Shown here piece by piece: positions 1 through 64,000 of a DNA stretch of 64,000 nucleotides (positions within the stretch are counted from its first letter, which is position 1; the number at the start of each line of letters is the position of its first letter). Source of the DNA: Microbulbifer sp. YPW16 (GTDB lineage: Bacteria > Pseudomonadota > Gammaproteobacteria > Pseudomonadales > Cellvibrionaceae); assembly GCF_021290385.1 (NCBI RefSeq), contig NZ_CP089928.1, positions 372,001 to 436,000 on the forward strand, given 5' to 3'. The notes beneath the pieces were generated by a model. The model ran no database searches and was not told the origin of the DNA. It was given only the letters and a program-made list of their open reading frames with translations. A program made the position numbers and the translations under genes.

Positions 1-883
1 CACCGGGGACCCTGGCGAAATTGCCCTGTTTCCAGTCATTCACAGCCTGGTCGATCCGTTCAGCCCTGCTGGATACAAAGTTCCAGACAATATGGCGCCG
101 GTCGAATGGCTCGCCACCGATGATCGCAATGCGACTCTCCTCGGCAGCCACGAGTTCCACGCCGGACTCCTGGCGGAAGACCGCCATGCTGAATTCCGGT
201 ATCTCCATATCGCGCGCATTGAGCTTTCCGGCGGCCACATAGACGGCCCTTTCCTCGACATCCGGCAGGGTGATCCGCTGGCCGGCCTGCAGGTGTGCCT
301 CGACATAAAGGGTTTCCGCATAGGTCTTTACCGGGGATTCGACACCATAGGCGCTGCCCATGATCACGCGGACCGGCACATCGTCCACGGTAATGGCGGG
401 GATCTTCTGTGACGGGTAATGATGGAACTCGGGGGCAATCTCCTCCTGTCCCTTGGGCAGGGCCAGCCAGAGTTGCAGCCCGTGCAGGCGGTGGGACAGG
501 CTGCGCACTTCGTCGCGCTCCCGCTCCGAGTGGACAATGCCACTGCCGGCGACCATCAGGTTGATGTCCCCGGGCCTGATCGGTTGCAGGCTGCCCAGGG
601 AATCCCGGTGCAGGATCTCCCCCTCGAACAGGTAGGTGACGGTACAGATACCGATATGCGGGTGCGGCCTGACATTGATTCCCTGCCCCGCAGCAAAGTC
701 AGCCGGGCCCATATGGTCAAAGAAAATCCACGGCCCCACCATTTGCTGTTCGCGGCTGGGCAGTGCGCGCCGTACGGAAAAACCACCGAGCTCCCGCGAT
801 TTTGGCTCGATAATTTCGGCGATGGCGCCGCAACCCACAACGAAATCGCACTCCTGCTCCGCGGTCCTGGTCAGATTGCTCAC
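1..883 (-). CDS. Pirin family protein (C-terminus beyond window edge)
   Basis: Cupin-fold pirin; family members are iron-binding and some act as quercetin 2,3-dioxygenases or redox-responsive regulators. The reading frame stays open to the left edge of the window, so the C-terminus is missing. I start it at GTG 883, preceded by AGGGGA; no ATG start fits. The N-terminal cupin carries the hallmark RPHPHIGICTVTYLFEG stretch, and the four metal ligands of the family are visible at about H74, H76, H118 and E120. About 294 codons are present, close to full length for a bacterial pirin of 280-300 residues. The gene stands alone; the next gene, a MscS channel, is divergent after a 261-bp gap. The substrate cannot be read from sequence. 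Confidence 0.93.
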   Translation of the reverse strand, partial: MSNLTRTAEQECDFVVGCGAIAEIIEPKSRELGGFSVRRALPSREQQMVGPWIFFDHMGPADFAAGQGINVRPHPHIGICTVTYLFEGEILHRDSLGSLQPIRPGDINLMVAGSGIVHSERERDEVRSLSHRLHGLQLWLALPKGQEEIAPEFHHYPSQKIPAITVDDVPVRVIMGSAYGVESPVKTYAETLYVEAHLQAGQRITLPDVEERAVYVAAGKLNARDMEIPEFSMAVFRQESGVELVAAEESRIAIIGGEPFDRRHIVWNFVSSRAERIDQAVNDWKQGNFARVPG

Positions 884-1144
884 GGTTGTTCCCCTGCTCT
901 GCTGCTGTCGATGAATCCTGGTTATTTGATTCCGTTCCCCGGCTGCCCGGGACATATGCATTATGCGGGGACGGAGCCGCATCTGCTTCGCAATCTATCG
1001 AACTCAAGGTTCGAAAGGATCGATAGTCCCTGAAAGCCAGAGTCTATCCTTTTTAGAGTCATCGTCGTCTGTCCTTGTGGCATGCAAAGCATTAATATGC
1101 CCGCTCACCAGAGATGACCAACCTGTAGTGAAGATGGGGTATCA

Positions 1145-1996
1145 ATGCTACAGCAACTGCTAGAAAACAAATTATTGCTGTCAATACTCGTTATTGTCGC
1201 AATCCTGATGCTGCGGTTCCTGCTGGGTTTTGTATTTGCCCGCCAGAAACGCTGGGCAAAACAGGATCGCCGTCGCCGCATCAACACTGTCCATAATCTC
1301 AGTAATCTCCTGATCGTCCTCGGGCTGGTTGCGGTCTGGGTATCGGAGTTGCGGGAATTTGCCCTGTCCATCGCCGCCTTCTCCGTGGCGATCGTCATCG
1401 CCCTGCGGGAGGTGGTGCAGAGCCTGGTGGGCAAGATTTACCAGGCCAGCATGCGATCGTTCCAGGTGGGCGACTGGGTCAAGGTTGGTGACCAGTTTGG
1501 TGAGGTCATCGACAGCGACTGGCTGAGCACGACCTTGCTGGAGATCGATCCCCACGGGCTGGGCAGTGGCTATACGGGTATCACCCTGTATATCCCCAAC
1601 AACGTGTTTTTCACCAAGCCAGTGAAGAACCTCAATTTTATGCGCCGGTATATCGAGCACTCGTTCTCGATCGTGCGCGAGAACAAGGGAGGCAACCCTT
1701 TTGCCGCCAAGGAATTCCTGCTGGAGCGCATCCGCGAGCACAGCGAGGCCTTCCACGAGGTGGCGGCCCGCTACTGCCAGATGATCGAGCATCGCACTGG
1801 CGTCGAGCTGGTGGGGACGGACCCCAAGATCAGTTTTACCACCAACGAGTTCGGCCATGATGTTGTCACCATCACCCTGTTCTGCCCCCGGGAAGAGGCG
1901 CACGATATCGAGCAGAATGTGACCGAGGACCTTTATAACTTCTGGTACAGCGGGCCCCAGAACCAGCTGGCGACCGGGGAGTCTGGCGAGGCCTGA
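1145..1996 (+). CDS. Small MscS-family mechanosensitive ion channel
   Basis: 283-residue inner-membrane protein of the MscS superfamily. Two to three hydrophobic segments lie in residues 8-100, including the pore-type helix ending in ALREVVQSLVGKIYQ. A cytoplasmic MscS beta-domain follows (about 100-165), containing FQVGDWVKVGDQFGEVIDSD and the IPNNVFF stretch. The C-terminal alpha/beta region is short. It resembles the compact MscS-like proteins rather than the 1100-residue MscK/MscM type. The family releases solutes on hypo-osmotic shock; ion preference is not predictable here. The start ATG has only a weak GGGG Shine-Dalgarno sequence. It is monocistronic, with 129 bp to the next start. 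Confidence 0.9.
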   Translation: MLQQLLENKLLLSILVIVAILMLRFLLGFVFARQKRWAKQDRRRRINTVHNLSNLLIVLGLVAVWVSELREFALSIAAFSVAIVIALREVVQSLVGKIYQASMRSFQVGDWVKVGDQFGEVIDSDWLSTTLLEIDPHGLGSGYTGITLYIPNNVFFTKPVKNLNFMRRYIEHSFSIVRENKGGNPFAAKEFLLERIREHSEAFHEVAARYCQMIEHRTGVELVGTDPKISFTTNEFGHDVVTITLFCPREEAHDIEQNVTEDLYNFWYSGPQNQLATGESGEA

Positions 1997-2140
1997 TCCC
2001 TGCAAGCCAGCGGCCACCGGCAGGCTCGGGGTTCATTCTAAAAAGTAGGTGTCTTCTACCTGAATTTTGCGATTTTCTGTCGAATTCCTGAGTGTTTAAA
2101 TGCCTCCATCAAACGCAGCACTCCGATGGAGGTACAAGCA

Positions 2141-2737
2141 ATGACCCGTTTACTGAAAATCAAAGCCAGCCTGTTCAACAATGATGGCCAGTCTTCCCAG
2201 CTGGTGGACGCCTATGCCGACAAGTGGCTGCAGGAGCACTCCGGCGCTACCGTTACAGAGCGCAACCTGGCCGATGAGCCGGTGCCCCACCTGGACCAGG
2301 CGCGCTTCGGCGCTTTCACCACCGCACCCGAAGAGCGCAATGACGCCCAGAGCGACGTAGCTGCTTATTCGGACCAGCTGATCGGTGAAGTGCAGGAGGC
2401 CGATATACTGGTGCTGGGCGTACCTATGTACAACTTCAGCGTGCCCTCGACCCTGAGCGCCTATTTCGACCATATCGCCCGGGCCGGTATCACCTTCCGC
2501 TATACCGCCAACGGACCGGAGGGCCTGCTGAAAGGCAAGAAAGCGGTGGTGTTTATTACCCGCGGTGGCGTTTACGGTCAGGATCACGCGCAGACAGCCT
2601 ATCTTCGTCAGTTCCTGGGCTTTATAGGTATTGAGGACGTGGAGTTCGTCCACGCCGAGGGCCTGGCCATGGGGGATGACTCAAGGGATGAGGCTCTGAA
2701 TGCGGCGCGCGAGCGTATTACTGAACTCGCGGCCTGA
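2141..2737 (+). CDS. azoR: FMN-dependent NADH:quinone/azo oxidoreductase (AzoR family)
   Basis: 198-residue flavodoxin-fold enzyme. AzoR homologues reduce quinones and azo bonds by two-electron transfer from NADH using FMN, protecting against electrophilic quinone stress in the cytoplasm. Visible family marks are the N-terminal phosphate-binding loop SLFNNDGQSSQL, the FMN-contacting PMYNFSVPSTLSAYFDHIAR stretch, and FITRGGVYG near residue 140. An in-frame ATG exists at 2126, but GGAGGT at 2128-2133 lies inside that extension and is ideally placed for ATG 2141, so I use the latter. Length matches E. coli AzoR (about 200 residues). No operon partner is seen. Confidence 0.93.
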   Translation: MTRLLKIKASLFNNDGQSSQLVDAYADKWLQEHSGATVTERNLADEPVPHLDQARFGAFTTAPEERNDAQSDVAAYSDQLIGEVQEADILVLGVPMYNFSVPSTLSAYFDHIARAGITFRYTANGPEGLLKGKKAVVFITRGGVYGQDHAQTAYLRQFLGFIGIEDVEFVHAEGLAMGDDSRDEALNAARERITELAA

Positions 2738-2893
2738 TACCATTAACGACGACCGGCGGGGCCTGATCGGGCACCGCCGGCCCCACCTCGCAACCGCCGC
2801 GACTCCCCCTCACTGATTCGCGCTCTATATTCCCGGCCCCCACTACTCACCGCCAGTTCCACTAGGCTTTGGGAATGGCAGGAGGCAGCCGGC

Positions 2894-3391
2894 ATGCGAT
2901 CAGATCCCGACAACAACTCAGCAGAAAAGCACCACCGGCAATACCTCGAGCGGGCCGTGGCCCTGGCAGACGCCAATGTAAGGGAGTCGGGCGGGCGGCC
3001 ATTTGGCGCTGTGCTCGTCCACGACGGGCGGGTGATTGCCGAGGGCGTGAATACCATCCACGAAAACAGCGACCCTACCGCACACGCGGAATTAGAGGCG
3101 ATCCGTGCGGCCACCACCGCTGCGGGTGACCCACGGCTGGACGGCACGGTGATGTACGCAAGTGGACATCCCTGCCCCATGTGCCTGGCGGCCATGTACC
3201 TGTGCGGGGTGAAGCGCGCCTATTACGCCCTGTCCCAGGAGGACGGCGAGGCCCACGGTCTCTCGACCGCAGATATTTATGCCGAGCTGGCGCGGCCCGC
3301 CGGGCAGCGTACCCTCAGGATGATCCATATCCCGCTCGACCACGGCCCGGATCCCTACACCAGCTGGAGTGCGCTGCAGGAAAGGTCCTGA
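2894..3391 (+). CDS. Nucleoside deaminase (CMP/dCMP-deaminase fold, guanine-deaminase-like)
   Basis: 165-residue zinc deaminase. The zinc-binding and catalytic motifs are complete: HAE at 64-66 (His ligand and proton-shuttling Glu) and PCPMC at 93-97 (two Cys ligands). The family includes guanine deaminase GuaD, tRNA adenosine deaminase TadA and cytosine deaminases. The C-terminal EDGEAHGLSTADIYAELARP stretch looks like the free-base or nucleoside branch rather than TadA, so guanine or a related base is the best guess. The start ATG follows AGGAGG at a good distance. The stop lies 5 bp from the stop of the convergent TonB receptor gene. Confidence 0.85.
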   Translation: MRSDPDNNSAEKHHRQYLERAVALADANVRESGGRPFGAVLVHDGRVIAEGVNTIHENSDPTAHAELEAIRAATTAAGDPRLDGTVMYASGHPCPMCLAAMYLCGVKRAYYALSQEDGEAHGLSTADIYAELARPAGQRTLRMIHIPLDHGPDPYTSWSALQERS

Positions 3392-3395
3392 CGCC

Positions 3396-5732
3396 TCAGA
3401 AGCGGTGCGTTAACGCCAGATCGATATGCCGGGGTAATTCCGGGAATACCAGCGTGGAACCGAAATAGCCCCCCTCGAATACCGGAGCCCAGTTCTCCTC
3501 GTCAGTCAGGTTGAAAATATCCAGCCGCACGGCAGTGTTCTGCTGGTTAAAGCGGTACTCGATATTGGCGTTGAGGGTGAACTGCGCAGGTATCTCCACG
3601 GTCTGCAGGTAATCCAGCGGGTAGCTACCGGAAAATACCGCGGAGCCGCCGAGAGACCATGCCTCGTTTAACCGGTAGCCCGCAGCTGCGGATGCTGTCC
3701 ATTCCGGCAGGCCCTGCAGGCGGGCATCTGCTGGGGCGAAGCCGGCAAAGTTGGGCGCCCCCAGCCCGGTTCCCGCCACAATATCCGGGCGTGAATCGTC
3801 GAAGGCATCCAGCACCTGCTGCGAGTCCTGGAATGCAGCGGAATTGTCAAAATTTGCCTCCAGGTAGCTGGCGCCGGCACTGGCCCAGAGTTTCTCGCCC
3901 CGGTAGAAGAGCTGCATCTCGAGTCCCTGCGTGCGAATCCCCGAGTTACTGCCGTCGCGGTTGCGCAGGCTGCGGGTCTGGTCGAACAATGCCGCATCGG
4001 CATACCAGGGGCTCCCATCGGGCTGGTACTTCAGGCCCACCTCATACAGCGTGTTTTCAGTGGCAAAGTTCAGTGGACTGATGGTGTTGTTACCGGACAA
4101 TACATTGCCGCCCCCCAGGCTGTTGGACGTGGACTCCTGGTAGGCAAGCGTGGCATAGCCGGTGAAGGCTTCCAGGGGGCGGTAGTGAAGGCTGGCGCTG
4201 CCGGACTTCAGCCAGTCGCTGTAATCGTCACTGGCACGCTGCACTCCTGCCGGGGCCAGCGGGTCCCGCGCCTCCACATCGTAGTAGTCGCCGCGCAGCC
4301 CGGCTGTGATCCAGAGCCGTTCGGTAAGATCCTGGCGATGCTGCACAAACAGGCCGGTCTGCAGGCTGCTGGAATCGGTGGTGTCGGACAGGTTGAAGTC
4401 GCCCGCCCCGCCTCCGTCGAGGTCGTACTGGCCGCCGGGTGACACGAACACACCGGGCCGCAGCTCCACCAGCCGGGCCTTCTGCGCATCGGTCAGCGGG
4501 ATGCGGCGGTTTTCCAGTGGCCCGGTGAGGTCGATGGGCAGGTCCGCCTCGGTGGTGAACTGGCTGTAGCCCAGCACATCGTTGTAGCGCAGGCCGATAC
4601 CGGCGACCGTATCACCGAAGTGGAGTTCTGTCCGGTTCTCCAGGGTATCTGCCCCGTCGATAATCTCGACAAAACTGTTCTGCGCTATCTCCTCCCGTTC
4701 CAGGTGCTCATAATAGGTACGGTTAATCAAGGCCAGCCCGTCTCCCAGTTCACGTTGATAGACGGAATGCAGTAACAGGGTCTCGGCGCCATTGATATCC
4801 AGCGGATCGGTGAGCACGGTACTGCGGTCTATCTCCACCAGGCCGGCGGGACTTACGATTGCGCCGGCGCCGGGAACAGTGGAGCCATCGGGCCGCACGC
4901 CCTGTCCCTGGACGTAGAGGCCGTCATCGATCAGCTGCTGCGTGGGGCGGTTGATACCGGCGTTGTCGGTCCACTCGACGTCGTAGTATTCCAGCGATAC
5001 ATTCCACTCACTGCTGCTGTCGGGCCTGAGGCGATAAGCGAGGAACAGGTTGTCACTGTCCATCCCGGCGTAATCGTAGAAGCTGCCCTCGTCGCGGTGC
5101 TCATAACTGGCCCGTACCGCCGAGCGGTCCTGCTCCAGTACCTGGGAGTAATCCAGCTGGCTGCGGTAGCGATCCCATTCGCCGCCGCGAACCTGTACAG
5201 TGCCGCCGGAATCATTTAGGTCCGGACGCTTGGGTTGCAGGTTGACGAAACCACCGGTGCGCTGGGTGCTTCCGAGGATCACAGAGGGTGTGCCGCGCAC
5301 CACGTCCACCTGGCCTACGGCATTGAATGAGAGGGGAATTCCCAGGCCGTTGTTACCCACCTGCCGACGCATGCCGGCTTCAAAGACCTCACCCAGCTGG
5401 CCCCGCAGTGTTGGCAGGCTGGGCGCACCAAAACCGGTTGCGCCGTAGGTATTCGGCGTGACGCGCTGGAGATCGCGCAGGTCCTCCACCGCCACCGCCT
5501 CCAGCAGCCACGCGTCGATAGGGGTGACCGAGCGCGCGATATCCTCGCTGGTAAGGCCGGAACCGAAGGCATCGCTGACGGTATTGTCCGCAATTCCCGC
5601 ACGGGCCGGGTCATCCTGGCTGCCTACTACCTCCACCAGTTCCGGCTCTCCCTCCTGGGCGATGGCCGGGGCGGCGGCAAGCAGCAACACGGAGAGCGCG
5701 ATGGGTTTTTTGCGGAAGGTAATGTCGGTCAT
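3396..5732 (-). CDS. TonB-dependent outer-membrane receptor (siderophore-receptor type)
   Basis: 778 residues with a Sec signal peptide (about 1-25, ending AAAPAIAQ) and a TonB-box-like LVEVVGS near residue 32. A plug domain spans about 45-165 (LRGQLGEVFEAGMRRQVGN, VDVVRGTPSVILGS, GGFVNLQPKRP). A 22-strand barrel follows, with many alternating aromatic strands and a terminal Phe (ALTHRF), as outer-membrane insertion requires. The plug resembles ferric-siderophore receptors of the FhuA/FpvA group, but there is no N-terminal signalling domain, so no sigma/anti-sigma partner is expected. The substrate is unknown. It is the last of three same-strand genes, following a DUF547 protein by 49 bp and a second receptor upstream, and may be co-transcribed with them. 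Confidence 0.92.
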   Translation of the reverse strand: MTDITFRKKPIALSVLLLAAAPAIAQEGEPELVEVVGSQDDPARAGIADNTVSDAFGSGLTSEDIARSVTPIDAWLLEAVAVEDLRDLQRVTPNTYGATGFGAPSLPTLRGQLGEVFEAGMRRQVGNNGLGIPLSFNAVGQVDVVRGTPSVILGSTQRTGGFVNLQPKRPDLNDSGGTVQVRGGEWDRYRSQLDYSQVLEQDRSAVRASYEHRDEGSFYDYAGMDSDNLFLAYRLRPDSSSEWNVSLEYYDVEWTDNAGINRPTQQLIDDGLYVQGQGVRPDGSTVPGAGAIVSPAGLVEIDRSTVLTDPLDINGAETLLLHSVYQRELGDGLALINRTYYEHLEREEIAQNSFVEIIDGADTLENRTELHFGDTVAGIGLRYNDVLGYSQFTTEADLPIDLTGPLENRRIPLTDAQKARLVELRPGVFVSPGGQYDLDGGGAGDFNLSDTTDSSSLQTGLFVQHRQDLTERLWITAGLRGDYYDVEARDPLAPAGVQRASDDYSDWLKSGSASLHYRPLEAFTGYATLAYQESTSNSLGGGNVLSGNNTISPLNFATENTLYEVGLKYQPDGSPWYADAALFDQTRSLRNRDGSNSGIRTQGLEMQLFYRGEKLWASAGASYLEANFDNSAAFQDSQQVLDAFDDSRPDIVAGTGLGAPNFAGFAPADARLQGLPEWTASAAAGYRLNEAWSLGGSAVFSGSYPLDYLQTVEIPAQFTLNANIEYRFNQQNTAVRLDIFNLTDEENWAPVFEGGYFGSTLVFPELPRHIDLALTHRF

Positions 5733-5780
5733 TCCTGGCCTCTGTTGGTTATCCAGAATTCTGTCTGGTTGTCTTGTGTG

Positions 5781-6575
5781 TCACCGGCGGTTGTTATCGT
5801 TCAGGCGCCAGTCGTATTCGAGATAGATGATATCCATTTCATTGGCCCGCAGGGCCGCAGCCTGTGCGGCACTCAGGCCCAGTGCCTCGCGGTAATCCAG
5901 CAGGAACTCGCCAAGACTACTGTGGCCGCGCCAGCCTCGACTGAAGTCGTCGCGATACCACTCGAATATCGGTGACAGCCTCAGCCCCCCTGGAGTGGCG
6001 CGGTTGCGCGAGCGATCCGACAGGAACCGGCGAGCCTGCTGCTCCAGTTGCTGTTCCAGCCGCTCCCCGGTATAGGCCTCCTCGCGCAGCATCGGGCAAC
6101 CGACACTCGCACAATTGACGGCGAAATGGATGCGGGGCTCATTGAAATCCCGGCGGATCATGCCGTGCTCAATCTCGTCCAGAGAATACCTGCGGCCGAA
6201 CAGGGCGACGAACTCCCGGCGCCAGGGTGCACCCGGAAGCCAGCCGATATCACGGATGGAATCAAGGCCCGGGTATTCTGCCAGCACCAGCTGGATGGTC
6301 GCGGCATTATAAGCGTTGATGAGGAAAGCCAGTTGGTCAGCCTCTTCCCAGCCATCAAAGGTATTCCGGTCCACCTCGGCCAGTTGTGCCAGGTAACGGA
6401 CCAACTGTTGCCGGTCTGCCTGCATTCCCCTGTAATCCACGGTAGAGGAGTGACCGCCATCAGCCAGGATTACATGATCCTGCAACAGGTTCGACCAGAT
6501 GTGGTGATCCGGAACAGTGGCCCGGGCCAGGGTAAACTGGCTCAAGAGCAGGATGATAACGAGAATACGCGGCAT
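5781..6575 (-). CDS. DUF547 exported protein
   Basis: 264-residue protein with a signal peptide (MPRILVIILLLSQFTLARA) and a DUF547 domain covering most of the rest. The family marks are FLINAYNAATIQLVL near residue 95 and IHFAVNCASVGCPMLREEAY, with the conserved NC...C pattern suggesting a catalytic or structural cysteine. The molecular role of DUF547 is not established; the fold has been compared with cysteine-hydrolase-like proteins. A longer in-frame start exists at 6659, but the signal peptide begins at ATG 6575, which has AAGAG upstream. It lies between two TonB receptors on the same strand, so a periplasmic role connected with their substrate is an inference. Confidence 0.88.
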   Translation of the reverse strand: MPRILVIILLLSQFTLARATVPDHHIWSNLLQDHVILADGGHSSTVDYRGMQADRQQLVRYLAQLAEVDRNTFDGWEEADQLAFLINAYNAATIQLVLAEYPGLDSIRDIGWLPGAPWRREFVALFGRRYSLDEIEHGMIRRDFNEPRIHFAVNCASVGCPMLREEAYTGERLEQQLEQQARRFLSDRSRNRATPGGLRLSPIFEWYRDDFSRGWRGHSSLGEFLLDYREALGLSAAQAAALRANEMDIIYLEYDWRLNDNNRR

Positions 6576-6700
6576 CGGGTGACTCTTATCGATCGCTGGT
6601 GACGGTTTCCGCCTATGCTGGAACAAGAGTCGTGCCGGGCGCTGATTTATTACAGTCAATCGCCACTGCCATTATCCGGGTCCTCGATAGTATCCGGCTG

Positions 6701-8776
6701 TCACAGCTGCAATGCTAACTCGGCATAGAGAGACCGTGATTCCCCGGGGAAGTACCGGTCGCCACTGAAGTTACTGAAATCCGCACGCTCCGCGTATTCC
6801 TCATCCAGCAGGTTGAGTAACCGCAGGCCTACTGACCAGCCCTCGCCCAGCTGCCGGGTGGCGCGCGCGTGCAGCAGGTCATGGCCCGGGTAGCTGTGCT
6901 GGTTGAGTGGATCTGTGTAGTAGCGCCCCTGGTGCAACCATTCGAGTTCCACCTGCGTGGCGGCATCCGGCTGCCATTGGAGCCGGGCCGAACCAAAACT
7001 GCGCGGCGCGGAGTCCAGCAGCCTGCCATCCAGGGCGATTCCCTCTAGCAGTCGCTCATCGTCGAAGCGGTGCTCCGCATAGCTCGCTGACACATCCACC
7101 AACCAGTTCGGTGCCAGCTGGTAACCCAGTGCCAGCTCCAGGCCCTGATGGCTAGTGGTCCCGCCGGACCGGTTAAAGAAGTCGGCATCGCGAAAGATCA
7201 CATTGTGCTTCTCCATGGCATAGCCGACCAACTCGTAGTCGATGCGACCTCCCCCACCCCGCAGCCCAAGTTCGACGCTGCGAATCTCCACGGAGTCCAG
7301 GTCAGCCACTTCCTGCTCCCGCTGCAGGCGGTAGAGCTCCGTCGCCTGGGGGGCACGAAAACCGTGGGCCAGGTTTGCGAACACTTGATGGGCAGGCGTC
7401 CAGTCGTATACCAACCCCAGCTGCGGTGACCAGTTTTCAAAGCCATCGCGACGATCGGCGGGACGGCTATAGCGGCAGCCGCCAAAACCACAGCTGCTGC
7501 CATCCTCGCGGGATCGGCCGGCCAGCATGTGGTTGTCATAGTCATAGGACAGGCTTTCCAGCCGCAGCCCCGCCTCCAGGACCAGTTGTTCCGTCAGCCG
7601 CAGGGATGCCAGTGCATAGGGCGACAGTAACAACGCATTGACTCGATAATCGTAATGCCGACCCGGTGGCACGGTTTCCGCCAGGAATTCGGATCCTGTG
7701 GCAATGCCGGACTGAGACTGGCGCAGGGAGGCCCGGGTATATTCCCCATCGAGGCCCGTTGCGACGCGGAGCGAATCACTGACTGGCAGTATAAGGCTGG
7801 TCCGTACACCGGCGCTGCGATGGGCTGTTTCTTCGAGGGGCTGTCCGGGCAGGAAGTGCTGCAGGAACTGCATGTCCCCGTAGCGGGCGTACGGCGTGAC
7901 CTGCAGGGAATAGCCGTCGCCCCACTCGGTTGCCATGCTGTGCGACAGGCGTGCGGTGCGCACATTGCGAAAGGCCTCGGGGTTTGGGTTTGAGCGCCGC
8001 AGCGTGACGTCCCGGTAGGCTTCCTCCCCCACCACATAACCGGCGGTCTCCTGCTCCAGGTTGGTGGCATTGAAGCGGGTCTCGGAACTGGACTGCCCCC
8101 TGCGGTGCACCACGGTCAGCTTCTGCTGGTCATAACCGGAACTGGCCCGGTAACCGCCGTCACTGGCCAGGGAGATGGCGGTAAGCAGGCCCGACTCAGT
8201 CCCGGTAGCAGTGGGGACACGGCTGGAGAATTTCCAGCGGTCGTTGGGCCCGGCTTCCAGGCTCATGGCTCCGGTGTCCCCGGATTGGTACGACGGGCCC
8301 AGTACATTAATCACCCCGTGCATGGCGCCCGCCCCATGTAAGGTGCCCGCCGGTCCACGCACTACCTCGATACGCTCTGCCTGCTCACTGTGTGCCGCAA
8401 ACAGTTCATTCACATTACAGAAGCCGGCGGGAAACAGTGGGATGCCGTCCTGCATGGCCAGCACGCTGCCGCAGGCACCGGCGCCAGTCAGTACCGGTGA
8501 ACGGAGTGCCGGCAGGTATTCCTGCCCGTTACCGCGGCTCAGGTTTGCCCCGGGAACCCGTGCCAGGCTCTGCTGGATATGGCTGTGGTTCACCAGTGCC
8601 AGCGCATCGGCACCCAGCACCGCCATGCTGCCGGCGTAGTCAGCCCGACTGCTGTGCAGCGGGCTGCCGGTGACCACCACGGTTTCCAGCTGGCCACGAA
8701 CTTGCTCCACGGCCTGGTCGCTGGCAAAAGCGTCCCCGCTCAAAAGTAACGCCGTCACGAGTGCCGCCCTGCGCAT
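6701..8776 (-). CDS. TonB-dependent outer-membrane receptor
   Basis: 691 residues: signal peptide (1-19), a clear TonB box LETVVVTGSP near residue 31, a plug to about residue 160 with the EVVRGPAGTLHGAGAMHGVIN motif ending in INVL, then a barrel. The plug contains two cysteines in GAGACGSVLAMQDGIPLFPAGFCN split over about 16 residues, an unusual pair that could form a disulfide or touch a metal. The C-terminus ELALQL ends in Leu rather than Phe. The start ATG has AGGAG at 8 bp. It is upstream of the DUF547 gene (125-bp gap) and a second receptor, all on one strand. Its own upstream region holds the terminator of the acrB-like gene. Substrate unknown. Confidence 0.92.
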   Translation of the reverse strand: MRRAALVTALLLSGDAFASDQAVEQVRGQLETVVVTGSPLHSSRADYAGSMAVLGADALALVNHSHIQQSLARVPGANLSRGNGQEYLPALRSPVLTGAGACGSVLAMQDGIPLFPAGFCNVNELFAAHSEQAERIEVVRGPAGTLHGAGAMHGVINVLGPSYQSGDTGAMSLEAGPNDRWKFSSRVPTATGTESGLLTAISLASDGGYRASSGYDQQKLTVVHRRGQSSSETRFNATNLEQETAGYVVGEEAYRDVTLRRSNPNPEAFRNVRTARLSHSMATEWGDGYSLQVTPYARYGDMQFLQHFLPGQPLEETAHRSAGVRTSLILPVSDSLRVATGLDGEYTRASLRQSQSGIATGSEFLAETVPPGRHYDYRVNALLLSPYALASLRLTEQLVLEAGLRLESLSYDYDNHMLAGRSREDGSSCGFGGCRYSRPADRRDGFENWSPQLGLVYDWTPAHQVFANLAHGFRAPQATELYRLQREQEVADLDSVEIRSVELGLRGGGGRIDYELVGYAMEKHNVIFRDADFFNRSGGTTSHQGLELALGYQLAPNWLVDVSASYAEHRFDDERLLEGIALDGRLLDSAPRSFGSARLQWQPDAATQVELEWLHQGRYYTDPLNQHSYPGHDLLHARATRQLGEGWSVGLRLLNLLDEEYAERADFSNFSGDRYFPGESRSLYAELALQL

Positions 8777-8818
8777 CCCGGTCTCCTGTTGCGATTATTT
8801 GCTGCGCATTCTAACGCA

Positions 8819-8849
8819 CAAAAAAAAACGCCGGCGAATGCCGGCGTTT
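8819..8849 (-). terminator. Rho-independent terminator after the RND pump operon
   Basis: A 10-bp GC-rich stem (8826-8835 with 8840-8849, loop GAAT) is followed on the minus strand by a run of T residues (complement of the A run from 8820). It lies 45 bp after the stop of the acrB-like gene and directly before the next TonB receptor start, so it separates the two transcription units. Confidence 0.88.
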
Positions 8850-8893
8850 CCAATCAGGCGGGATGCGCCTGTTGTCAGGTCATATTCGCCCGG

Positions 8894-11800
8894 TCAGGTC
8901 ACATCTGCCGTCGCACTTTCACGCAGGTCTCCCCTGGCGGGCGCCACTGGTTCACTTGCGGACTCTTCCGTATTGCGTGAGCGACCAAACAGCCGCTGTA
9001 CGATAACGAAGAACAGCGGGATAAAGAAAATCCCCAGCGATGTCCCAACCAGCATGCCGCCCAGCACCCCGGTACCGATAGCCTGCTGGGCACCGGAACC
9101 GGCACCGGAGGCAATGGCCAGCGGCAGTACACCCAGGCCAAAGGCCAGCGAGGTCATCAGGATCGGGCGCAGGCGATCGCGCACTGCGCGCATGGTGGCC
9201 TGCACCAGCTCCATGCCCTCTTCCAGGTTCTGCTTGGCGAATTCCACGATCAGGATGGCGTTCTTGCTGGTCAGGCCCACGGTGGTGAGCATGGCCACCT
9301 GGAAGTAGATATCCCGCTCCATGCCGCGCAGCGTGTTCGCGAGCACGGCCCCGAGGATGCCCAGCGGTGCGACCAGCAGTACCGCAGTGGGCACCGTCCA
9401 GCTCTCGTAGAGAGCCGCCAGGCACAGGAATACGATCAGCAACGACAGCGTATACAGCAGCGGTGTCTGTGCCCCCGCCTGGCGCTCCTGGTAAGACAGG
9501 CCGGTCCATTCCAGGCCGACGCCGCCCGGCAACTCGCTGACCAGTCGCTCCATCTCCGCCATGGCCTCACCGGAGCTGACACCCGGTGCGGCAGAGCCGT
9601 TGATCTGCATCGCCGGAACGCCGTTGTAGCGCTCAAGGCGCGGGGAGCCGTACTCCCACTCGAAGCTGGCAAAGGTCGACAGCGGCACCATTTCGCCGTC
9701 CCGGTTACGCACGGACCACTTCTGGAAATCCTCCGGCACCATTCGATACGGCGCATCAGACTGCACGTAGACCTTCTTGACCCGGCCACGGTCAATAAAG
9801 TCATCGATATAACGGCCGCCCCAGGCGGTGCCGATGGTGGTATTGATCTCGTTGATCGAGAGACCGAGTGCAGCTGCCTTCTCGGTATCAATGTTCAGGC
9901 GGAACTGGGGTGTATCGTTCTGGCCATTGGGACGCACATTTGCCAGCAGCGGGCTCTGTGCCGCCGCACCCAGAAGCTGGTCGCGCGCTTGCGTGAGCGC
10001 CTCGTGCCCCAGGTTGGCATTGTCCTTCAGGTAGAAGTCAAAGCCGCCGGAGGTACCCAGGCCCGGCAGTGCCGGGGGGGAGAACGCGAAGGCCATGGCG
10101 TCCTTGATCTGCATCAGCGCGCCCATGGCCCGCATGGCTACCGAACCCGCGTCCTGGCCAGGCTCCTCGCGCTCTTCCCAGTCGTGCATATTGATGAAGG
10201 CAATACCGTTGTTCTGGCCGCTACCCGCAAAGCTGAAGCCCTGCACGCTGAATACAGATTTAACGGTGTCCTGCTCGTTCTCGAGGTAATAGTCCTCTAC
10301 TTTCTTGATCGACTCCATGGTGCGCTGCTGGGTGGCGCCCACCGGAGCATTGATCATGGAAAACAGCACACCCTGGTCCTCTTCGGGAAGGAAGGAACTG
10401 GGCAGGCGCAGGAAGAGCACCAGCATCACAGCGGCGAGGCCGGCAAACAGCAGCATAAAACGGCCGCCCCGCGCCACGATCTCGCGTACACCACGCTGGT
10501 AGCCGGCTGTTCCGCGTTCAAAATTGCGGTTGAACCAGCCGAAGAAGCCCTTCTTCGCATGCCCCTCGCCTTTCGCAATTGGCTTGAGCATGGTGGCGCA
10601 GAGGGCCGGTGTCAGCACGATGGCCACCAGCACCGACAGTGCCATGGCCGCGACGATGGTGGCCGAGAATTGCCGGTAAATTACCCCGGTGGCGCCTTCC
10701 ATAAATGCCATGGGCACGAATACCGCCGAGAGCACCACGCCGATACCCACCAGCGCCCCGGTGATCTGCTTCATCGACTTGCGAGTGGCCTCTCGGGGCG
10801 AAAGGCCCTCTTCGCTCATCACCCGCTCTACGTTTTCCACCACCACAATGGCGTCGTCCACCAGCAGGCCGATGGCCAGTACCATGGCAAACATGGTGAG
10901 CATATTGATGGAGAAGCCCATCGCCGCCAGCACACCGAAAGTGCCCAGTAGTACGACCGGCACGGCAATAGTGGGAATAATCGTGGCGCGGATGTTCTGC
11001 AGGAACAGGTACATCACCAGGAATACCAGGATCACCGCCTCGATCAGCGTCTTGATCACGCCCTTGATGGATACCTCGACAAACGGTGTCGAGTCGAATG
11101 GCACCACGGTCCGGATCCCGGTGGGGAAATAGGGCTCCAGCTCCTTGAGCTTCGCCCGCACACCGTCGGCCGTCTCCAGTGCATTGGCGCCAGTGGCCAG
11201 GTTCACTGCCAGGCCGGTGGCCGGCTGGCGGTTGAAACGGCTGATGAAATCGTAATTCTCCGCACCGATCTCGACCCGCGCGATGTCCCCCAGCTTGAGC
11301 ACCGAGCCATCGGGATTGGAGCGGATCACAATGTCGCGGAACTGTTCAGGAGTCTCCAGCCGGCCCTGGGATACCACATTGGCATTGAGCTGCTGGCCAT
11401 CGATGGCCGGGGTTCCACCCAGGCTGCCCACCGCCACCTGCTGGTTCTGCGCCTGTACCGCCGCGATCACATCACTGGGGACCAGCTTGTAGGTTTCCAG
11501 CTTGTTCGGATCCAGCCAGATACGCATGGCGTACTGGGAACCGAATACCTGCACACCGCCCACGCCGGGCACCCGGCTGATAGCGTCGACAATATTGGCA
11601 TTGATATAGTCGGCGATATCCGCACGGTCCATGCGGCCGTCCTCGGATACGAAACCCACGACCATCAGGAAGCCGCTGCGGCCCTTGCCAACATTCACCC
11701 CCTGTCGCTGCACCGCTTCCGGTAACAGCGGCAGGGCCAGTTGCAGTTTATTCTGCACCTGTACCTGGGCAATATCGGGGTCTGTGCCATTGGCGAAAGT

Positions 11801-12076
11801 CAGCGAGATATTCACCCGGCCATTGGATTCGCTGGTGGCGGACATATACAGCAGCCCATCGAGCCCGGTCATGCCCTGCTCGATAACCTGTGTCACCGAT
11901 TCCTCCACCACCCTGGCAGATGCACCGGGGTAGCTGGCACTGATGGATACCGTGGGGGGCGCGATATCCGGGTAACGCTCTACAGCGAGCTTGCTGACCG
12001 CGAGCCCGCCACCGAGCATCACGACGATCGCGATCACCCAGGCAAAGATGGGACGGTCAATAAAGAAAGATGCCAT
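8894..12076 (-). CDS. RND multidrug efflux inner-membrane pump (AcrB/MexB, HAE-1 family)
   Basis: 1060 residues, typical for HAE-1 RND transporters. These are trimeric proton-drug antiporters that work with a periplasmic adaptor and an outer-membrane channel. Seen: N-terminal [16 protein letters not shown], the transmembrane-4 aspartate pair in [13 protein letters not shown] (equivalent to AcrB D407/D408), the lysine of transmembrane 10 in [13 protein letters not shown], two large periplasmic loops and about 12 membrane helices. A strong GAGGGGG ribosome site precedes the ATG, which lies 11 bp after the adaptor gene stop. No outer-membrane channel gene is present, so a TolC-like protein must come from elsewhere. 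Specific substrates cannot be assigned. Confidence 0.96.
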
Positions 12077-12087
12077 GGTACGCCCCC

Positions 12088-13254
12088 TCAGGAATCAGCT
12101 GCAGCAGCGCTTTCCGCCGCAGGGGCAGGCTGTTCAGGTTCAGCGGACACGGTGGTGACCTCAACGCCCGGGCGGACTTTCTGCAGTCCCTCGACGATAA
12201 CCCGGTCACCCGCCTGCAGGCCGTCCTCAACCAGCCAGTGGCTGCCAACGGTCTGGCTGACAGTCAACGGGCGCATTTCAACCTTGTTATCTGTGTTCAC
12301 GACCATGGCATTGGTGTTGCCCCTGGGGTCGCGAGTGACGCCCTGCTGCGGTACCAGGATCGCATTATCGCGCACGCCGCGGCCAACCACGGCACGGACG
12401 TACATGCCGGGCAGCAGCATGTGCTCGGGATTGGGAACCACGACCCGCAGCAGGACACTGCCGGTGGTGGGGTCCACGGTGGCCTCGGCAAATTCCAGCT
12501 TGCCCTTGTGCTCGTAGGTAGATCCGTCATCAAGCAGGATCGTCACCGGGAGATCTGTGGTGTCTTCCACTTTACCGGCCTCCAGGGCACGGCGCAGTTG
12601 CAGCAGCTCGCTGGTGGACTGGTTAAGGTCGACGTATATCGGGTCGAGTTGCTGGATAGTCGCCAGTGCCTGTGCCTGGTTCGCTGTCACCAGGGCACCC
12701 TGGGTCACTGATGATTTGCCGATCCGGCCACCGATCGGGGCACTGATGCGGGCATAGTCCACCGGGATACGACTGCGCTTGACCGACGCCAGGGCATTGG
12801 CAACCGCGGCCTCGGCCTTCTTGAGGTCCGCGCGGGCACTGTCGTTATCCTGCTTGCTCACCGCGCCGGTTTTCACCAGGTTGGCGACACGGTCGGCGCG
12901 CAGCCGCGCCACCTCAAGCTCGGCCCGGGCGCTCTGCAGGTTGGCCCGGGCGCTGTCGTAGTCGGCACGGTAAGTGGCATCGTCAAGCTGGTAAAGCGGC
13001 TGGTCGGCCTCGACAATCCCGCCCTCGCGGAACAGCTGCTGTTCCACCAGGCCGTTCACCCGTGGGCGAACCTCGGCGACTTTATACGGATTGGTACGGC
13101 CCGGTAACTCACGGGTCAGGGTTACTGACTCGGGCTCCAGGGTCACCACCGCCACCTCCGGCGCCATTTGCGGCCGTCCGCCCTGGTCCTGGCTACATGC
13201 CGTCAGCAGTGACAACGCGGCCATCAGGCCGGCCAACAGATTCCGTTTCCGCAT
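12088..13254 (-). CDS. RND efflux periplasmic adaptor lipoprotein (AcrA/MexA type)
   Basis: 388 residues. A lipoprotein signal ends in the lipobox LLTAC, with Cys20 as lipidation site. The barrel-sandwich/biotinyl-lipoyl halves flank a coiled-coil hairpin (about 95-170, rich in [20 protein letters not shown]-type repeats). A beta-barrel and a membrane-proximal domain follow, with an Ala/Glu-rich C-terminal tail. It links the pump downstream to an outer-membrane channel. GGAGAGG precedes the ATG. It is the first gene of the pump operon, divergent from the TetR-family gene, and the palindrome at 13385-13398 is the probable repressor target. Confidence 0.95.
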
Positions 13255-13384
13255 CTACACCTCTCCAGTGACCCGATGGTCCAAATGCTGCCAGCGGACC
13301 GGATGGTCAGTTCGCTTTGACAGTTATGAATGGTTAACAATGCCGCGCATTCTATCGCTTCGCCGAGATGTGCAGCAAGTATTC

Positions 13385-13398
13385 ATTCATGCATGAAT
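13385..13398. promoter_or_regulatory. Palindromic candidate operator between tetR and the RND operon
   Basis: Perfect 14-bp palindrome ATTCATGCATGAAT, with further ATTCAT/ATGAAT half-sites offset by half a base pair on its flanks. It lies in the 254-bp divergent region, upstream of the TTG start chosen for the TetR gene and 130 bp from the adaptor gene. Local TetR-type repressors of RND pumps usually bind such sites; assignment to this repressor is inference. Confidence 0.6.
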
Positions 13399-13508
13399 AT
13401 GAATTAAACTTCGCGCCCGGATGGACCGGTAGCGCCGGCCATCCTACCCCGTATGTGGACCAATCCCGCGGGCGAATAGATAAACGGTTGCCACCAGAGG
13501 ACAGAAAG

Positions 13509-14153
13509 TTGGCCAATAAGCGGAAAGAAGACGCGCTGGAGACAAGGGAACGCATCCTGGATGCGGCCATCACAGTATTTCACCAGCAGGGCCTGGCGCG
13601 TCCGTCACTGACCGAGGTGGCAGAGCTCGCGGGCGTCACACGCGGTGCGGTATACGGGCACTTCCGCAACAAGGCCGATGTCTTCAATGCCCTGGCCGAG
13701 CGGGTCCAGTTACCGGGTGAAAAGCTGTGCGAGGAAGGCGGCTGCGAGCCACCGGAGAACCCGCTGGGAGTCCTGCGGACCCGCTGGCTGTGGCTGTTCC
13801 AGGAAGTCGCGTGCAACCGGGACTGGCAGCTGATCCTGGATATCATCTTCCATCGTTGTGAGCTGGTCACAGAGAGCGGCGAGATCCGCCAGCGCATGCT
13901 CGACTGCACCGAGGAGGGACAGGAACGGGTCCGCCAGCTGATCAGCTGGGCGGTTGACCGGGGCCAGCTGCCCGGCGACCTGGATATCGACCTGGCAGCT
14001 CCACTGCTGCACAGTTCGCTGGTTGGCACCCTGGGCGACTGGCTGCTCCAGCCCCGCGACCGGGACCTGGCCTGTATTGGCGAGCGCTACCTGGATGCCA
14101 TGATCGAAATGCTGCAGCACTCCCCTACCCTGCGCCGCAGTATACCCGCCTGA
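13509..14153 (+). CDS. TetR/AcrR-family transcriptional repressor of the RND pump
   Basis: 214-residue TetR-family protein. The N-terminal helix-turn-helix reads RERILDAAITVFHQQG, then VAELAGVTRGAVYGHFRNK (recognition helix). The C-terminal all-helical ligand and dimer domain matches the AcrR/TtgR type (RTRWLWLFQEVACNRDWQLI). An upstream in-frame ATG at 13368 would run translation through the operator palindrome and add 47 residues with no family similarity. TTG 13509, with AGAGGA 7 bp upstream, gives a normal N-terminus, so I use it. Divergent placement beside an AcrAB-type operon is the usual arrangement for a drug-sensing local repressor. Confidence 0.9.
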   Translation: MANKRKEDALETRERILDAAITVFHQQGLARPSLTEVAELAGVTRGAVYGHFRNKADVFNALAERVQLPGEKLCEEGGCEPPENPLGVLRTRWLWLFQEVACNRDWQLILDIIFHRCELVTESGEIRQRMLDCTEEGQERVRQLISWAVDRGQLPGDLDIDLAAPLLHSSLVGTLGDWLLQPRDRDLACIGERYLDAMIEMLQHSPTLRRSIPA

Positions 14154-14208
14154 GTATTGGGGGGCGCATGGCACACAAGCGCGATGCCCCTCCCCGTCTG
14201 CAACCGAC

Positions 14209-15903
14209 TTACAGGGCGAAGCCCAGTAACAGGTAGACGCCCAACAGCAACACCACCCCCGCGACCATACTCCCGGTCAGCCAGCTCCGTGCCAGCACGC
14301 CCGCCGGCCTGTGGTGGCTGGCGACCGAATCCATCAGGGCCCCCACGCCACCAATGGCCGCGCGGCGGACGCGATTGTCGAGGCGGAAGGCGGCGGTCAC
14401 AAAGCCGCGTATTGCCTGCGGGAACAACCGGCGGTACAGCCATTCAACGTCCAGGTTGACCGACGGCAATTCCGGCGGGTACAGGCGGCGCAGGTTCAGC
14501 CATACAAACGCCAGCGCAGAGAAGAACAGCAGCTGCAGCTGGGTCAGCACATGGGTGACGTCGTAAGGTGTATACGCCATCTCATGGGGCAACAGGCTGT
14601 AGAGCGCTTGCGGGTAAATACCGATGGCCAGGCACAGGGACGCCGCAATTGTCATTGCCACCAGCATATTGGCAGGCGGCTCCTTCGCCCTGATACCCGA
14701 GTCGTGGGCAAAGAAGGCGAAGTACGGGATCTTGATGCCGGCATGGTGGAAGACACCCGCGGACGCAAACAGCAGGATCAGCCACACCCAGTCATAACCA
14801 TTCTTGATCGCCGCACTCATCACCATCGACTTGCTGACAAAGCCGCTGAACAGCGGGAAGGCGGAAATCGAGGCCGCACCGACGATGCACAGGATGGTGG
14901 TCTTGGGCATGGTCTTGTACAGGCCGCCCAACTCCGAACCATTGATGCGGCCGGTGACGTGCAGGACTGCCCCCATGGACATGAACAGCAGCCCCTTGAA
15001 GATCACATCGTTAAACGCATGGGCCACAGCGCCATTGATGGCCAGTGAAGTACCGATACCAATACCCACCACCATAAAGCCCAGCTGGTTGATCAGGCTG
15101 TAGGCCAGCACCCGGCGCAGGTCATTCTCGATCACGGCATAAAAGATCGGGAAACAGGCCATGGTCGCACCGATGTAGACCAGCAACTCTGTGCCCGGAT
15201 AGGCCCGCGCCAGTGCATATACCGCCGCCTTGGTGGTGAATGCACTCAGGAACACAGTGCCGGTCGGGGTGGATTCCGGGTAAGCATCGGTGAGCCAGTT
15301 GTGGAAGAAAGGGAAGGCACACTTGATACCGAAGGCCAGGAAGATCATCCAGCTGTAGGCGTTGTCGCCCAGCCCGATCTGCCCGAAAGCGAGAGAGCTG
15401 TGGGCCTGGCCGTAGAAGATAATCCCGCCTAGCAACAGCAGGCCCGAGAGAATATGCAGCGTGAAGTACCGCAGGCCGGCCATATACGCGCGGCCATTGC
15501 GGCGCGCCCAGACCAGGAATACGGAAGTGACCGCGAGCAGCTCCCAGAAAATAAACAGGGTCAGCAGGTCCCCCGCAAATACTGCGCCCAGGGCACTACC
15601 GGCATAGAGCAGGCTGGCCACCTGCTGCAGGGTGTCGCGCACATGCAGTGCGTAAATGATCGCAATCAATGCCGCCACATGGAACAGGTAGCCGAATAAC
15701 AGGCTCAGCTTGTCTGCACGGAAAAGCAACAGGTCAAATTCGAGCACCGAATAGGCCCCGAAACTGCCAGCGCCCAGCATCCACAGGTTGGCCAGTCCCA
15801 GCAAGGGTACAGCGATCATTACCAGCGCGCGCGGCCAGCCACGCAGGACCAGTGCCAGCAATGCGGCGACGAAAAACGGAATGAAAGGTGCCACCTCAAA
15901 CAT
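14209..15903 (-). CDS. Mrp-type antiporter subunit D-like 3 (NuoL/M/N superfamily)
   Basis: 564-residue polytopic membrane protein of the proton-pumping complex I/Mrp superfamily, with about 14 helices. The conserved charged chain is intact: Glu in LLTLFIFWELLAV, Lys in FGIKCAFPFFHNWL and Lys in NDVIFKGLLFM. A C-terminal extension of about 90 residues includes LPSVNLDVEWLYRR, an amphipathic stretch, and a last membrane helix. This makes it longer than MrpD and more like an MrpA/NuoL-type lateral element, but it lacks the MrpA C-terminal domain. I choose ATG 15903, which has GGAGGT 7 bp upstream, over GTG 15918. It overlaps the preceding small gene by 8 bp and is the last gene of the operon. 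Confidence 0.88.
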   Translation of the reverse strand: MFEVAPFIPFFVAALLALVLRGWPRALVMIAVPLLGLANLWMLGAGSFGAYSVLEFDLLLFRADKLSLLFGYLFHVAALIAIIYALHVRDTLQQVASLLYAGSALGAVFAGDLLTLFIFWELLAVTSVFLVWARRNGRAYMAGLRYFTLHILSGLLLLGGIIFYGQAHSSLAFGQIGLGDNAYSWMIFLAFGIKCAFPFFHNWLTDAYPESTPTGTVFLSAFTTKAAVYALARAYPGTELLVYIGATMACFPIFYAVIENDLRRVLAYSLINQLGFMVVGIGIGTSLAINGAVAHAFNDVIFKGLLFMSMGAVLHVTGRINGSELGGLYKTMPKTTILCIVGAASISAFPLFSGFVSKSMVMSAAIKNGYDWVWLILLFASAGVFHHAGIKIPYFAFFAHDSGIRAKEPPANMLVAMTIAASLCLAIGIYPQALYSLLPHEMAYTPYDVTHVLTQLQLLFFSALAFVWLNLRRLYPPELPSVNLDVEWLYRRLFPQAIRGFVTAAFRLDNRVRRAAIGGVGALMDSVASHHRPAGVLARSWLTGSMVAGVVLLLGVYLLLGFAL

Positions 15904-16246
15904 GTTCCTGACCTCCACTCATCCCTTCCTCCTGCGACCGTGATTCCGTACCGGTCGCACCATTGGCCCCGGTAGCCGTATCACCGCCGAGCTCCAGCCG
16001 GTCGTAATAGTCTTCCGGGCGCATCAGGAACTTGCGCATCCACTTGGCAATGATCACCAGGATCACACAACCAACGAATCCATACAGCGGGTAGAATCCG
16101 GGTAGCCCTTCCCAGCCGTGTTCTGTATGCCGGTGGACCACGAAATCCGCGAGCACCAGCAGCGCGCAGATCGCGTAGAAGGTGCGCAGGATCCGCTGGA
16201 TATTCTCCGGCTTGTCGAAAAAGTCTTGCTTGTCACCAGTGCTCAT
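15896..16246 (-). CDS. Small conserved membrane protein of the Mrp-like operon
   Basis: 116-residue protein with two predicted helices (about 20-37 and 52-66), a GFYPLYGFVGCVILVIIAKW core and a charged MRPEDYYDRLE segment. The C-terminus is low-complexity Gly/Thr/Glu. I do not recognise it as MrpA-G. It is tightly embedded: it starts 4 bp after the D2 gene stop and overlaps the D3 gene by 8 bp, so it is translationally coupled between two proton-channel subunits. An accessory or assembly subunit of the antiporter complex is the likely role, by position only. Confidence 0.8.
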   Translation of the reverse strand: MSTGDKQDFFDKPENIQRILRTFYAICALLVLADFVVHRHTEHGWEGLPGFYPLYGFVGCVILVIIAKWMRKFLMRPEDYYDRLELGGDTATGANGATGTESRSQEEGMSGGQEHV

Positions 16247-16250
16247 CGGG

Positions 16251-17717
16251 TCAGATTCCGGCCTTGATCAGCTGATAGATAATGTCGGGGTAAATCAATA
16301 GCAGGACACAGCCCGTGGCTGTAATCCCCAGCGCCAGCAACGACGGCCACGGGGCCTCGCGTACGGCGACACTGGCGTCGCCGGTATCGGCCGGTAACGC
16401 ATCGGAGAAAAATGCCCGCAACGGGATCGGTAACAGGTAGGCGATACTGAGCAGCGAACTCACCATCAGCAGCCCCATCAGCCACAGCTCGCCTGCCTCC
16501 AGGGTACCCAGTAACAGGTACCACTTGCTCCAGGTGCCGCCGGTTGGCGGAATACCGATAATACAGAGGCTGGCGACCAGGAAGGCGCCCATGGTAATTG
16601 GCATCTGCCGGCCCAGGCCGCGCAACTGCCCCACCTCGGTTTTGTGGGCAGCCACCAGGATGGCACCCGCACAGAAAAACAGGGTGATCTTGCCAAAGGC
16701 GTGCATCACGATGTGCATCGCACTGCCGGTCATCCCGGCGCTGGTCGCCAGTAGTGCGCCCAGGGTGATATAGCCAAGCTGGCTCACGGTGGAGTACGCG
16801 AGACGCTTCTTCAGGTTTTCCTGCCGCATTGCCACAATGGCGGCCAGCAGGATTGATGCGCCCGCCAGGTAGAGCAGCCACTGGGTGGCGGGAATCTCAC
16901 GCAGGGTCTCAAGGCCAAAAATCAGCAGGCACACCTTGAGCAGCACAAAGACACCCGCCTTTACCACCGCAACCGCGTGCAGGAGAGCACTTACCGGAGT
17001 TGGCGCCACCATGGCAGCCGGCAGCCAGCGATGAAACGGCATGATCGCCGCCTTGCCCACACCGAATACATAAAGGACAAGCAATAACGACAACAGGCCT
17101 GCCGGGGTATCCCCGCTGAATACGCCCCCGCGCTGGAAAGACAGTGTCCCGGCCAGCAACCAGGTGGCGATGATTGCCACCAGGAAGAAAGCCACCGAGG
17201 TGCCCAGCAAGATGCCCAGGTAAACGCGACCACCCTCCCGCGCCTTGTCGGTACCGGCATGGGTGACCAGCGGATAGGTACACAGCGTCAGGATCTCGTA
17301 GAAAACGAACAGGGTGAACAGGTTCTCGGCAAAGGCGATGCCCATCACCGCAGCGATGGAAATCGCAAAAAATGCAAAGAAGCGGGTCTGGTTCTGCTCG
17401 CCGTGCCCCCGCATATAGCCAATGGCGTAGAGCGTGGTGACGATCCACAGGCCACTGGCGACCATGGCAAACAGCAGCCCCAGGGGCTCAACCCGGAATG
17501 CCAGCGCCAGTCCCGGGAGCACCTCAAGCCACAACAGCTCTACCGCCTGCCCCGCCATGATCACCGGGTAAAGGTTGCAGACCGAGGCAAACAGCAGGGT
17601 GCCGGCGACCAGCGATACGCTCTCACGCAGGTTCTGGTGCTTGCCCGTGAGCGCGATACCGGCCGCTGCCAGCAGGGGAATCAGGAGGCTGAGTTGCAGG
17701 AGGCCTACAGCAGACAT
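16251..17717 (-). CDS. Mrp-type antiporter subunit D-like 2 (NuoM/N superfamily)
   Basis: 488-residue membrane protein with 14 helices of the Proton_antipo_M family. Key ionisable residues are visible: Glu in NLFTLFVFYEILTL, Lys in FGVGKAAIMPFHRWLP, and Lys in HVMHAFGKITLFF-type context (HAFGKITLF). The PTPVSALLHAV motif of the discontinuous helix is intact. It shares TAATG overlap with the upstream mrpD gene, so translation is coupled. It is a second, clearly diverged D-like subunit rather than a recent duplicate. Confidence 0.9.
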   Translation of the reverse strand: MSAVGLLQLSLLIPLLAAAGIALTGKHQNLRESVSLVAGTLLFASVCNLYPVIMAGQAVELLWLEVLPGLALAFRVEPLGLLFAMVASGLWIVTTLYAIGYMRGHGEQNQTRFFAFFAISIAAVMGIAFAENLFTLFVFYEILTLCTYPLVTHAGTDKAREGGRVYLGILLGTSVAFFLVAIIATWLLAGTLSFQRGGVFSGDTPAGLLSLLLVLYVFGVGKAAIMPFHRWLPAAMVAPTPVSALLHAVAVVKAGVFVLLKVCLLIFGLETLREIPATQWLLYLAGASILLAAIVAMRQENLKKRLAYSTVSQLGYITLGALLATSAGMTGSAMHIVMHAFGKITLFFCAGAILVAAHKTEVGQLRGLGRQMPITMGAFLVASLCIIGIPPTGGTWSKWYLLLGTLEAGELWLMGLLMVSSLLSIAYLLPIPLRAFFSDALPADTGDASVAVREAPWPSLLALGITATGCVLLLIYPDIIYQLIKAGI

Positions 17718-19198
17718 TATTGGATACCTCCCAGCAGGTACTGCGCCACGGCACCGGTGACTTCAACCGGCAGGCGCGTATCGATACCAAAGTAGATGTT
17801 CGCGCCGATAAGGATCCACGTAGGCACCAACAGGGACAGCGGGGCTTCGCCAACAGTCACGTCCCCGCCCGCGGGTGCCTGACGGAAGTATCCCGCCTCT
17901 ACCAGGCGCCAGACATAGATTGCAGCGATCAGCGAGCCGAGCACCACCAGCAGTGCCACCAACCACATATCGCTCTCGATAGCGGCAGTAATCAGGTACC
18001 ACTTGCTGACAAACCCCACGGTGAGCGGCATGCCGATCAGGCTGATCCCGCCGATCACGATGGCCGCCATGGTCCAGGGCATGGTGCGCCCGAGACCGTT
18101 GAAGGCATCGATCCGGCTGCTGCCCAGGCGATAGACCAGGCCTGCCAGTGCCAGGAACAGGCCACCCTTCATCAATGCATGGTTGAACAGGTGCAACAGT
18201 GTTGCCTGCATGGCGACGACACTGCTGATACCGATACCCACCACCATGTAGCCGATCTGGGCAACACTGGAATAGGCCAGCATCCGCTTGATGTCTACCT
18301 GGTAAATGGCGACAACCGAGGCCACAAACACACCCACCAGGCCCAGGCCGATAAACAGGGACTGTAATGGCAGGCTGGTGAGTGAGAAGTCGATACCGAA
18401 TACGGTGACGATAAAACGCACCAGCAAGTACAGGGCCACCTTGGTGGCTGTCGCTGCGAGAAAGGCGGTAACGATGGACGGTGCAAACGCGTAGGCGTTG
18501 GGCAACCACATATGGAGCGGGAACAGTGCCAGCTTCAGGCACACGCCGACAACAATAAAGGCGAAGGCAGCGAGTACTGTACTGGAGCTACCGAGCTCGG
18601 GGAGGCGCAACGCCAGGTCGGCCATATTGAGGGTACCGGTCATCATGTACAGGAAGCCGATACCAATGAGGATAAACGTCGCCCCGATGGTCCCCATGAT
18701 CAGGTACTGGAATGCGGCCCACAATGAACGCCGGTCCCGCCCCAGTGCAATCAGTGCATAGGTGGCGAGGGAAGAGATTTCCAGGAATACAAATACATTG
18801 AATACGTCACCGGTAGCGACGATACCCAGCAGCCCGGCAAAACACAGCAGGTAGAGGGTATAAAACAGTGTCTGCCGCAGGTCATCCATTTCGCGCTGCA
18901 CACTCTGCCGCGCCGCGGCAATTACTGCAGTGCCCAGGCCGGTGACCACCAGCAGCACCCAGGCGTTGAGCAGGTCGATCCGGTATTCAATCCCCCAGGG
19001 CGCCTCCCAGCCCCCCAGACGGTAGCTAATGGGCCCGGAGTCGATCACCTGCTGTAGCAGCAGGACACTGACAACCAGTGCGCCAGCACTGACCAGCAGG
19101 GAAAAGAACCAGACCAGGCTGGAGCGCCGGATCAGCATGCACGAGGGTGCGGCTACCAGCGGCAGGATAACCTGTAAAATCGGTAAGTGGCTCAGCAC
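17717..19198 (-). CDS. mrpD: Mrp-type cation/proton antiporter subunit D
   Basis: 493-residue MrpD/MnhD, an inner-membrane proton-channel subunit. Seen: GDVFNVFVFLEISSLATYAL (conserved Glu), LKLALFPLHMWLPNAY (Lys), FAPSIVTAFLAATATKVALY (broken helix), LAYSSVAQIGYM, and HLFNHALMKGGLFL (His and Lys). ATG 19198 sits 7 bp inside the end of mrpC. Of the three D-like proteins in the operon this is the closest to canonical MrpD and to MbhH, which also follows the MrpC-type subunit. Confidence 0.93.
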   Translation of the reverse strand: MLSHLPILQVILPLVAAPSCMLIRRSSLVWFFSLLVSAGALVVSVLLLQQVIDSGPISYRLGGWEAPWGIEYRIDLLNAWVLLVVTGLGTAVIAAARQSVQREMDDLRQTLFYTLYLLCFAGLLGIVATGDVFNVFVFLEISSLATYALIALGRDRRSLWAAFQYLIMGTIGATFILIGIGFLYMMTGTLNMADLALRLPELGSSSTVLAAFAFIVVGVCLKLALFPLHMWLPNAYAFAPSIVTAFLAATATKVALYLLVRFIVTVFGIDFSLTSLPLQSLFIGLGLVGVFVASVVAIYQVDIKRMLAYSSVAQIGYMVVGIGISSVVAMQATLLHLFNHALMKGGLFLALAGLVYRLGSSRIDAFNGLGRTMPWTMAAIVIGGISLIGMPLTVGFVSKWYLITAAIESDMWLVALLVVLGSLIAAIYVWRLVEAGYFRQAPAGGDVTVGEAPLSLLVPTWILIGANIYFGIDTRLPVEVTGAVAQYLLGGIQ

Positions 19199-19599
19199 TG
19201 CACTTCCTCCGCCTGCATCTCACGCTTCTCCTGTTCTGCCTGGATCTCACGCTTTTCTTCCTCTGCCTGGATCTCACGCTCCTCTACCGAGCCATAGGCC
19301 CGCATGATCCGGATCACCAGGGCCAGGGCCAGCGAAGTGGTGGCGATGCCGACCACAATTGCAGTGAGGATCAATACGTGGGGCAGTGGGTTGGAGTAGA
19401 CATTTTCCCCCTCTATCAGGATCGGCGCCGCACCGCCATCCACTTTGCCCACACTGATATAAAAGATGAAAACAGAAGTCTGGAAGATATTCAGGCCAAT
19501 GATTTTCTTGATCAGGTTGCCCTGTGCCACAACCATGTACAGGCCAATCATCATCAGCGCGATAACAATCCAGTAGTTGTACAGCGATGTTATTAACAC
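19192..19599 (-). CDS. mrpC: Mrp-type antiporter subunit C (NuoK-like)
   Basis: 135-residue NuoK-like protein with three helices; family core LIKKIIGLNIFQTSVFIFY and LPHVLILTAIVVGIATTSLA. The start is GTG 19599, with GGAGG about 10 bp upstream. After residue 104 the protein carries a hydrophilic tail of three near-identical nine-residue repeats (REIQAEEEK, REIQAEQEK, REMQAEEVQ). These are encoded by a 27-bp tandem repeat and are absent from typical MrpC of about 110-115 residues. The tail is highly charged, probably helical, and on the cytoplasmic side. Confidence 0.92.
   Translation of the reverse strand: MLITSLYNYWIVIALMMIGLYMVVAQGNLIKKIIGLNIFQTSVFIFYISVGKVDGGAAPILIEGENVYSNPLPHVLILTAIVVGIATTSLALALVIRIMRAYGSVEEREIQAEEEKREIQAEQEKREMQAEEVQC
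19211..19287 (-). repeat. 27-bp tandem repeat in the 3' end of mrpC
   Basis: The pentamer GCCTG and the surrounding 27-bp unit recur at 19211, 19238 and 19265 (plus-strand reading); the third copy is partial. The unit keeps frame and encodes the nine-residue REIQAEEEK repeat at the C-terminus of MrpC. The first copy lies within 15 bp of the mrpD start codon. Confidence 0.9.
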
Positions 19600-19600
19600 C

Positions 19601-20617
19601 TTATCCGGCCCTCCCCGGGCTTAACTGCTCCGGCGCATCGTTGCGATCCTGTAGCTGCTCCGAGAACAGATAGAACACCAGCATCATCACAGCGGCCACA
19701 GTAATGCCGACCCCCAACTCGATGACGATAATACCTATGTGCTGCCCGCTTACCGGGTCTCCGGCAAGCGCACTGTAATCGAGGAAGTTTTTACCGGTTG
19801 CCATGCCCAGCAGGCCTACTGAACCGTAAATCAGTACTCCCAGGGCGGCGAGGAATTGCACCAGGCCATTCCCGGCCACACGGCGAACTGCGTCGAGGCC
19901 AAACACCAGGGCGTAGAGGATAAAACCAACAGCGAAGATCACCCCGGCCTGGAAGCCGCCGCCGGGGCCGTACTCACCGTGAAACTGCACGTAGAGCGCA
20001 TATACCAGTATCGGCGGAATCAGTACCTTTGCTGCCATACGCAACACCAGGTGCTGGCGCGGTATAGCCTGGAGGGCCGTCCCCGTCTCGCGCGCCCCCC
20101 GCATTCCCAGCAACAGGCTCAACACACCCAGGCCGGCAGTAAAGATCACCACCACTTCACCGAGGGTGTCGTAGGCGCGATAACTGGCCAGTACCGAAGT
20201 CACGATATTGGGGATGCCGATTTCAGCCATGGAATCCTGGATATAGCGGGGTGCCACGTGGGTCTGGGCTGGCGCGGTGGGGTCGCCAAACGCGGGCATA
20301 TCCAGTGTTGCCGCCACCAGCAGGGCACCAACGGTGGCCACCAGGCCCAGCGCCAGCAGGGCGCGTTTGCGATCGGAACGCTGCTTGCGGCCGCACAGGG
20401 CCAGCGTGGCCAGGATCAGCAGCGGTGAAATACCCGCACCCACCGCAGCCTCGGTAAAGGCCACATCCACCGCACCCATCGTCATGAAGAAGCTTGCGGA
20501 CAACAATCCGTAAATGCCGGCCAGCATTGCGGCACTGAAGAGATCCCGCGTCCAGGCGATAGCCACCGCTGTGGTCAGCAAGAGGCTAAGCAGGACAATA
20601 TCGAGTACTAAATCCAT
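19601..20617 (-). CDS. Mrp-type antiporter subunit: fused MrpA C-terminal (DUF4040) and MrpB (MnhB) domains
   Basis: 338 residues. Residues about 1-130 carry the DUF4040-type hydrogenase-4/MrpA C-terminal segment (LFSAAMLAGIYGLLSASFFM, VDVAFTEAAVGAGISPLL) and the start of the next segment. Residues about 190-320 are an MnhB domain (KVLIPPILVYALYVQFHGEYGPGGGFQAG split here, then GIIVIELGVGITVAAVMM). In bacterial Mrp these parts belong to MrpA and MrpB; in archaeal MBH they are the separate small subunits D, E and F. No NuoL-like MrpA N-terminal half exists in the operon. The gene starts 14 bp after mrpG and ends 2 bp before mrpC. Confidence 0.9.
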   Translation of the reverse strand: MDLVLDIVLLSLLLTTAVAIAWTRDLFSAAMLAGIYGLLSASFFMTMGAVDVAFTEAAVGAGISPLLILATLALCGRKQRSDRKRALLALGLVATVGALLVAATLDMPAFGDPTAPAQTHVAPRYIQDSMAEIGIPNIVTSVLASYRAYDTLGEVVVIFTAGLGVLSLLLGMRGARETGTALQAIPRQHLVLRMAAKVLIPPILVYALYVQFHGEYGPGGGFQAGVIFAVGFILYALVFGLDAVRRVAGNGLVQFLAALGVLIYGSVGLLGMATGKNFLDYSALAGDPVSGQHIGIIVIELGVGITVAAVMMLVFYLFSEQLQDRNDAPEQLSPGRAG

Positions 20618-20631
20618 GTGGTCACCCCAGT

Positions 20632-21036
20632 TCAGGCGCGGTCGGCATTGGCTGCGTCCGCCTCGAGGGCCGGTTCCGCGATTTCTGTCCCCTGCCCCGG
20701 TTCAGGGAATGCCTCATCGGCACCCTGCTCTGCTACCGGCTCCAGCCGCAGTGGGCTGTGCTGGGCGGCCTTGGCGAGTGCATGGCTGGCAGCGGGACTG
20801 GTAAAAAAGATAAACAGGAGAATCAGGCCCAGTTTGAACAGTGCAAGGCTCCAGCCGGCCTGCAGCATCAGCGCACAGACAATCAGGAAGGTGGCCAGGG
20901 TATCGGTCACCCCCGCCGCATGCATGCGTGTATAAAAATCAGGAAAGCGCAACAGGCCGACTGCCCCTGAAACCATAAACAGGCAGCCCAGCGCCAGCAG
21001 TAGCCCGCTCAGGCCGTCCACCAGCAAATCGCTCAT
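20632..21036 (-). CDS. mrpG: Mrp-type antiporter subunit G
   Basis: 134-residue MnhG/PhaG protein with three helices and the family motif GLLRFPDFYTRMHAAGVTDTL cut by position (about 27-47). The canonical part ends near residue 90; a Glu/Ala-rich C-terminal tail of about 45 residues follows. ATGA overlap with mrpF shows translational coupling. A small integral subunit needed for complex assembly in studied Mrp systems. Confidence 0.93.
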   Translation of the reverse strand: MSDLLVDGLSGLLLALGCLFMVSGAVGLLRFPDFYTRMHAAGVTDTLATFLIVCALMLQAGWSLALFKLGLILLFIFFTSPAASHALAKAAQHSPLRLEPVAEQGADEAFPEPGQGTEIAEPALEADAANADRA

Positions 21037-21344
21037 GAGCCAGCCCCCCCTTCACCAGGGGTATATTCATGCCGGCCAGCCCCTTGGTCCCGGCTACCGG
21101 AACGAAACTCGAAGTAGCGCAGCACGCCCACCACGCTGACAAAATTGATCAGTGCGTAAACCAGGGCAATATCCAGGAACTCGGGCTTACCCAACGTGAA
21201 GCAGATCACCGCGATCAACACCACCGTTTTGGTGCCAAACACGTTCACCGCCAGGATACGGTCATAGATGGTGGGACCCAACAGGGCCCGGACAAGTGCC
21301 AGGACCATAACCACCAGCAGAGCTAAAATTGTTGCAGCGAGCAT
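21033..21344 (-). CDS. mrpF: Mrp-type antiporter subunit F
   Basis: 103-residue MnhF/PhaF protein with three helices and family motif RALLGPTIYDRILAVNVFGTK (about 19-38). The last 20 residues are polar. TAATG overlap with mrpE upstream and ATGA overlap with mrpG downstream. Part of the same complex; in studied systems MrpF contributes to sodium or cholate efflux. Confidence 0.93.
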   Translation of the reverse strand: MLAATILALLVVMVLALVRALLGPTIYDRILAVNVFGTKTVVLIAVICFTLGKPEFLDIALVYALINFVSVVGVLRYFEFRSGSRDQGAGRHEYTPGEGGAGS

Positions 21345-21814
21345 TATTTTTCCAGAGCCCTCACTTCGCGTTCCATTTCCCCACCGCGCAGGTCTTCTAA
21401 CCCGCCGGCAGTCAGTGCATGCACCAGGACCTCATCGCCCTCGATATCCACAGCCACGGTACCCGGTGTCAGGGTAATGGAGTTGGCATAAAGCACCTTC
21501 CCCAGATCGGAATGGAAGCGTGCGGGGATCCGCGCGCTCACCGGACTGATGGATGCAGGCCCGCGCCATACATTAATCACCACGTCGATATTGCTACGCA
21601 CAATCTTTGTGAAAAGCCACCAGTAGTATCGCGGCAGGCGGGACAAAAGATGCACGGGCTGCGACTCCTGGTCTATCAACCCCATGCGCCGTGCAATCAC
21701 CATAACCAGTAATACCGAGACCAGGCCAAAGGAAAGCAGGAGCCCGGTGTAATGGCCGGAGTTGGCCAACCAGACGAATGCAAGAATCGCGAACAGTGCC
21801 AGTGTGTAACGCAT
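21344..21814 (-). CDS. mrpE: Mrp-type antiporter subunit E
   Basis: 156-residue MnhE protein: two N-terminal membrane helices, then a soluble domain with ANSITLTPGTVAVDIEGDEV, the family signature. I use ATG 21814 rather than the TTG codon 3 bp upstream. It is the first gene of the antiporter operon. All nine genes downstream overlap or lie within 15 bp of each other, so a single transcript starting upstream of 21814 is expected. Confidence 0.92.
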   Translation of the reverse strand: MRYTLALFAILAFVWLANSGHYTGLLLSFGLVSVLLVMVIARRMGLIDQESQPVHLLSRLPRYYWWLFTKIVRSNIDVVINVWRGPASISPVSARIPARFHSDLGKVLYANSITLTPGTVAVDIEGDEVLVHALTAGGLEDLRGGEMEREVRALEK

Positions 21815-22774
21815 CAATGGACTCTCGTGGCCAGGGGGGAGATAACGGTGCGCATGGCGGGATTAGCGCGCTCTGCAGATGGCATAGGCACCGGCCCACA
21901 AATTCGGGAAACCGTGCAGGTCGCCGCTGGCAGAACAACGTGGGACACGTGACTCAAGCGGGGACATGAGTCCTCCGCACAAGGAAAGCAGCAAGGGTCT
22001 TTTTGTTGTGGCCATACCTGCCTGTTTTGTGCGCAATTTATTGTCAACCAGGTCGGCCCACTTATAGGGGACCAGGCCCTGTGTATTCATCGTTCTTTTG
22101 CTTGCAACGTTCCCGACCACTGCAGCACTTTCTGCCGCAAACGTTGTCGGGTTCGTAAGAAAAATCTCACCAACCGTATCAGTGTGTCAAGAGATACAAG
22201 AGATTCACATAGTCCCGTCACGCCCATCGCCCGACTTTCCGGTCCCCCTGCGCTGGTCACCCCCGGTCCCGCCTATTCGCTAAGGGAACCGTAGCTTCTT
22301 CTCACAGCCAAGTAATGGTGCGGGTTTGGAGGTGGCCGCCAGGTCCGCAGTAGTCCTCCAGGAGTGCCCCACCTGGCAACCTCGGGACCAGTTACCGAAA
22401 AGCGGTCACATCCAGGCGGTGACCAGTGCGTCGAAGGTGACTGGGTGGCAAATTGGGAGCTGGGGCCGGCTATTGCGAGTTGCCGGGCAGTAGTCACAGG
22501 GCCAGCTGCTGTGCAAAAAAAGAGCAGAATCTCGGATCAGCGCAATCTACTATCGTGCCAGTTGAGTATATACACGCGTCAAACCGGTCAAATACGCAAC
22601 AAAATGTCTAAAATAAGCCCTTCACGACACCGTCTGCCTCGGATGAGAGGCAACTCATGCCTTTTGGAGCTTTCAGCCTTTATACTTGTCCTAAGCTATA
22701 AGTCGCCAACGCCCCGGGTTCGTTCCCGCCGGGTTGCGCGGCGCCTTGAAGTAGGACGTATAAAGAGACTCCCT
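21815..22774. other. 960-bp gene-free region between mrpE and prc
   Basis: Divergent intergenic region that must hold promoters for the antiporter operon and prc. Short open frames exist on both strands but none shows a family motif, good ribosome site or normal codon use. Base composition is mixed, with AT-rich patches around 22020-22100 and 22560-22700 on the prc side. I find no tRNA, convincing terminator or known riboswitch. Confidence 0.5.
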
Positions 22775-24880
22775 ATGCTTACCAATCGGATCACATCCCT
22801 GTTCTCCGGTCTCCTGATTCTTGCCTTTACTGCCGCTACCCCGCTTCACGCGGCAGAGGTGGACACCCTGCAGCCCGAGGACGGCCAGGGTGGCACCGCG
22901 CGCGAGATCGTGGGCAAGCTGGAAATGCTGCACTACAACAAGCAGAAGGTGGGCGATGAGATGTCCGCCGAACTGTGGGATGAGTACATCGATGCCCTCG
23001 ATCCTACCCGCAGTTATTTCCTGGCGTCAGATATCGCCGAGTTTCGTGAATGGCGCGACGACCTGGATGACCAGCTGCGCACAGGTGAGGTCAATGCCGG
23101 GTTTGAGATCTACAACCGCTACCGCCTGAGGGTTACCGACCGGTTGAATAATATTCTGTCGCAGCTGGACAAGGGCCTGCCCAGTTTCGACTTTACCCGC
23201 GATGAGTCACTGGTAATGGACCGCGAGGAGGCCGAATGGCCGGGTTCCATCAGTGCCGCCGATGAGCTTTGGCGCAAACGACTCAAGTCCAGCATCCTGA
23301 ACCTGCGGTTGACCGAAAAGGAAGACAAGGAAATCCAGGAAATGCTGGTGCGCCGCTACCAGGGCCAGCTCAAGCGTATCAAGCAGCAGACCAGCGACGA
23401 TGTGTTCGAGCTCTACATGAACTCGCTGACGCGCCTTTACGACCCGCACAGTAATTACCTGTCACCGCGCTCGCTGGAAAACTTCAACATGAGCATGTCC
23501 CTGTCGCTCGAAGGTATCGGCGCGGTCCTGCAGATGGAGGAGGAGTACACCAAGGTAGCGCGCCTGGTTGCCGGGGGGCCGGCGGATCGCACGGGCAAGG
23601 TCAAGCCCAACGACAAGATCGTCGCTGTGGGCCAGGGCAAGGAAGGCGAACTGGTGGATGTGATTGGCTGGCGCCTGGACGATGTCGTCGACCTTATCAG
23701 GGGCTCTGCAGGCACCTTTGTGCGCCTGGAGACCATCCCCACCGGCGGCGACGGCTCCCATCGCACCATCCTGATCAAGCGCAGCAAGGTGAAGCTGGAA
23801 GACCAGGCGGCAAAGAAAGCGATCTTCGAATTCTCCGATGGCGAGAAGAACTACAAGGTTGGCGTGATCAACCTCCCGACTTTCTACATCGACTTCGAGG
23901 CCTATCGCCGTCGCGACCCGAACTACAAGAGCACCACCCGTGACGTGGCACGCCTGCTCGACGAGCTGAAGGCGGAAAATGTCGACGGTATCATCCTGGA
24001 CCTGCGGAACAACGGCGGCGGCTCCCTGCAGGAAGCCACTATGCTGACCGACCTGTTTATCGACCAGGGTCCAGTGGTGCAGATCCGCCATGCCAACGAG
24101 CAGATCTCCCGCCACAACCGCTCCCGTTCACGGGCCATGTATCGCGGGCCGCTGATGGTCCTGATCAATCGCCTTTCCGCCTCGGCGTCAGAAATTTTTG
24201 CCGGCGCCATCCAGGACTACAACCGCGGTATCGTGGTGGGTAACCAGTCTTTCGGTAAGGGCACTGTGCAGACCATGGCGCCGCTGAAAGAGGGGCAGCT
24301 GAAGATCACCCAATCCAAGTTCTACCGGGTCTCCGGCGATAGTACCCAGCATGCTGGTGTGACACCGGACATTTCCATGCCGCAGCTGATCGATGCGGAG
24401 AGCGTTGGTGAGAGTGCCTACGATACCGCCCTGCCCTGGGACCGTATCCACGCCGTGCCGCACGCCAAGTACTTCAACCTGAAGGAGATGCTGCCGGACC
24501 TGGTCAGCAAGCATAACGAGCGCACGGCAGCTGACCCGGACTTCATCTACCTGCGAGAGCAGTTCAGCTTTGAGAGTGAGCGCGCCGACCGCAAGTTTGT
24601 CTCCCTCAACGAACTGGCCCGCAAGCAGGAGCGTGAGGATATCAATCAGCGTCTCCTGACAATGGAGAACCGCCGCCGCTCCGCCAAGGGGCTGGAACCC
24701 TATGAGTCCTTCGAGGCTTACGAGGAAAGCGAGTCTGAGAACACTGCAGCCATTGGCGGGCCGGTAGAAATCAAGCTGGAGGATGACCCGATCCTCAACG
24801 AGGCCGGATATATCATGTCCGACTTTATTGGCATGACCGAGAAAACCGCCAAGGCTCCGCCGCAGGTCGCCAATTTCTGA
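22775..24880 (+). CDS. prc: Carboxy-terminal (tail-specific) processing protease Prc
   Basis: 701-residue periplasmic serine protease of family S41, which removes C-terminal segments from proteins such as penicillin-binding protein 3 and degrades ssrA-tagged periplasmic proteins. Order: signal peptide (to about residue 30), N-terminal DUF3340-like helical domain, PDZ domain (about 245-325, LEGIGAVLQMEEEYTKVARL), S41 catalytic core, C-terminal DUF3340 tail. The Ser-Lys dyad aligns to S470 in RLSASASEIF and K495 in SFGKGTVQ. The frame is open upstream to 22364, but the signal peptide starts at ATG 22775 and the upstream translation has no family similarity. Length is close to E. coli Prc (682). 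Confidence 0.95.
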   Translation: MLTNRITSLFSGLLILAFTAATPLHAAEVDTLQPEDGQGGTAREIVGKLEMLHYNKQKVGDEMSAELWDEYIDALDPTRSYFLASDIAEFREWRDDLDDQLRTGEVNAGFEIYNRYRLRVTDRLNNILSQLDKGLPSFDFTRDESLVMDREEAEWPGSISAADELWRKRLKSSILNLRLTEKEDKEIQEMLVRRYQGQLKRIKQQTSDDVFELYMNSLTRLYDPHSNYLSPRSLENFNMSMSLSLEGIGAVLQMEEEYTKVARLVAGGPADRTGKVKPNDKIVAVGQGKEGELVDVIGWRLDDVVDLIRGSAGTFVRLETIPTGGDGSHRTILIKRSKVKLEDQAAKKAIFEFSDGEKNYKVGVINLPTFYIDFEAYRRRDPNYKSTTRDVARLLDELKAENVDGIILDLRNNGGGSLQEATMLTDLFIDQGPVVQIRHANEQISRHNRSRSRAMYRGPLMVLINRLSASASEIFAGAIQDYNRGIVVGNQSFGKGTVQTMAPLKEGQLKITQSKFYRVSGDSTQHAGVTPDISMPQLIDAESVGESAYDTALPWDRIHAVPHAKYFNLKEMLPDLVSKHNERTAADPDFIYLREQFSFESERADRKFVSLNELARKQEREDINQRLLTMENRRRSAKGLEPYESFEAYEESESENTAAIGGPVEIKLEDDPILNEAGYIMSDFIGMTEKTAKAPPQVANF

Positions 24881-24889
24881 CTGTTCCGG

Positions 24890-24915
24890 ACGGCGGGCCC
24901 GGCCGGGCCCGCCGT
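24890..24915 (+). terminator. GC-rich hairpin after prc
   Basis: Perfect 11-bp stem (24890-24900 with 24905-24915, loop GGCC) starting 9 bp after the prc stop. There is no T tract after it, so it may act as an RNA-stabilising or attenuating hairpin rather than a full intrinsic terminator. Confidence 0.5.
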
Positions 24916-24985
24916 AACACCGGTATCCATTTGATATTATGCAGGTTGGGCTATGCCCGACCTTTTTATTTTGTGTGGGGGAAAA

Positions 24986-25801
24986 ATGAAAGTCGTTTCA
25001 TTCAATGTAAACAGTATCCGTGCGCGACTGCACCAGCTGGAAGCCCTGGTGGACAGCCATGCCCCGGATATTATCGGCCTGCAGGAAACCAAGGTCACCG
25101 ACGAGGACTTCCCGGTGGATGCAGTGCGTGACCTGGGTTATGAGGTGATCTATTTCGGCCAGAAAACCCATTACGGTGTCGCCCTGCTCTCCCGCTACCC
25201 GTTTATCGATCGTGAATACGGTTTCCCCAAAGACGAGGACAACGCCCAGCGGCGCATGGTCGCGGGCAAGTTCGATATCGGTGGCGACTCTCCGCTCACC
25301 GTCATCAACGGCTACTTCCCCCAGGGTGAAAACCGCGAGCATCCGGTCAAGTTCCCCGCCAAGCGCAAATACTACGCGGACCTGGACGACTACCTGCAGA
25401 CCACCTGCAAACCCGAGGCGCCGGTGCTGGTGATCGGTGATATGAATATCTCCCCCACCGACCTGGATATCGGTATTGGAGAATCCAACCGCAAGCGCTG
25501 GCTGCGGGATGGCAAGTGCAGCTTCCTGCCGGAAGAGCGTGAATGGCTGGAAAAAATCCAGGGCTGGGGCCTGGTAGACACCTTTCGCAGCAAGCACCCC
25601 GATACTGATGACATCTTCAGCTGGTTCGACTACCGCAGCCGCGGCTTCGACCGCGATCCCAAGCGCGGGCTGCGTATCGACCTGATCCTCGCCACCCAGA
25701 TGCTGGCAGACAAATGCGTGGACGTGGGTGTGGACTACGATATTCGCGGCATGGAGCGCCCCTCGGATCACGCCCCGGTTTGGGCCGACTTCGAGCTTTA
25801 A
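24986..25801 (+). CDS. xthA: Exodeoxyribonuclease III (AP endonuclease)
   Basis: 271-residue enzyme of the exonuclease III/APE1 family for base-excision repair: 3'-5' exonuclease, AP endonuclease and 3'-phosphatase. Motifs seen: [14 protein letters not shown] at the N-terminus, LQETKV (metal-binding Glu), [23 protein letters not shown] (catalytic Asp and Asn), and the C-terminal SDHAPVW (catalytic Asp-His). ATG 24986, with GGGGG upstream, is used instead of a start 33 bp earlier that adds a hydrophobic unrelated tail. Length matches E. coli XthA (268). Confidence 0.96.
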
Positions 25802-25807
25802 ACCACG

Positions 25808-25831
25808 CCCCGCCCGGCTATCCGGGCGGGG
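25808..25831. terminator. Hairpin between convergent xthA and modC
   Basis: 10-bp perfect GC stem (25808-25817 with 25822-25831, loop CTAT) between two convergent stops. Neither side has a good T run, so termination would be inefficient or factor-assisted. Placement suggests a shared bidirectional end. Confidence 0.5.
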
Positions 25832-25849
25832 ATAAAATGGCCGCCGGAC

Positions 25850-26974
25850 TCAGTTGACGATTGCGGCTGACTTGACCTGGGCCCAGACCCGGCTTCCGGC
25901 GGCGAGTCCCAGGTCCGCCAGGGAACGTCGGGTAACCCGGGCCAGTATCACGCTACTCCCCATACGGAGCTGCACCAGGGCCAGGGCACTGCCCTCCTCT
26001 GTTGCTATGGCGGACACGGTTGCCTGCAGCCGGTTCAGGATGCTGGTGTCGTCGTGGCTGTGCAGCGCAATACTGACATCCCGGGCGAAAATCCGGACCC
26101 GCAGCGACCTTCCAACTGTGAGGCCATGGTTCGCCAACCACAGGTGCCCCCCGGGTATACTGATCCGTGCCAGGTCCCATTGCGAGTCACACTCCGTGAC
26201 AGACCCTTCCAGTACAACACAGCGCTCATCATCCGGTGCCACAGGCATATAAGGGTCTGCCAGTATTTCAGCCTGGCTGCCCGCCCCCACCTGGCGCCCG
26301 CGTTCCATGACAATGACGTGATCCGCCAGGCGGGCGATCTCGTCGAGGGAGTGGCTGACATAGAGAATTGGCAGCGCAAACTCCTCCCGCAGCCGCTCCA
26401 GGTAAGGCAGGATTTCCAGCTTGCGACCTGTATCCAGTGACGCCAGTGGTTCATCCATCAGCAGCAGCCTTGGACAGCTCAACAGCGCGCGCGCGATGGC
26501 CACCCTCTGCCGCTCCCCGCCGGACAGCTGGTGCGGGTAGCGCCCCAGCAGCGGCCCTATAGCCATCAAGGCCTCGACATGTTTGTAAAGCCCTGGTGGC
26601 GGCGCCGGGCGCGCCCGGCGAAATGCATACTGCAGGTTTCCATCTGCGGTCAGGTGATTGAGGAGGGAGGATTCCTGGAATACGTACCCAACCGGTCGCC
26701 TGTGCGGCGGCATGAACACAGCCGGGCCTTGCCAGGTTTCCCCGCCCACTGTCAGTTGGCCGTCATCACTTTTCTGCAGCCCCGCGATGCACCTCAGCAA
26801 TGTAGTCTTGCCCGATCCTGACTGGCCGAAAATGCCGGTAATTCCGCTACCGGGCAGCCTGGCATCCACACACAGGGAAAACCCCGGGTCACCTGCGCCG
26901 GCAGGGTAACTGAACTGGAAGCGCGCGATAATCTCGTCCGCTGGCACGGCTTCCTGATTCGCTCCCGGCTTCAT
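25850..26974 (-). CDS. modC: Molybdate ABC transporter ATP-binding protein
   Basis: 374 residues. The nucleotide-binding domain has Walker [10 protein letters not shown] (50-58), Q-loop Q100, signature [15 protein letters not shown] (150-164), and Walker [15 protein letters not shown]-terminal TOBE/MOP molybdate-binding domain follows (about 300-374, [20 protein letters not shown] cut here), as in E. coli ModC (352). It powers molybdate import through ModB. ATGA overlap with modB. It is the last gene of modABC, convergent with xthA. Confidence 0.94.
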
Positions 26975-27672
26975 TGTACGGCCCCCATGCGCAGCGCGGC
27001 ATGCGAGCGCTGGTGACGGAAACCGTAAAGCGCAAGCAGTACCACAAATGAGAACAGCAGCATGCCACCAGACAACCAGTGAGCCTTGTCATACTGCATC
27101 ATCTCAACGTAATCGTAGACCTGCACCGAAACCACGCGAGTCTCTCCGGGAATATTGCCCCCGATCATCAGGATGACGCCAAACTCCCCTACCGTATGAG
27201 CGAAGCCCAGGATCGCGGCACTGATAAACCCGGGCCGGGCCTGGGGCAGCACCACCGTAAAGAAGCGGTCCCAGGGCCCCGCCCGCAGGGTCGCGGCTAC
27301 TTCAAGTGGCCGCTCCCCAATCGCCTCAATCGCATTCTGGATTGGCTGGACCACGAACGGCAGCGAATAGAACAGCGACGCCACGACCAGCCCCCAGAAC
27401 GTAAACGGCAGGGTGCCCCAGCCCAGTGAGGTGGTGAGCTGGCCGATCGGCCCGCCGGGCCCCATGGAGAGCAACAGGTAAAAGCCCAGTACTGACGGGG
27501 GCAGCACCAGGGGCAATGCCACCAGCGCGCTCACCGGCCCTTTCCAGCGGGAACTGGTGCGGGCCAGCCACCAGGCAATGGGTGTACCCAGCAATAGCAG
27601 CAGTATGGTCACCGTCACCGCCAGCCGCAGGGTCAGGCCAATGGCAATCCAGTCCGCCTCGGAAAAACCCAT
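26971..27672 (-). CDS. modB: Molybdate ABC transporter permease
   Basis: 233-residue permease with 5-6 helices and the EAA-type loop ([22 protein letters not shown], conserved Gly). A longer open frame reaches 27843 but covers the end of modA. ATG 27672 gives the normal length of about 230 residues, begins [20 protein letters not shown], and lies 2 bp after the modA stop. It forms the membrane channel for ModA-delivered molybdate or tungstate. Confidence 0.94.
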
Positions 27673-27674
27673 GG

Positions 27675-28481
27675 CTATTCCTCGCTCACGGGTAGCTGGT
27701 AGCCGCGGGACTCGATCAGGGCCGCAGACCTGGGCGAGCGCAGGAAAGCGAGCAAGGCGCGGGCGGCCGGGTTTTCTGCGCCTTGCTCCAGGAGTACTGC
27801 ATCCTGGCGGATCGGCCGGTGCATACTGGAGGGCACCACCCAACCGGAGCCCCGCGCGATTCGCCCCTCTTTCATTACCTGGGATAAAGCAACAAATCCC
27901 AGCTCCGCATTGCCAGTGGCGACAAACTGGAACGCCTGGGAAATATTTTCACCCTGCACCCAGCGGCTGCGAGTCGTCTCAACCAGCTCCAGCGAGCCGA
28001 GCACCTGTACGGCTGCGGCGCCGTAAGGGGCCAGGCGTGGATTGGCGAGCGCAAGTTTGCGATATCCGCCTTCCCGCAGCGCCCCTGGGCCGTCGGATAC
28101 CCTGCCGGTTACAGGAGACCAGAGCACCAGCCGGCCAATGGCATAGGTGAATGCACTACCGGGCTCGGCCAGGCCGGCATTCAGGAGGGCGTGAGGCTTG
28201 GCCTGGTCGGCCGAGAGGAAAATATCGAAAGGGGCGCCATTGCTGACCTGGGCGAAGAATTTTCCGGAGGAACCGAAAGCCAGGCGCACCCGATGTCCGG
28301 TGGACTCCTCGAATGCTGCCGCGATCACCTTCATGGGTGCGGCAAAATTGGAAGCCACGGCCGCAATTACCTCTTCGGCCCGGGCAGGCAGCACAATGGC
28401 GGTGAGTATTAATGAAAGGAGTATCCGGCGCCCGCGCAAATTCCCTCCCCGCACCTGGCAAGCTGCTGTCTGCCCCTTCAC
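27675..28481 (-). CDS. modA: Molybdate ABC transporter periplasmic binding protein
   Basis: 268-residue ModA with signal peptide ([18 protein letters not shown]) and binding-site motifs [13 protein letters not shown]-like ([15 protein letters not shown]), [34 protein letters not shown]. These match the serine and tyrosine oxyanion contacts of the family. The listed start is GTG 28481. A TTG at 28439 directly before the signal peptide, preceded by GGAGG, could be the true start. First gene of modABC, divergent from arsR over a short shared control region. It supplies molybdenum for molybdopterin enzymes not seen in this window. Confidence 0.92.
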
Positions 28482-28606
28482 GAGGCGGCCATCTCCACAT
28501 AATTACTCTTATACTGCACGATACACCCATGGCCTACAAGCACGGCACCATCGGGACTTTCATGCCCCGGCGTGTGCCGGTATGGCATAAACATTCCCAC
28601 TGCCAC

Positions 28607-28626
28607 ATATATGGATTTCCATATAT
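28607..28626. promoter_or_regulatory. Inverted repeat upstream of arsR (candidate ArsR operator)
   Basis: Perfect inverted repeat with 9-bp arms (ATATATGGA / TCCATATAT) and a 2-bp spacer, overlapping a -10-like TATACT at 28624-28629 and lying 41 bp before the arsR start. ArsR repressors bind AT-rich dyads overlapping their own promoter, so autoregulation relieved by arsenite is likely. The site also lies in the modA upstream region. Confidence 0.65.
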
Positions 28627-28666
28627 ACTGCCCGGAGTTATTCAACATTACCCCGGGGACCCGGCC

Positions 28667-29011
28667 TTGAGCCCGTTGCAATTCTATAAGTGCCTTGCAG
28701 ATGGCACCCGCCTGCGTAGCCTGCTACTGATTGCCCGGGAGGGCGAACTCTGTGTATGCGAACTGGTGGAAGCCCTGGGCGATAGCCAGCCAAAAATATC
28801 GCGGCACCTCGCCCAGCTCCGTGAGTGCGGCCTGCTGAGCGACCGGCGCCAGGGGCAATGGGTATTCTACCGGCTTGCCCCGCAAATGCCGGAATGGGCC
28901 ACGGCTGTCCTGCAACATACTCTTGAGGGCGATGAGGCGTTGCTGAGTGAGCCGCTGCAGCGACTTGGGGGAATGGCGAACCGCCCCGAACGCTGTTCTA
29001 GCAACTGCTGA
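28667..29011 (+). CDS. arsR: Arsenical resistance operon repressor ArsR (SmtB/ArsR family)
   Basis: 114-residue winged-helix repressor. The arsenite-sensing [11 protein letters not shown] motif sits at the start of the recognition region (two cysteines; the third Cys of the plasmid R773 type is Val). The DNA-recognition helix [17 protein letters not shown] and wing [11 protein letters not shown] follow. The C-terminus ends RCSSNC, giving two more cysteines that might add a thiol ligand. I start at TTG 28667 (GGGGAC upstream); the frame runs farther up to 28412, but that part covers the operator and modA start and has no domain. It heads the arsR-gapdh-arsJ cassette. Confidence 0.9.
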
Positions 29012-29061
29012 GCGAGCTCCCGCCCGAACCCGACAAACCACTTTTCAGGGAGATTTCTGTA

Positions 29062-30066
29062 ATGGCAATCAGGATAGGTATCAATGGTCTCGGGCGGATC
29101 GGCCGCCTGTGCCTGCGCGCCGCATGGGACTGGCCGGAGTTCGAGTTTGTGCAGGTCAACGATCCGGGCGGCGATTCTGCCACGTTCGCGCACCTGCTGA
29201 ACTTCGATTCCGTACATGGCCAGTGGGAACATGAGGCCCAGGCCGGTGAAAATACCATCGTAATCGGCAATAAAAACCTGCGGTGCACAAATAACCGGGA
29301 GATTGGCGACACTGACTGGTCCGGCTGTGACCTTGTAATCGAGGCCAGCGGAAAGATGCGCAGCACAGACCTGCTGCAGGCCTATCTCGACCAGGGCGTG
29401 GCCCGGGTTGTAGTCAGCGCCCCGGTAAAGGATGCCGCCGTACTGAATGTGGTGATGGGTGTGAACCACAACCTGTTTGACCCGGATCAGCACAAAATCG
29501 TCACTGCCGCGTCGTGCACCACCAACTGCCTGGCACCGGTAGTCAAGGTACTGCACGAAAACCTCGGTATCCGCCATGGGTCCATGACTACCATCCACGA
29601 TATCACCAATACGCAAACCCTCCTCGATGCGCCCCACAAGGACCTGCGCCGGGCCCGCGCCTGCGGAATGAGCCTGATTCCCACCACCACTGGCTCAGCC
29701 ACTGCGATTACCGCAATTTTCCCCGAGCTGGAGGGCAAGCTGAACGGCCATGCGGTACGCGTACCACTGGCTAATGCCTCCCTGACCGATTGCGTGTTCG
29801 AAGTTGGGTCCGCCACTAGCGCTGAAGAGGTCAATGAACTGTTCCGGCAAGCTGCCGAAGGGCCCCTGCAGGGCATCCTCGGCTACGAGGAAAGACCACT
29901 GGTGTCCATCGATTACCGGACCGATCCGCGCTCCAGTATCGTCGATGCGCTCTCGACCATGGTGGTCAACGGTACCCATGTAAAGGTCTATGCCTGGTAC
30001 GACAACGAATGGGGCTACGCCAACCGCACCGTGGAACTGGCACGCATGGTCGGGGCCAGGCAGTAA
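29062..30066 (+). CDS. ArsJ-associated glyceraldehyde-3-phosphate dehydrogenase
   Basis: 334-residue type I GAPDH: NAD-binding [10 protein letters not shown] (6-15), catalytic ASCTTNC with C152, and substrate-binding [17 protein letters not shown]. In ars operons this paralogue uses arsenate in place of phosphate to make 1-arseno-3-phosphoglycerate, which ArsJ exports. The product is unstable outside and releases arsenate, giving net extrusion. The position between arsR and arsJ supports that role over central glycolysis. AGGGAGA precedes the ATG, 50 bp after arsR. Confidence 0.94.
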
Positions 30067-30111
30067 GGCAACCCCTCTCACGGGCACGTATTGAGATAGG
30101 TCAACTTGTCG

Positions 30112-31347
30112 ATGTTTCAGCACCTTTCACCGGGAATCAGGCAGTACCTGGTAGTAACCGGGAATTACTGGGCGTTTACCCTTACTGATGGTGCCCTGCG
30201 CATGCTCGTGGTACTGCACTTTCACGAGCTGGGCTATTCGCCGCTGCAGATCGCGCTGTTGTTTTTGTTCTATGAATTCTTTGGTGTGGTCACCAACCTG
30301 CTGGGAGGTTGGCTGGGCGCCCGCGTAGGACTGAACCGCACCATGAATATCGGGCTTGGGCTACAGGTCGTAGCGCTTTCCATGCTACTGCTGCCATCGC
30401 CGATGCTGACCGTCCCGTGGGTAATGGCGGCGCAGGCCCTGTCAGGTATTGCCAAGGACCTCAACAAGATGAGTGCCAAGAGCGCCATCAAGTTACTGGT
30501 CCCGGGTGAAGCCCAGGGGACCCTGTATAAATGGGTGGCAATACTCACAGGCTCGAAGAACGCCCTCAAGGGTCTGGGCTTTTTCCTCGGGGCCCTGCTG
30601 CTGAGTGCAATCGGCTTTACCGCTGCCATTGGCGCAATGGCTCTGGCACTGTTCCTGGTCTGGCTCCTGAGTATCTGCCTGCTGAAGAAAGACCTGGGCC
30701 GGGCAAAACAGAAGGCAAAATTCCGGGATATCTTTTCCAAAAGCCGGGCAATCAACCTGTTGGCAGCTGCGCGGTTGTTCCTCTTTGGGGCCAGGGATGT
30801 CTGGTTTGTTATCGCCCTGCCCCTCTACCTGGGAATGGAATTCGGCTGGGACCACTGGCGTATCGGTAGCTTCCTGGCCATCTGGATCATAGGCTACGGC
30901 GTCATCCAGTCACTCGCCCCCAGGTTCACCGGTTCCGTCGCAACCAGTGGTTCCGCCAACCGGGCCGCGACCGGCTGGGCACTGTCACTGGCGCTTGTAA
31001 CCGCCGCCATCCCCATAGCGCTGCAGGCAGGGCTGCCGCCCCAGGCCAGCCTGCTGGGGGGACTCCTGTTGTTCGGGGCGCTGTTTGCCGTCAACTCGTC
31101 ACTGCACAGTTACCTGATTGTGCGCTATGCCCGCGAGGACGGCGTATCACTGGATGTGGGCTTTTACTATATGGCGAATGCCATGGGCCGCTTATTGGGG
31201 ACGGTGCTTTCCGGCTGGGTATTCCAGGTGGCAGGCCTGAACGCCTGCCTGTGGATCTCGGTCGGCTTTATCCTGCTGGCCGCGGCGTTTGTATGGCCAC
31301 TGCCGGCGGAAACGGCCAGGGCCAGCCATTCCGCCGGGAGCCTGTAG
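30112..31347 (+). CDS. arsJ: Organoarsenical (1-arseno-3-phosphoglycerate) efflux MFS permease ArsJ
   Basis: 411-residue major-facilitator protein with about 12 helices. The N-terminal NYWAFTLTDGALRMLVVLHF and NKMSAKSAIKLLVP stretches are typical of ArsJ. It exports the arsenic ester made by the adjacent GAPDH. A TTG at 30106 is a possible alternative start; I choose ATG 30112. The cassette has no arsC, arsB/acr3 or arsH inside the window, so this is a stand-alone arsenate extrusion route. It ends 23 bp before a convergent nuclease gene. Confidence 0.92.
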   Translation: MFQHLSPGIRQYLVVTGNYWAFTLTDGALRMLVVLHFHELGYSPLQIALLFLFYEFFGVVTNLLGGWLGARVGLNRTMNIGLGLQVVALSMLLLPSPMLTVPWVMAAQALSGIAKDLNKMSAKSAIKLLVPGEAQGTLYKWVAILTGSKNALKGLGFFLGALLLSAIGFTAAIGAMALALFLVWLLSICLLKKDLGRAKQKAKFRDIFSKSRAINLLAAARLFLFGARDVWFVIALPLYLGMEFGWDHWRIGSFLAIWIIGYGVIQSLAPRFTGSVATSGSANRAATGWALSLALVTAAIPIALQAGLPPQASLLGGLLLFGALFAVNSSLHSYLIVRYAREDGVSLDVGFYYMANAMGRLLGTVLSGWVFQVAGLNACLWISVGFILLAAAFVWPLPAETARASHSAGSL

Positions 31348-31370
31348 CGCCCAGTGCCGGCCCCCCGCCG

Positions 31371-32183
31371 CTACTGGCGCGCCGGCGCCAGCGCGTTATT
31401 CAACAATGCCGCCAGCCTTACCCCGGCCTGTTGCAAGCGCCTTTCGATAATCGGCCGGTTGCGCAGGTAGTAGTCTTCACCAAGTACCCGGCTCTCTGTA
31501 TACGCATACTCATGCACCAACTGGTGGGACTCTGCGGCCCAGTCCTCCGGCGTGCCCCGGCGCCATGCATCTAACGGCCTTTTCCCCAGCCCGGCGGCCT
31601 GCTTTTCCGCGTATGCCTGCCAGTCCGTCAGGAAGCCCCCCGGCAGGAAAACATCCCACAGCGCATGGAGGTTGGTGCCAAACCCGAAAAATTCCACCTC
31701 CACATCATTGCCCCCGCGGTCTGTGGCCAGTCCGGTGTGGAGGGGCTGGTGCAGGTCACCGACGAAATGGACAATAAACAGCAGGGCCTCCGCCCGCTCT
31801 CGCTGTGGTGCATCAGGATCAGCCAGGATTTGCCGGAACTTTGCAATGGCCTCCAGGATGCATCCCTGCTCCGGGCAATCCCGGCCCGGCTGGTATCCAG
31901 GCCAGTGACGCGGGAGACTGATGTAATGCAGGGGGGCAGCCCAGTCGTACTGCCCATCACCACGGATCCGATCCGCCCAGGTCGCAGCCTCGGCCAGGCT
32001 CCCCTCTCCCTTTACGTCCAGCAGTTCCTGAACCGGTTCCTGCACTGAAGAATCAAGTAGCCTCCAGGCGATCTCCCCGGTTACCCGATGACCGTCCTCC
32101 CCCCAGCCCCAGGCCGTGGCGGAAAAGCAATTCAATATCAATGCAACCAGCAATGCAGTCACTGCGGTACTGCTATTCACCAT
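31371..32183 (-). CDS. S1/P1-family zinc nuclease, secreted
   Basis: 270-residue S1/P1 nuclease cleaving single-stranded DNA/RNA, with 3'-nucleotidase activity in studied members. Signal peptide to about residue 24-26 (NCFSATA/WG). Zn ligands are visible in order: W27 and H32 (WGEDGH), Asp in TWADRIR, His in PLHYIS, HFVGDLHQPLH (His, Asp, His), and NLHALWD (His, Asp). ATG 32183, with AAAGGA, is preferred to 32225. The mature protein is likely periplasmic or exported by the T2SS encoded downstream; phosphate or nucleotide scavenging is a reasonable but unproven role. Confidence 0.93.
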   Translation of the reverse strand: MVNSSTAVTALLVALILNCFSATAWGWGEDGHRVTGEIAWRLLDSSVQEPVQELLDVKGEGSLAEAATWADRIRGDGQYDWAAPLHYISLPRHWPGYQPGRDCPEQGCILEAIAKFRQILADPDAPQRERAEALLFIVHFVGDLHQPLHTGLATDRGGNDVEVEFFGFGTNLHALWDVFLPGGFLTDWQAYAEKQAAGLGKRPLDAWRRGTPEDWAAESHQLVHEYAYTESRVLGEDYYLRNRPIIERRLQQAGVRLAALLNNALAPARQ

Positions 32184-32442
32184 GTTCAAAGTCCTTTGAT
32201 TATTTGAGTGCCCGAGGATAACCACCTGTCATGACAGTTTGTAATCAGTAACAAAAATATAACCGCACGGAGATAAACCGGAAACCTCACCGTCACAGCA
32301 GGTTAAAGCAAGGCTGTTACAAAGTGTCCGCGCGACCGGGCTCGCGTAAACAACAAAAAACAGTCTCTGGCGGGCATGCTGCAACGCGGCAATTCCCAGG
32401 GGCAGGAATCTCAACCACCCTTCCAGGGAGCAGGAGTATTCA

Positions 32443-35400
32443 ATGAAACGAATTAATTTTACCCGCGCACTGCTGTCAGCAGCAGTGTCGGCTTCCATCA
32501 GCTGCGCACCGGGCGTCATGGCCCAGGAAACGAGTGCCGGCATTCGGGGACAGCTGACCGGACTCGACGGGCAGCCGCTGGATAACGCTACTGTGACCGT
32601 AGTGCATACCCCGTCAAACAGTCGCCGGGAGATCACCAGCGGCGAATCTGGGCGCTTTAACCTGGACGGGCTCCGGGTAGGCGGCCCTTACCGGGTGATC
32701 ATCGATGCCCCCGAGGGGCGGCGGGTAGTCGACGGGGTTTATCTCTCACTGGGTGACACCCTGCCGCTGAACCTGAGCCTGGCGCCGGAGGCGATGGAAG
32801 AAATCAGTGTGGTGGCCAATGTCCAGGACCCTACTGCCACTGCGGTAGGGCCCTCCTCGCACTTCAGTCTTGACGACCTGGAAAGTGCCCCGGCGATTAA
32901 CAGGGACCTGAAAGACCTGGTACGGCTGGACCCGCGATTGTACGTCGATGAGGCCTTTAACGATTCAGTACAATGTGCCGGCGCCAACCCGCGCTTCAAC
33001 AGCCTTACTGTCGACGGCGTGCGGATGAATGATAATTTCGGCCTGAACAGCAATGGCTACCCTACCGAGCGGATGCCTTTCTCCTACGATGCCATCCAGC
33101 AAGTGGCCGTGGAGCTCGCCCCGTTCGATGTCCAGTACGGCGGTTTCAGCGCCTGCAACATCAATGCAGTTACCAAATCCGGGGACAACCAGTGGCACGG
33201 GTCGGTGTTTTACGATTACACCGATGACGGCATGCGCGGAGACCAACTGGAGGGCGACGATATCAATATTGCCCCGTTCGATGAGCAGCGCTACAGCACC
33301 ACCCTGGGCGGCCCGATTATCCAGGACAAGCTCTTCTTCTTCGCCGCCTATGAAAAGCTTGACGGCGTGGCGACTTTCGATCGGGGCCCGGCCGGCAGTA
33401 ACACTGCCACCCCGGTCCAGGGTGTCTCGCAGGCACAGCTGGAGGAAATCCTGCGTATCTCCCGTGATATTTACGGCTATGACCCGGGTGGGCTCCCATC
33501 CAGCCTCCCGGAAGAGGATGAGAAACTGCTGGTCAAGTTTGACTGGAATATCACCGATACCCAGCGGGCAGCCTTTACCTACAATTACAATGATGGCTTC
33601 AGCATTGCCCAGTCCGACGGCGACCCGGATGAACTGGAGCTTTCCAACCACTACTACGAGCGCGGCGCAGAGCTCAATGCTTACGTGGGACAGCTGTATT
33701 CCGACTGGAGTGACATCTTTTCAACCGAGGTCAAGATCGGCTACTCGGAACTGGACAACCGCCAGCTCTCGCTGGGAGGCACCGAGTTTGGGGAGGTGCA
33801 GATTCGCACCGAAAACGATGACGACGGTGATGGCAATGCGTCCCGGGCGACCGTTTATCTCGGCGCTGACGATTCCCGCCATGCGAACAAGTTGAGCTAT
33901 GAAAGCCTCAGCCTGAAGCTCGCCGGCAACCTGCAGCTGGGTGAGCACCGCCTCTACGGTGGCTATGAGCGCGAGACGTTCGATGTCTTCAATATGTTTG
34001 TCCAGGAAGCCGAAGGCGAGTACCGCTTTGGCAGTATCGCGGAATTTGCCGCAGGTACCCCTTCCGTCCTGATTTACGAGAATGCCAGCGGGAGCAATAA
34101 TCCCCAGGACGCTGCGGCCGAATTCAGCTATGCCATCGACACCTTCTACCTGCAGGACGAGTTCACCTTTGCCAGTGTCGACCTGACCCTGGTGGGTGGC
34201 TTCCGCTACGACCGCTATAGCAGTGATGAGCGGCCGGTAGACAATGGCGATATCGTTTCAGCTTACGGCTTCTCCAACCGGGCCAACCTCGATGGCAAGG
34301 ACCTGCTGCAGCCACGTATCGGCTTCAACTGGAGCCTGGCCGACAGCGCTGAGATTCACGGTGGTATCGGCCTCTATTCCGGCGGCAATCCCAATGTCTG
34401 GATTTCCAACAACTATTCCAACGACGGCGTTACCCAGATAGAGACTTCACTCGCCGATTTCAGCCAGCAGAGCCTGTTCGACCTGGCCTGGACCGGCTCC
34501 GGCCAGCCGATCTACGACGTGCCGGCGGAACTCTATGACGCGGTCGCCAGCGGCGAAGGTGACAATGGCGGAGTCAACCTGCTGGACCCGGATTTCGAAG
34601 TGCCCTCGGTCTGGAAATATGCAATCGGTGGCAGCTACGAATTTGGCGACGGCTACCTGGCATCAGCCGACCTGCTTTACAGTGACTACCAGGATGCGGC
34701 AATCGTACGCGATATCTCCCGCGTCCAGGTGGGCACAGCCATCGACGGCCGCCCCATTTATGGAAGCGACACGGGGCGTTCGCAGGACTTCATGCTGACC
34801 AACGCCCGGGGCGATAGCGGCTACTCAACCGTAGTCTCCCTGGGGCTGAGCAAGTCCTTCGAGTCCGGCTTGAGCGCTGCTGTGGGCTACGCCTACACCG
34901 AGGCAGAGGATGTCAATCCCATGACCAGCTCGGTCGCGTTTTCAAACTACGTGAATATTGCCACCGCCGACCCTGAGAACCCGGGTACCGCGACATCCAA
35001 CTATGTCGTACCCCATCGGTTCACCCTGAAGCTGGACTACGCACAGGAGTTTTTCGCCGGCCTGGAGACCCGCATCACCCTGTTCGGCTCCGCCAACGAG
35101 GGGCGCCCCTACACCTACACCTTCGATGACGGCTTCAAGTTCGGTGACTCTACCGGCTTTATCTCGCGGCACCTGCTCTATGTCCCCAGTGGTCCGGACG
35201 ACCAGAATGTCGTCTTTGCGGAAGGTTTCGACACGGATGCTTTTTTTGCTTTCCTGGACAGTGAGGAGCTGGACCGGGGTGGGATAGCGGAGCGCAATGA
35301 ACTCAGCAGCGACTGGTGGACCAAGTTCGACCTGAAGATCAACCAGGAACTGCCGGGCTTCCGGGCCGATGATCGCGCCAACGCCTACTTTGTGGTGGAG

Positions 35401-35598
35401 AACCTGGGCAACCTGCTGAACGATGAGTGGGGGGTAATGTACGAGGGCGGCTTCCCCCGTTACCAGGCGGCGGTCAGTGCCGGCGTGGACGAACAGGGAC
35501 GCTATGTCTTCGAGGAGTTCCTGGATCCGGCGGGCCAGACCCGGGTGGCAGATGCCTCCCTCTGGCGCGCGCGGCTGGGCATTCGCTACCAGTTCTGA
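32443..35598 (+). CDS. Large TonB-dependent receptor with N-terminal carboxypeptidase-regulatory-like domain (Oar-like)
   Basis: 1051 residues: signal peptide (1-27, ending PGVMAQ) and an Ig-like CarboxypepD_reg domain (about 30-115, IRGQLTGLDGQPLDNATVTV to LNLSLAP). A plug follows (about 125-245), with DPRLYVDEAF, FNSLTVDGVRMNDNFGL, and FDVQYGGFSACNINAVTKSG. A long barrel ends RLGIRYQF with terminal Phe. Two cysteines in the plug (VQCAG and SACNI) may pair. Members called Oar-like occur in Xanthomonas, Myxococcus and marine gammaproteobacteria; substrates are large or unknown. Promoter not resolved in the 217-bp upstream gap. It stands alone. Confidence 0.93.
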   Translation: MKRINFTRALLSAAVSASISCAPGVMAQETSAGIRGQLTGLDGQPLDNATVTVVHTPSNSRREITSGESGRFNLDGLRVGGPYRVIIDAPEGRRVVDGVYLSLGDTLPLNLSLAPEAMEEISVVANVQDPTATAVGPSSHFSLDDLESAPAINRDLKDLVRLDPRLYVDEAFNDSVQCAGANPRFNSLTVDGVRMNDNFGLNSNGYPTERMPFSYDAIQQVAVELAPFDVQYGGFSACNINAVTKSGDNQWHGSVFYDYTDDGMRGDQLEGDDINIAPFDEQRYSTTLGGPIIQDKLFFFAAYEKLDGVATFDRGPAGSNTATPVQGVSQAQLEEILRISRDIYGYDPGGLPSSLPEEDEKLLVKFDWNITDTQRAAFTYNYNDGFSIAQSDGDPDELELSNHYYERGAELNAYVGQLYSDWSDIFSTEVKIGYSELDNRQLSLGGTEFGEVQIRTENDDDGDGNASRATVYLGADDSRHANKLSYESLSLKLAGNLQLGEHRLYGGYERETFDVFNMFVQEAEGEYRFGSIAEFAAGTPSVLIYENASGSNNPQDAAAEFSYAIDTFYLQDEFTFASVDLTLVGGFRYDRYSSDERPVDNGDIVSAYGFSNRANLDGKDLLQPRIGFNWSLADSAEIHGGIGLYSGGNPNVWISNNYSNDGVTQIETSLADFSQQSLFDLAWTGSGQPIYDVPAELYDAVASGEGDNGGVNLLDPDFEVPSVWKYAIGGSYEFGDGYLASADLLYSDYQDAAIVRDISRVQVGTAIDGRPIYGSDTGRSQDFMLTNARGDSGYSTVVSLGLSKSFESGLSAAVGYAYTEAEDVNPMTSSVAFSNYVNIATADPENPGTATSNYVVPHRFTLKLDYAQEFFAGLETRITLFGSANEGRPYTYTFDDGFKFGDSTGFISRHLLYVPSGPDDQNVVFAEGFDTDAFFAFLDSEELDRGGIAERNELSSDWWTKFDLKINQELPGFRADDRANAYFVVENLGNLLNDEWGVMYEGGFPRYQAAVSAGVDEQGRYVFEEFLDPAGQTRVADASLWRARLGIRYQF

Positions 35599-35617
35599 TG
35601 TAACGACGTAGCCCTCA

Positions 35618-35642
35618 ACCCGGGGCCAGCAAGGCCCCGGGT
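35618..35642. terminator. Hairpin between convergent TonB receptor and sensor kinase genes
   Basis: 10-bp perfect stem (35618-35627 with 35633-35642, loop AGCAA) in the 60-bp gap between two convergent genes. No T run is seen on either strand, so I treat it as a possible bidirectional terminator or mRNA-end hairpin. Confidence 0.45.
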
Positions 35643-35658
35643 ACCTGGCTCAGCTTAC

Positions 35659-37866
35659 TCAGGCGTCGCCCAGCCAGCGTTCCAGGGTTTCCTGCAGGGA
35701 TTCCTTGTTCAGCGGCTTGGTCAGGTAGTCGTCCATGCCTGCGGCCAGGCAGCGACCCTCGAACTGCTCTTCGGTGGTACTGGTCAGGGCAACAATGGGC
35801 ATCCGGTCATCCGGCGAGTGCTCCGACTCCCAGTGGCGCAGCCGATCGATGATCTCCGCACTGTGGTCGGTATTCTGCTGGCAGTCCACCAGTAGCAGGT
35901 CGTAACTCTTATCCCCCAGCCGTTCCAGCGCCTCTTCCACTGCCGCAGCCACATCCACCTGGTACCCGAGTGCGCTCAGCATTTCCTCAGTCACCCCCTG
36001 GTGCTGGCGGGACTCTTCGATCAGCAACAGCGACCGCTGGCGGGGGTGGGCACTGATGGTGGAAACGATACGCCGGCTGGCCTTCTTCACCCCACCAAAC
36101 AGCCGTTCGATCAGGGCATCATGCAGTTCCTTTCGGGTGACCGGCCGCCGGATGTACTTGGCTTCGGGCAACGCCTGCATCAGCGGAGCGAAATCGACCT
36201 TGTGTCCCGGCGCCCCCAGGCACACGACTTTAGATTGAGTCCCATCGCCATTCAGGCTGTTGAAAAACTCCGAGACCTCCACCAGCATCTGCCGGGCCCC
36301 CATGGCTGGCACCATGATCAGGAGTTGCTGCCGCTCCACTGCCCGCTGTAATTGCAGCACGGTCTCGCTGTTGGACCTGGACCACTTGCCGCAATCCACT
36401 TCCATGCCAAAAGACCGCAGCTGTTGCACCAGGCCGGAAACAAACAGGCCGCCCTCGTGCAGCACCAGCACTTCGCTGTCCTGCAGGCGACGATCGGGAG
36501 TCAGGTAGACCCTCTGGTTAGGCTCCATCGCAAGTTTGACCACCACTTCATAGCGGTTGCCCTCGGGCGTGGAGTTCACCTGCAGGTAGCCTCCCATTGC
36601 CTCGGCCAGTCCCTTGGCGATTGAGAGCCCCAGCCCGCTGGTCACCTGGTTGGTGTCGAGGCGGGCAAAAGCGCCGAACAGCTCGCTTTCGTCAGGCAGG
36701 ATCTCTCCCCGGCCATCGTCATTGAGGTGGATGGTAAGCTGGCCCTCGAAACTGGTAATCGGGGCAAAATTCACCTGGCCCCAGAGCTCGCCGGCCTGGG
36801 CCACCGCAGTGGCGGAGTCAACCAGGTTTCGGATCAGTTGTGCGGTTTTGCGGTTGTCGCCGGTCACCATCACCGGGAGGTTGTCGTCAATCTGGAAGTT
36901 GAACTCCAGGTTCTGGCGATGAGCGGCCCGGGCGGCAAATTTGAAGGACTTTTCAATCGTCTTGACCAGGTTGAAAGGACCCTGGCGCAGCCGTATATCC
37001 TTGCGCGCGACACGCGTGAAAAGGCCGACGTTATCCACCAGCTTCAGCTGCTGGCTGCCGGCGTTCTTGGCCAGCCTTACCCATTCCCGCTGGCGCTCGC
37101 TGAGGTCGTCTGCCTCGAGAAGCGCCAGTGCGCCGAGCGAATCGGACAGCTGGCTGCGGAATTCCTGGCCGATATTGGCGACAAACTCGTTGGTAAGCTC
37201 AACCGCTGCCTCAGAGTGCTTGCGCGCGGCCGCCAGGTTGCTCGCCCGCTGCTGCAGTTCCTGCATTGCCGACAGGCGGTCCCAGTAATTCTGCGATTCC
37301 CTCCGCGCCTGGTGAGCGGTCAACCAGATAAAGGCAAAGGTCAGGGCACCATAGATGGTGCCCAGGATATCGGCGGACAGGATCGCCTTGACCGCGGCTG
37401 GAACCAGGCACGCGGAGACGAACCAGATAAGGAAGCGGTGGTATGGGGCAAAGACCGAGGCCACACTGGAGCAGAAAACCACCGTGTAGAGCCAGAGGAA
37501 ATGGGTCACCGGGGCGAAGCCCAGTAACCACTCGTGGAACAGCAGGATTACCCCCCACCAGGCCGCCCCGAGGGTGGAAACGAAGAAGTACCGTCGGCGC
37601 CAGCGCACCGGGCCGGTGGCATAGAGGTGGCTGAAGCGGAATACATAGTAGCCCCGCACCAGTGTCAGCAGCACCAGCACCACACCCAGTACCAGCAACA
37701 AGCGTGGAGCCTGCAGGCGCAGGTCGCCCATGGCGGCGGCGATCGCAAAAGCCAGCAGGGTCAGCAGCATACCCCGGCGGCTGTATTTGGCGATCCGGGT
37801 ATCAGTGGCCCGGCAGACTCGCCGATCTTTCTGTACCTTGAGTTCTGGGCGGTCAAATATTGGCAT
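35659..37866 (-). CDS. Degenerate hybrid sensor histidine kinase/response regulator lacking the H-box histidine
   Basis: 735 residues: about six membrane helices (20-190), a DHp-like helical region, an HATPase domain, a pseudo-receiver, and a C-terminal receiver. The H-box reads NEFVANIGQEFRSQL where hybrid kinases have NMSHEIRTP: the phosphorylatable His is Q234 and the Pro is Gln. The N-box has Ser where the Mg-binding Asn should be (NLVDSA), while DDGRGE and GLGLSIAKG survive. The terminal receiver keeps the phospho-acceptor D661 (LLLVD), Thr (ALTST) and K717 (LTKPL), but its acid pair is EE. I start at ATG 37866 (GGAAGG upstream). Domain order resembles BarA/GacS-type hybrids. Autophosphorylation looks impossible; it may act as a phosphatase, scaffold or pseudokinase. 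Confidence 0.88.
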   Translation of the reverse strand: MPIFDRPELKVQKDRRVCRATDTRIAKYSRRGMLLTLLAFAIAAAMGDLRLQAPRLLLVLGVVLVLLTLVRGYYVFRFSHLYATGPVRWRRRYFFVSTLGAAWWGVILLFHEWLLGFAPVTHFLWLYTVVFCSSVASVFAPYHRFLIWFVSACLVPAAVKAILSADILGTIYGALTFAFIWLTAHQARRESQNYWDRLSAMQELQQRASNLAAARKHSEAAVELTNEFVANIGQEFRSQLSDSLGALALLEADDLSERQREWVRLAKNAGSQQLKLVDNVGLFTRVARKDIRLRQGPFNLVKTIEKSFKFAARAAHRQNLEFNFQIDDNLPVMVTGDNRKTAQLIRNLVDSATAVAQAGELWGQVNFAPITSFEGQLTIHLNDDGRGEILPDESELFGAFARLDTNQVTSGLGLSIAKGLAEAMGGYLQVNSTPEGNRYEVVVKLAMEPNQRVYLTPDRRLQDSEVLVLHEGGLFVSGLVQQLRSFGMEVDCGKWSRSNSETVLQLQRAVERQQLLIMVPAMGARQMLVEVSEFFNSLNGDGTQSKVVCLGAPGHKVDFAPLMQALPEAKYIRRPVTRKELHDALIERLFGGVKKASRRIVSTISAHPRQRSLLLIEESRQHQGVTEEMLSALGYQVDVAAAVEEALERLGDKSYDLLLVDCQQNTDHSAEIIDRLRHWESEHSPDDRMPIVALTSTTEEQFEGRCLAAGMDDYLTKPLNKESLQETLERWLGDA

Positions 37867-37919
37867 TATGCCCTTCCCTGAATAGGCCCGGCGGCCCGAA
37901 TGCATGCATCGGGTAATCC

Positions 37920-38123
37920 CTAGCCGATACCCATGACTTCTACCAGCACCGTCTTGATAATAAACCCGAGGAGGCCGAGGCCCAGTGCCAGGAAAAGAAT
38001 GAGGGTACCGAACCTGCCGGCCCTGGACTTTTTAGCCAGGTCCCAGACGATAAACAGCATAAAGAGGATCAGGCCACCGATACCCAGCCAGAGGGAGTAC
38101 TCTTCAAATTGCGCAAACGTCAT
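37920..38123 (-). CDS. DUF2788 small membrane protein
   Basis: 67-residue protein with two membrane helices and the family-like core LILFMLFIVWDLAKKSRAGR and FLALGLGLLGFIIKT. DUF2788 proteins are short, conserved in gammaproteobacteria and uncharacterised. It ends 53 bp before the kinase start on the same strand, so the two may share a transcript. The domain name is recalled from sequence likeness. Confidence 0.82.
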   Translation of the reverse strand: MTFAQFEEYSLWLGIGGLILFMLFIVWDLAKKSRAGRFGTLILFLALGLGLLGFIIKTVLVEVMGIG

Positions 38124-38220
38124 GGGTTACCACAGATACAAATTTGGCGCGCATTTTACATTTTACCGGGTCCACCCGCGAGTATTTTGCCGCCTAATGG
38201 CCAACTCTCCCGGGAGAAAT

Positions 38221-38490
38221 TCAGGCCCCCTGGTAATAATCACCATCTTCGGCACGTGTGCCGCATTTCAGGCGCCGCACTTCGCGGTCGCGGTAACGGC
38301 TGTCATGCCAGCAACGCGGTAGTGCCTCACCGGAGAGGAAGCTCAGCTGGGTCTTGTCAAAGACCTCAGGATCCTGCACCTCCTCGCCCCACAGGTATCG
38401 CCCCACCACCGTCAGCTCATAGGGATTGGCGAGCGTTACGATATCGGCCACTTCCACGAGATGGTTGGTCGAAGTATCTCTGAACAGCAT
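38221..38490 (-). CDS. Small conserved protein of unknown function
   Basis: 89-residue soluble protein starting MLFRDTSTNHLVEVADIVTL, with LSFLSGEALPRCWHDSRYRD and two cysteines. Pseudomonas-type genomes carry similar short proteins of unknown function. AGGGTG precedes the ATG and coding bias looks normal. It lies 97 bp upstream of the DUF2788 gene on the same strand. No function can be proposed. Confidence 0.7.
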   Translation of the reverse strand: MLFRDTSTNHLVEVADIVTLANPYELTVVGRYLWGEEVQDPEVFDKTQLSFLSGEALPRCWHDSRYRDREVRRLKCGTRAEDGDYYQGA

Positions 38491-38707
38491 CTTGGCACCC
38501 TATTCATCATCTCTATCGACAGTATAGGGGCAATTTGTGGGAACCGGCCGGCTGTGGTGTAGAAATTCAGAAGCGGCCCAAACTTCATGCAAGCCCGAAA
38601 AAATCGAAGCCCTGCGTGCTATAGGGCCGATTACCATACGATTTTTACGAATTCAGCTACCGACAAAACATCGAAAGTATCGAGGTTTACCTGCATCGAT
38701 ACCGGAG

Positions 38708-39199
38708 TCAGCCCTCCAGCGTGAGTCTCGCCGATACCATGCCCTCTTCAGGCAGCGCATCCAGGTTTACCGTCCGGAGCATAAATTTCTGCTCTATGAG
38801 GGTATTGAACCAGGGCCGCAGGTCCTCGTAGCGCGCGCGCTCAATCCAGAGCCGAATCCTTCCCTGCCCCTCGGGCTCGAAGCGCTTGATGGTAATCTGG
38901 TGGCGCTCTGCTGCGGCCGTGACACGCTGCAGCAGGGTGCCCGCGCCCTGCTCGGTCATCGCGCCCGCTACCGGGTCCAGCTGCTCCAGTACCGGGCGCT
39001 GGGATTCAATCCAGGCGACAAGCTCCCGTGACTCCTCTGCCCTGGCACGGGCATCGTCGAAGAAGTGCTTGGCGGGCATAAACAGGCCGTAGACCAGGAA
39101 CATCCCGCCGAGAAAAAGGGTCAGGGCCCCCAGGGCCCGCTGGTCATTGGGCGGCAGGGCCCGCCATCGCTGCTGCAGTTGCTCGATCTTTTCTTTCAT
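38708..39199 (-). CDS. gspM: Type II secretion system protein GspM
   Basis: 163-residue bitopic inner-membrane protein: short cytoplasmic N-terminus, one helix (about 24-40, ALTLFLGGMFLVYGLF), then a periplasmic ferredoxin-like domain ending ARLTLEG. It binds GspL in the inner-membrane platform of the secreton. Last gene of the gspC-M operon, 35 bp after gspL. No gspN or prepilin peptidase gspO follows, so the peptidase must be encoded elsewhere (usually pilD). Confidence 0.93.
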   Translation of the reverse strand: MKEKIEQLQQRWRALPPNDQRALGALTLFLGGMFLVYGLFMPAKHFFDDARARAEESRELVAWIESQRPVLEQLDPVAGAMTEQGAGTLLQRVTAAAERHQITIKRFEPEGQGRIRLWIERARYEDLRPWFNTLIEQKFMLRTVNLDALPEEGMVSARLTLEG

Positions 39200-39234
39200 C
39201 TTCCAGGGTGCTTATGTCTATTTATTGTGCTTGC

Positions 39235-40629
39235 TCAGCGCAGCCGGATCCGGCCCGAAACTCCGTCTTCGAGCTCGTTGGCAGCCAGCAGCTCGGCCCG
39301 GTACTGCCCGGAGGACAGGCGTCCCACAAAGCCATCCAGCTCCCCCAGGCTCGCGGCCTGCAGCTGGATCACCATCTCCCCACGGTTGCCATCGAAGCGC
39401 AGGGACTGAAGCTGTAATGGCTCCCCGCGGTGCTGCTCCCATGCCTGGCTGAGTGTGGTCACCTGTCGGGCGAAGCCGGCACCACCATTACCGGCCTGGT
39501 TCAGGTACCCCTGGATCTGGCGGCGGACATCGGCACCGGCACGTGCATTGGGAAATAGCTCGGCGAACAGCGCCCGCGCCTGCGCGTCCTGTTGCCCGGC
39601 CTGCCAGCTGTAATAAGCGCCGCCGGCGAGGAACAGCATCAACTGCAATACAAAACACGCAGCGGCCACCTTGAGTGGCTTTATCCACCAACTGGACTCA
39701 TCCGCGCTGCCCACGGGCCGATAATCCCCCACCAGCAGGTTGGCCAGGAGGGGAATCCTGAGCCGGGAAAGCAGGTACTCCCCGGCATCCCCTTCAACCC
39801 GCTGCAGCCCATGGCCGAACAGCGACTCCAGTTCAGCCACGGCCATTTCGTCCTGCTCACCCGCACCCAGCAGGCTCAGCGAATGATCGGCCCGGGAAAC
39901 CTCACCTACAGGGGAGCCACCATCCGGAGATTCACCGGACCGCTCGTCACCCGGCTCCGCCAGCGAGGCCAGCAGAGGCTGCAGGTAACGCCGGCGCACA
40001 GTGAGGCCATGCCCGGCGGCACGCCAGATATGGGCCCGATCCCCATCGAGCCACAGGCTTACGTCAGTATCGAGGAGATCCAGCAACTGGTACTCCGGCA
40101 GGGCTGCAGCCACTGGCCATTGCAGGCGTTGCAGCTGGGCACTGAGGGCCGCCATCTTCTCGTGACGGATCGCGTAAACCGAACAGAGGTCCCCGGTGCG
40201 CGGCTGGCAAACAAAATGCAGGTCTTCCACATCTTCCGCTAGGCGCTCCTCGACCATATAACCCACGGCGCTGCTCTGCTTTCGTGCCGCCCTGGGAATC
40301 GACTCGACGCCACTCCAGACCCAGCTGCCGGGCAATAAAAGGACGACCCGTGAACCCACAGGGAACTCCGGCGTCGCCGCACCGTCGACAGCTGAACCAT
40401 CGCCCTCACGGGGCTCCACCATACCTGCAGAGACAGGGGCCACTGCGGGAGCGCTGTCGGCGGAAAAGGCACCGGCGAACTCCGCGTCGACTGGAACCGG
40501 GCGCCAGCCCTGGTCCGTCCAGGACTGCACGGTAACCCGGTCCGCCTCAGCCGTCTCGGCCAGTCGCAGCAGCACCAACGGCTGCCGACTACCTGCTAAT
40601 TCTTTGCGCTCACTTAAGGTTTCAGTCAT
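39235..40629 (-). CDS. gspL: Type II secretion system protein GspL
   Basis: 464 residues. The cytoplasmic actin-like domain (about 1-290, RVVLLLPGSWVWSGVESIP and YMVEERLAEDVEDLHF) contacts the ATPase GspE. A single membrane helix (about 322-340, VAAACFVLQLMLFLAGGAYY) and a periplasmic ferredoxin-like domain follow. The N-terminal domain contains an acidic Gly/Ser-rich insert (GDERSGESPDGGSPVGE) not typical of the family. ATGA overlap with gspK. Confidence 0.94.
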   Translation of the reverse strand: MTETLSERKELAGSRQPLVLLRLAETAEADRVTVQSWTDQGWRPVPVDAEFAGAFSADSAPAVAPVSAGMVEPREGDGSAVDGAATPEFPVGSRVVLLLPGSWVWSGVESIPRAARKQSSAVGYMVEERLAEDVEDLHFVCQPRTGDLCSVYAIRHEKMAALSAQLQRLQWPVAAALPEYQLLDLLDTDVSLWLDGDRAHIWRAAGHGLTVRRRYLQPLLASLAEPGDERSGESPDGGSPVGEVSRADHSLSLLGAGEQDEMAVAELESLFGHGLQRVEGDAGEYLLSRLRIPLLANLLVGDYRPVGSADESSWWIKPLKVAAACFVLQLMLFLAGGAYYSWQAGQQDAQARALFAELFPNARAGADVRRQIQGYLNQAGNGGAGFARQVTTLSQAWEQHRGEPLQLQSLRFDGNRGEMVIQLQAASLGELDGFVGRLSSGQYRAELLAANELEDGVSGRIRLR

Positions 40630-41642
40630 ACGTCATTGTTTTCATTGGTTTTTTCGCCTGAAGCTGATTCGCTTTCAAGTAATTCCCGAACTTCATTGCC
40701 GGAGAACATGCGTCGCTGGCGCTGAACCATCGATACTTCGCCGCGCCCCTGATCGAGCCTGAAGGTCGTCTCCCAGTACTGCCGGTTTTCCGGCCCCGGC
40801 CCGAGCTGTACCGCAATCTGGGCGAGGAAGTACTGGCTATGGAACACCAACCCGGCGACTCCCCCCAGGCCGTAAGGGGCGAGTTGCGAGGCTTCGGTAA
40901 AAACCCCGTCCGCTTCACGGAAGCTCTTGATCTGCGATGCCCTGGCCCCCGGGGCCATGGCTTCCAGCAACTCCGCCGGGGCAAAGTTTACATTGATCAC
41001 GGTACCCGACTCCGGCAAGGCGCAAAGGAACGGACGCAGGGCCTCCCAGTCCTCGCGCTCCATACCCTGCACTGCCGACAACTCCGAGATATCGGTAATC
41101 GGGATATCCGGGGTCCGGTGCGCGATCTCGCGTCCCAGGTAGCCATTGTCCTCAGTGCCCGGGGTCAGCGGCGTATCACCGCTGTCGACCCAGTCGAGCA
41201 TTGCCGAGGCCAGGTCCCCCTTGCCGCTGACACTGCGCACCAGGCGCTCAAATATCGCCCGCTGGTCCGCCGATGCCTGCCCGGATCCGGCGAGATTATT
41301 CACATTAAAACAAGAATTTAAGTCCTTGATTTTAATGCGCATTTTTCCATTATCAGGATTGAATTGCAGGGCTTCGAGTGCCCAGCTGTCGAGTGCCGAG
41401 TCAGCCGACTGCGGATTCTCGCGATCCTGCTCGTGGTCACGCTCAAGCGCAATCTTTGTCCAGGCTTCCGCCCCGTGCACAAACTCCGCCATCTGCGTGT
41501 TGGCCAGCAACGCCGCTGTCCGGGAAATAGCGATGCGATTGCGCAGGATGGTATGGGTCACAGCAGCGATCGCAATTACCATCACCAGCAATACGGTGAT
41601 CAGCGCGACACCCCGCTGCCCGGCCATGGATTTAGGCGTCAT
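40626..41642 (-). CDS. gspK: Type II secretion minor pseudopilin GspK
   Basis: 338 residues, the large tip pseudopilin. The prepilin signal GQRG/VALITVLLVMVIAIAA is near the N-terminus, followed by helical SAM-like inserts and calcium-site-like LDWVDSGDTPL with D/E residues. The track to 41837 is open, but ATG 41642 (GGAGG 6 bp upstream, overlapping the gspJ stop by 11 bp) places the cleavage site correctly. It caps the pseudopilus with GspI and GspJ. Confidence 0.93.
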   Translation of the reverse strand: MTPKSMAGQRGVALITVLLVMVIAIAAVTHTILRNRIAISRTAALLANTQMAEFVHGAEAWTKIALERDHEQDRENPQSADSALDSWALEALQFNPDNGKMRIKIKDLNSCFNVNNLAGSGQASADQRAIFERLVRSVSGKGDLASAMLDWVDSGDTPLTPGTEDNGYLGREIAHRTPDIPITDISELSAVQGMEREDWEALRPFLCALPESGTVINVNFAPAELLEAMAPGARASQIKSFREADGVFTEASQLAPYGLGGVAGLVFHSQYFLAQIAVQLGPGPENRQYWETTFRLDQGRGEVSMVQRQRRMFSGNEVRELLESESASGEKTNENNDV

Positions 41643-42465
41643 CCCGGGCCTCCCCGGAGCGTTCACCTGAGTCCTCACCCGAGCCCTCGTCAGTTCCGGG
41701 CTGGTCGCCTGCCCCCCCGGAGTCACCGGCACCATCACCGGGGTCTTCCTCGCCCCCGGGCCCCCGGCCACCGCCGGAGCCTGAAATAAACGAGGCGACC
41801 TGCGGCAATGTGTAGACTCGCCGCATTTCACCGGCATTGCGGGTTGTTACCAGCATTTCCACCGCCCGCGGCAAACGGCTGTCCGGCGCACCGGTCCCGG
41901 AGTTCGACCCGAGCGGCGGCCACTGGTCCAGCCACGCCTCGCTGTCGCCGTCGTAGTAGCGGAATGACAGGTTGTCCACGCCGGCAAGGAGTGGCTCGGT
42001 GATTGCCTCGGTGTCGGGCGCACGGTCCAGCACCCGCCAGCGCCGCCGCAGTAACAGGCCGCCAGTCTCGCTGGTGGAGTCCGCGCTGTCCTCCGGGAAA
42101 CCCAGGCTGTAGGCCAGTCGCTGCAGCTCCCCGCGGGGTTCCCCGGTCAGGTTGGCGGCCCCCAGGCGGGTAAACTCAAGCTCATCGGCATCGCCGCGCA
42201 GGGACGGTTCATAGCCCGTGTAGCCGTTCTTTACCGGTCGCGCAGTAACCTGGCGCATATCGTCCTCGATCCGGTACATGGCCATGGAAATACGCCGCAG
42301 TTGCTCGGCCCGGGCCTCGAGAGCCCGGTCGGTACTCTGGAAGGAGTCGAGCAGCGCGTAAGACCCGATACTGATGATGGCTACCAGCACCAGCACCACC
42401 ATTACCTCAATCAGGGTAAAACCGTGCTGGCGGCCGATTGGCCGGGACACTGGAGAGGCCGCCAT
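41632..42465 (-). CDS. gspJ: Type II secretion minor pseudopilin GspJ
   Basis: 277 residues with prepilin peptidase site RQHG/FTLIEVMVVLVLVA at 15-16. The globular domain ends near residue 225; the last 50 residues are a Gly/Asp/Glu/Ser-rich, presumably disordered tail (GDGAGDSGGAGDQPG and similar) that ordinary GspJ (about 200 residues) lacks. Part of the I-J-K tip complex. One-base overlap with gspI. Confidence 0.93.
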   Translation of the reverse strand: MAASPVSRPIGRQHGFTLIEVMVVLVLVAIISIGSYALLDSFQSTDRALEARAEQLRRISMAMYRIEDDMRQVTARPVKNGYTGYEPSLRGDADELEFTRLGAANLTGEPRGELQRLAYSLGFPEDSADSTSETGGLLLRRRWRVLDRAPDTEAITEPLLAGVDNLSFRYYDGDSEAWLDQWPPLGSNSGTGAPDSRLPRAVEMLVTTRNAGEMRRVYTLPQVASFISGSGGGRGPGGEEDPGDGAGDSGGAGDQPGTDEGSGEDSGERSGEARDDA

Positions 42466-42890
42466 TACTGGCGCCTCCCACCCGATGGTGCATTGCCGGC
42501 ACCGGCGGTCGTGACGCCTCGCGCGGCCCAGGCATCCAGTGTCAGGCTCGGGGTTTCACTGTCGGGTTCGGCCACCTCGATGATGATATGCCGCAGGCGC
42601 TCTTCATTAGTGCTCTCGACCCGCGCGGTAACCTGCCATTCCCGGGCGCCCTGGGGCACGCGCTCGGTTTTCTCCCCCAGGGGCGGCCAGTCTTCTTGCA
42701 GGCGAATCTCCGCCAGGGCCTGCTGGGCGATCCAGCTGGCCGCCAGGCGTTCCTCCATCAGCGCCTGGTGTCGCACGCTGTCCTGCATGGTTTTCAGCAC
42801 GCTGGCCGCGATCACGCCGAAAATGACCAGCGCCACCAGGACTTCGACCAGGGTAAAGCCGCCTTCGCGGCGGCTACGCTCAGAGGTCAT
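42465..42890 (-). CDS. gspI: Type II secretion minor pseudopilin GspI
   Basis: 141 residues with prepilin site REGG/FTLVEVLVALVIFGVIA and family motif LAASWIAQQALAEIRLQ. The open frame extends to 43148, but ATG 42890 gives the proper leader and a normal length; it overlaps the gspH end by 11 bp. Nucleates the pseudopilus tip with GspJ and GspK. Confidence 0.94.
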   Translation of the reverse strand: MTSERSRREGGFTLVEVLVALVIFGVIAASVLKTMQDSVRHQALMEERLAASWIAQQALAEIRLQEDWPPLGEKTERVPQGAREWQVTARVESTNEERLRHIIIEVAEPDSETPSLTLDAWAARGVTTAGAGNAPSGGRRQ

Positions 42891-43458
42891 CGGCCTGCCA
42901 TTCCAGCTCGAGGCCATTGAGGCTGCTGTATGAAATCTTTGCCGCCCGGGCATAATCGCCGTTCTCCACCAGGATGACCGCCAGCTCCACCGGCAGCACT
43001 TCGCCGCTGGAGAGTGCCACAAATTGTGGGACCTGGGCTTCATCATCCCCGGACCCGGCGGGGGCAAATGCGGATTCTTCGGCACCGGGCAATTCGGCCT
43101 GCTCCAGCACCTCAAGGCGAATATTGTCGGGAAGGCGGTGTGCAGCAAAGCGGCTGGCCGAAGACCGGCCGGCCCCCTTCCCTCCCGGTTTTTCCCAGCG
43201 CATGGTGGCCGGCTCGAAGCGCACCACTGAATACTCGCCGCGCTCGAGCCGCACGCCGTAATGGGCCTTGTCGATCACCGCGCGATCGGCGACCAGCCTC
43301 AATATATTTGCCAGGCGCTGGGTCTCTCCGGTCCACACCCGGTGCCCCGCACTCCCCAGTGAAATAACCGCCATGCCGGCGAGCGTGGCAATAATCACGA
43401 TCACCACCAGCAATTCGATCAGGGTAAAGCCACGGCTGCGGCGAAGCGAAGCGCCCAT
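42880..43458 (-). CDS. gspH: Type II secretion minor pseudopilin GspH
   Basis: 192 residues from ATG 43458 (a GTG codon directly before it is equally open). Prepilin site RSRG/FTLIELLVVIVIIATLAG, then the GspH globular domain (LANILRLVADRAVIDKAHYG). Links the tip to the major pseudopilin fibre. 18 bp after gspG. Confidence 0.94.
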   Translation of the reverse strand: MGASLRRSRGFTLIELLVVIVIIATLAGMAVISLGSAGHRVWTGETQRLANILRLVADRAVIDKAHYGVRLERGEYSVVRFEPATMRWEKPGGKGAGRSSASRFAAHRLPDNIRLEVLEQAELPGAEESAFAPAGSGDDEAQVPQFVALSSGEVLPVELAVILVENGDYARAAKISYSSLNGLELEWQADDL

Positions 43459-43476
43459 CACAATCGGCGTCAGCGG

Positions 43477-43905
43477 TTACAGTTCGCTGACAAAAATGTC
43501 CGAGGCCTCTCCCTCACCACCGGGCTTGCCGTCGGCACCCAGGCTGTAGAGGTCGTAAGGGCCCTCTGTGCCGGGACTGATGTACTGGTACTCATTACCC
43601 CAGGGGTCCTTGGCCTCACGCTTGAGGTATGGCTGGGTCCAGTTCTTGGCTTCCGGGAAGCCGGATGGCTTGCTGACCAGTGCCTGCAGGCCCTGTTCGG
43701 AACTGGGATAGACAAAGTTGTCCATGCGGTACATATCCAGCGCGGTCTCGATGGCGCGCAGGTCGGTCACCGCCGCCTTTACCCGCGCCTCGCCGGTCCG
43801 GCCCATGATGTTTGGTACCACCAGTGCGCCCAGGACCCCGAGGATCACGATCACGACCATGATCTCGATCAGCGTAAAGCCACCGTTTCTCTTCATTGTT
43901 TTCAT
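43477..43905 (-). CDS. gspG: Type II secretion major pseudopilin GspG
   Basis: 142 residues with site RNGG/FTLIEIMVVIVILGVLGAL and the highly conserved PNIMGRTGEA, TDLRAIETALDMYRMDN, YPSSEQGLQALV, KDPWGNEY and DLYSLGADG segments, including Asp residues of the calcium site. Builds the pseudopilus piston. GAGGGTAG precedes the ATG. Confidence 0.97.
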   Translation of the reverse strand: MKTMKRNGGFTLIEIMVVIVILGVLGALVVPNIMGRTGEARVKAAVTDLRAIETALDMYRMDNFVYPSSEQGLQALVSKPSGFPEAKNWTQPYLKREAKDPWGNEYQYISPGTEGPYDLYSLGADGKPGGEGEASDIFVSEL

Positions 43906-43961
43906 CTTTTCTACCCTCTTGTTTCCAGGCCGATGCGGGACCCCCGGGTACCGTCCAGCCT

Positions 43962-45179
43962 TTATACCACCATCTGGTTCATGCTCATGATCGGCATCAT
44001 GATCGCCATGACAATAAACAGTACTATCCCGGCCATGATCAGCAGCATGGCGGGTTCGAACAGGCTCACAAAGGCGGTTACCGCCCCCTGCAGGTCCTGC
44101 TCCTGGGATTCCGCGGCCCTTCCCAGCATCTCGTCCAGGGTGCCCGAGGACTCACCACTGGCGATCATATACACCATCATCGGCGGAAAGTACTGAACAT
44201 CCTCGAGCGCACGCCTCAGGCTGCCACCCTCGCGTACGGACTTCTGTGCGGTTTTCAGCCGCTCCTTGAGGTATTCGTTCGACATTACACCACTGGCTAT
44301 TCCCATGGCCTGGACCAGGGGTACGCTGCTGCCGGTAAGGATCGCAAGGGTGCCGACATAGCGTGCGCTCTGTGCGCCGCGGACCAACCAGCCGATCACT
44401 GGCATTTCCAGAAGCCGGTGATGGAAGCGATAACGGATTGCCGGCCGGCGCAACAGCGCGACCACCAGCCCCACCAGCACGGCGAGTGCGGGCGGCACCA
44501 GCCAGCCCCAGGCAGAGATGAAATCGCTCATGGCCACCAGGATGCGTGTCGGCAGTGGCAGGGCCTGGCCGGTTCCGGTAAATACCTCGATCACATCCGG
44601 TACCACATAAACCATCAGGCCGGTGACAACCAGGACGCAGATAAATACCAGCACAATCGGGTAAATCAGGGCCAGCTGGACCTTCTGGCGGAATTTCTGC
44701 TGGTTCTCGGTGTAATCCCCAAGTCGCTCAAGCACTTTATCGAGGTGGCCGGAGTGCTCACCTGCCTCGACAGTAGCACGATAGAGTCCCGGGAAGGCCC
44801 GGGGAAAACTGCCCAGTGCCTGGGCGAAACTGTGCCCCTCCAGTACCTTGCCACGCACGGCCAGTACGATCCGGCGGATCTTGTGGTTACGGGTCTGGTT
44901 GGCGATGGCCCCCAGGGACTCCTCCAGCGGGATACCTGCACGCAGCAGGGTCGCCAGCTGCCGGGTCAGCAATGCCAGGTGCTTGACGCTCAGGCCGGGG
45001 CTTCCCGCCAGCAGGCCGCCCGAATGGCTCTCTGCCGGCCCCGCGGCCGGCTCCACCTCGAGTGGCACCAGCCCGCGTGAGCGCAGCTGCTGCCGCGCGG
45101 CCCGGGCACTGTCGGCTTCGAGGGTGCCGCGGTTCTTGCGGCCCGAGTCGGTCAGGGCGATGTACTGGAATGCGGCCAC
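43962..45179 (-). CDS. gspF: Type II secretion inner-membrane platform protein GspF
   Basis: 405 residues with three membrane segments and two homologous cytoplasmic T2SSF domains (LARQLATLLRAGIPLEES-like LTRQLATLLRAGIPLEES; ILTGSSVPLVQAMGIA). Starts at GTG 45179 with AGGAG 8 bp upstream, 2 bp after the gspE stop. Couples the ATPase to pseudopilin assembly. Confidence 0.96.
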   Translation of the reverse strand: MAAFQYIALTDSGRKNRGTLEADSARAARQQLRSRGLVPLEVEPAAGPAESHSGGLLAGSPGLSVKHLALLTRQLATLLRAGIPLEESLGAIANQTRNHKIRRIVLAVRGKVLEGHSFAQALGSFPRAFPGLYRATVEAGEHSGHLDKVLERLGDYTENQQKFRQKVQLALIYPIVLVFICVLVVTGLMVYVVPDVIEVFTGTGQALPLPTRILVAMSDFISAWGWLVPPALAVLVGLVVALLRRPAIRYRFHHRLLEMPVIGWLVRGAQSARYVGTLAILTGSSVPLVQAMGIASGVMSNEYLKERLKTAQKSVREGGSLRRALEDVQYFPPMMVYMIASGESSGTLDEMLGRAAESQEQDLQGAVTAFVSLFEPAMLLIMAGIVLFIVMAIMMPIMSMNQMVV

Positions 45180-45181
45180 AA

Positions 45182-46678
45182 TCAGGACTCCTGGGTTACC
45201 CGCAGGACTTCTTCCAGTGAAGTCACACCGGACAGCACCTTGGCAATGCCATCCTCCCGTATGCTGGGGGCCACCTTGCGGGCCTCGATCACCAGCTTGC
45301 TCTCTGAAGCCCGGTCGTGAATCAACTGGCGCATGGTTTCGTTGACCGGTACCAGCTCATAAATACCAACCCGGCCGGTATAGCCGCTGTGGTTACAGGC
45401 CTCGCAGCCACGGGGTCGATAAATCGTGACATCCTCGTCACCGCCAATCCCCAGCATGCGGCGTTCAGTGGAATCAGCCGGGTGTGCCTCGCGGCACTCC
45501 TCGCACAGCACCCGCACCAGCCGCTGCGCCAGCACGCCGATCAGGCTCGATGACAGCAGGAACGGCTCGATACCCATATCGACAAGGCGCGTTACCGCGC
45601 CCAGGGCGGTATTGGTGTGCAGGGTGGACAGTACCAGGTGCCCGGTCAGGCTGGCCTGGATGGCAATCTGCATGGTTTCGAGGTCACGGATCTCACCGAC
45701 CATCACCACATCCGGGTCCTGGCGCAGGATCGCACGCAGGCCGCGGGCAAATGTCATATCAGCCTTGGTATTGACCTGGGTCTGCCCCACCCCCTCGAGG
45801 TTGTACTCGACCGGGTCCTCAACCGTCAGGATGTTCTTCTCGCGGTTGTTGATACTGCCGAGTCCGGCATAGAGGGTGGTGGTCTTACCCGAACCGGTGG
45901 GCCCGGTTACCAGCAGGATACCGTGGGGACGGGTCAGCAGGTCGGTCATTACTTCAAGGTCGTGGCCGGCCATGCCCAACTGGCGCAGGTCCATCTTGCC
46001 TGCCTGCTTGTCCAGCAGTCGCATCACGACCCGCTCGCCGGCACTGGAGGGCATGGTGGAAACACGCACATCGACCTCGCGGCCGGCCATCAGCAGGGAG
46101 ATCCGGCCATCCTGCGGGACCCGCTTCTCCGCGATGTCCAGCTTCGCCATTACCTTGATACGGGAGACCAGCAGTGGTGCCAGGGCCCGGCGGGGCTCCA
46201 GTACCTCGCGCAACACGCCATCCACGCGGAAGCGCACCACAAGGCGTTTCTCGAATGTCTCAATATGGATATCCGAGGCCCCCTGCTTGAGGGACTCGGC
46301 AAAAATGGCATTAATCAGCTTGACGATGGGCGCATCGTCTTCCTGCTCCAGCAGGTCCTCGGTCTCGGGCAGCGCATCGACAACGGCAGCCAGGTCCAGC
46401 TCATCGCCAAGTCCCTCGACATCCGACAGGTTGCCACCCTCGCGGTTTTCATAAAGTCCCTGCAGGGCCGCCTGGAACTCGCTTTCACCGACCGCCTCGA
46501 TATCCAGTTCGGCGCCGGTCAGCCGCTGCACCTCACCCAGTACGGTCGGGTTGAGTGGCGCCACATACTGGCAACGGGGCTGCCCGTTCACATCCACCAG
46601 CAGCACCCGGTGGCGCTTGGCGAAGGCATAGGGGAGACGCCGGGAAGACGCCGCCGCGGATACCGCATTGGCCGTCAT
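45182..46678 (-). CDS. gspE: Type II secretion ATPase GspE
   Basis: 498-residue cytoplasmic hexameric ATPase. N-terminal GspL-binding domain; Walker A GPTGSGKTTTLYAGL; Asp box and Walker B (DPDVVMVGEIRDLETMQIA); His box (LVLSTLHTNTA); and the GspE-specific zinc tetracysteine domain (LCEEC ... GCEACNHSGY). ATGA overlap with gspD. Confidence 0.97.
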   Translation of the reverse strand: MTANAVSAAASSRRLPYAFAKRHRVLLVDVNGQPRCQYVAPLNPTVLGEVQRLTGAELDIEAVGESEFQAALQGLYENREGGNLSDVEGLGDELDLAAVVDALPETEDLLEQEDDAPIVKLINAIFAESLKQGASDIHIETFEKRLVVRFRVDGVLREVLEPRRALAPLLVSRIKVMAKLDIAEKRVPQDGRISLLMAGREVDVRVSTMPSSAGERVVMRLLDKQAGKMDLRQLGMAGHDLEVMTDLLTRPHGILLVTGPTGSGKTTTLYAGLGSINNREKNILTVEDPVEYNLEGVGQTQVNTKADMTFARGLRAILRQDPDVVMVGEIRDLETMQIAIQASLTGHLVLSTLHTNTALGAVTRLVDMGIEPFLLSSSLIGVLAQRLVRVLCEECREAHPADSTERRMLGIGGDEDVTIYRPRGCEACNHSGYTGRVGIYELVPVNETMRQLIHDRASESKLVIEARKVAPSIREDGIAKVLSGVTSLEEVLRVTQES

Positions 46679-48657
46679 TTTTCTGCCCCTGCCTCTTCCG
46701 CTTCCAGCACCTGGACCGGGGGGGCAGATTCGGCATCATCGTAGGAGCCCGAAGGTGGCAGCAGGTCCGGGAGCACGTCACCCCGGTGCCAGTCCCAGAT
46801 GTAGCTGGTGTTGTCCTTGATGTCCAGCTGCTTGCGCTGCAGGTCCAGGTAGCGCTTGCGCGTCTCCTCGTAGCCGGCGCGGCGCGTGGTGAGGATCCGC
46901 GGGCGCAGGAACACCATCAGGTTGGTCTTGGTGACATCCTTGAAGCTGGACCGGAACAACCGCCCAATGCCGGGAATATCCCCCAGTAGCGGCACTTTTT
47001 CCTTGGTCTCGGTAACCTGGTCCTCGATCAGGCCACCCAGTACCAGCATCGCCCCATCGTCAATCAGTACCCGGGTACGGATCTCGCGCTTGCTGGTGAC
47101 GATATCCGAAGCACCCTCGTTGGTGGGGAGCACGTTCTCGACTTTCTGCTCGATATCCAGGGTTACAGAATTATTGTTGTTCACCCGCGGGGTGACCTTG
47201 AGGGTGGTACCGATATCCTGCCGCTGGATGGTGGTGAACGGGTCATTGTTGCTGCCGGACAGCAGCTGCTCACCGGTGATAAACGGCACGTTCTGGCCCA
47301 CCAGGATTTCGGCTTCCTCGTTGTCGAGCGCCATGATGGTGGGCGTCGAGAGGATATTGGCGTTGCTCTCCCGCGCGATTGCATTCACTGCCACGCGGAT
47401 ATCGGTACCACTCAGGTAACCCAGGTTCAGTGCGCCCGGGACCAGCAGGTTGCGGGGATCCAGTGAGAAGGGATTGAAATCCTCACTGACGACGTTGCCG
47501 TCCTCGTCGACCACGTTACTGCGGGCGGCATCGTTGCGGAAACCCGCCACTACATCGTCGCTGGCGCCGGCGATCCACCGGATGCCAAGCTCGTTGCCGG
47601 TACCCTCAGTCACTTCGACAATAATCGCCTCGATCAGCACCTGCGCCCGGCGCACATCCAGCTTGGCAATCACACCCTTCATGGTTTCCAGCAATGCTGG
47701 CGGTGCGGTCAGGACCAGGGAGTTGAGGGATTCATTGACCTGGATGCTGACCTCGACATCGGCCGCCTGCTGGTCCTTTTCCGTCTTCTGGATACTGCCA
47801 CTCATGCCCTCGAGAATCGGCTTCAGGTCGGCAGCCTTGGCATACTGCACGTAAATGACGGCGGTATTGCCGTCCCCCTCGAGCGGCTGGTCGAGCCGCA
47901 TGATCACGTTCTTGAGCTGCTGGCGGGTCACCGGGTCGCCGGTCAGCAGTACGGAATTTGAGCGTTCATCGACCGCAATGCGCAGCGGCTGGGCCTCGTT
48001 AGCCTGCTTGCCGCCGGACTGCAGCAGCTCGCTCAGTACCTGCTTGACCTCCTTGGCGGAGGCAAACTGCAGCGGCACCAGCTCGATATCGATGGCCCCG
48101 GCACGGTCCAGCTGCCGAACCAGGCGGACAATCTGGTCAATGTTGGCGGCGCGATCGGCGATGATAAGGGTGTTCGTGTCGGAATAAGCAGCCAGGTGGC
48201 CGGTCTGGGGGATCAGGGGCCGCAGCATGGCGATCAACTGGGTCGCGGAGATATTTTCAACCCGCACCGTGCGTACTACCAGTGACTCCGCCGGTGCGCG
48301 CGAGCTGTCGTCGGTGACTGGTATCGCCTGCTGCTTGGCCAGGGCATCCGGCACCACTTTCCAGGTACCGCCCTGCTCCACCAGGCTGAAGCCGTTGACC
48401 TGCAGCACCGACATGAAGACATCAAAAGCCTCCTCATGGGTCATCGGGTCGCCGGCCACCACCGTGACCTTACCCTTGACGTTCGGGTGAACGATGATGT
48501 TCTTGCCGGTGAAGTCAGCTGCCCAGTTGATCAGGTCGCGAATATCGGCGTTATCGAGAGACAGGGTGACTCTTTCCGGGGATTGCGCCACGACTGACGT
48601 TGCTAGCAATGCCACTGCAAATGCGGCTAGCAGCCGCCGGTAAACCATCCTGATCAT
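46675..48657 (-). CDS. gspD: Type II secretion outer-membrane secretin GspD
   Basis: 660-residue secretin: signal peptide (1-24), N0 domain (LSLDNADIRDLINWAADFTG), three N1-N3 KH-like domains, secretin core with VPLLGDIPGIGRLFR and the ETKEKVPLLG lip, and a short S-domain-like C-terminal tail. Forms the 15-mer outer-membrane channel through which folded proteins leave. An 81-bp gap containing a 21-bp tandem repeat separates it from gspC. Confidence 0.96.
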   Translation of the reverse strand: MIRMVYRRLLAAFAVALLATSVVAQSPERVTLSLDNADIRDLINWAADFTGKNIIVHPNVKGKVTVVAGDPMTHEEAFDVFMSVLQVNGFSLVEQGGTWKVVPDALAKQQAIPVTDDSSRAPAESLVVRTVRVENISATQLIAMLRPLIPQTGHLAAYSDTNTLIIADRAANIDQIVRLVRQLDRAGAIDIELVPLQFASAKEVKQVLSELLQSGGKQANEAQPLRIAVDERSNSVLLTGDPVTRQQLKNVIMRLDQPLEGDGNTAVIYVQYAKAADLKPILEGMSGSIQKTEKDQQAADVEVSIQVNESLNSLVLTAPPALLETMKGVIAKLDVRRAQVLIEAIIVEVTEGTGNELGIRWIAGASDDVVAGFRNDAARSNVVDEDGNVVSEDFNPFSLDPRNLLVPGALNLGYLSGTDIRVAVNAIARESNANILSTPTIMALDNEEAEILVGQNVPFITGEQLLSGSNNDPFTTIQRQDIGTTLKVTPRVNNNNSVTLDIEQKVENVLPTNEGASDIVTSKREIRTRVLIDDGAMLVLGGLIEDQVTETKEKVPLLGDIPGIGRLFRSSFKDVTKTNLMVFLRPRILTTRRAGYEETRKRYLDLQRKQLDIKDNTSYIWDWHRGDVLPDLLPPSGSYDDAESAPPVQVLEAEEAGAEK

Positions 48658-48674
48658 TGATTAACTGACTCTTA

Positions 48675-48716
48675 TTTGAGATGTCGCGATGCAAATTTGG
48701 GACGTCGCGATGCAAA
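48675..48716. repeat. Two tandem 21-bp repeats between gspC and gspD
   Basis: Two adjacent 21-bp copies (48675-48695 and 48696-48716) match at 19 of 21 positions and share the 13-bp core GTCGCGATGCAAA. They lie just upstream of the gspD start, in the only sizeable gap of the early operon. The 21-bp period equals two helical turns, as in tandem protein-binding sites; a simple duplication is the alternative. Confidence 0.85.
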
Positions 48717-48738
48717 AATCTTGTTGTTTTATTCAGTA

Positions 48739-49440
48739 CTACTGGGTCTGGCGCTCTGCCCGGCGCTCCTTTGCCAGGCGCCGCAGCTCCTCCAGCCGAT
48801 CGCGCACCGAGGCCCGTGACCGCTCGTTATTGGTGTTGCTACTGCTCGAGCGGAGCGCCGCCCTGGCCGCAGCGCTGGCACTGCTGGCCGAATAGTTGCG
48901 TTGGGGAACACTGGGCCGCCCATCCGCATCGGGATAGGTCAGCTTTTCCATCTGCCCCCCGCGTTCCAGCACAATATGGTCAACAGCCACCGAGTGCAAC
49001 TTTGCGCCACCGGGCAAAGCTTCACCGACGTAAACCCGTTCGGCCGGCTTGCCCCGCTCGGCCACCAGTGCACTGGCGCGCTGCTTCTGGCTGCTGTCCA
49101 GTACGCCTGACAGCACCAGGTTCAGCTGGGTGATGGGTATATTGGCCAGATCCAGTTCCGGTTCTTCCCCACGCTCTTCGGCCGCCGCCGTGCCGAAAAA
49201 TGCAGTTGCAGGCAGGCGTGCGGAGCGCGCATTGGCTACCGGACCGGCCTCACGGGAAGCAAGGAGAGAGCCCTCCGGGGAAGAAGGGATGAGCAGTGAG
49301 CCATAGGCGGTCGCATTCAGCAGCAACCACCCACCGGCCACGGCGGCTGCGGCCACGGTGCTGCGCGGAAGTGACTTGCGGCCTTCAGTGCGCGCGAAAC
49401 GATCGCGAAAAGCACTGAACGCACGAGATACTGCGGTCAT
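48739..49440 (-). CDS. gspC: Type II secretion protein GspC (PDZ-less)
   Basis: 233 residues: short cytoplasmic N-terminus, one membrane helix (about 28-48), Ala/Ser-rich linker, and HR domain (about 95-165, NIPITQLNLVLSGVLDSSQK and VYVGEALPGGAKLHSVAVDHIVL cut by position) that docks on the secretin N0 domain. Instead of a PDZ domain the C-terminus is a Ser-rich stretch and a charged helix (VRDRLEELRRLAKERRAE) likely to coil. First gene of the operon; its promoter should lie in the 237-bp gap to etfA. Confidence 0.9.
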   Translation of the reverse strand: MTAVSRAFSAFRDRFARTEGRKSLPRSTVAAAAVAGGWLLLNATAYGSLLIPSSPEGSLLASREAGPVANARSARLPATAFFGTAAAEERGEEPELDLANIPITQLNLVLSGVLDSSQKQRASALVAERGKPAERVYVGEALPGGAKLHSVAVDHIVLERGGQMEKLTYPDADGRPSVPQRNYSASSASAAARAALRSSSSNTNNERSRASVRDRLEELRRLAKERRAERQTQ

Positions 49441-49624
49441 GGAACACCCTGTGAGTCAATAACGAGATCGACTTACCTAAACTGTTATTGACGCCTATTG
49501 TCTTTGGTCACACCCGGAAAGGCAATGTTCCGTATTTGGCGTCGGGTACCACTTAGAGGGCACCCACAGGTATCCAGACGAGAAAAAGTCCTGATACCGC
49601 CCGGCATTGCCTGGCTGGCGCAAA

Positions 49625-49648
49625 GAAGGCGGCCCGGGGGCCGCCTTC
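49625..49648 (-). terminator. Terminator after etfA
   Basis: 9-bp GC stem (49625-49633 with 49640-49648) 30 bp after the etfA stop, followed on the minus strand by a short TTCTTTG tract. It separates etfBA from the gspC promoter region. Confidence 0.6.
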
Positions 49649-49677
49649 CGAATGCCGGGTAGTATATTAACCCAGGA

Positions 49678-50607
49678 TTACAACTTTGTTTCGAGCTCCG
49701 GCACGGCGTCAAACAGGTCTGCCACCAGGCCGTAATCTGCCACCGAGAAGATCGGCGCTTCCTCGTCCTTGTTGATAGCGACGATCACCTTGGAATCCTT
49801 CATACCTGCCAGGTGCTGGATGGCACCGGAGATACCAACGGCGATATACAGGTCCGGGGCTACGATCTTGCCGGTCTGGCCCACCTGCATGTCGTTGGGC
49901 ACGAAGCCCGCATCCACGGCTGCGCGCGACGCACCCACAGCGGCTCCGAGCTTGTCGGCAACCTTGTAGAGCATCTCGAAGTTGTCGCCATTCTGCATGC
50001 CGCGGCCACCGGAGATGACCACCTTGGCAGCCGTCAGGTCCGGGCGATCGGACTCGGCGAGCTCCTCACCGACAAAGCTGGACACGCCGGCATCATCGGC
50101 AATATCAACGGCTTCCACCGTCGCAGAGCCGCCCTCAGCGGACACGGCGTCAAACGCGGTAGTGCGCACAGAAACCACCTTGATGGCATCGGAGCTCTGC
50201 ACGGTGGCAATGACGTTACCGGCATAGATCGGGCGCTTGAAGGTATCGGCGCTCTCGACTGCGATGATGTCGGAAATGGGCTGCACATCCAGCAGCGCCG
50301 CAGCGCGTGGCAGCATGTTCTTGCCGGTGGTAGTGGCCGGGGCCAGCACGTGACCGTAGTCCTTACCCAGGTCAGCAACCAGCTTGGCCACGTTTTCTGC
50401 CAGCTGGTGGCCGTAGGCTGCGTTATCGGCAACCAGGACCTTGCTGACACCTTCCACCTTGGCAGCCGCCTCGGCAGCCGCGCCGCAGTCGGCACCGGCA
50501 ACCAGTACGTGAATATCATCACCAATCGCCTTGGCAGCAGCGATGGTGTTCAGTGTCGCGCCCTTCAGTTCGGCGTTGTCGTGTTCCGCAATAACCAGGA
50601 TGCTCAT
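49678..50607 (-). CDS. etfA: Electron transfer flavoprotein subunit alpha
   Basis: 309 residues. N-terminal ETF domain and C-terminal FAD-binding domain with [48 protein letters not shown], and [12 protein letters not shown]. With EtfB it accepts electrons from acyl-CoA and other dehydrogenases and passes them to ETF:quinone oxidoreductase, encoded divergently. TGATG overlap with etfB. Confidence 0.97.
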
Positions 50608-51356
50608 CAGATTACCTTCGCCTCGTTCTTCAGTTTTTCCACCAGTTCCGCTACGTCAGCGACCTTCACGCCCGCCTGGCGCTCAGCCGGCGGCTCGACC
50701 TTCAGGGTCTTGAAGCGCGGGGCAATATCGACACCCAGCTCAGCCGGGGTGGTGGTATCCAGCGGCTTCTTCTTGGCCTTCATGATGTTCGGCAGGGAGG
50801 CGTAGCGCGGCTCGTTCAGGCGCAGGTCGGTGGTGACAATGGCCGGCAGCTTCAGCTCAATGGTCTGCAGGCCACCGTCGATCTCGCGGGTCACCTTGGC
50901 AGAACCGTCTTCCACGACCACCTCGGAAGCGAAGGTACCCTGGGCCATGCCGGTCAGTGCGCCCAGCATCTGGCCGGTCTGGTTGTTGTCGCCATCGATG
51001 GACTGCTTGCCCATGATGACCATTTGCGGCTCTTCCTTCTCAACGATGGCTTTCAGGCACTTGGCCACGCCCAGGGGCTGCAGTTCTTCATCGGTCTCGA
51101 CCAGGATACCGCGGTCGGCACCCAGGGCCAGGGCGGTACGAATCTGTTCCTGGCACTGCTTTGAGCCCATGGAAACAACAACGATCTCGCTGACTACACC
51201 CTTTTCCTTGAGGCGAACCGCCTCTTCGACGGCTATTTCACAGAAGGGGTTGATCGACATTTTCACGTTTGCGGTATCGACGTCGGAACCGTCCGCCTTC
51301 GGGCGAACCTTGACGTTGTAGTCCACAACGCGTTTCACAGCTACAAGAACTTTCAT
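50607..51356 (-). CDS. etfB: Electron transfer flavoprotein subunit beta
   Basis: 249 residues; motif [20 protein letters not shown] at the start, AMP-binding region, and the ETF beta signature [13 protein letters not shown]-like ([20 protein letters not shown] cut by position) with [14 protein letters not shown]. First gene of etfBA. The 353-bp region upstream carries a PsrA-type palindrome and the divergent ETF-QO promoter. Confidence 0.97.
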
Positions 51357-51430
51357 GGAAATCCCGTCTCGCTAATCTATTTTGGAGCCGCGACTGACAG
51401 GTCATATCGCGAACAAATATGATTCTTCGG

Positions 51431-51446
51431 TCAAACAGTTGTTTGA
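51431..51446. promoter_or_regulatory. PsrA-like operator between etfB and ETF-QO
   Basis: Perfect inverted repeat TCAAACA-GT-TGTTTGA. It fits the reported PsrA consensus of CAAAC and GTTTG halves separated by 2-4 bp. PsrA is a long-chain acyl-responsive TetR-family regulator of pseudomonads whose targets include fatty-acid oxidation genes. The site is 75 bp upstream of etfB. Confidence 0.7.
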
Positions 51447-51608
51447 ACGCGGTGTATGTTGAGCCTTCTAATGCGCAAAATCAATAGGCTGATAATAGCT
51501 GTCCAGACTATTCATATGACTGATGACCGGGCATCCGTGTCGCCGATAAACCGGCGCAAGCCGTTGAATTTCGGCGCATTTGCCACGGGAATTGAATACT
51601 CCTGCAAT

Positions 51609-51638
51609 TGGTAGGGCTGTTCAAACACCGTTATACTC
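51609..51638 (+). promoter_or_regulatory. Candidate sigma-70 promoter for ETF-QO with a weaker PsrA-like half-site
   Basis: A -35-like TTGGTA (51609-51614) and -10 TATACT (51633-51638), spacing 18 bp, lie 72 bp before the GTG start. CAAAC at 51623-51627 followed by GTTAT at 51631-51635 resembles a degenerate PsrA site overlapping the -10. Confidence 0.5.
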
Positions 51639-51709
51639 GCCGACCAATATAAGAACCGTGACCCCTGTGGTCCCTGAATACTCGAGTGCAACCAGCGGAG
51701 GAGAGCGCC

Positions 51710-53347
51710 GTGGAACGCGAATCAATGGAATACGACGTAGTTATCGTGGGCGCCGGTCCGGCGGGATTGGCGGCGGCCTGCCGTATTCGTCAGCTCAACG
51801 AAGACATCTCGGTGTGCGTGGTCGAGAAAGGCTCCGAGGTGGGTGCCCATATCCTCTCCGGCGCTGTATTCGAGCCCACCGCCCTGAACGAGCTCTTCCC
51901 CGACTGGAAAGAACGCGGCGCGCCGCTGAATACCCCGGTCAAGGGTGATGACATCTATGTAATGGGCGGTGCAGAAAAGGCCACCAAGGTGCCCAACCTC
52001 TTTGTGCCCAGCACCATGCACAATGAAGGCAACTATATCATCAGCCTGGGCAACCTGTGCCGCTGGCTGGCGGAGCAGGCGGAAAACCTGGGCGTGGAGA
52101 TCTTCCCGGGCTTCGCCGCAGCCGAAGTCCTCTACAACGAGGACGGCTCCGTCAAGGGTATCGCCACCGGGGATATGGGTGTCGGCGCCAAGGGCGAACA
52201 CAAAGACGCCTACATGCCGGGCATGGAACTGCATGCCAAGTACACCCTTTTTGCCGAGGGCTGTCGCGGACACCTGGGCAAGCAGCTGATCAGCAAGTTC
52301 AAGCTGGATGAAGGCAAGGACCCTCAGCACTACGGTATCGGCATCAAGGAAATCTGGAAGGTTGCCGACGACAAACACCAGGAAGGCCTGGTAGTCCACA
52401 CCGCCGGCTGGCCCCTCGACGAGAGCGGTTCCCACGGCGGCGGCTTCCTGTATCACCTGGAAGATAACCAGGTCGTGGTGGGCCTGATTACCGACCTGGC
52501 CTACAGCAACCCCCACGTCAGCCCGTTTGACGAGTTCCAGCGCTACAAGCACCACCCGGTAATCAAGCAGTACCTGGAGGGCGGCCAGCGCGTGGCCTAT
52601 GGCGCCCGCGCCATCACCAAGGGCGGCCTGCAGTCCCAGCCCAAAATGACCTTCCCGGGCGGCCTGATGATCGGCGACAACGCCGGCACCCTGAACTTTG
52701 CCAAAATCAAGGGCAACCATACCGCCATGAAGTCCGGCATGATCGCTGCCGAGGCCGTGGCAGAAGCCCTGGCCGCAGACCGGGCCAGTGACGAACTGAC
52801 CGGATACAGCGACAAGTACCGCAACAGCTGGGCCTGGAAGGAACTGCACAAGCAGCGCAACTTCGGCCCCGCCCAGCACAAGTTCGGCAACATTCTCGGG
52901 TCCGCCTACGCCTTCCTGGATATCAACATCTTCCAGGGCAAGCTGCCGTGGACCCTGCGTGACACCAAGGCGGATCACGCCCAGCTCAAGCCGGCCGCGG
53001 ACTGCAAGAAGATTGACTACCCGAAGCCCGACGGCGTGCTGAGCTTTGACAAGCTCTCCTCGGTATTCATCTCCAACACCAACCATGAGGAAGACCAGCC
53101 CTGTCACCTGACACTGAAGGATGACGAGATCCCGCTGAACCACAACCTTCCCATCTACGACGAGCCGGCGCAGCGGTACTGCCCGGCGGGCGTATACGAA
53201 GTGGTTGAAGATGCCGATGGCAAGCGCTTCCAGATCAATGCGCAGAACTGCGTGCACTGCAAGACCTGTGACATCAAGGACCCGACCCAGAATATTGTCT
53301 GGATCGCCCCTGAGGGCGGCGGTGGTCCCAACTACCCCAACATGTAA
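51710..53347 (+). CDS. Electron transfer flavoprotein-ubiquinone oxidoreductase
   Basis: 545 residues: FAD-binding VVIVGAGPAGLAAACR, quinone-binding region with GGLQSQPKMTFPGGLMIGD and GTLNFAKIKGNHTAMKSG, and a C-terminal 4Fe-4S cluster site (CPAGVYE ... CVHCKTCDIKDP). It transfers electrons from ETF to the membrane quinone pool. GTG 51710 is chosen because GGAGGAG lies 7 bp upstream; an earlier in-frame GTG at 51686 has no ribosome site. Divergent from etfBA and probably co-regulated. Confidence 0.96.
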   Translation: MERESMEYDVVIVGAGPAGLAAACRIRQLNEDISVCVVEKGSEVGAHILSGAVFEPTALNELFPDWKERGAPLNTPVKGDDIYVMGGAEKATKVPNLFVPSTMHNEGNYIISLGNLCRWLAEQAENLGVEIFPGFAAAEVLYNEDGSVKGIATGDMGVGAKGEHKDAYMPGMELHAKYTLFAEGCRGHLGKQLISKFKLDEGKDPQHYGIGIKEIWKVADDKHQEGLVVHTAGWPLDESGSHGGGFLYHLEDNQVVVGLITDLAYSNPHVSPFDEFQRYKHHPVIKQYLEGGQRVAYGARAITKGGLQSQPKMTFPGGLMIGDNAGTLNFAKIKGNHTAMKSGMIAAEAVAEALAADRASDELTGYSDKYRNSWAWKELHKQRNFGPAQHKFGNILGSAYAFLDINIFQGKLPWTLRDTKADHAQLKPAADCKKIDYPKPDGVLSFDKLSSVFISNTNHEEDQPCHLTLKDDEIPLNHNLPIYDEPAQRYCPAGVYEVVEDADGKRFQINAQNCVHCKTCDIKDPTQNIVWIAPEGGGGPNYPNM

Positions 53348-53355
53348 AGTTTCCA

Positions 53356-53380
53356 GGCGCCTTCGGGCGCCTTTTTTTTT
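53356..53380 (+). terminator. Rho-independent terminator after ETF-QO
   Basis: GGCGCC-TTCG-GGCGCC stem-loop (53356-53371) directly followed by nine T residues, starting 9 bp after the stop codon. Confidence 0.95.
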
Positions 53381-53523
53381 GCCCCCAATATCAAGCCAGC
53401 CGGCCACGGGGATCACCCCTGGTCCCGGTGGCGGGCCCCGCCAGGCCTTCACTCCTGTCTACACTGAAGCATACCGCCATAGAAGAACGTCGCCCTGCGA
53501 CACCGCGAAGACAGGTTATCCGG

Positions 53524-54153
53524 ATGAAAGCCGCCCTACTCTGCATTGACCTCCAGTACCTTGTGGCCGCTCGCGGTCATGGGATATTCAGCGCCGACAG
53601 CGAGGCACCCTTCGACCAGCCGGGCCAGGAATACTATTTTGACCGGCTGGAGAAGCTGGCCCTGCCGAACATCCAGGAGTTACAGGCGATCTTCCGCGAC
53701 AAGGGCCTGGAGGTGATCCACCTGCGCACCCGCTGCAAAACCACTGACGGGCGCGACCGGACTTACTGGCACAAGCGGCGCGAACTCTTGTGCCTGCCCG
53801 GCTCACGGGAATCGGAATTTCTCGATTCAGTGCGGCCCCGGGAGAACGAGCTGATTATCAACAAGACCGGCTCCGGCCCTTTCGGTAACAGCAATATCCA
53901 CCCCCTGCTCACCGAGCTGGATATTTCCCAGCCATATTGCTGCGGTGTGTTTACCCATCAGGGTGTTGAATCCACCGTCCGCGCCCTGGCCGACTTCCAT
54001 TACCGTCCAGTCCTGGTCACAGACGCCACGGCCACGGGCAGTGAACAGGTGGAGAAAGACACTGTGGACCGACTACAAGGGGTTTATTGCGATGTCATCG
54101 AAACCGAAACGCTGGTAGAAGACCTGCGCCAGCATATACGCTCGGTACGCTGA
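53524..54153 (+). CDS. Isochorismatase-fold hydrolase with Gly in place of the catalytic Cys
   Basis: 209-residue protein of the isochorismatase/cysteine-hydrolase superfamily. D9 (LCIDLQ) and K114 (INKTGSGPF) of the catalytic site are present. At the nucleophile position, where amidases and nicotinamidases have Cys before VxST, this protein has G147 (THQGVEST). True isochorismatases of the EntB/PhzD type also carry Gly there and act without covalent catalysis. A vinyl-ether hydrolase rather than an amidase is therefore likely; the substrate is unknown and there are no siderophore genes beside it. I start at ATG 53524; the open frame begins 96 bp earlier. Monocistronic. Confidence 0.88.
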   Translation: MKAALLCIDLQYLVAARGHGIFSADSEAPFDQPGQEYYFDRLEKLALPNIQELQAIFRDKGLEVIHLRTRCKTTDGRDRTYWHKRRELLCLPGSRESEFLDSVRPRENELIINKTGSGPFGNSNIHPLLTELDISQPYCCGVFTHQGVESTVRALADFHYRPVLVTDATATGSEQVEKDTVDRLQGVYCDVIETETLVEDLRQHIRSVR

Positions 54154-54181
54154 TACAGCACTTCGACGACATCCGGACAAT

Positions 54182-54214
54182 AAAAAACCGGGCGCTGGAA
54201 CCAGCGCCCGGTTT
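54182..54214. terminator. Strong terminator shared by TonB receptor (minus) and hydrolase (plus)
   Basis: 11-bp perfect stem (54188-54198 with 54201-54211, two-base loop region AA). On the minus strand it is followed by six T residues (complement of 54182-54187), a good terminator for the receptor gene. On the plus strand only GTTT follows. Confidence 0.9.
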
Positions 54215-54252
54215 AAGCTTGCCTGGTCTGCCTGGCAAGTCCCTGTTTGTTC

Positions 54253-56976
54253 TCAGAACTTGTACTGCGCGCTCAGGGCAAATGAGGATCCCGGCTGTTC
54301 TTCGTAAACGATGACGCCCTCCCGCTCGATCTCTACAGACTCATCCAGCAGGTTCTGCATCTTGGCCTTGATGGTTAACTCCTGGGTGGGATACCAGGAA
54401 TAAGTCAGGTCCAGCGAGTGGAACGGCTGCTCGAATGCATCCGGCGAGCCGTTACGGCCGGCCAGGTACAGGCGCTCACCGAATACGTTGTAACCCAGGG
54501 TAGCCGCGTGGTAACCGTCGGGCGAATCAAAACCAACCAGCATATTGACCACGTAATCGGAAGCACCGGTCATTTCACGCACGGCGTTGGTCGGTGCGTC
54601 CGCCTCAGTGCCGGCAACCAGCTCTGACTCCTGCAGGGTGATATTGCCCTGGACAAAGAAACTGTCCATGGTTTCGCCCAGGAAGCCCATGGTCTTCAGG
54701 CCCTCAATCTCGACACCGGTGATCTCACCGGACTCGGCATTGATAATCTCCCGCGCGACGTTGGTATCACTGGAGCCCAGCTCGAAGAATTCGATCGGGT
54801 CGAGGATGTCCTTGTAGTAGGCAGAGAGAGTCAGGTTGTCGCCGTTGTCCAAGAACCACTCTGCGCGCAGGTCATAATTGGTGATCTCGGACGGGCGCGC
54901 ACTGGGATTACCCTTGATCTGCTCATCGGTGATCGGGTCGATATAGATGGCATCGGTGATCTCACGCAGGTCGGGACGCACCGCGGTCTTGCTGGCACCA
55001 AAGCGCAGCTGGAAGGTTTCGGCCCAGAGATTACCAATATACGTCAGTGCCAGAGATGGATAGACCGCATCTTCGCTGAACGTTGCATCTTCCAGCTCCT
55101 GGCGATCCATGGTGACCTGCGGATCATCGATGGTGTAGCCGTAGGGGTTCCAGTCCAGCGCCACCTGGTTGTAGTCCTCCCAGCGGGCGCCGGCGGAGAC
55201 ACGCCAGGTTTCATTCAGTGTCCAGTCGAACTTACCGAACGCGGCATCGGTCAGGGTTGCGGCGATATAGCTCTGGTTGTTTGCACCGGCGCGATCGAAC
55301 ACAAAGTTGTTGTTCGAGTCGGTGATGTTCTGGTCGCTGAGCACCTGGTCCAATGAACCGTTCAGGGAATCAACACTGTCGACATCCAGGGCACCCAGGC
55401 GGAACTCGGTCTCCTTGTAGGTACGCCCCTTCTCTGTGCGGGCAAAGCCACCGCTCAGCTCCAGTGTGGAAGAAGAGAACTGCAGCGGCAGGGTTGCAAT
55501 CCAGCCATAATCCTTGACCGTGTCTTCCAGATCCGTAAAACGGAAACCTGAAGTATTGGTGCCAATGCTGACGGCCGAGCTGACAACTGCACCGGATTCG
55601 TCAGTAGTGGTATCTGCATTCACTGACACCTCATTGGGAATATCAGTGGCAGCGGTGGCTTCGGAATAGAACCAGTCGAACGCCAGGTCTTCCGGCACCC
55701 AGTTGAGCATGCCACCGGGCATCATTTCCCTGGTCTGGGCACCAACCACATGGCTGCCCTTGACCTGGTTAACAAACAGGTCGCGCTCTTCGTACTTGAT
55801 GCTGTACTCACGGAAGCCCCGGCCGTCAGCGAGCTGGCGATTCTCGTTGAAGTAGTCGCGGATGGCAGTTTCGTCATCGGTATTGCGCAGGTACAGGCTG
55901 GTGCTGGAGATTTCGTGATCATCCCCATAACGGACACCCAGGTTCAGGTTACCGCTCAGGTCGACAGAATATGTGGACTTGTTCTGGGTATCGAATTGCT
56001 GGTCGGGCGAGCCGAAGCTGCGCTTGACACGCTCCTCTTCACGCCACTTGTTCTTGTAGGAACCCCCGGCCAGGAAGCCCACTTCCAGGTCATCACCGAT
56101 ATAGAAGCGATTGCCGACACTGCCCTTGATATCAGTATCCGGCGCACTTGATTCCTCCTCAATGGCGACATCGCGGTTGAGGTACAGCGCCATCTCACGA
56201 TTCAGCTTCTGCGCCGCAGAGAAGGCATCCTGCGGGGAATCGTATTCAACGCCTTCTTTTTGCAGGGTATCCCGGATATCGGCTACACCCAGGCGCCCCT
56301 GGAAACGCTCCAGGTACCAGTCTATTTCACCGGCAAGTTCCCGCGTTCCATCGTCAGTGCCGAAATCATCATCGTCACCGCCACGATAGCTCAGCACATC
56401 CCCGTCGGTCTCCGAGTTCGTGCCGGTGCCGAGCTCAAGAGAATACGTCAGCGACTCCGGGATGCCCCTGGTGCGGATATCAACGTTACCGCCCCCAAAG
56501 GTCGCAGCCTTGTCGGCAGAATAGGATTTCTGCACGGCGAGGGAATCAACCACCGAGGTGGGGAAAATATCCAGGGGGATTACATTACGGGTCAGGTCCG
56601 GTGAAGGGACCGTAGCGCCATTCATGGTGGTGCTGGAATAGCGCTCACCCAGGCCGCGTACATAGACAAACTTGTCGCTTACCAGTGAAAGGCCGGAAAC
56701 GCGGCGGAGAGCTGCGGCAACCGTGGAATCACCCACGCGCCCGATCATCTCCGAGCCCAGCACGTCAGTGACGACCTCTTCCTCCAGGCGCTCACTGACC
56801 AGCATCTCCGCCGAATCACGCAGGCGGCCCTGGACCATCACTTCTTCGATTTGCTGTGCTTGTGGAGCGGGAACATCATCCATCTCCACCTGGGCCCAGG
56901 CATTGGGCGTCAGGGTCGAGGCCGTGGCGATAGCCAGTACCAGCGGCGCTCTTTGAAACTTTTCGATCTTAACCAT
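54253..56976 (-). CDS. TonB-dependent outer-membrane receptor paired with a lipoprotein
   Basis: 907 residues: signal peptide (about 1-28, NAWAQ), TonB box IEEVMVQGR, and plug (about 55-175) with VYVRGLGERYSSTTMNGATV, IPLDIFPTSVVDSL and FGGGNVDIRTRG. A barrel follows, rich in acidic loops, ending in the terminal Phe of FALSAQYKF. The plug type with ERYSSTTMNGA and ATFGGGNVDI recurs in receptors encoded next to a beta-helix lipoprotein, as here. The lipoprotein gene lies 118 bp upstream on the same strand. Substrate unknown. Confidence 0.93.
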   Translation of the reverse strand: MVKIEKFQRAPLVLAIATASTLTPNAWAQVEMDDVPAPQAQQIEEVMVQGRLRDSAEMLVSERLEEEVVTDVLGSEMIGRVGDSTVAAALRRVSGLSLVSDKFVYVRGLGERYSSTTMNGATVPSPDLTRNVIPLDIFPTSVVDSLAVQKSYSADKAATFGGGNVDIRTRGIPESLTYSLELGTGTNSETDGDVLSYRGGDDDDFGTDDGTRELAGEIDWYLERFQGRLGVADIRDTLQKEGVEYDSPQDAFSAAQKLNREMALYLNRDVAIEEESSAPDTDIKGSVGNRFYIGDDLEVGFLAGGSYKNKWREEERVKRSFGSPDQQFDTQNKSTYSVDLSGNLNLGVRYGDDHEISSTSLYLRNTDDETAIRDYFNENRQLADGRGFREYSIKYEERDLFVNQVKGSHVVGAQTREMMPGGMLNWVPEDLAFDWFYSEATAATDIPNEVSVNADTTTDESGAVVSSAVSIGTNTSGFRFTDLEDTVKDYGWIATLPLQFSSSTLELSGGFARTEKGRTYKETEFRLGALDVDSVDSLNGSLDQVLSDQNITDSNNNFVFDRAGANNQSYIAATLTDAAFGKFDWTLNETWRVSAGARWEDYNQVALDWNPYGYTIDDPQVTMDRQELEDATFSEDAVYPSLALTYIGNLWAETFQLRFGASKTAVRPDLREITDAIYIDPITDEQIKGNPSARPSEITNYDLRAEWFLDNGDNLTLSAYYKDILDPIEFFELGSSDTNVAREIINAESGEITGVEIEGLKTMGFLGETMDSFFVQGNITLQESELVAGTEADAPTNAVREMTGASDYVVNMLVGFDSPDGYHAATLGYNVFGERLYLAGRNGSPDAFEQPFHSLDLTYSWYPTQELTIKAKMQNLLDESVEIEREGVIVYEEQPGSSFALSAQYKF

Positions 56977-57094
56977 TTCCAGGCCTCTTATATTTCCTGT
57001 TGATCCTGCGGTAGAAGCAAACAGGGCGCCGACTCCCTTTGCGAAAGTGGCGCCCCGGGTGATCAGGGACCAGGCCCCCGATCAAGTGCCCTGC

Positions 57095-58744
57095 TTAGTT
57101 TGCAAACCACAGCGGCTCGCCGTCGTGCAGGCCGTAGGTCCAGCCCTGGGTCCAGTCCAGGTCACCCTGGCTCAGCGCACCGAAGTAGGCGCGGGAGATT
57201 GGGCTGATGCTGATGGGTGCATCGTTGACCATCATGTTCCCGGTAGCGATGGAGAACACAGAGGGGGTGCCCTCGAGAAGCTGCAGCTGGGTAGCGTTCA
57301 TTGCGGTCGGGTCAACGGCGCCGGTGATATCGGCGAAGACGTTGTTGTTGGCAACGGCCCACTCTTCCAGGGTCTGTGAGCCAACCGGGCCACCCTTGGT
57401 GCGATCTTCACAGGCGAAGATATTGGACTCGATCTGCAGTTGGGTACCCATTTCCGCTTCAACCAGGGTCTCCGGGTCTTCAACACGCAGGCAGTAGTTG
57501 CTGCCATCAACACCGGTAGTGTCCGCATTGAAGGAAGCCAACACCATGGAGTTGGTGATCTTCGGGAAGATGGCTTCACGGAAGCGCCAGCCGGCACCCG
57601 GATCGTGGGTAGCGGTATCAGCACCATTGGCGGAGATAATGCAGGTAAGCCCGTCGATGACCGGACGGCTGTTGATACCGGCAGAAATCATCGCATCAAT
57701 AGTAGCGGCGTCTTTGTCATCGTAGCTGCCGATACCGTCAGACTCGATGCAATGGTTGCCATCGGTTTCCGCCTGAATTACCAGCGCGTTGGTGATGGAG
57801 CCGTTCCAGCCCTCGTCAATATCGATCGAGTCATCGCGCACGTACATGGCCAGGTAGTTTTCGAAGCTGACCGCGCCGCCGAACATCTCGATGCCGTCGT
57901 CGTAGGTGGAGTAAACCTGCAGGTTCTTGACAATGGTCTCGCCGCCCACGGCACTGAAGGTAATACCGTTCAGCTCGTCACCGTTGGCCACTTCCGCACC
58001 GGTGTGCTTGACTCGCACGTATTCCAGCTGGCCGGAGCTGTCACTGTTGTTGTCACCACCGTAGTTGGACTGGTCCTTGCCGGCAGCGCCTTCGGCCAGT
58101 ACGTGACACTCGGAAGTGTTCAGGCTGGCGTCGTAGCTACACTTGTTGGTGATACCGAAACCATTGATCACCATGCCGCCCCACTGCTGTACCGCATCGA
58201 AGGCAACGGCGTTGTCAACGGCATCAGAGGTGGAAGTGAAAGTGATCGGGGCATCTGCAGTACCCACCGCGAACAGCTGGGAGCCACGGTTAACGACCAT
58301 GAACTTGGTGCTGTCCGGGAAAGCGATGGTGGAGCCGGCCTCGATGGTCAGCTTGGCGCCGTCGCCCCCTTCAGCAATGCCGGCCGCCGCCATGGTCGCA
58401 TCGTCGTCGTAGTTGTTGCCGACAAACAGGCTGCCTTCAAAGATGTGAACACCACCGTTGTCCAGCGCAGGGATAAACAAGTCCTGGGTCAGGGCGTTAC
58501 CGGAGTCAACAAAGCTCGCCGAGTAGGTGCAATTTGCACCGTCGAAGGAGCCCTGCATTACCTGCCCGCTCTCCTCGTAAGAAGCGCAAGGGTTATTTGC
58601 GTCGGTGGGAGTGCCACCGCTTACAGAATTGTCGACTGAATTGTCGACAGTCTCCGGCTCGATGCTGATACCACCGCTGTCGCAGCCGGCTAGCAGGGCG
58701 GCAATGGCCGCGGAAAGCAGCAGCTTCTTGTTCACGTGTTTCAT
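57095..58744 (-). CDS. Predicted beta-helix surface or periplasmic lipoprotein, partner of the TonB receptor
   Basis: 549 residues. The lipoprotein signal has lipobox LLAGC with Cys21, then a short Ser/Asp-rich linker. The rest is repetitive beta-structure with repeats such as GGVHIFEGSLFVG, GAKLTIEAGSTIAF, and DGIEMFGGAVSFEN, typical of right-handed parallel beta-helix or adhesin-like folds. Several Asp/Asn-rich turns (YDDDAT, GDNNSDSSG, DDSIDIDEG) could bind calcium. About eight cysteines occur outside the lipobox. No catalytic motif is recognised. Position before the receptor suggests a substrate-capturing partner, by analogy with SusD-type logic but with no sequence relation to SusD. Confidence 0.85.
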   Translation of the reverse strand: MKHVNKKLLLSAAIAALLAGCDSGGISIEPETVDNSVDNSVSGGTPTDANNPCASYEESGQVMQGSFDGANCTYSASFVDSGNALTQDLFIPALDNGGVHIFEGSLFVGNNYDDDATMAAAGIAEGGDGAKLTIEAGSTIAFPDSTKFMVVNRGSQLFAVGTADAPITFTSTSDAVDNAVAFDAVQQWGGMVINGFGITNKCSYDASLNTSECHVLAEGAAGKDQSNYGGDNNSDSSGQLEYVRVKHTGAEVANGDELNGITFSAVGGETIVKNLQVYSTYDDGIEMFGGAVSFENYLAMYVRDDSIDIDEGWNGSITNALVIQAETDGNHCIESDGIGSYDDKDAATIDAMISAGINSRPVIDGLTCIISANGADTATHDPGAGWRFREAIFPKITNSMVLASFNADTTGVDGSNYCLRVEDPETLVEAEMGTQLQIESNIFACEDRTKGGPVGSQTLEEWAVANNNVFADITGAVDPTAMNATQLQLLEGTPSVFSIATGNMMVNDAPISISPISRAYFGALSQGDLDWTQGWTYGLHDGEPLWFAN

Positions 58745-58910
58745 GTTTCCCCCTAACGGAAGTGTTGCAAATTTGGGCAGCCAAAATTCTGACTTTTTTC
58801 TTCAGCTGTGCGTCCTGAATCCAAAAGCGTTTTTTCAGCAACCCGGAAACCTTAAATTTTTTGTTCGCCTTGGCGATTCGGACGAGGGGGAGTGTAGGAA
58901 TGCATTGTTG

Positions 58911-58928
58911 CGAAAATGTTACTTTTCG
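58911..58928. promoter_or_regulatory. Inverted repeat upstream of the lipoprotein/receptor operon
   Basis: CGAAAA and TTTTCG arms separated by 6 bp, about 170 bp upstream of the lipoprotein start in an AT-rich region. Possible regulator site; no family match is recognised. Confidence 0.35.
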
Positions 58929-59117
58929 GTTGTTTTCCAAAAAAACTTGCAACATCTGGCATGAATAGAAACAAAGATTACACTTATGTTGCGCCCATGT
59001 TTCAATCGAATAGTAATCGATCAAATGGAGGACAAATTCTATTCGGGGGAGATACAGCCAGAGGGCAACGGGGAAAAATTGCGGTTGGAATTACCAGCGT
59101 TACCTGGCCGGTAAGAC

Positions 59118-59138
59118 AAAAAAAGTGAAGCCACTTTT
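59118..59138 (-). terminator. Weak terminator after the DUF1285 gene
   Basis: 7-bp AAAAGTG/CACTTTT stem (59121-59127 with 59132-59138), followed on the minus strand by seven T residues (complement of 59118-59124). It lies about 110 bp past the stop of the DUF1285 gene. Confidence 0.55.
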
Positions 59139-59245
59139 AATGTCCCGTACTGGTCGGGCGGAGGAAGACAGGGATCTCTATCGGGCAGACAATAGGAATA
59201 TAATTGCGCAAGGGAACCGGCTTCCGGCAGCCGGGGCGCTGCTAC

Positions 59246-59812
59246 TCAGTATTGCCCCAGCGGCCATTCGCCTCCAGCACTCTTGATGACAAGGGTATCC
59301 TGTGGTCCCTCTGCGGGCGTCGCGGCCCAGCCGACGAGTTCGTAATAGACGTCACGGGAAATCCGGGCGAATAACCCGTTGCGCACTTCTATATAGGGAA
59401 TGGGTTGCGGCGGACGGCCAAACGGACGCAGCTCCCACTGGTGTTCCGCATCCAGGGGCACCACGTCGCCGGTATTGGTGGTGAAGAGCAGCTTGTCCTC
59501 GCCGTGCTGCGAGTCACCCTCCTTTCCGCGTGCGACCTGGGTAGCGAGGAATGGCACATCCTCAACCCGGATACGCCATTTCTCCACCGGGGTTACCAGG
59601 AAGTACTCATCGCCCTCGCGCTTCAGGATACTGGCAAAGAGGTTCACCAGCGGCTTGCGGCGGATGACAGTGCCCTCGTGTACCCAGTTTCCGTCGCGAC
59701 GAATGAGCATGTCCATATCGCCGCAGAGGTCCGGGTTCCAATCGGAGACTGGTGGATGCCCGCTGAACTCTTCCTGTAAGCGCTGCAGTTGCTGGAACAG
59801 GGGTTCAGCCAA
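59246..59812 (-). CDS. DUF1285 domain protein
   Basis: 188-residue cytoplasmic protein with the DUF1285 core GDMDMLIRRDGNWVHEG, RRKPLVNLFASILKRE and YFLVTPVEKWRI. The role of the family is unknown. The frame is open to 59893, which would overlap the TetR gene by 89 bp. TTG 59812 gives the usual family length and an 8-bp overlap with the TetR stop, but its ribosome site is weak; GTG 59848 is a further choice. Translationally coupled to the TetR gene. Confidence 0.87.
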   Translation of the reverse strand: MAEPLFQQLQRLQEEFSGHPPVSDWNPDLCGDMDMLIRRDGNWVHEGTVIRRKPLVNLFASILKREGDEYFLVTPVEKWRIRVEDVPFLATQVARGKEGDSQHGEDKLLFTTNTGDVVPLDAEHQWELRPFGRPPQPIPYIEVRNGLFARISRDVYYELVGWAATPAEGPQDTLVIKSAGGEWPLGQY

Positions 59813-60482
59813 AAGAGGAACTCGCGCTACCTTCTGACGGGGAGCCACCTTCAGGCCGGCGGCCGGACACGTCACCAATATGGACACCCACATCCATAAT
59901 GAACTCCATCAGTCCCTCACGGTCCTCGATCACATCGGCAAAGGACCGGGAGTGGTAGAGTTCGACGGCGCCCTGTACCAGGGCCCAATATGTGGAATAG
60001 TAGAAGTAGGCTGGCACCTTCTTGAGCACGCCCTGCTCCATCCGGCGCTCGAATACGCGGTTCAGTGCCGACGCATTGGAGTTACGGATGGCATGGAGTT
60101 CGGCGATCATTTCCGGGGCCAGGTTCAGCGCAATGATTTTCTCTTCGAGGCGCTGGAACAGGCGGTCCTTTGCCGGGTCGGCCATCCGCGATTCGAAGTA
60201 GGCGCGGGCCGGGGCGGTAATGTCTCCCTGCTCTGCCGTCGCTACGGCGGACTTGAGGCGCTCGGTCAGGGCCTTTTCGTAGTCCATCAGCAGGCGCATG
60301 TATATCTCTGTCTTGGAGATGAAATGCTTATAGATGGTGCCCTTGCCGATATCGACCCGCTCGGCGATCTGCTCGACAGTAACCTTCTCCTCGCCATGCT
60401 CGAGTAACAGTTCGAGCGCTGCATCAAGGATCCGCTGCTCCCTCGCGCGGAAGCGCTGAACCTTCTCCTTTGCCTTATCCAT
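59805..60482 (-). CDS. TetR-family transcriptional regulator
   Basis: 225 residues. N-terminal HTH: REQRILDAALELLLEHGEEK, then VEQIAERVDIGKGTIYKHF (recognition helix). The ligand domain is helical; the last 25 residues are Gly/Ser-rich. ATG 60482 has AAGG 8 bp upstream; earlier ATGs at 60503 and 60533 lack ribosome sites and the latter lies inside the dyad. The gene is divergent from tesB and in an operon with DUF1285. Control of an acyl-CoA gene such as tesB is plausible. Confidence 0.9.
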   Translation of the reverse strand: MDKAKEKVQRFRAREQRILDAALELLLEHGEEKVTVEQIAERVDIGKGTIYKHFISKTEIYMRLLMDYEKALTERLKSAVATAEQGDITAPARAYFESRMADPAKDRLFQRLEEKIIALNLAPEMIAELHAIRNSNASALNRVFERRMEQGVLKKVPAYFYYSTYWALVQGAVELYHSRSFADVIEDREGLMEFIMDVGVHIGDVSGRRPEGGSPSEGSASSSFG

Positions 60483-60520
60483 ACTTCCGACCTTAGGTGC
60501 CATACGGTTTTGAGACTGAA

Positions 60521-60551
60521 ATTGACTATCCATTCATGAATGATAGGCAAT
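60521..60551. promoter_or_regulatory. Long imperfect dyad upstream of the TetR gene
   Basis: 31-bp dyad: outer arms ATTG/CAAT and CTATC/GATAG centred on 60536, with an inner palindrome CATTCATGAATG shifted by half a base. It lies 38 bp upstream of the TetR start and about 280 bp before tesB, the usual place for an autoregulated TetR operator. Confidence 0.65.
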
Positions 60552-60834
60552 TAGTGGACATTGGAAAAGCGTTGCGGGGGACTTTGTGTGGAAAGCGCCG
60601 CTCGATCACGCGCCCCGCCGCCCCCGGAAGCCCTTGCGCCGGCATGGGCTGGGCCCAACCCAGTCGCATATGGCGCCAACAGGTCCATCATGGCCCGCTA
60701 AAGGAACATCCATACTGAGCAGATTGGTAATGGTCGTACCCTCCCGGGTTGTTATCATGCGCCGCTGGAATGCCCTCGGTTACTGGCCAATACTCAGACC
60801 GGGGCGATGGATCACTCAGAAAGTAAGGCACACA

Positions 60835-61680
60835 ATGGAAAAACTGAGCAAGCTGCTGGACGTAGAGGAGCTGGACCGGAATCTGTTCCGCAGCCGACAG
60901 CACGTGGAAAACTACCGCAAGGTGTTGTTCGGCGGCCAGGTGCTGGGACAGGCCCTGACAGCGGCCACCCGTACTGTTGAGAACCGCCTGCCCCACTCCC
61001 TGCACGCCTACTTCCTGCGTCCCGGCAGCAGCGACCTGCCCGTGATCTACGACGTGGACCCGATCCGGGATGGCGGCAGCTTTACCACCCGGCGAGTGGT
61101 GGCCAAACAGCACGGACGTGCCATTTTTAACATGTCGGCGTCCTTCCAGATCCAGGAGCCGGGCTTTGACCACCAGGTGGACATACCTACCGACGATGTC
61201 CCCGACCCGGAGTCGCTGAAGAACACCCAGCAGCTGGCTGAGGAGGCCGGGCTGGTCAGCGAGGCCCACGACCAGCGGCGCTATATGATCGACTTCCGCC
61301 CGGTGGACCCAGAGAGTTATTTCGACCGCAAGCAGCGCGAGGCCCGCTGCATGTTCTGGTTGCGGGCCGAGGGAGAGATGTCGGATGACCCGCTGGAGCA
61401 CCGCTGTGCCCTCTCCTACGCCTCTGACCTGGCGCTGCTGGGGACCAGCCTGCAACCCCACCCCATCTCCCTGTTCGACCCGCACCTGATGCCCGCGAGC
61501 CTGGACCACGCCATGTGGTTCCACCGGGACTTCAGGGCGGATGACTGGCTGCTCTACGTCACTGACAGCCCTTCCGCCAGCGGTGCCCGGGGCTTCTGCC
61601 GGGGCCAGCTGTTCACCCGCGACGGTGTACTGGTGGCGTCCACCGCCCAGGAGGGGCTGATCCGGCAAATTAAAAAGTAA
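60835..61680 (+). CDS. tesB: Acyl-CoA thioesterase II
   Basis: 281-residue double-hotdog thioesterase that hydrolyses medium and long acyl-CoA. Catalytic residues by alignment to E. coli TesB: D198 (YASDLALL), S222 (ASLDHAMWFH; Thr in E. coli) and Q272 (TAQEGLIR). N-terminal LFGGQVLGQAL and HSLHAYFLRPG are typical. ATG 60835 with AAGTAAGG is chosen; the upstream open frame to 60586 shows no similarity. Cytoplasmic. The tRNA-Pro gene follows 70 bp later. Confidence 0.95.
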   Translation: MEKLSKLLDVEELDRNLFRSRQHVENYRKVLFGGQVLGQALTAATRTVENRLPHSLHAYFLRPGSSDLPVIYDVDPIRDGGSFTTRRVVAKQHGRAIFNMSASFQIQEPGFDHQVDIPTDDVPDPESLKNTQQLAEEAGLVSEAHDQRRYMIDFRPVDPESYFDRKQREARCMFWLRAEGEMSDDPLEHRCALSYASDLALLGTSLQPHPISLFDPHLMPASLDHAMWFHRDFRADDWLLYVTDSPSASGARGFCRGQLFTRDGVLVASTAQEGLIRQIKK

Positions 61681-61688
61681 ATCAATGG

Positions 61689-61716
61689 TTTACAAGTGGA
61701 AAACGGCTGTTATAAT
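61689..61716 (+). promoter_or_regulatory. Promoter of tRNA-Pro
   Basis: -35 TTTACA (61689-61694) and -10 TATAAT (61711-61716) with 16-bp spacing and a GC-rich discriminator, 35 bp upstream of the tRNA. GC-rich discriminators are usual for stringently controlled stable-RNA promoters. Confidence 0.85.
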
Positions 61717-61750
61717 GCCGCTCGCTTCGTTGATGAGGCGACACACAAAT

Positions 61751-61827
61751 CGGTGAGTAGCGCAGCCTGGTAGCGCACTTCCTTCGGGAGGAAGGGGTCG
61801 GAGGTTCGAATCCTCTCTCACCGACCA
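61751..61827 (+). tRNA. proK: tRNA-Pro (anticodon CGG)
   Basis: 77 nt including the encoded CCA. Acceptor arms CGGTGAG/CTCACCG pair perfectly. The anticodon stem CTTCC/GGAAG encloses the loop TTCGGGA, giving anticodon CGG. The T loop is TTCGAAT. Nearly identical in layout to E. coli proK. Confidence 0.98.
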
Positions 61828-61835
61828 ATTACGAA

Positions 61836-61862
61836 AAGCCCGCTTTATAGCGGGCTTTTTTT
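61836..61862 (+). terminator. Rho-independent terminator after tRNA-Pro
   Basis: 9-bp stem AAGCCCGCT/AGCGGGCTT (61836-61844 with 61849-61857) followed by TTTTT, 9 bp after the tRNA CCA. Confidence 0.95.
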
Positions 61863-61979
61863 ATGCCGTGTGAAACCCATTCCCCTCTCGAATCATCACT
61901 TCGGTTGCCTCAATCCAGATGGCACCGTTACCCTCTTGCGCTGTCCAATCCCACTGACAACCTCACAGCGACAGGAAAG

Positions 61980-63221
61980 ATGTTTAGAAAACTGCACTCC
62001 CTGCTGGGTCCGCTTCTCGTCTGTACGGTATTTGCCATATCTACGCCAGCCGCAAGCAGCGAAACCTTCAAGCTGCTGTACCAGGCAGAAATCCAGCCCG
62101 AATCGGGCCGCGCCCTGGTCGAAATCCGGCTAGAGGGTGAAAAGTTACCCCGCAAACTGGAACTGCATCTCAACCCTGAGCGCCACCAGGAACTGGAAAG
62201 CGACGGTGACCTGGAGGTCAATGGTGACGAGGCGGTGTGGCACCCCAAGGGTAAATCTGCCAGCCTGCGCTACCAGTTCACAATCAACGAACAGAAGGGA
62301 TCCGGCAGTTTTGATTCCCGCATTACTGACAAATGGTCAATCCTGCGCAGTGACAAGCTGATCCCGCCGATTTCCGCCACTATGGAGAGTGGCCTGCGGT
62401 CCCGGGCCGAGCTGAAACTGGTACTGCCCGAGGACTGGTCGTCCGCCCTGCCCTACAAGGAAATTGCGGACGACCACTACCGTATCAAAGATCCTGGCCG
62501 GCGCTTCAAGCGACCCAAGGGCTGGATGATCGTGGGCCGGATTGGCAGCCGGCAGGACATCATTGATGGCGTGGACACCACTGTCGCCGCCCCGCTGGGC
62601 CAGAATGTGCGTCGCCAGGACACCCTGGCTTTCCTCAACTGGAACCTGCCTGAGCTCAAGAAGGTATTCCCGGAATTCCCGCAACACCTGCTGATCGTCA
62701 GCGCTGACGATCCCATGTGGCGGGGTGGCCTGTCGGGCACCCGCTCACTCTTTATGCACTCCGACCGCCCATTGATCAGCGGGAACCGCACCAGCAGCAT
62801 GATCCACGAACTGGTGCATGTGGCCACCGGAATCCGCGGCGACCACCAGAGTGACTGGATCGTGGAGGGCCTGGCCGAGTTCTACTCCCTGGAGATCCTG
62901 CGGCGCACCGGGGGCATCAGTGAGCGCCGCTACCAGGGAGCAGTTGATGAACTGGAGGAATGGGGCAAGGAAGCCCCGACATTGCTGGTCAAGCGCTCGT
63001 CCGGGCCTGTCACCGCACGGGCGGTCGGTATCATGCGCCAGCTGGACCGTGAAATCCGCGCGGCCACCGATGGGAAAGCAAGCATTGACGACGTGGCCCG
63101 GGCACTGGCTGAAGACCGGGGCAAGGTAACCCTGGCCCGGTTCCGCAAGCTGGCCGAGGAAGCCGCCGGTCGACCGGTCAAGGCCCTGGACAAGGACAAC
63201 CTCCGCGACGCGGAACAGTGA
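61980..63221 (+). CDS. Secreted gluzincin-like putative metallopeptidase
   Basis: 413 residues with a signal peptide (about 1-27, STPAASS). The N-terminal beta-domain (about 30-190) resembles that of M61/M1 aminopeptidases. The catalytic-type helix MIHELVHVATG carries HExxH at 276-280, with a downstream Glu in WIVEGLAEFYSLE acting as third zinc ligand. Family assignment rests on this motif and the domain layout; length is short for M61. ATG 61980 begins the signal peptide; the frame from 61863 runs through the tRNA terminator and is not used. Substrate unknown. Confidence 0.82.
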   Translation: MFRKLHSLLGPLLVCTVFAISTPAASSETFKLLYQAEIQPESGRALVEIRLEGEKLPRKLELHLNPERHQELESDGDLEVNGDEAVWHPKGKSASLRYQFTINEQKGSGSFDSRITDKWSILRSDKLIPPISATMESGLRSRAELKLVLPEDWSSALPYKEIADDHYRIKDPGRRFKRPKGWMIVGRIGSRQDIIDGVDTTVAAPLGQNVRRQDTLAFLNWNLPELKKVFPEFPQHLLIVSADDPMWRGGLSGTRSLFMHSDRPLISGNRTSSMIHELVHVATGIRGDHQSDWIVEGLAEFYSLEILRRTGGISERRYQGAVDELEEWGKEAPTLLVKRSSGPVTARAVGIMRQLDREIRAATDGKASIDDVARALAEDRGKVTLARFRKLAEEAAGRPVKALDKDNLRDAEQ

Positions 63222-63575
63222 GCAAATGACAGGCAAAAAAAAGCCCTGACGACGGGGGGGGGGAGAGCGTCAGGGCCAAGACCATTAGGAGTGAAACTTG
63301 GAGGATTTCATCCTTGCTACACAGCGGACAGCTGCCGTATGGGGCGCGTCCTACCGGCATTACTGAGCACCTTGGGGGGGAATGTGCTAGCCAGTTAAAG
63401 CAAGTATTGGCGAAGTCGCCGGGATTGCCAGTACGGCCAGTAGAAAATCTTAGAACAATTGGTAATAGTTTGGAGCGCGTCCATAGAGAATGCGCTTAAA
63501 ACACGCCAGCAACCCACACGCCAGGTGCCGGGATGCGGATAGCGGATGAGCGGCCCCCCTCTCACGCAAGAACGC

Positions 63576-63603
63576 TTGACTAATCGCGCCCAATCCCTAG
63601 AAT
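63576..63603 (+). promoter_or_regulatory. Promoter of the tRNA-Cys/tRNA-Leu unit
   Basis: -35 TTGACT (63576-63581) and -10 TAGAAT (63598-63603), 16-bp spacing, 132 bp upstream of tRNA-Cys. A second TAGAAT at 63673-63678, without a clear -35, may be another start. Confidence 0.7.
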
Positions 63604-63709
63604 AGCGCCTTCTTCGCACCCGTGCGGAGACGTAAGTATAAGAAAATGCTGGGATTTTTCGGCTCCATCCGGTAGAATCCAGCGCGTTTTCAAGCCCGCT
63701 GACGCGGAC

Positions 63710-63726
63710 GCTCTTGATTCAAGAGC
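63710..63726 (+). other. Hairpin upstream of tRNA-Cys
   Basis: Perfect 7-bp stem GCTCTTG/CAAGAGC with loop ATT, ending 9 bp before the tRNA-Cys 5' end. It may guide processing of the tRNA precursor leader; no T run follows. Confidence 0.6.
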
Positions 63727-63735
63727 ACACAATAT

Positions 63736-63809
63736 GGCTAGGTGGCAGAGTGGTTATGCAGCGGACTGCAACTCCGTGTACGCCGGTTCGATTCCGACCC
63801 TAGCCTCCA
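63736..63809 (+). tRNA. tRNA-Cys (anticodon GCA)
   Basis: 74 nt with encoded CCA. Acceptor GGCTAGG/CCTAGCC; anticodon loop CTGCAAC gives GCA; T loop TTCGATT. Co-transcribed with tRNA-Leu 87 bp downstream. Confidence 0.98.
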
Positions 63810-63896
63810 TATTCCCCTCACCTGCCCGAATCGCGGCGGGTGATTCGCGAGAGCCCCTCTGCGGATAACCGCAATACCACCTGCTCTCGCAACCCT

Positions 63897-63983
63897 GCCC
63901 GGGTGGTGGAATCGGTAGACACAGGAGACTTAAAATCTCCCGGCCTTACGGCCGTGCCGGTTCAAGTCCGGCCCCGGGCACCA
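63897..63983 (+). tRNA. tRNA-Leu (anticodon TAA)
   Basis: 87 nt class II tRNA with encoded CCA. Acceptor GCCCGGG/CCCGGGC; anticodon stem GGAGA/TCTCC encloses CTTAAAA, giving TAA; a variable arm CGGCCTTACGGCCG-type stem is present. The Cys-Leu order is common in gammaproteobacteria. Confidence 0.98.
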
Positions 63984-64000
63984 ATCCCTGCGTCCACTCC

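Follow-up and report, generated by a model that had tools for sequence, protein, structure and literature searches.

A Putative Stand-Alone Group 3 Mrp Operon of Microbulbifer sp. YPW16 and Its D2-x-D3 Gene Trio, Which Also Occurs in Complex I Operons

Introduction

One, two, or three antiporter-like subunits are lined up in MBH, MBS/Mrp, and complex I, respectively. Group 3 Mrp systems are defined by the absence of mrpA and sometimes carry several mrpD genes (PMC8415708, cited, like the other papers here, from excerpts); members with multiple mrpD genes or an irregular gene order have already been described (PMC5703873, PMC7784846, PMC8415708). The closest experimentally studied relative of the operon reported here, the mrpEFGBB'CD operon of P. 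furiosus, is a stand-alone form without an energy-input module, as is the present one, and appears to use Na+ (PMC8415708). The group 3 Mrp of Ca. Nitrospira alkalitolerans has two NuoM/NuoL-like genes downstream of mrpD, also as here (PMC7784846). In the green complex I of rhizobia, two MrpD-like subunits are described as replacing NuoL (PMC9040806); Complex_I_3 of Manganitrophus is likened to it by description (PMC9040806). In this study, an Mrp-like operon was analyzed in a 64,000-nucleotide stretch of the genome of the marine bacterium Microbulbifer sp. YPW16 (NZ_CP089928.1, positions 372,001 to 436,000; hereafter, the window).

Operon Organization and Genomic Neighborhood

The minus strand carries all nine ORFs, which follow the order E-F-G-(MbhD/MbhE/MrpB fusion)-C-D1-D2-x-D3 and either overlap or lie 1-14 bases apart (Table 1). 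The preliminary description had reported this order, its tight packing, and its likeness to MBH, and all three were borne out: the Pfam families match, and the arrangement corresponds to the E-F-G-B-B'-C-D order of P. furiosus and MBH. The group 3 components E, F, G, C, MbhD/E, and MrpB were all over the Pfam cut-offs, and three Proton_antipo_M proteins were recognized by Pfam. The fusion protein was over the cut-off of NCBIfam NF009161 and aligned to the PDB chains 7d3u_A (604-922) and 6cfw D, E, and F. The D3 frame starts with GTG at 15918, an in-frame ATG at 15903 being a possible alternative.

Table 1. Features of the nine-gene operon (positions in the window).
Feature	Position	Strand	Evidence
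mrpE-like (MNHE)	21344..21814	-	Pfam PF01899, 96 bits; ATG at 21814
mrpF-like	21033..21344	-	Pfam PF04066 (MrpF)
mrpG-like	20632..21036	-	Pfam PF03334 (MrpG); NCBIfam TIGR01300 over cut-off
MrpA C-half equivalent (MbhD+MbhE) fused with MrpB, 338 aa	19601..20617	-	PF13244 12-74, PF20501 98-178, PF04039 (MnhB) 191-312
mrpC/nuoK-like	19192..19599	-	PF00420 (Oxidored_q2)
D1, MrpD-type antiporter-like subunit, 493 aa	17717..19198	-	Proton_antipo_M; PDB matches; tree; channel residues
D2, MrpA-N/NuoL-like antiporter-like subunit, 488 aa	16251..17717	-	Proton_antipo_M; PDB matches; trees; TM8 signature
x, small conserved membrane protein between D2 and D3, 116 aa, two predicted helices	15896..16246	-	
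D3, antiporter-like subunit with predicted C-terminal lateral helix, 569 aa from GTG	14209..15918	-	Proton_antipo_M; NF009310

On one side, the operon is bordered by genes for a TetR regulator and an RND-type efflux pair; on the opposite side lie a gene for a tail-specific protease and one of the exonuclease family. The claim that no redox module lies beside it therefore holds. Nor was a redox enzyme recognized among the recurrent flank clusters of 83 relatives (756 ORFs, flanks of up to about 10 kb), a single representative being examined for every cluster present in at least four loci and Pfam being run on most of these; the search for conserved redox partners proposed earlier thus yielded no redox-like recurrent cluster in these flanks. 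One recurrent flank cluster consists of sensor kinases; its representative contains a CxxCH motif along with a Tll0287-like domain. In four loci, a common transporter gene adjoins the operon, and the copy scanned (L097) is CitMHS. NhaD is similar to CitMHS.

That the operon encodes a membrane arm docking, as in MBH and MBS, to a redox module encoded elsewhere (complex I of the genome or a hydrogenase) appears very improbable. Mrp modules are indeed built into MBH and MBS (PMC8415708, PMC7684303), and other bacteria employ the D2-x-D3 trio in complex I operons, but the genome already has its own nuoL, nuoM, and nuoN at one locus, away from the operon, and no recurrent redox neighbors were recognized in the flanks within about 10 kb.

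Class Assignment

From its gene content, the operon is a predicted stand-alone group 3 Mrp, so its class is already known. The new category implied by the preliminary description is not upheld, because group 3 has already been defined in print by the absence of mrpA and the possible presence of multiple mrpD genes (PMC8415708, PMC7784846). An mrpA gene is absent from the operon, the antiporter cores and MbhD/MbhE being encoded in separate ORFs. Full-length MrpA, in which the N-half is fused to the C-half as a mark of groups 1 and 2, is found at another locus of the genome. The operon has no redox module, the mark of MBH and MBS, and no nuo genes, the mark of green complex I, occur among the operon and neighbor ORFs. 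A homologue of the green complex I trio is present, here beside Mrp genes.

With the P. furiosus system and the Mrp modules of MBH and MBS, the operon shares the gene order, the MbhD/MbhE/MrpB domains, and the lack of MrpA (PMC8415708). However, P. furiosus has one D subunit as described there, whereas the present operon continues with D2, x, and D3 and has B and B' joined in one protein. For Ca. Nitrospira alkalitolerans, which was compared by description, the excerpted text mentions no small gene between the two NuoM/NuoL-like genes and places nhaB, bicA, and motB there as well (PMC7784846). Canonical Mrp of groups 1 and 2, one of which is encoded in the same genome (L049), has homologous E, F, G, C, B, D, and MrpA C-half, but its MrpA halves are fused and its antiporter-like subunits number two, in contrast to three here, with the predicted lateral helix on D3. 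The complex I membrane arm (NuoL/M/N) likewise has three antiporter-like subunits and bears a lateral helix on the distal one, but is joined to a quinone/NADH module, in place of which the operon has a cation module. The rhizobial green complex I has the D2-x-D3 trio (loci L132 and L134), described there as the two MrpD-like subunits in place of NuoL (PMC9040806), but joined to nuo genes and not to an Mrp core.

The preliminary description also held that the MrpA N-half is missing. There is no MrpA fusion protein in the operon; however, since D2 is MrpA/NuoL-like and D3 has the predicted lateral helix, the N-half may be better described as divided between these two subunits. An MrpA elsewhere in the genome, serving this complex, had been named as an alternative, and the conventional MrpA-containing Mrp comes close to it, but it need not be invoked because D2 and D3 are conserved in the operon.

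Antiporter-Like Subunits

D1, D2, and D3 of the window each retain the complete set of channel residues (E, K, K, K). The "three D-type channels" of the preliminary description stand as three antiporter-like subunits that are not all D-type: D1 is MrpD-type; compared with the "mrpD only" content of group 3, D2 bears the MrpA TM8 signature without grouping decisively with MrpA/NuoL, and D3 forms its own lineage. The phylogeny suggested there accordingly placed D1 with MrpD, D2 less securely with MrpA/NuoL, and D3 on a deep branch of its own.

The channel residues of D1 are E140, K222, K253, and K399. Its best PDB matches were MbsH, MbhH, and MrpD, and it grouped with MrpD (97/94, reduced tree). 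For D2, the best PDB matches were NdhF, NuoL, and MrpA, and grouping with MrpA and NuoL was obtained in the 57-row tree (98/94) and the reduced tree (84/79). The deeper split of the 57-row tree was weak (51/87), and D3+MrpA+NuoL (p-AU 0.196), D2+D3 (0.066), and D1+D2 (0.057) were not rejected in the reduced tree. In the trees, N-terminal frame extensions were removed from D2 of L045, L119, and L121, the genome's own MrpA was trimmed to its first 520-560 residues, and the PDB rows were partial chains. The TM8 motif HAVAVVKA, with both His and Lys, was present in 12/12 operon-type D2 rows and changed by one letter in two green D2 rows; among the reference rows, MrpA had His and Lys, NuoL His only, and MrpD Lys only, a pattern known to separate these three (PMC7419157, excerpt). 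Thus, D2 appears MrpA/NuoL-like by its TM8 signature and, less securely, by a tree position that is not decisive. Its length of 488 residues leaves no space for a lateral-helix extension. D2 and D3 formed separate deep clades in the 57-row tree and are therefore not recent duplicates.

D3 matched NCBIfam NF009310 (731 bits, over the cut-off). Its AF2 model (mean pLDDT 92.6) has a lateral helix at residues 492-536 (45 residues) and a final TM helix at 548-568. The top structural match was NuoL 8e9i_L (Z 44.2, rmsd 3.3 over 524), with MrpD 7qru_D (Z 43.9, rmsd 2.0 over 435) tied with the NuoL chains and MrpA 7d3u_A (Z 42.8) near the top; the alignment to NuoL 3rko_B spans 6-569 (Z 43.0, rmsd 7.8). 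D3 is a separate lineage in the tree and, judging from its model, bears a NuoL/MrpA-like lateral helix. The TM7 Lys is missing in some D3 relatives, so proton conduction is not required of every D3.

Conservation of the Operon and Protein x

The nine-gene order is confirmed as real and conserved, far beyond chance. It recurs in Microbulbifer, other Gammaproteobacteria, Alphaproteobacteria, Desulfobacterota, and one Planctomycetota bin, and was kept in 17/17 loci from 17 related genomes (14 of the genus and three of the order) that were selected because x matched in them. Among the best 80 of 573 tblastn-confirmed D3 relatives, a sample from named genomes that favors close relatives, x was present in 78 loci and lay between D2 and D3 by coordinates in 76; L096 lacks D2, L120 could not be placed, and two loci begin at contig ends. 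In L047, x was detected by HMM only, and duplicate genomes are included among the loci (e.g., L032/L051 and L045/L070). D3 loci without Mrp core or complex I genes numbered 16 of 135, 14 of them cut by contig ends. The remaining two are L164, a lone D2-x-D3 within a flagellar gene region, and L096, an x-D3 remnant with the other genes absent; an Mrp core thus does not accompany the trio at every locus.

An HMM built from the x rows of many of the counted loci, and hence not independent of them, found x in 133/135 D3 loci, the other two beginning at contig ends. An ordinary group 3 Mrp, with redundant extra D copies, x as a minor accessory, and unchanged coupling, would agree with the multiple mrpD genes and irregular orders already on record (PMC5703873, PMC7784846, PMC8415708); it is nevertheless an unlikely reading, given this near-constant presence of x, the complete channel residues of the window copies, and the separate deep clades of D2 and D3.

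The AF2 model of x (mean pLDDT 68.7) has helices at 13-36 and 51-74. The window's x reached no cut-off in Pfam or NCBIfam, and 62 x members gave scattered weak matches to these collections, the cut-offs being known for the window's x alone. The x profile had no match among PDB sequences, and the low-confidence model had none in a PDB fold search; assignment of x to a known family was rejected on these results. B12D, the family of the complex I MLRQ subunit, matched weakly in seven x members (window's x: E 0.019, 14.8 bits against 21.5). Two x row sets were compiled, A6 (59 of 110 x references, the window, and two plasmid rows) and A7 (57 of 110 references and the window). Three weak x matches in a phylum scan (E 1e-4 to 1e-5; G361, G055, and G419) were dropped, the one fetched (L180) being without the trio. 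No description of x, or of a trio common to Mrp and complex I, was found in the literature searched, where earlier complex I reports, known via excerpts of PMC9040806 and PMC7415380, may mention x.

The Trio in Complex I Operons

The main new observation is that D2-x-D3 travels as a trio. A partner had been sought beside the operon; none is there, and it is the complex I operons of other bacteria that harbor D2-x-D3 itself. In the green complex I operons of rhizobia and in many complex I operons of Desulfobacterota, it lies between nuoJ/K and nuoM, the normal nuoL site. The arrangement nuoJ-K-(D2-x-D3)-M-N was seen in Ensifer and Phyllobacterium, and two further complex I loci with the trio (L169 and L172) encode proteins 77-95% identical to Ensifer Nuo proteins. 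Among Desulfobacterota, the trio occupies the nuoL site in 9 of 20 loci.

This position implies docking onto a proton arm, and it bears on a further explanation, by which E-F-G-fusion-C-D1 would be a complete one-channel Mrp and D2-x-D3 a separate small antiporter or channel, merely co-transcribed. The one-channel core does stand alone in P. furiosus (PMC8415708), as the trio does in L164. Such a division is nonetheless considered quite improbable, as D3 has in its model a lateral helix, which bridges neighboring subunits in known complexes (PMC7684303, excerpt), and only L096 and L164 lack both Mrp core and complex I genes once contig-end cuts are excluded.

The trees suggest, with caveats, that the trio may have belonged to Mrp first and to complex I later. 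In the first D3 tree, six complex-I-context D3s formed one clade (94/99, 92% of bootstraps). In a larger tree with more Desulfobacterota, 13 complex I D3s required three changes on the best tree, two of them forced by starred branches. A single transfer into complex I, with the 13 D3s as one clade, was rejected (p-AU 6e-48; L231 has a long branch). In the D2 tree, all 12 complex I D2s were on one side of a branch (83/81), so the histories of D2 and D3 differ. For these trees, D3 was trimmed before the lateral helix, and the last 500 residues of D2 were used.

The D3 C-terminal segment was measured from the [LVIMF]D..W..R motif to the protein end. In the first set (94 loci measured, three not), Mrp-operon segments had 75-91 residues and both plasmid loci 105; in the second, four complex I loci had 104-105. 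A helix-length rule, with short segments in Mrp and segments about one subunit width longer in complex I, was broken by Desulfobacterota, where 8 of 11 Mrp-context D3s had 105-129. Over all loci, complex I segments had 103-129 residues in 12/12 measured, and Mrp segments 73-91 in 96/105 and at least 105 in 9/105, including one of 166 (L120) that was probably mis-measured. The complex I copies seen are thus never short, and length is no evidence for assembly.

Proposed Mechanism and Significance

The probable product of the operon is a stand-alone cation/proton antiporter of Mrp group 3 in which three antiporter-like subunits, clamped by D3, line up and, we infer, assemble into one complex. In the proton arm, D1 would adjoin C and the MbhD/E portion of the fusion, followed by D2, with D3 at the tip. 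By analogy with NuoL in complex I and MrpA in Mrp, the D3 lateral helix would run back along the arm and clamp it, and x may lie where D2 and D3 meet, or close by. The cation module would consist of E, F, G, and the MrpB portion. Proton entry through the channels would drive the export of Na+, the presumed substrate, or another monovalent cation, or the reverse, possibly at a higher proton-per-cation ratio than in two-channel Mrp. D2-x-D3 would then be an add-on cassette of the two distal channels and the clamp, one that would replace NuoL in some complex I operons. A more tentative idea is that the trio forms a transferable unit, two channels plus their clamp, placed on Mrp and complex I cores and changing the number of protons per cation or electron pair, with x as a previously unnamed core subunit required for joining D2 and D3 in both.

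Almost all copies retain protein x, for which Pfam and NCBIfam have no model. An Mrp with three antiporter-like subunits would resemble complex I but lack a redox arm; what each additional channel contributes would therefore be measurable by ion gradients alone. The occurrence of D2-x-D3 in Mrp operons as well as in complex I operons may offer a natural swap experiment on the coupling ratio.

Organization of the operon

The window corresponds to positions 372001-436000 of one 4.19-Mb contig, and its nine-gene operon is listed in the table with the neighboring features. The gene order E-F-G-fusion-C-D-D2-x-D3 and the tight packing claimed in the preliminary description were borne out by the ORF layout, and all loci (17/17) fetched from genomes selected for a match to x (the 116-aa ORF between D2 and D3) kept the same order. 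The 338-aa fusion protein contains the MbhD, MbhE, and MnhB domains and, judged by its sequence, is the C-terminal half of MrpA plus MrpB. RND-type- and TetR-type-like genes also occur near a few other Microbulbifer loci.

Table. Coordinates of the operon and of other features observed
Feature	Sequence	Coordinates	Strand	Remarks
Nine-ORF operon E-F-G-fusion-C-D1-D2-x-D3	window	21814-14209	minus	tightly packed ORFs
RND-type efflux pair with TetR-type regulator	window	8894-14153		directly downstream of operon
TonB-dependent receptor pair flanking a DUF547 protein	window	3396-8776		receptors of 778 and 691 aa
Second Mrp operon	own genome, G000:C1 (L049)	about 1019700-1025500		conventional, MrpA-containing
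x and D3	L096, Gammaproteobacteria chromosome OY282353.1	9757-11683		both intact
Sensor kinase	L070	17329-19482		near operon; Tll0287-like domain and CxxCH motif (Pfam)
Lone D2-x-D3	L164	8351-11916		neighbors, by Pfam, are flagellar hook and CheW-type genes

Identity of the antiporter-like subunits

The best PDB relatives by sequence were MbsH, MbhH, and MrpD for D1; NdhF, NuoL, and MrpA for D2; and MbhH, MrpA, and MbsH' for D3. The 57-row tree recovered D1 as a single clade (100/100), placed by a weak branch (51/87) on the MrpD/MbhH/NuoN side. D2 and its counterpart from the rhizobial green complex I formed one clade (100/100), sister to MrpA+NuoL (98/94), and D3 and green D3 formed another (100/100) without a resolved neighbor. 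A reduced 35-row tree grouped D1 with MrpD (97/94) and D2 with MrpA+NuoL (84/79), with three alternative topologies not rejected. The earlier view of three D-type subunits fits D1, but D2 is probably closer to MrpA/NuoL, and D3 is a clade of its own. The TM8 motif was HAVAVVKA in 12/12 operon-type D2 rows and HAVAVVKM in the two green D2 rows; both His and Lys are kept in D2, as in the MrpA rows, whereas the MrpD rows keep Lys alone and the NuoL rows His alone.

The three proposed Glu-Lys-Lys channels agree with the residues found, since in D1, D2, and D3 of the window alike TM5 carries a Glu and TM7, TM8, and TM12 each carry a Lys. The TM7 Lys is replaced by Asn in D3 of L046 and L047 (loci from other families of the order), of the green complexes, and of further Mrp and complex I settings alike (L165 and L166 included); the proton path of these D3s may differ.

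In the AlphaFold2 model of D3 (mean pLDDT 92.6), residues 492-536 form a lateral helix 45 residues long and residues 548-568 a last TM helix; D2, at 488 aa, has no tail of this kind. Among the structural matches of D3, NuoL chains ranked highest (Z 44.2), level with MrpD 7qru_D (43.9, tail missing), and MrpA 7d3u_A scored 42.8.

Distribution and conservation

Protein x was found in 21/58 related genomes, 18/37 of the genus (own included) and 3/21 others, and the operon is therefore patchy within the genus. The 17 loci that keep the order include L046 and L047, with proteins about 35-66% identical to those of the window (x of L047 was detected by HMM). A named-genome scan with the D3 alignment yielded at least 573 tblastn-confirmed relatives, of which the best 80 were retained. 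Labels among the D3 relatives listed include Gammaproteobacteria, Alphaproteobacteria, and Desulfobacterota, along with bins labeled Gemmatimonadetes, Planctomycetota, and Polarisedimenticolaceae. Among the best 80 loci, x was present in 78, and D3 starts at a contig end in the other two. The whole gene set was found with one AB (fusion) gene in 37, with two in 14, and with E/F/G/AB called in a different order in 4 more; the other 25 are cut by contig ends, L096 excepted. For L096, the 10 kb upstream yielded neither D1 and D2 nor any of the other operon genes.

In a spread sample of Pseudomonadota, x matches occurred in 24/398 genomes (3 of them weak). Among Desulfobacterota, 68/148 genomes had a D3 relative with an E value of 1e-80 or lower. 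Overall, x accompanied D3 in 133/135 D3-bearing loci examined, and in 131 the coordinates place it between the D2 and D3 genes (some genomes counted twice).

Upstream of mrpE, five loci (L036, L052, L056, L080, and L082) have a small same-strand protein, with a Rap1a domain in the scanned member, L082. A different small same-strand cluster occupies this place in L045, L057, L060, L067, L070, L072, and L073 (two from one genome); its scanned member, L072, had no Pfam match. Kinases of the L070 sensor-kinase cluster recur near 11 loci.

Small protein x and the D2-x-D3 block in complex I

Frames of x are mostly about 80-135 aa, the longer ones reflecting N-terminal read-through, and no fitting Pfam or NCBIfam model was found. 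Its low-confidence AlphaFold2 model has two longer helices (13-36 and 51-74). Across 62 rows, F51, G56, F57, C60, V64, R76, Y80, and Y81 are near-invariant, with an end of EDYY type.

With x as the tblastn query, 99 plasmid records were retrieved, from the genera Sinorhizobium, Rhizobium, Ensifer, Phyllobacterium, and Pararhizobium. Ensifer adhaerens and Phyllobacterium zundukense carry the genes in the order nuoJ-nuoK-D2-x-D3-nuoM-nuoN-nuoA-B-C-D-E-F-G; nuoI and nuoH lie on the opposite strand, and the stretch has no annotated nuoL. These plasmid loci match green complex I, in which, according to PMC9040806, NuoL is replaced by two MrpD-like subunits. According to PMC7415380, strains possessing green complex I upregulate it in nodules. 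In Desulfobacterota, x was present in 20/20 loci. In 9, the D2-x-D3 trio is flanked by nuoK (or nuoJ) and by nuoM, and in 6 of these none of nuoE, F, and G was detected in the stretch. The remaining 11 have the trio after Mrp genes, except that on the L216 contig the call order puts it before them. The placement of x between D2 and D3 in both Mrp and complex I suggests a structural role there in both machines. The genome of L164 has two further trio-bearing Mrp copies (L165 and L166).

In the D2 tree, rooted on distant MrpA/NuoL, the complex I D2s made up one side of an 83/81 branch within a 94/92 set, with five Mrp D2s branching outside; this suggests Mrp first and complex I second, with the caveat that the outgroup branches are long. 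The complex I D3s did not form a single clade (p-AU 6e-48 for one clade; the best tree needs three changes), and two of them, L215 and L219, were nested among Mrp D3s. The trees therefore indicate that the block moved between Mrp and complex I, D3 probably more often than D2.

Proposed function

A stand-alone group 3 Mrp with three antiporter-like subunits in a row is, in our assessment, a rather probable explanation of the operon, with confidence slightly lowered because NuoL and MrpD tie as structural matches of D3. By analogy, D3 would sit at the tip and brace D2 and D1, and the cation module would lie at the opposite end of the arm; a length test of the bracing analogy had a mixed outcome. 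Group 3 Mrp is treated as an accepted class in PMC5703873 and PMC8415708, and a Nitrospira group 3 Mrp with NuoM/NuoL-like genes is already noted in PMC7784846. Our literature search, with the original green complex I papers outside its reach, found no description of x, of the MrpA-like features of this D2, or of a trio common to this Mrp and green complex I. For the closest tested relative, the single-D Mrp of P. furiosus, Na+ is the likely ion according to PMC8415708. With three putative channels, a single exchanger might move more protons per cation and thereby export Na+ against a steeper gradient.
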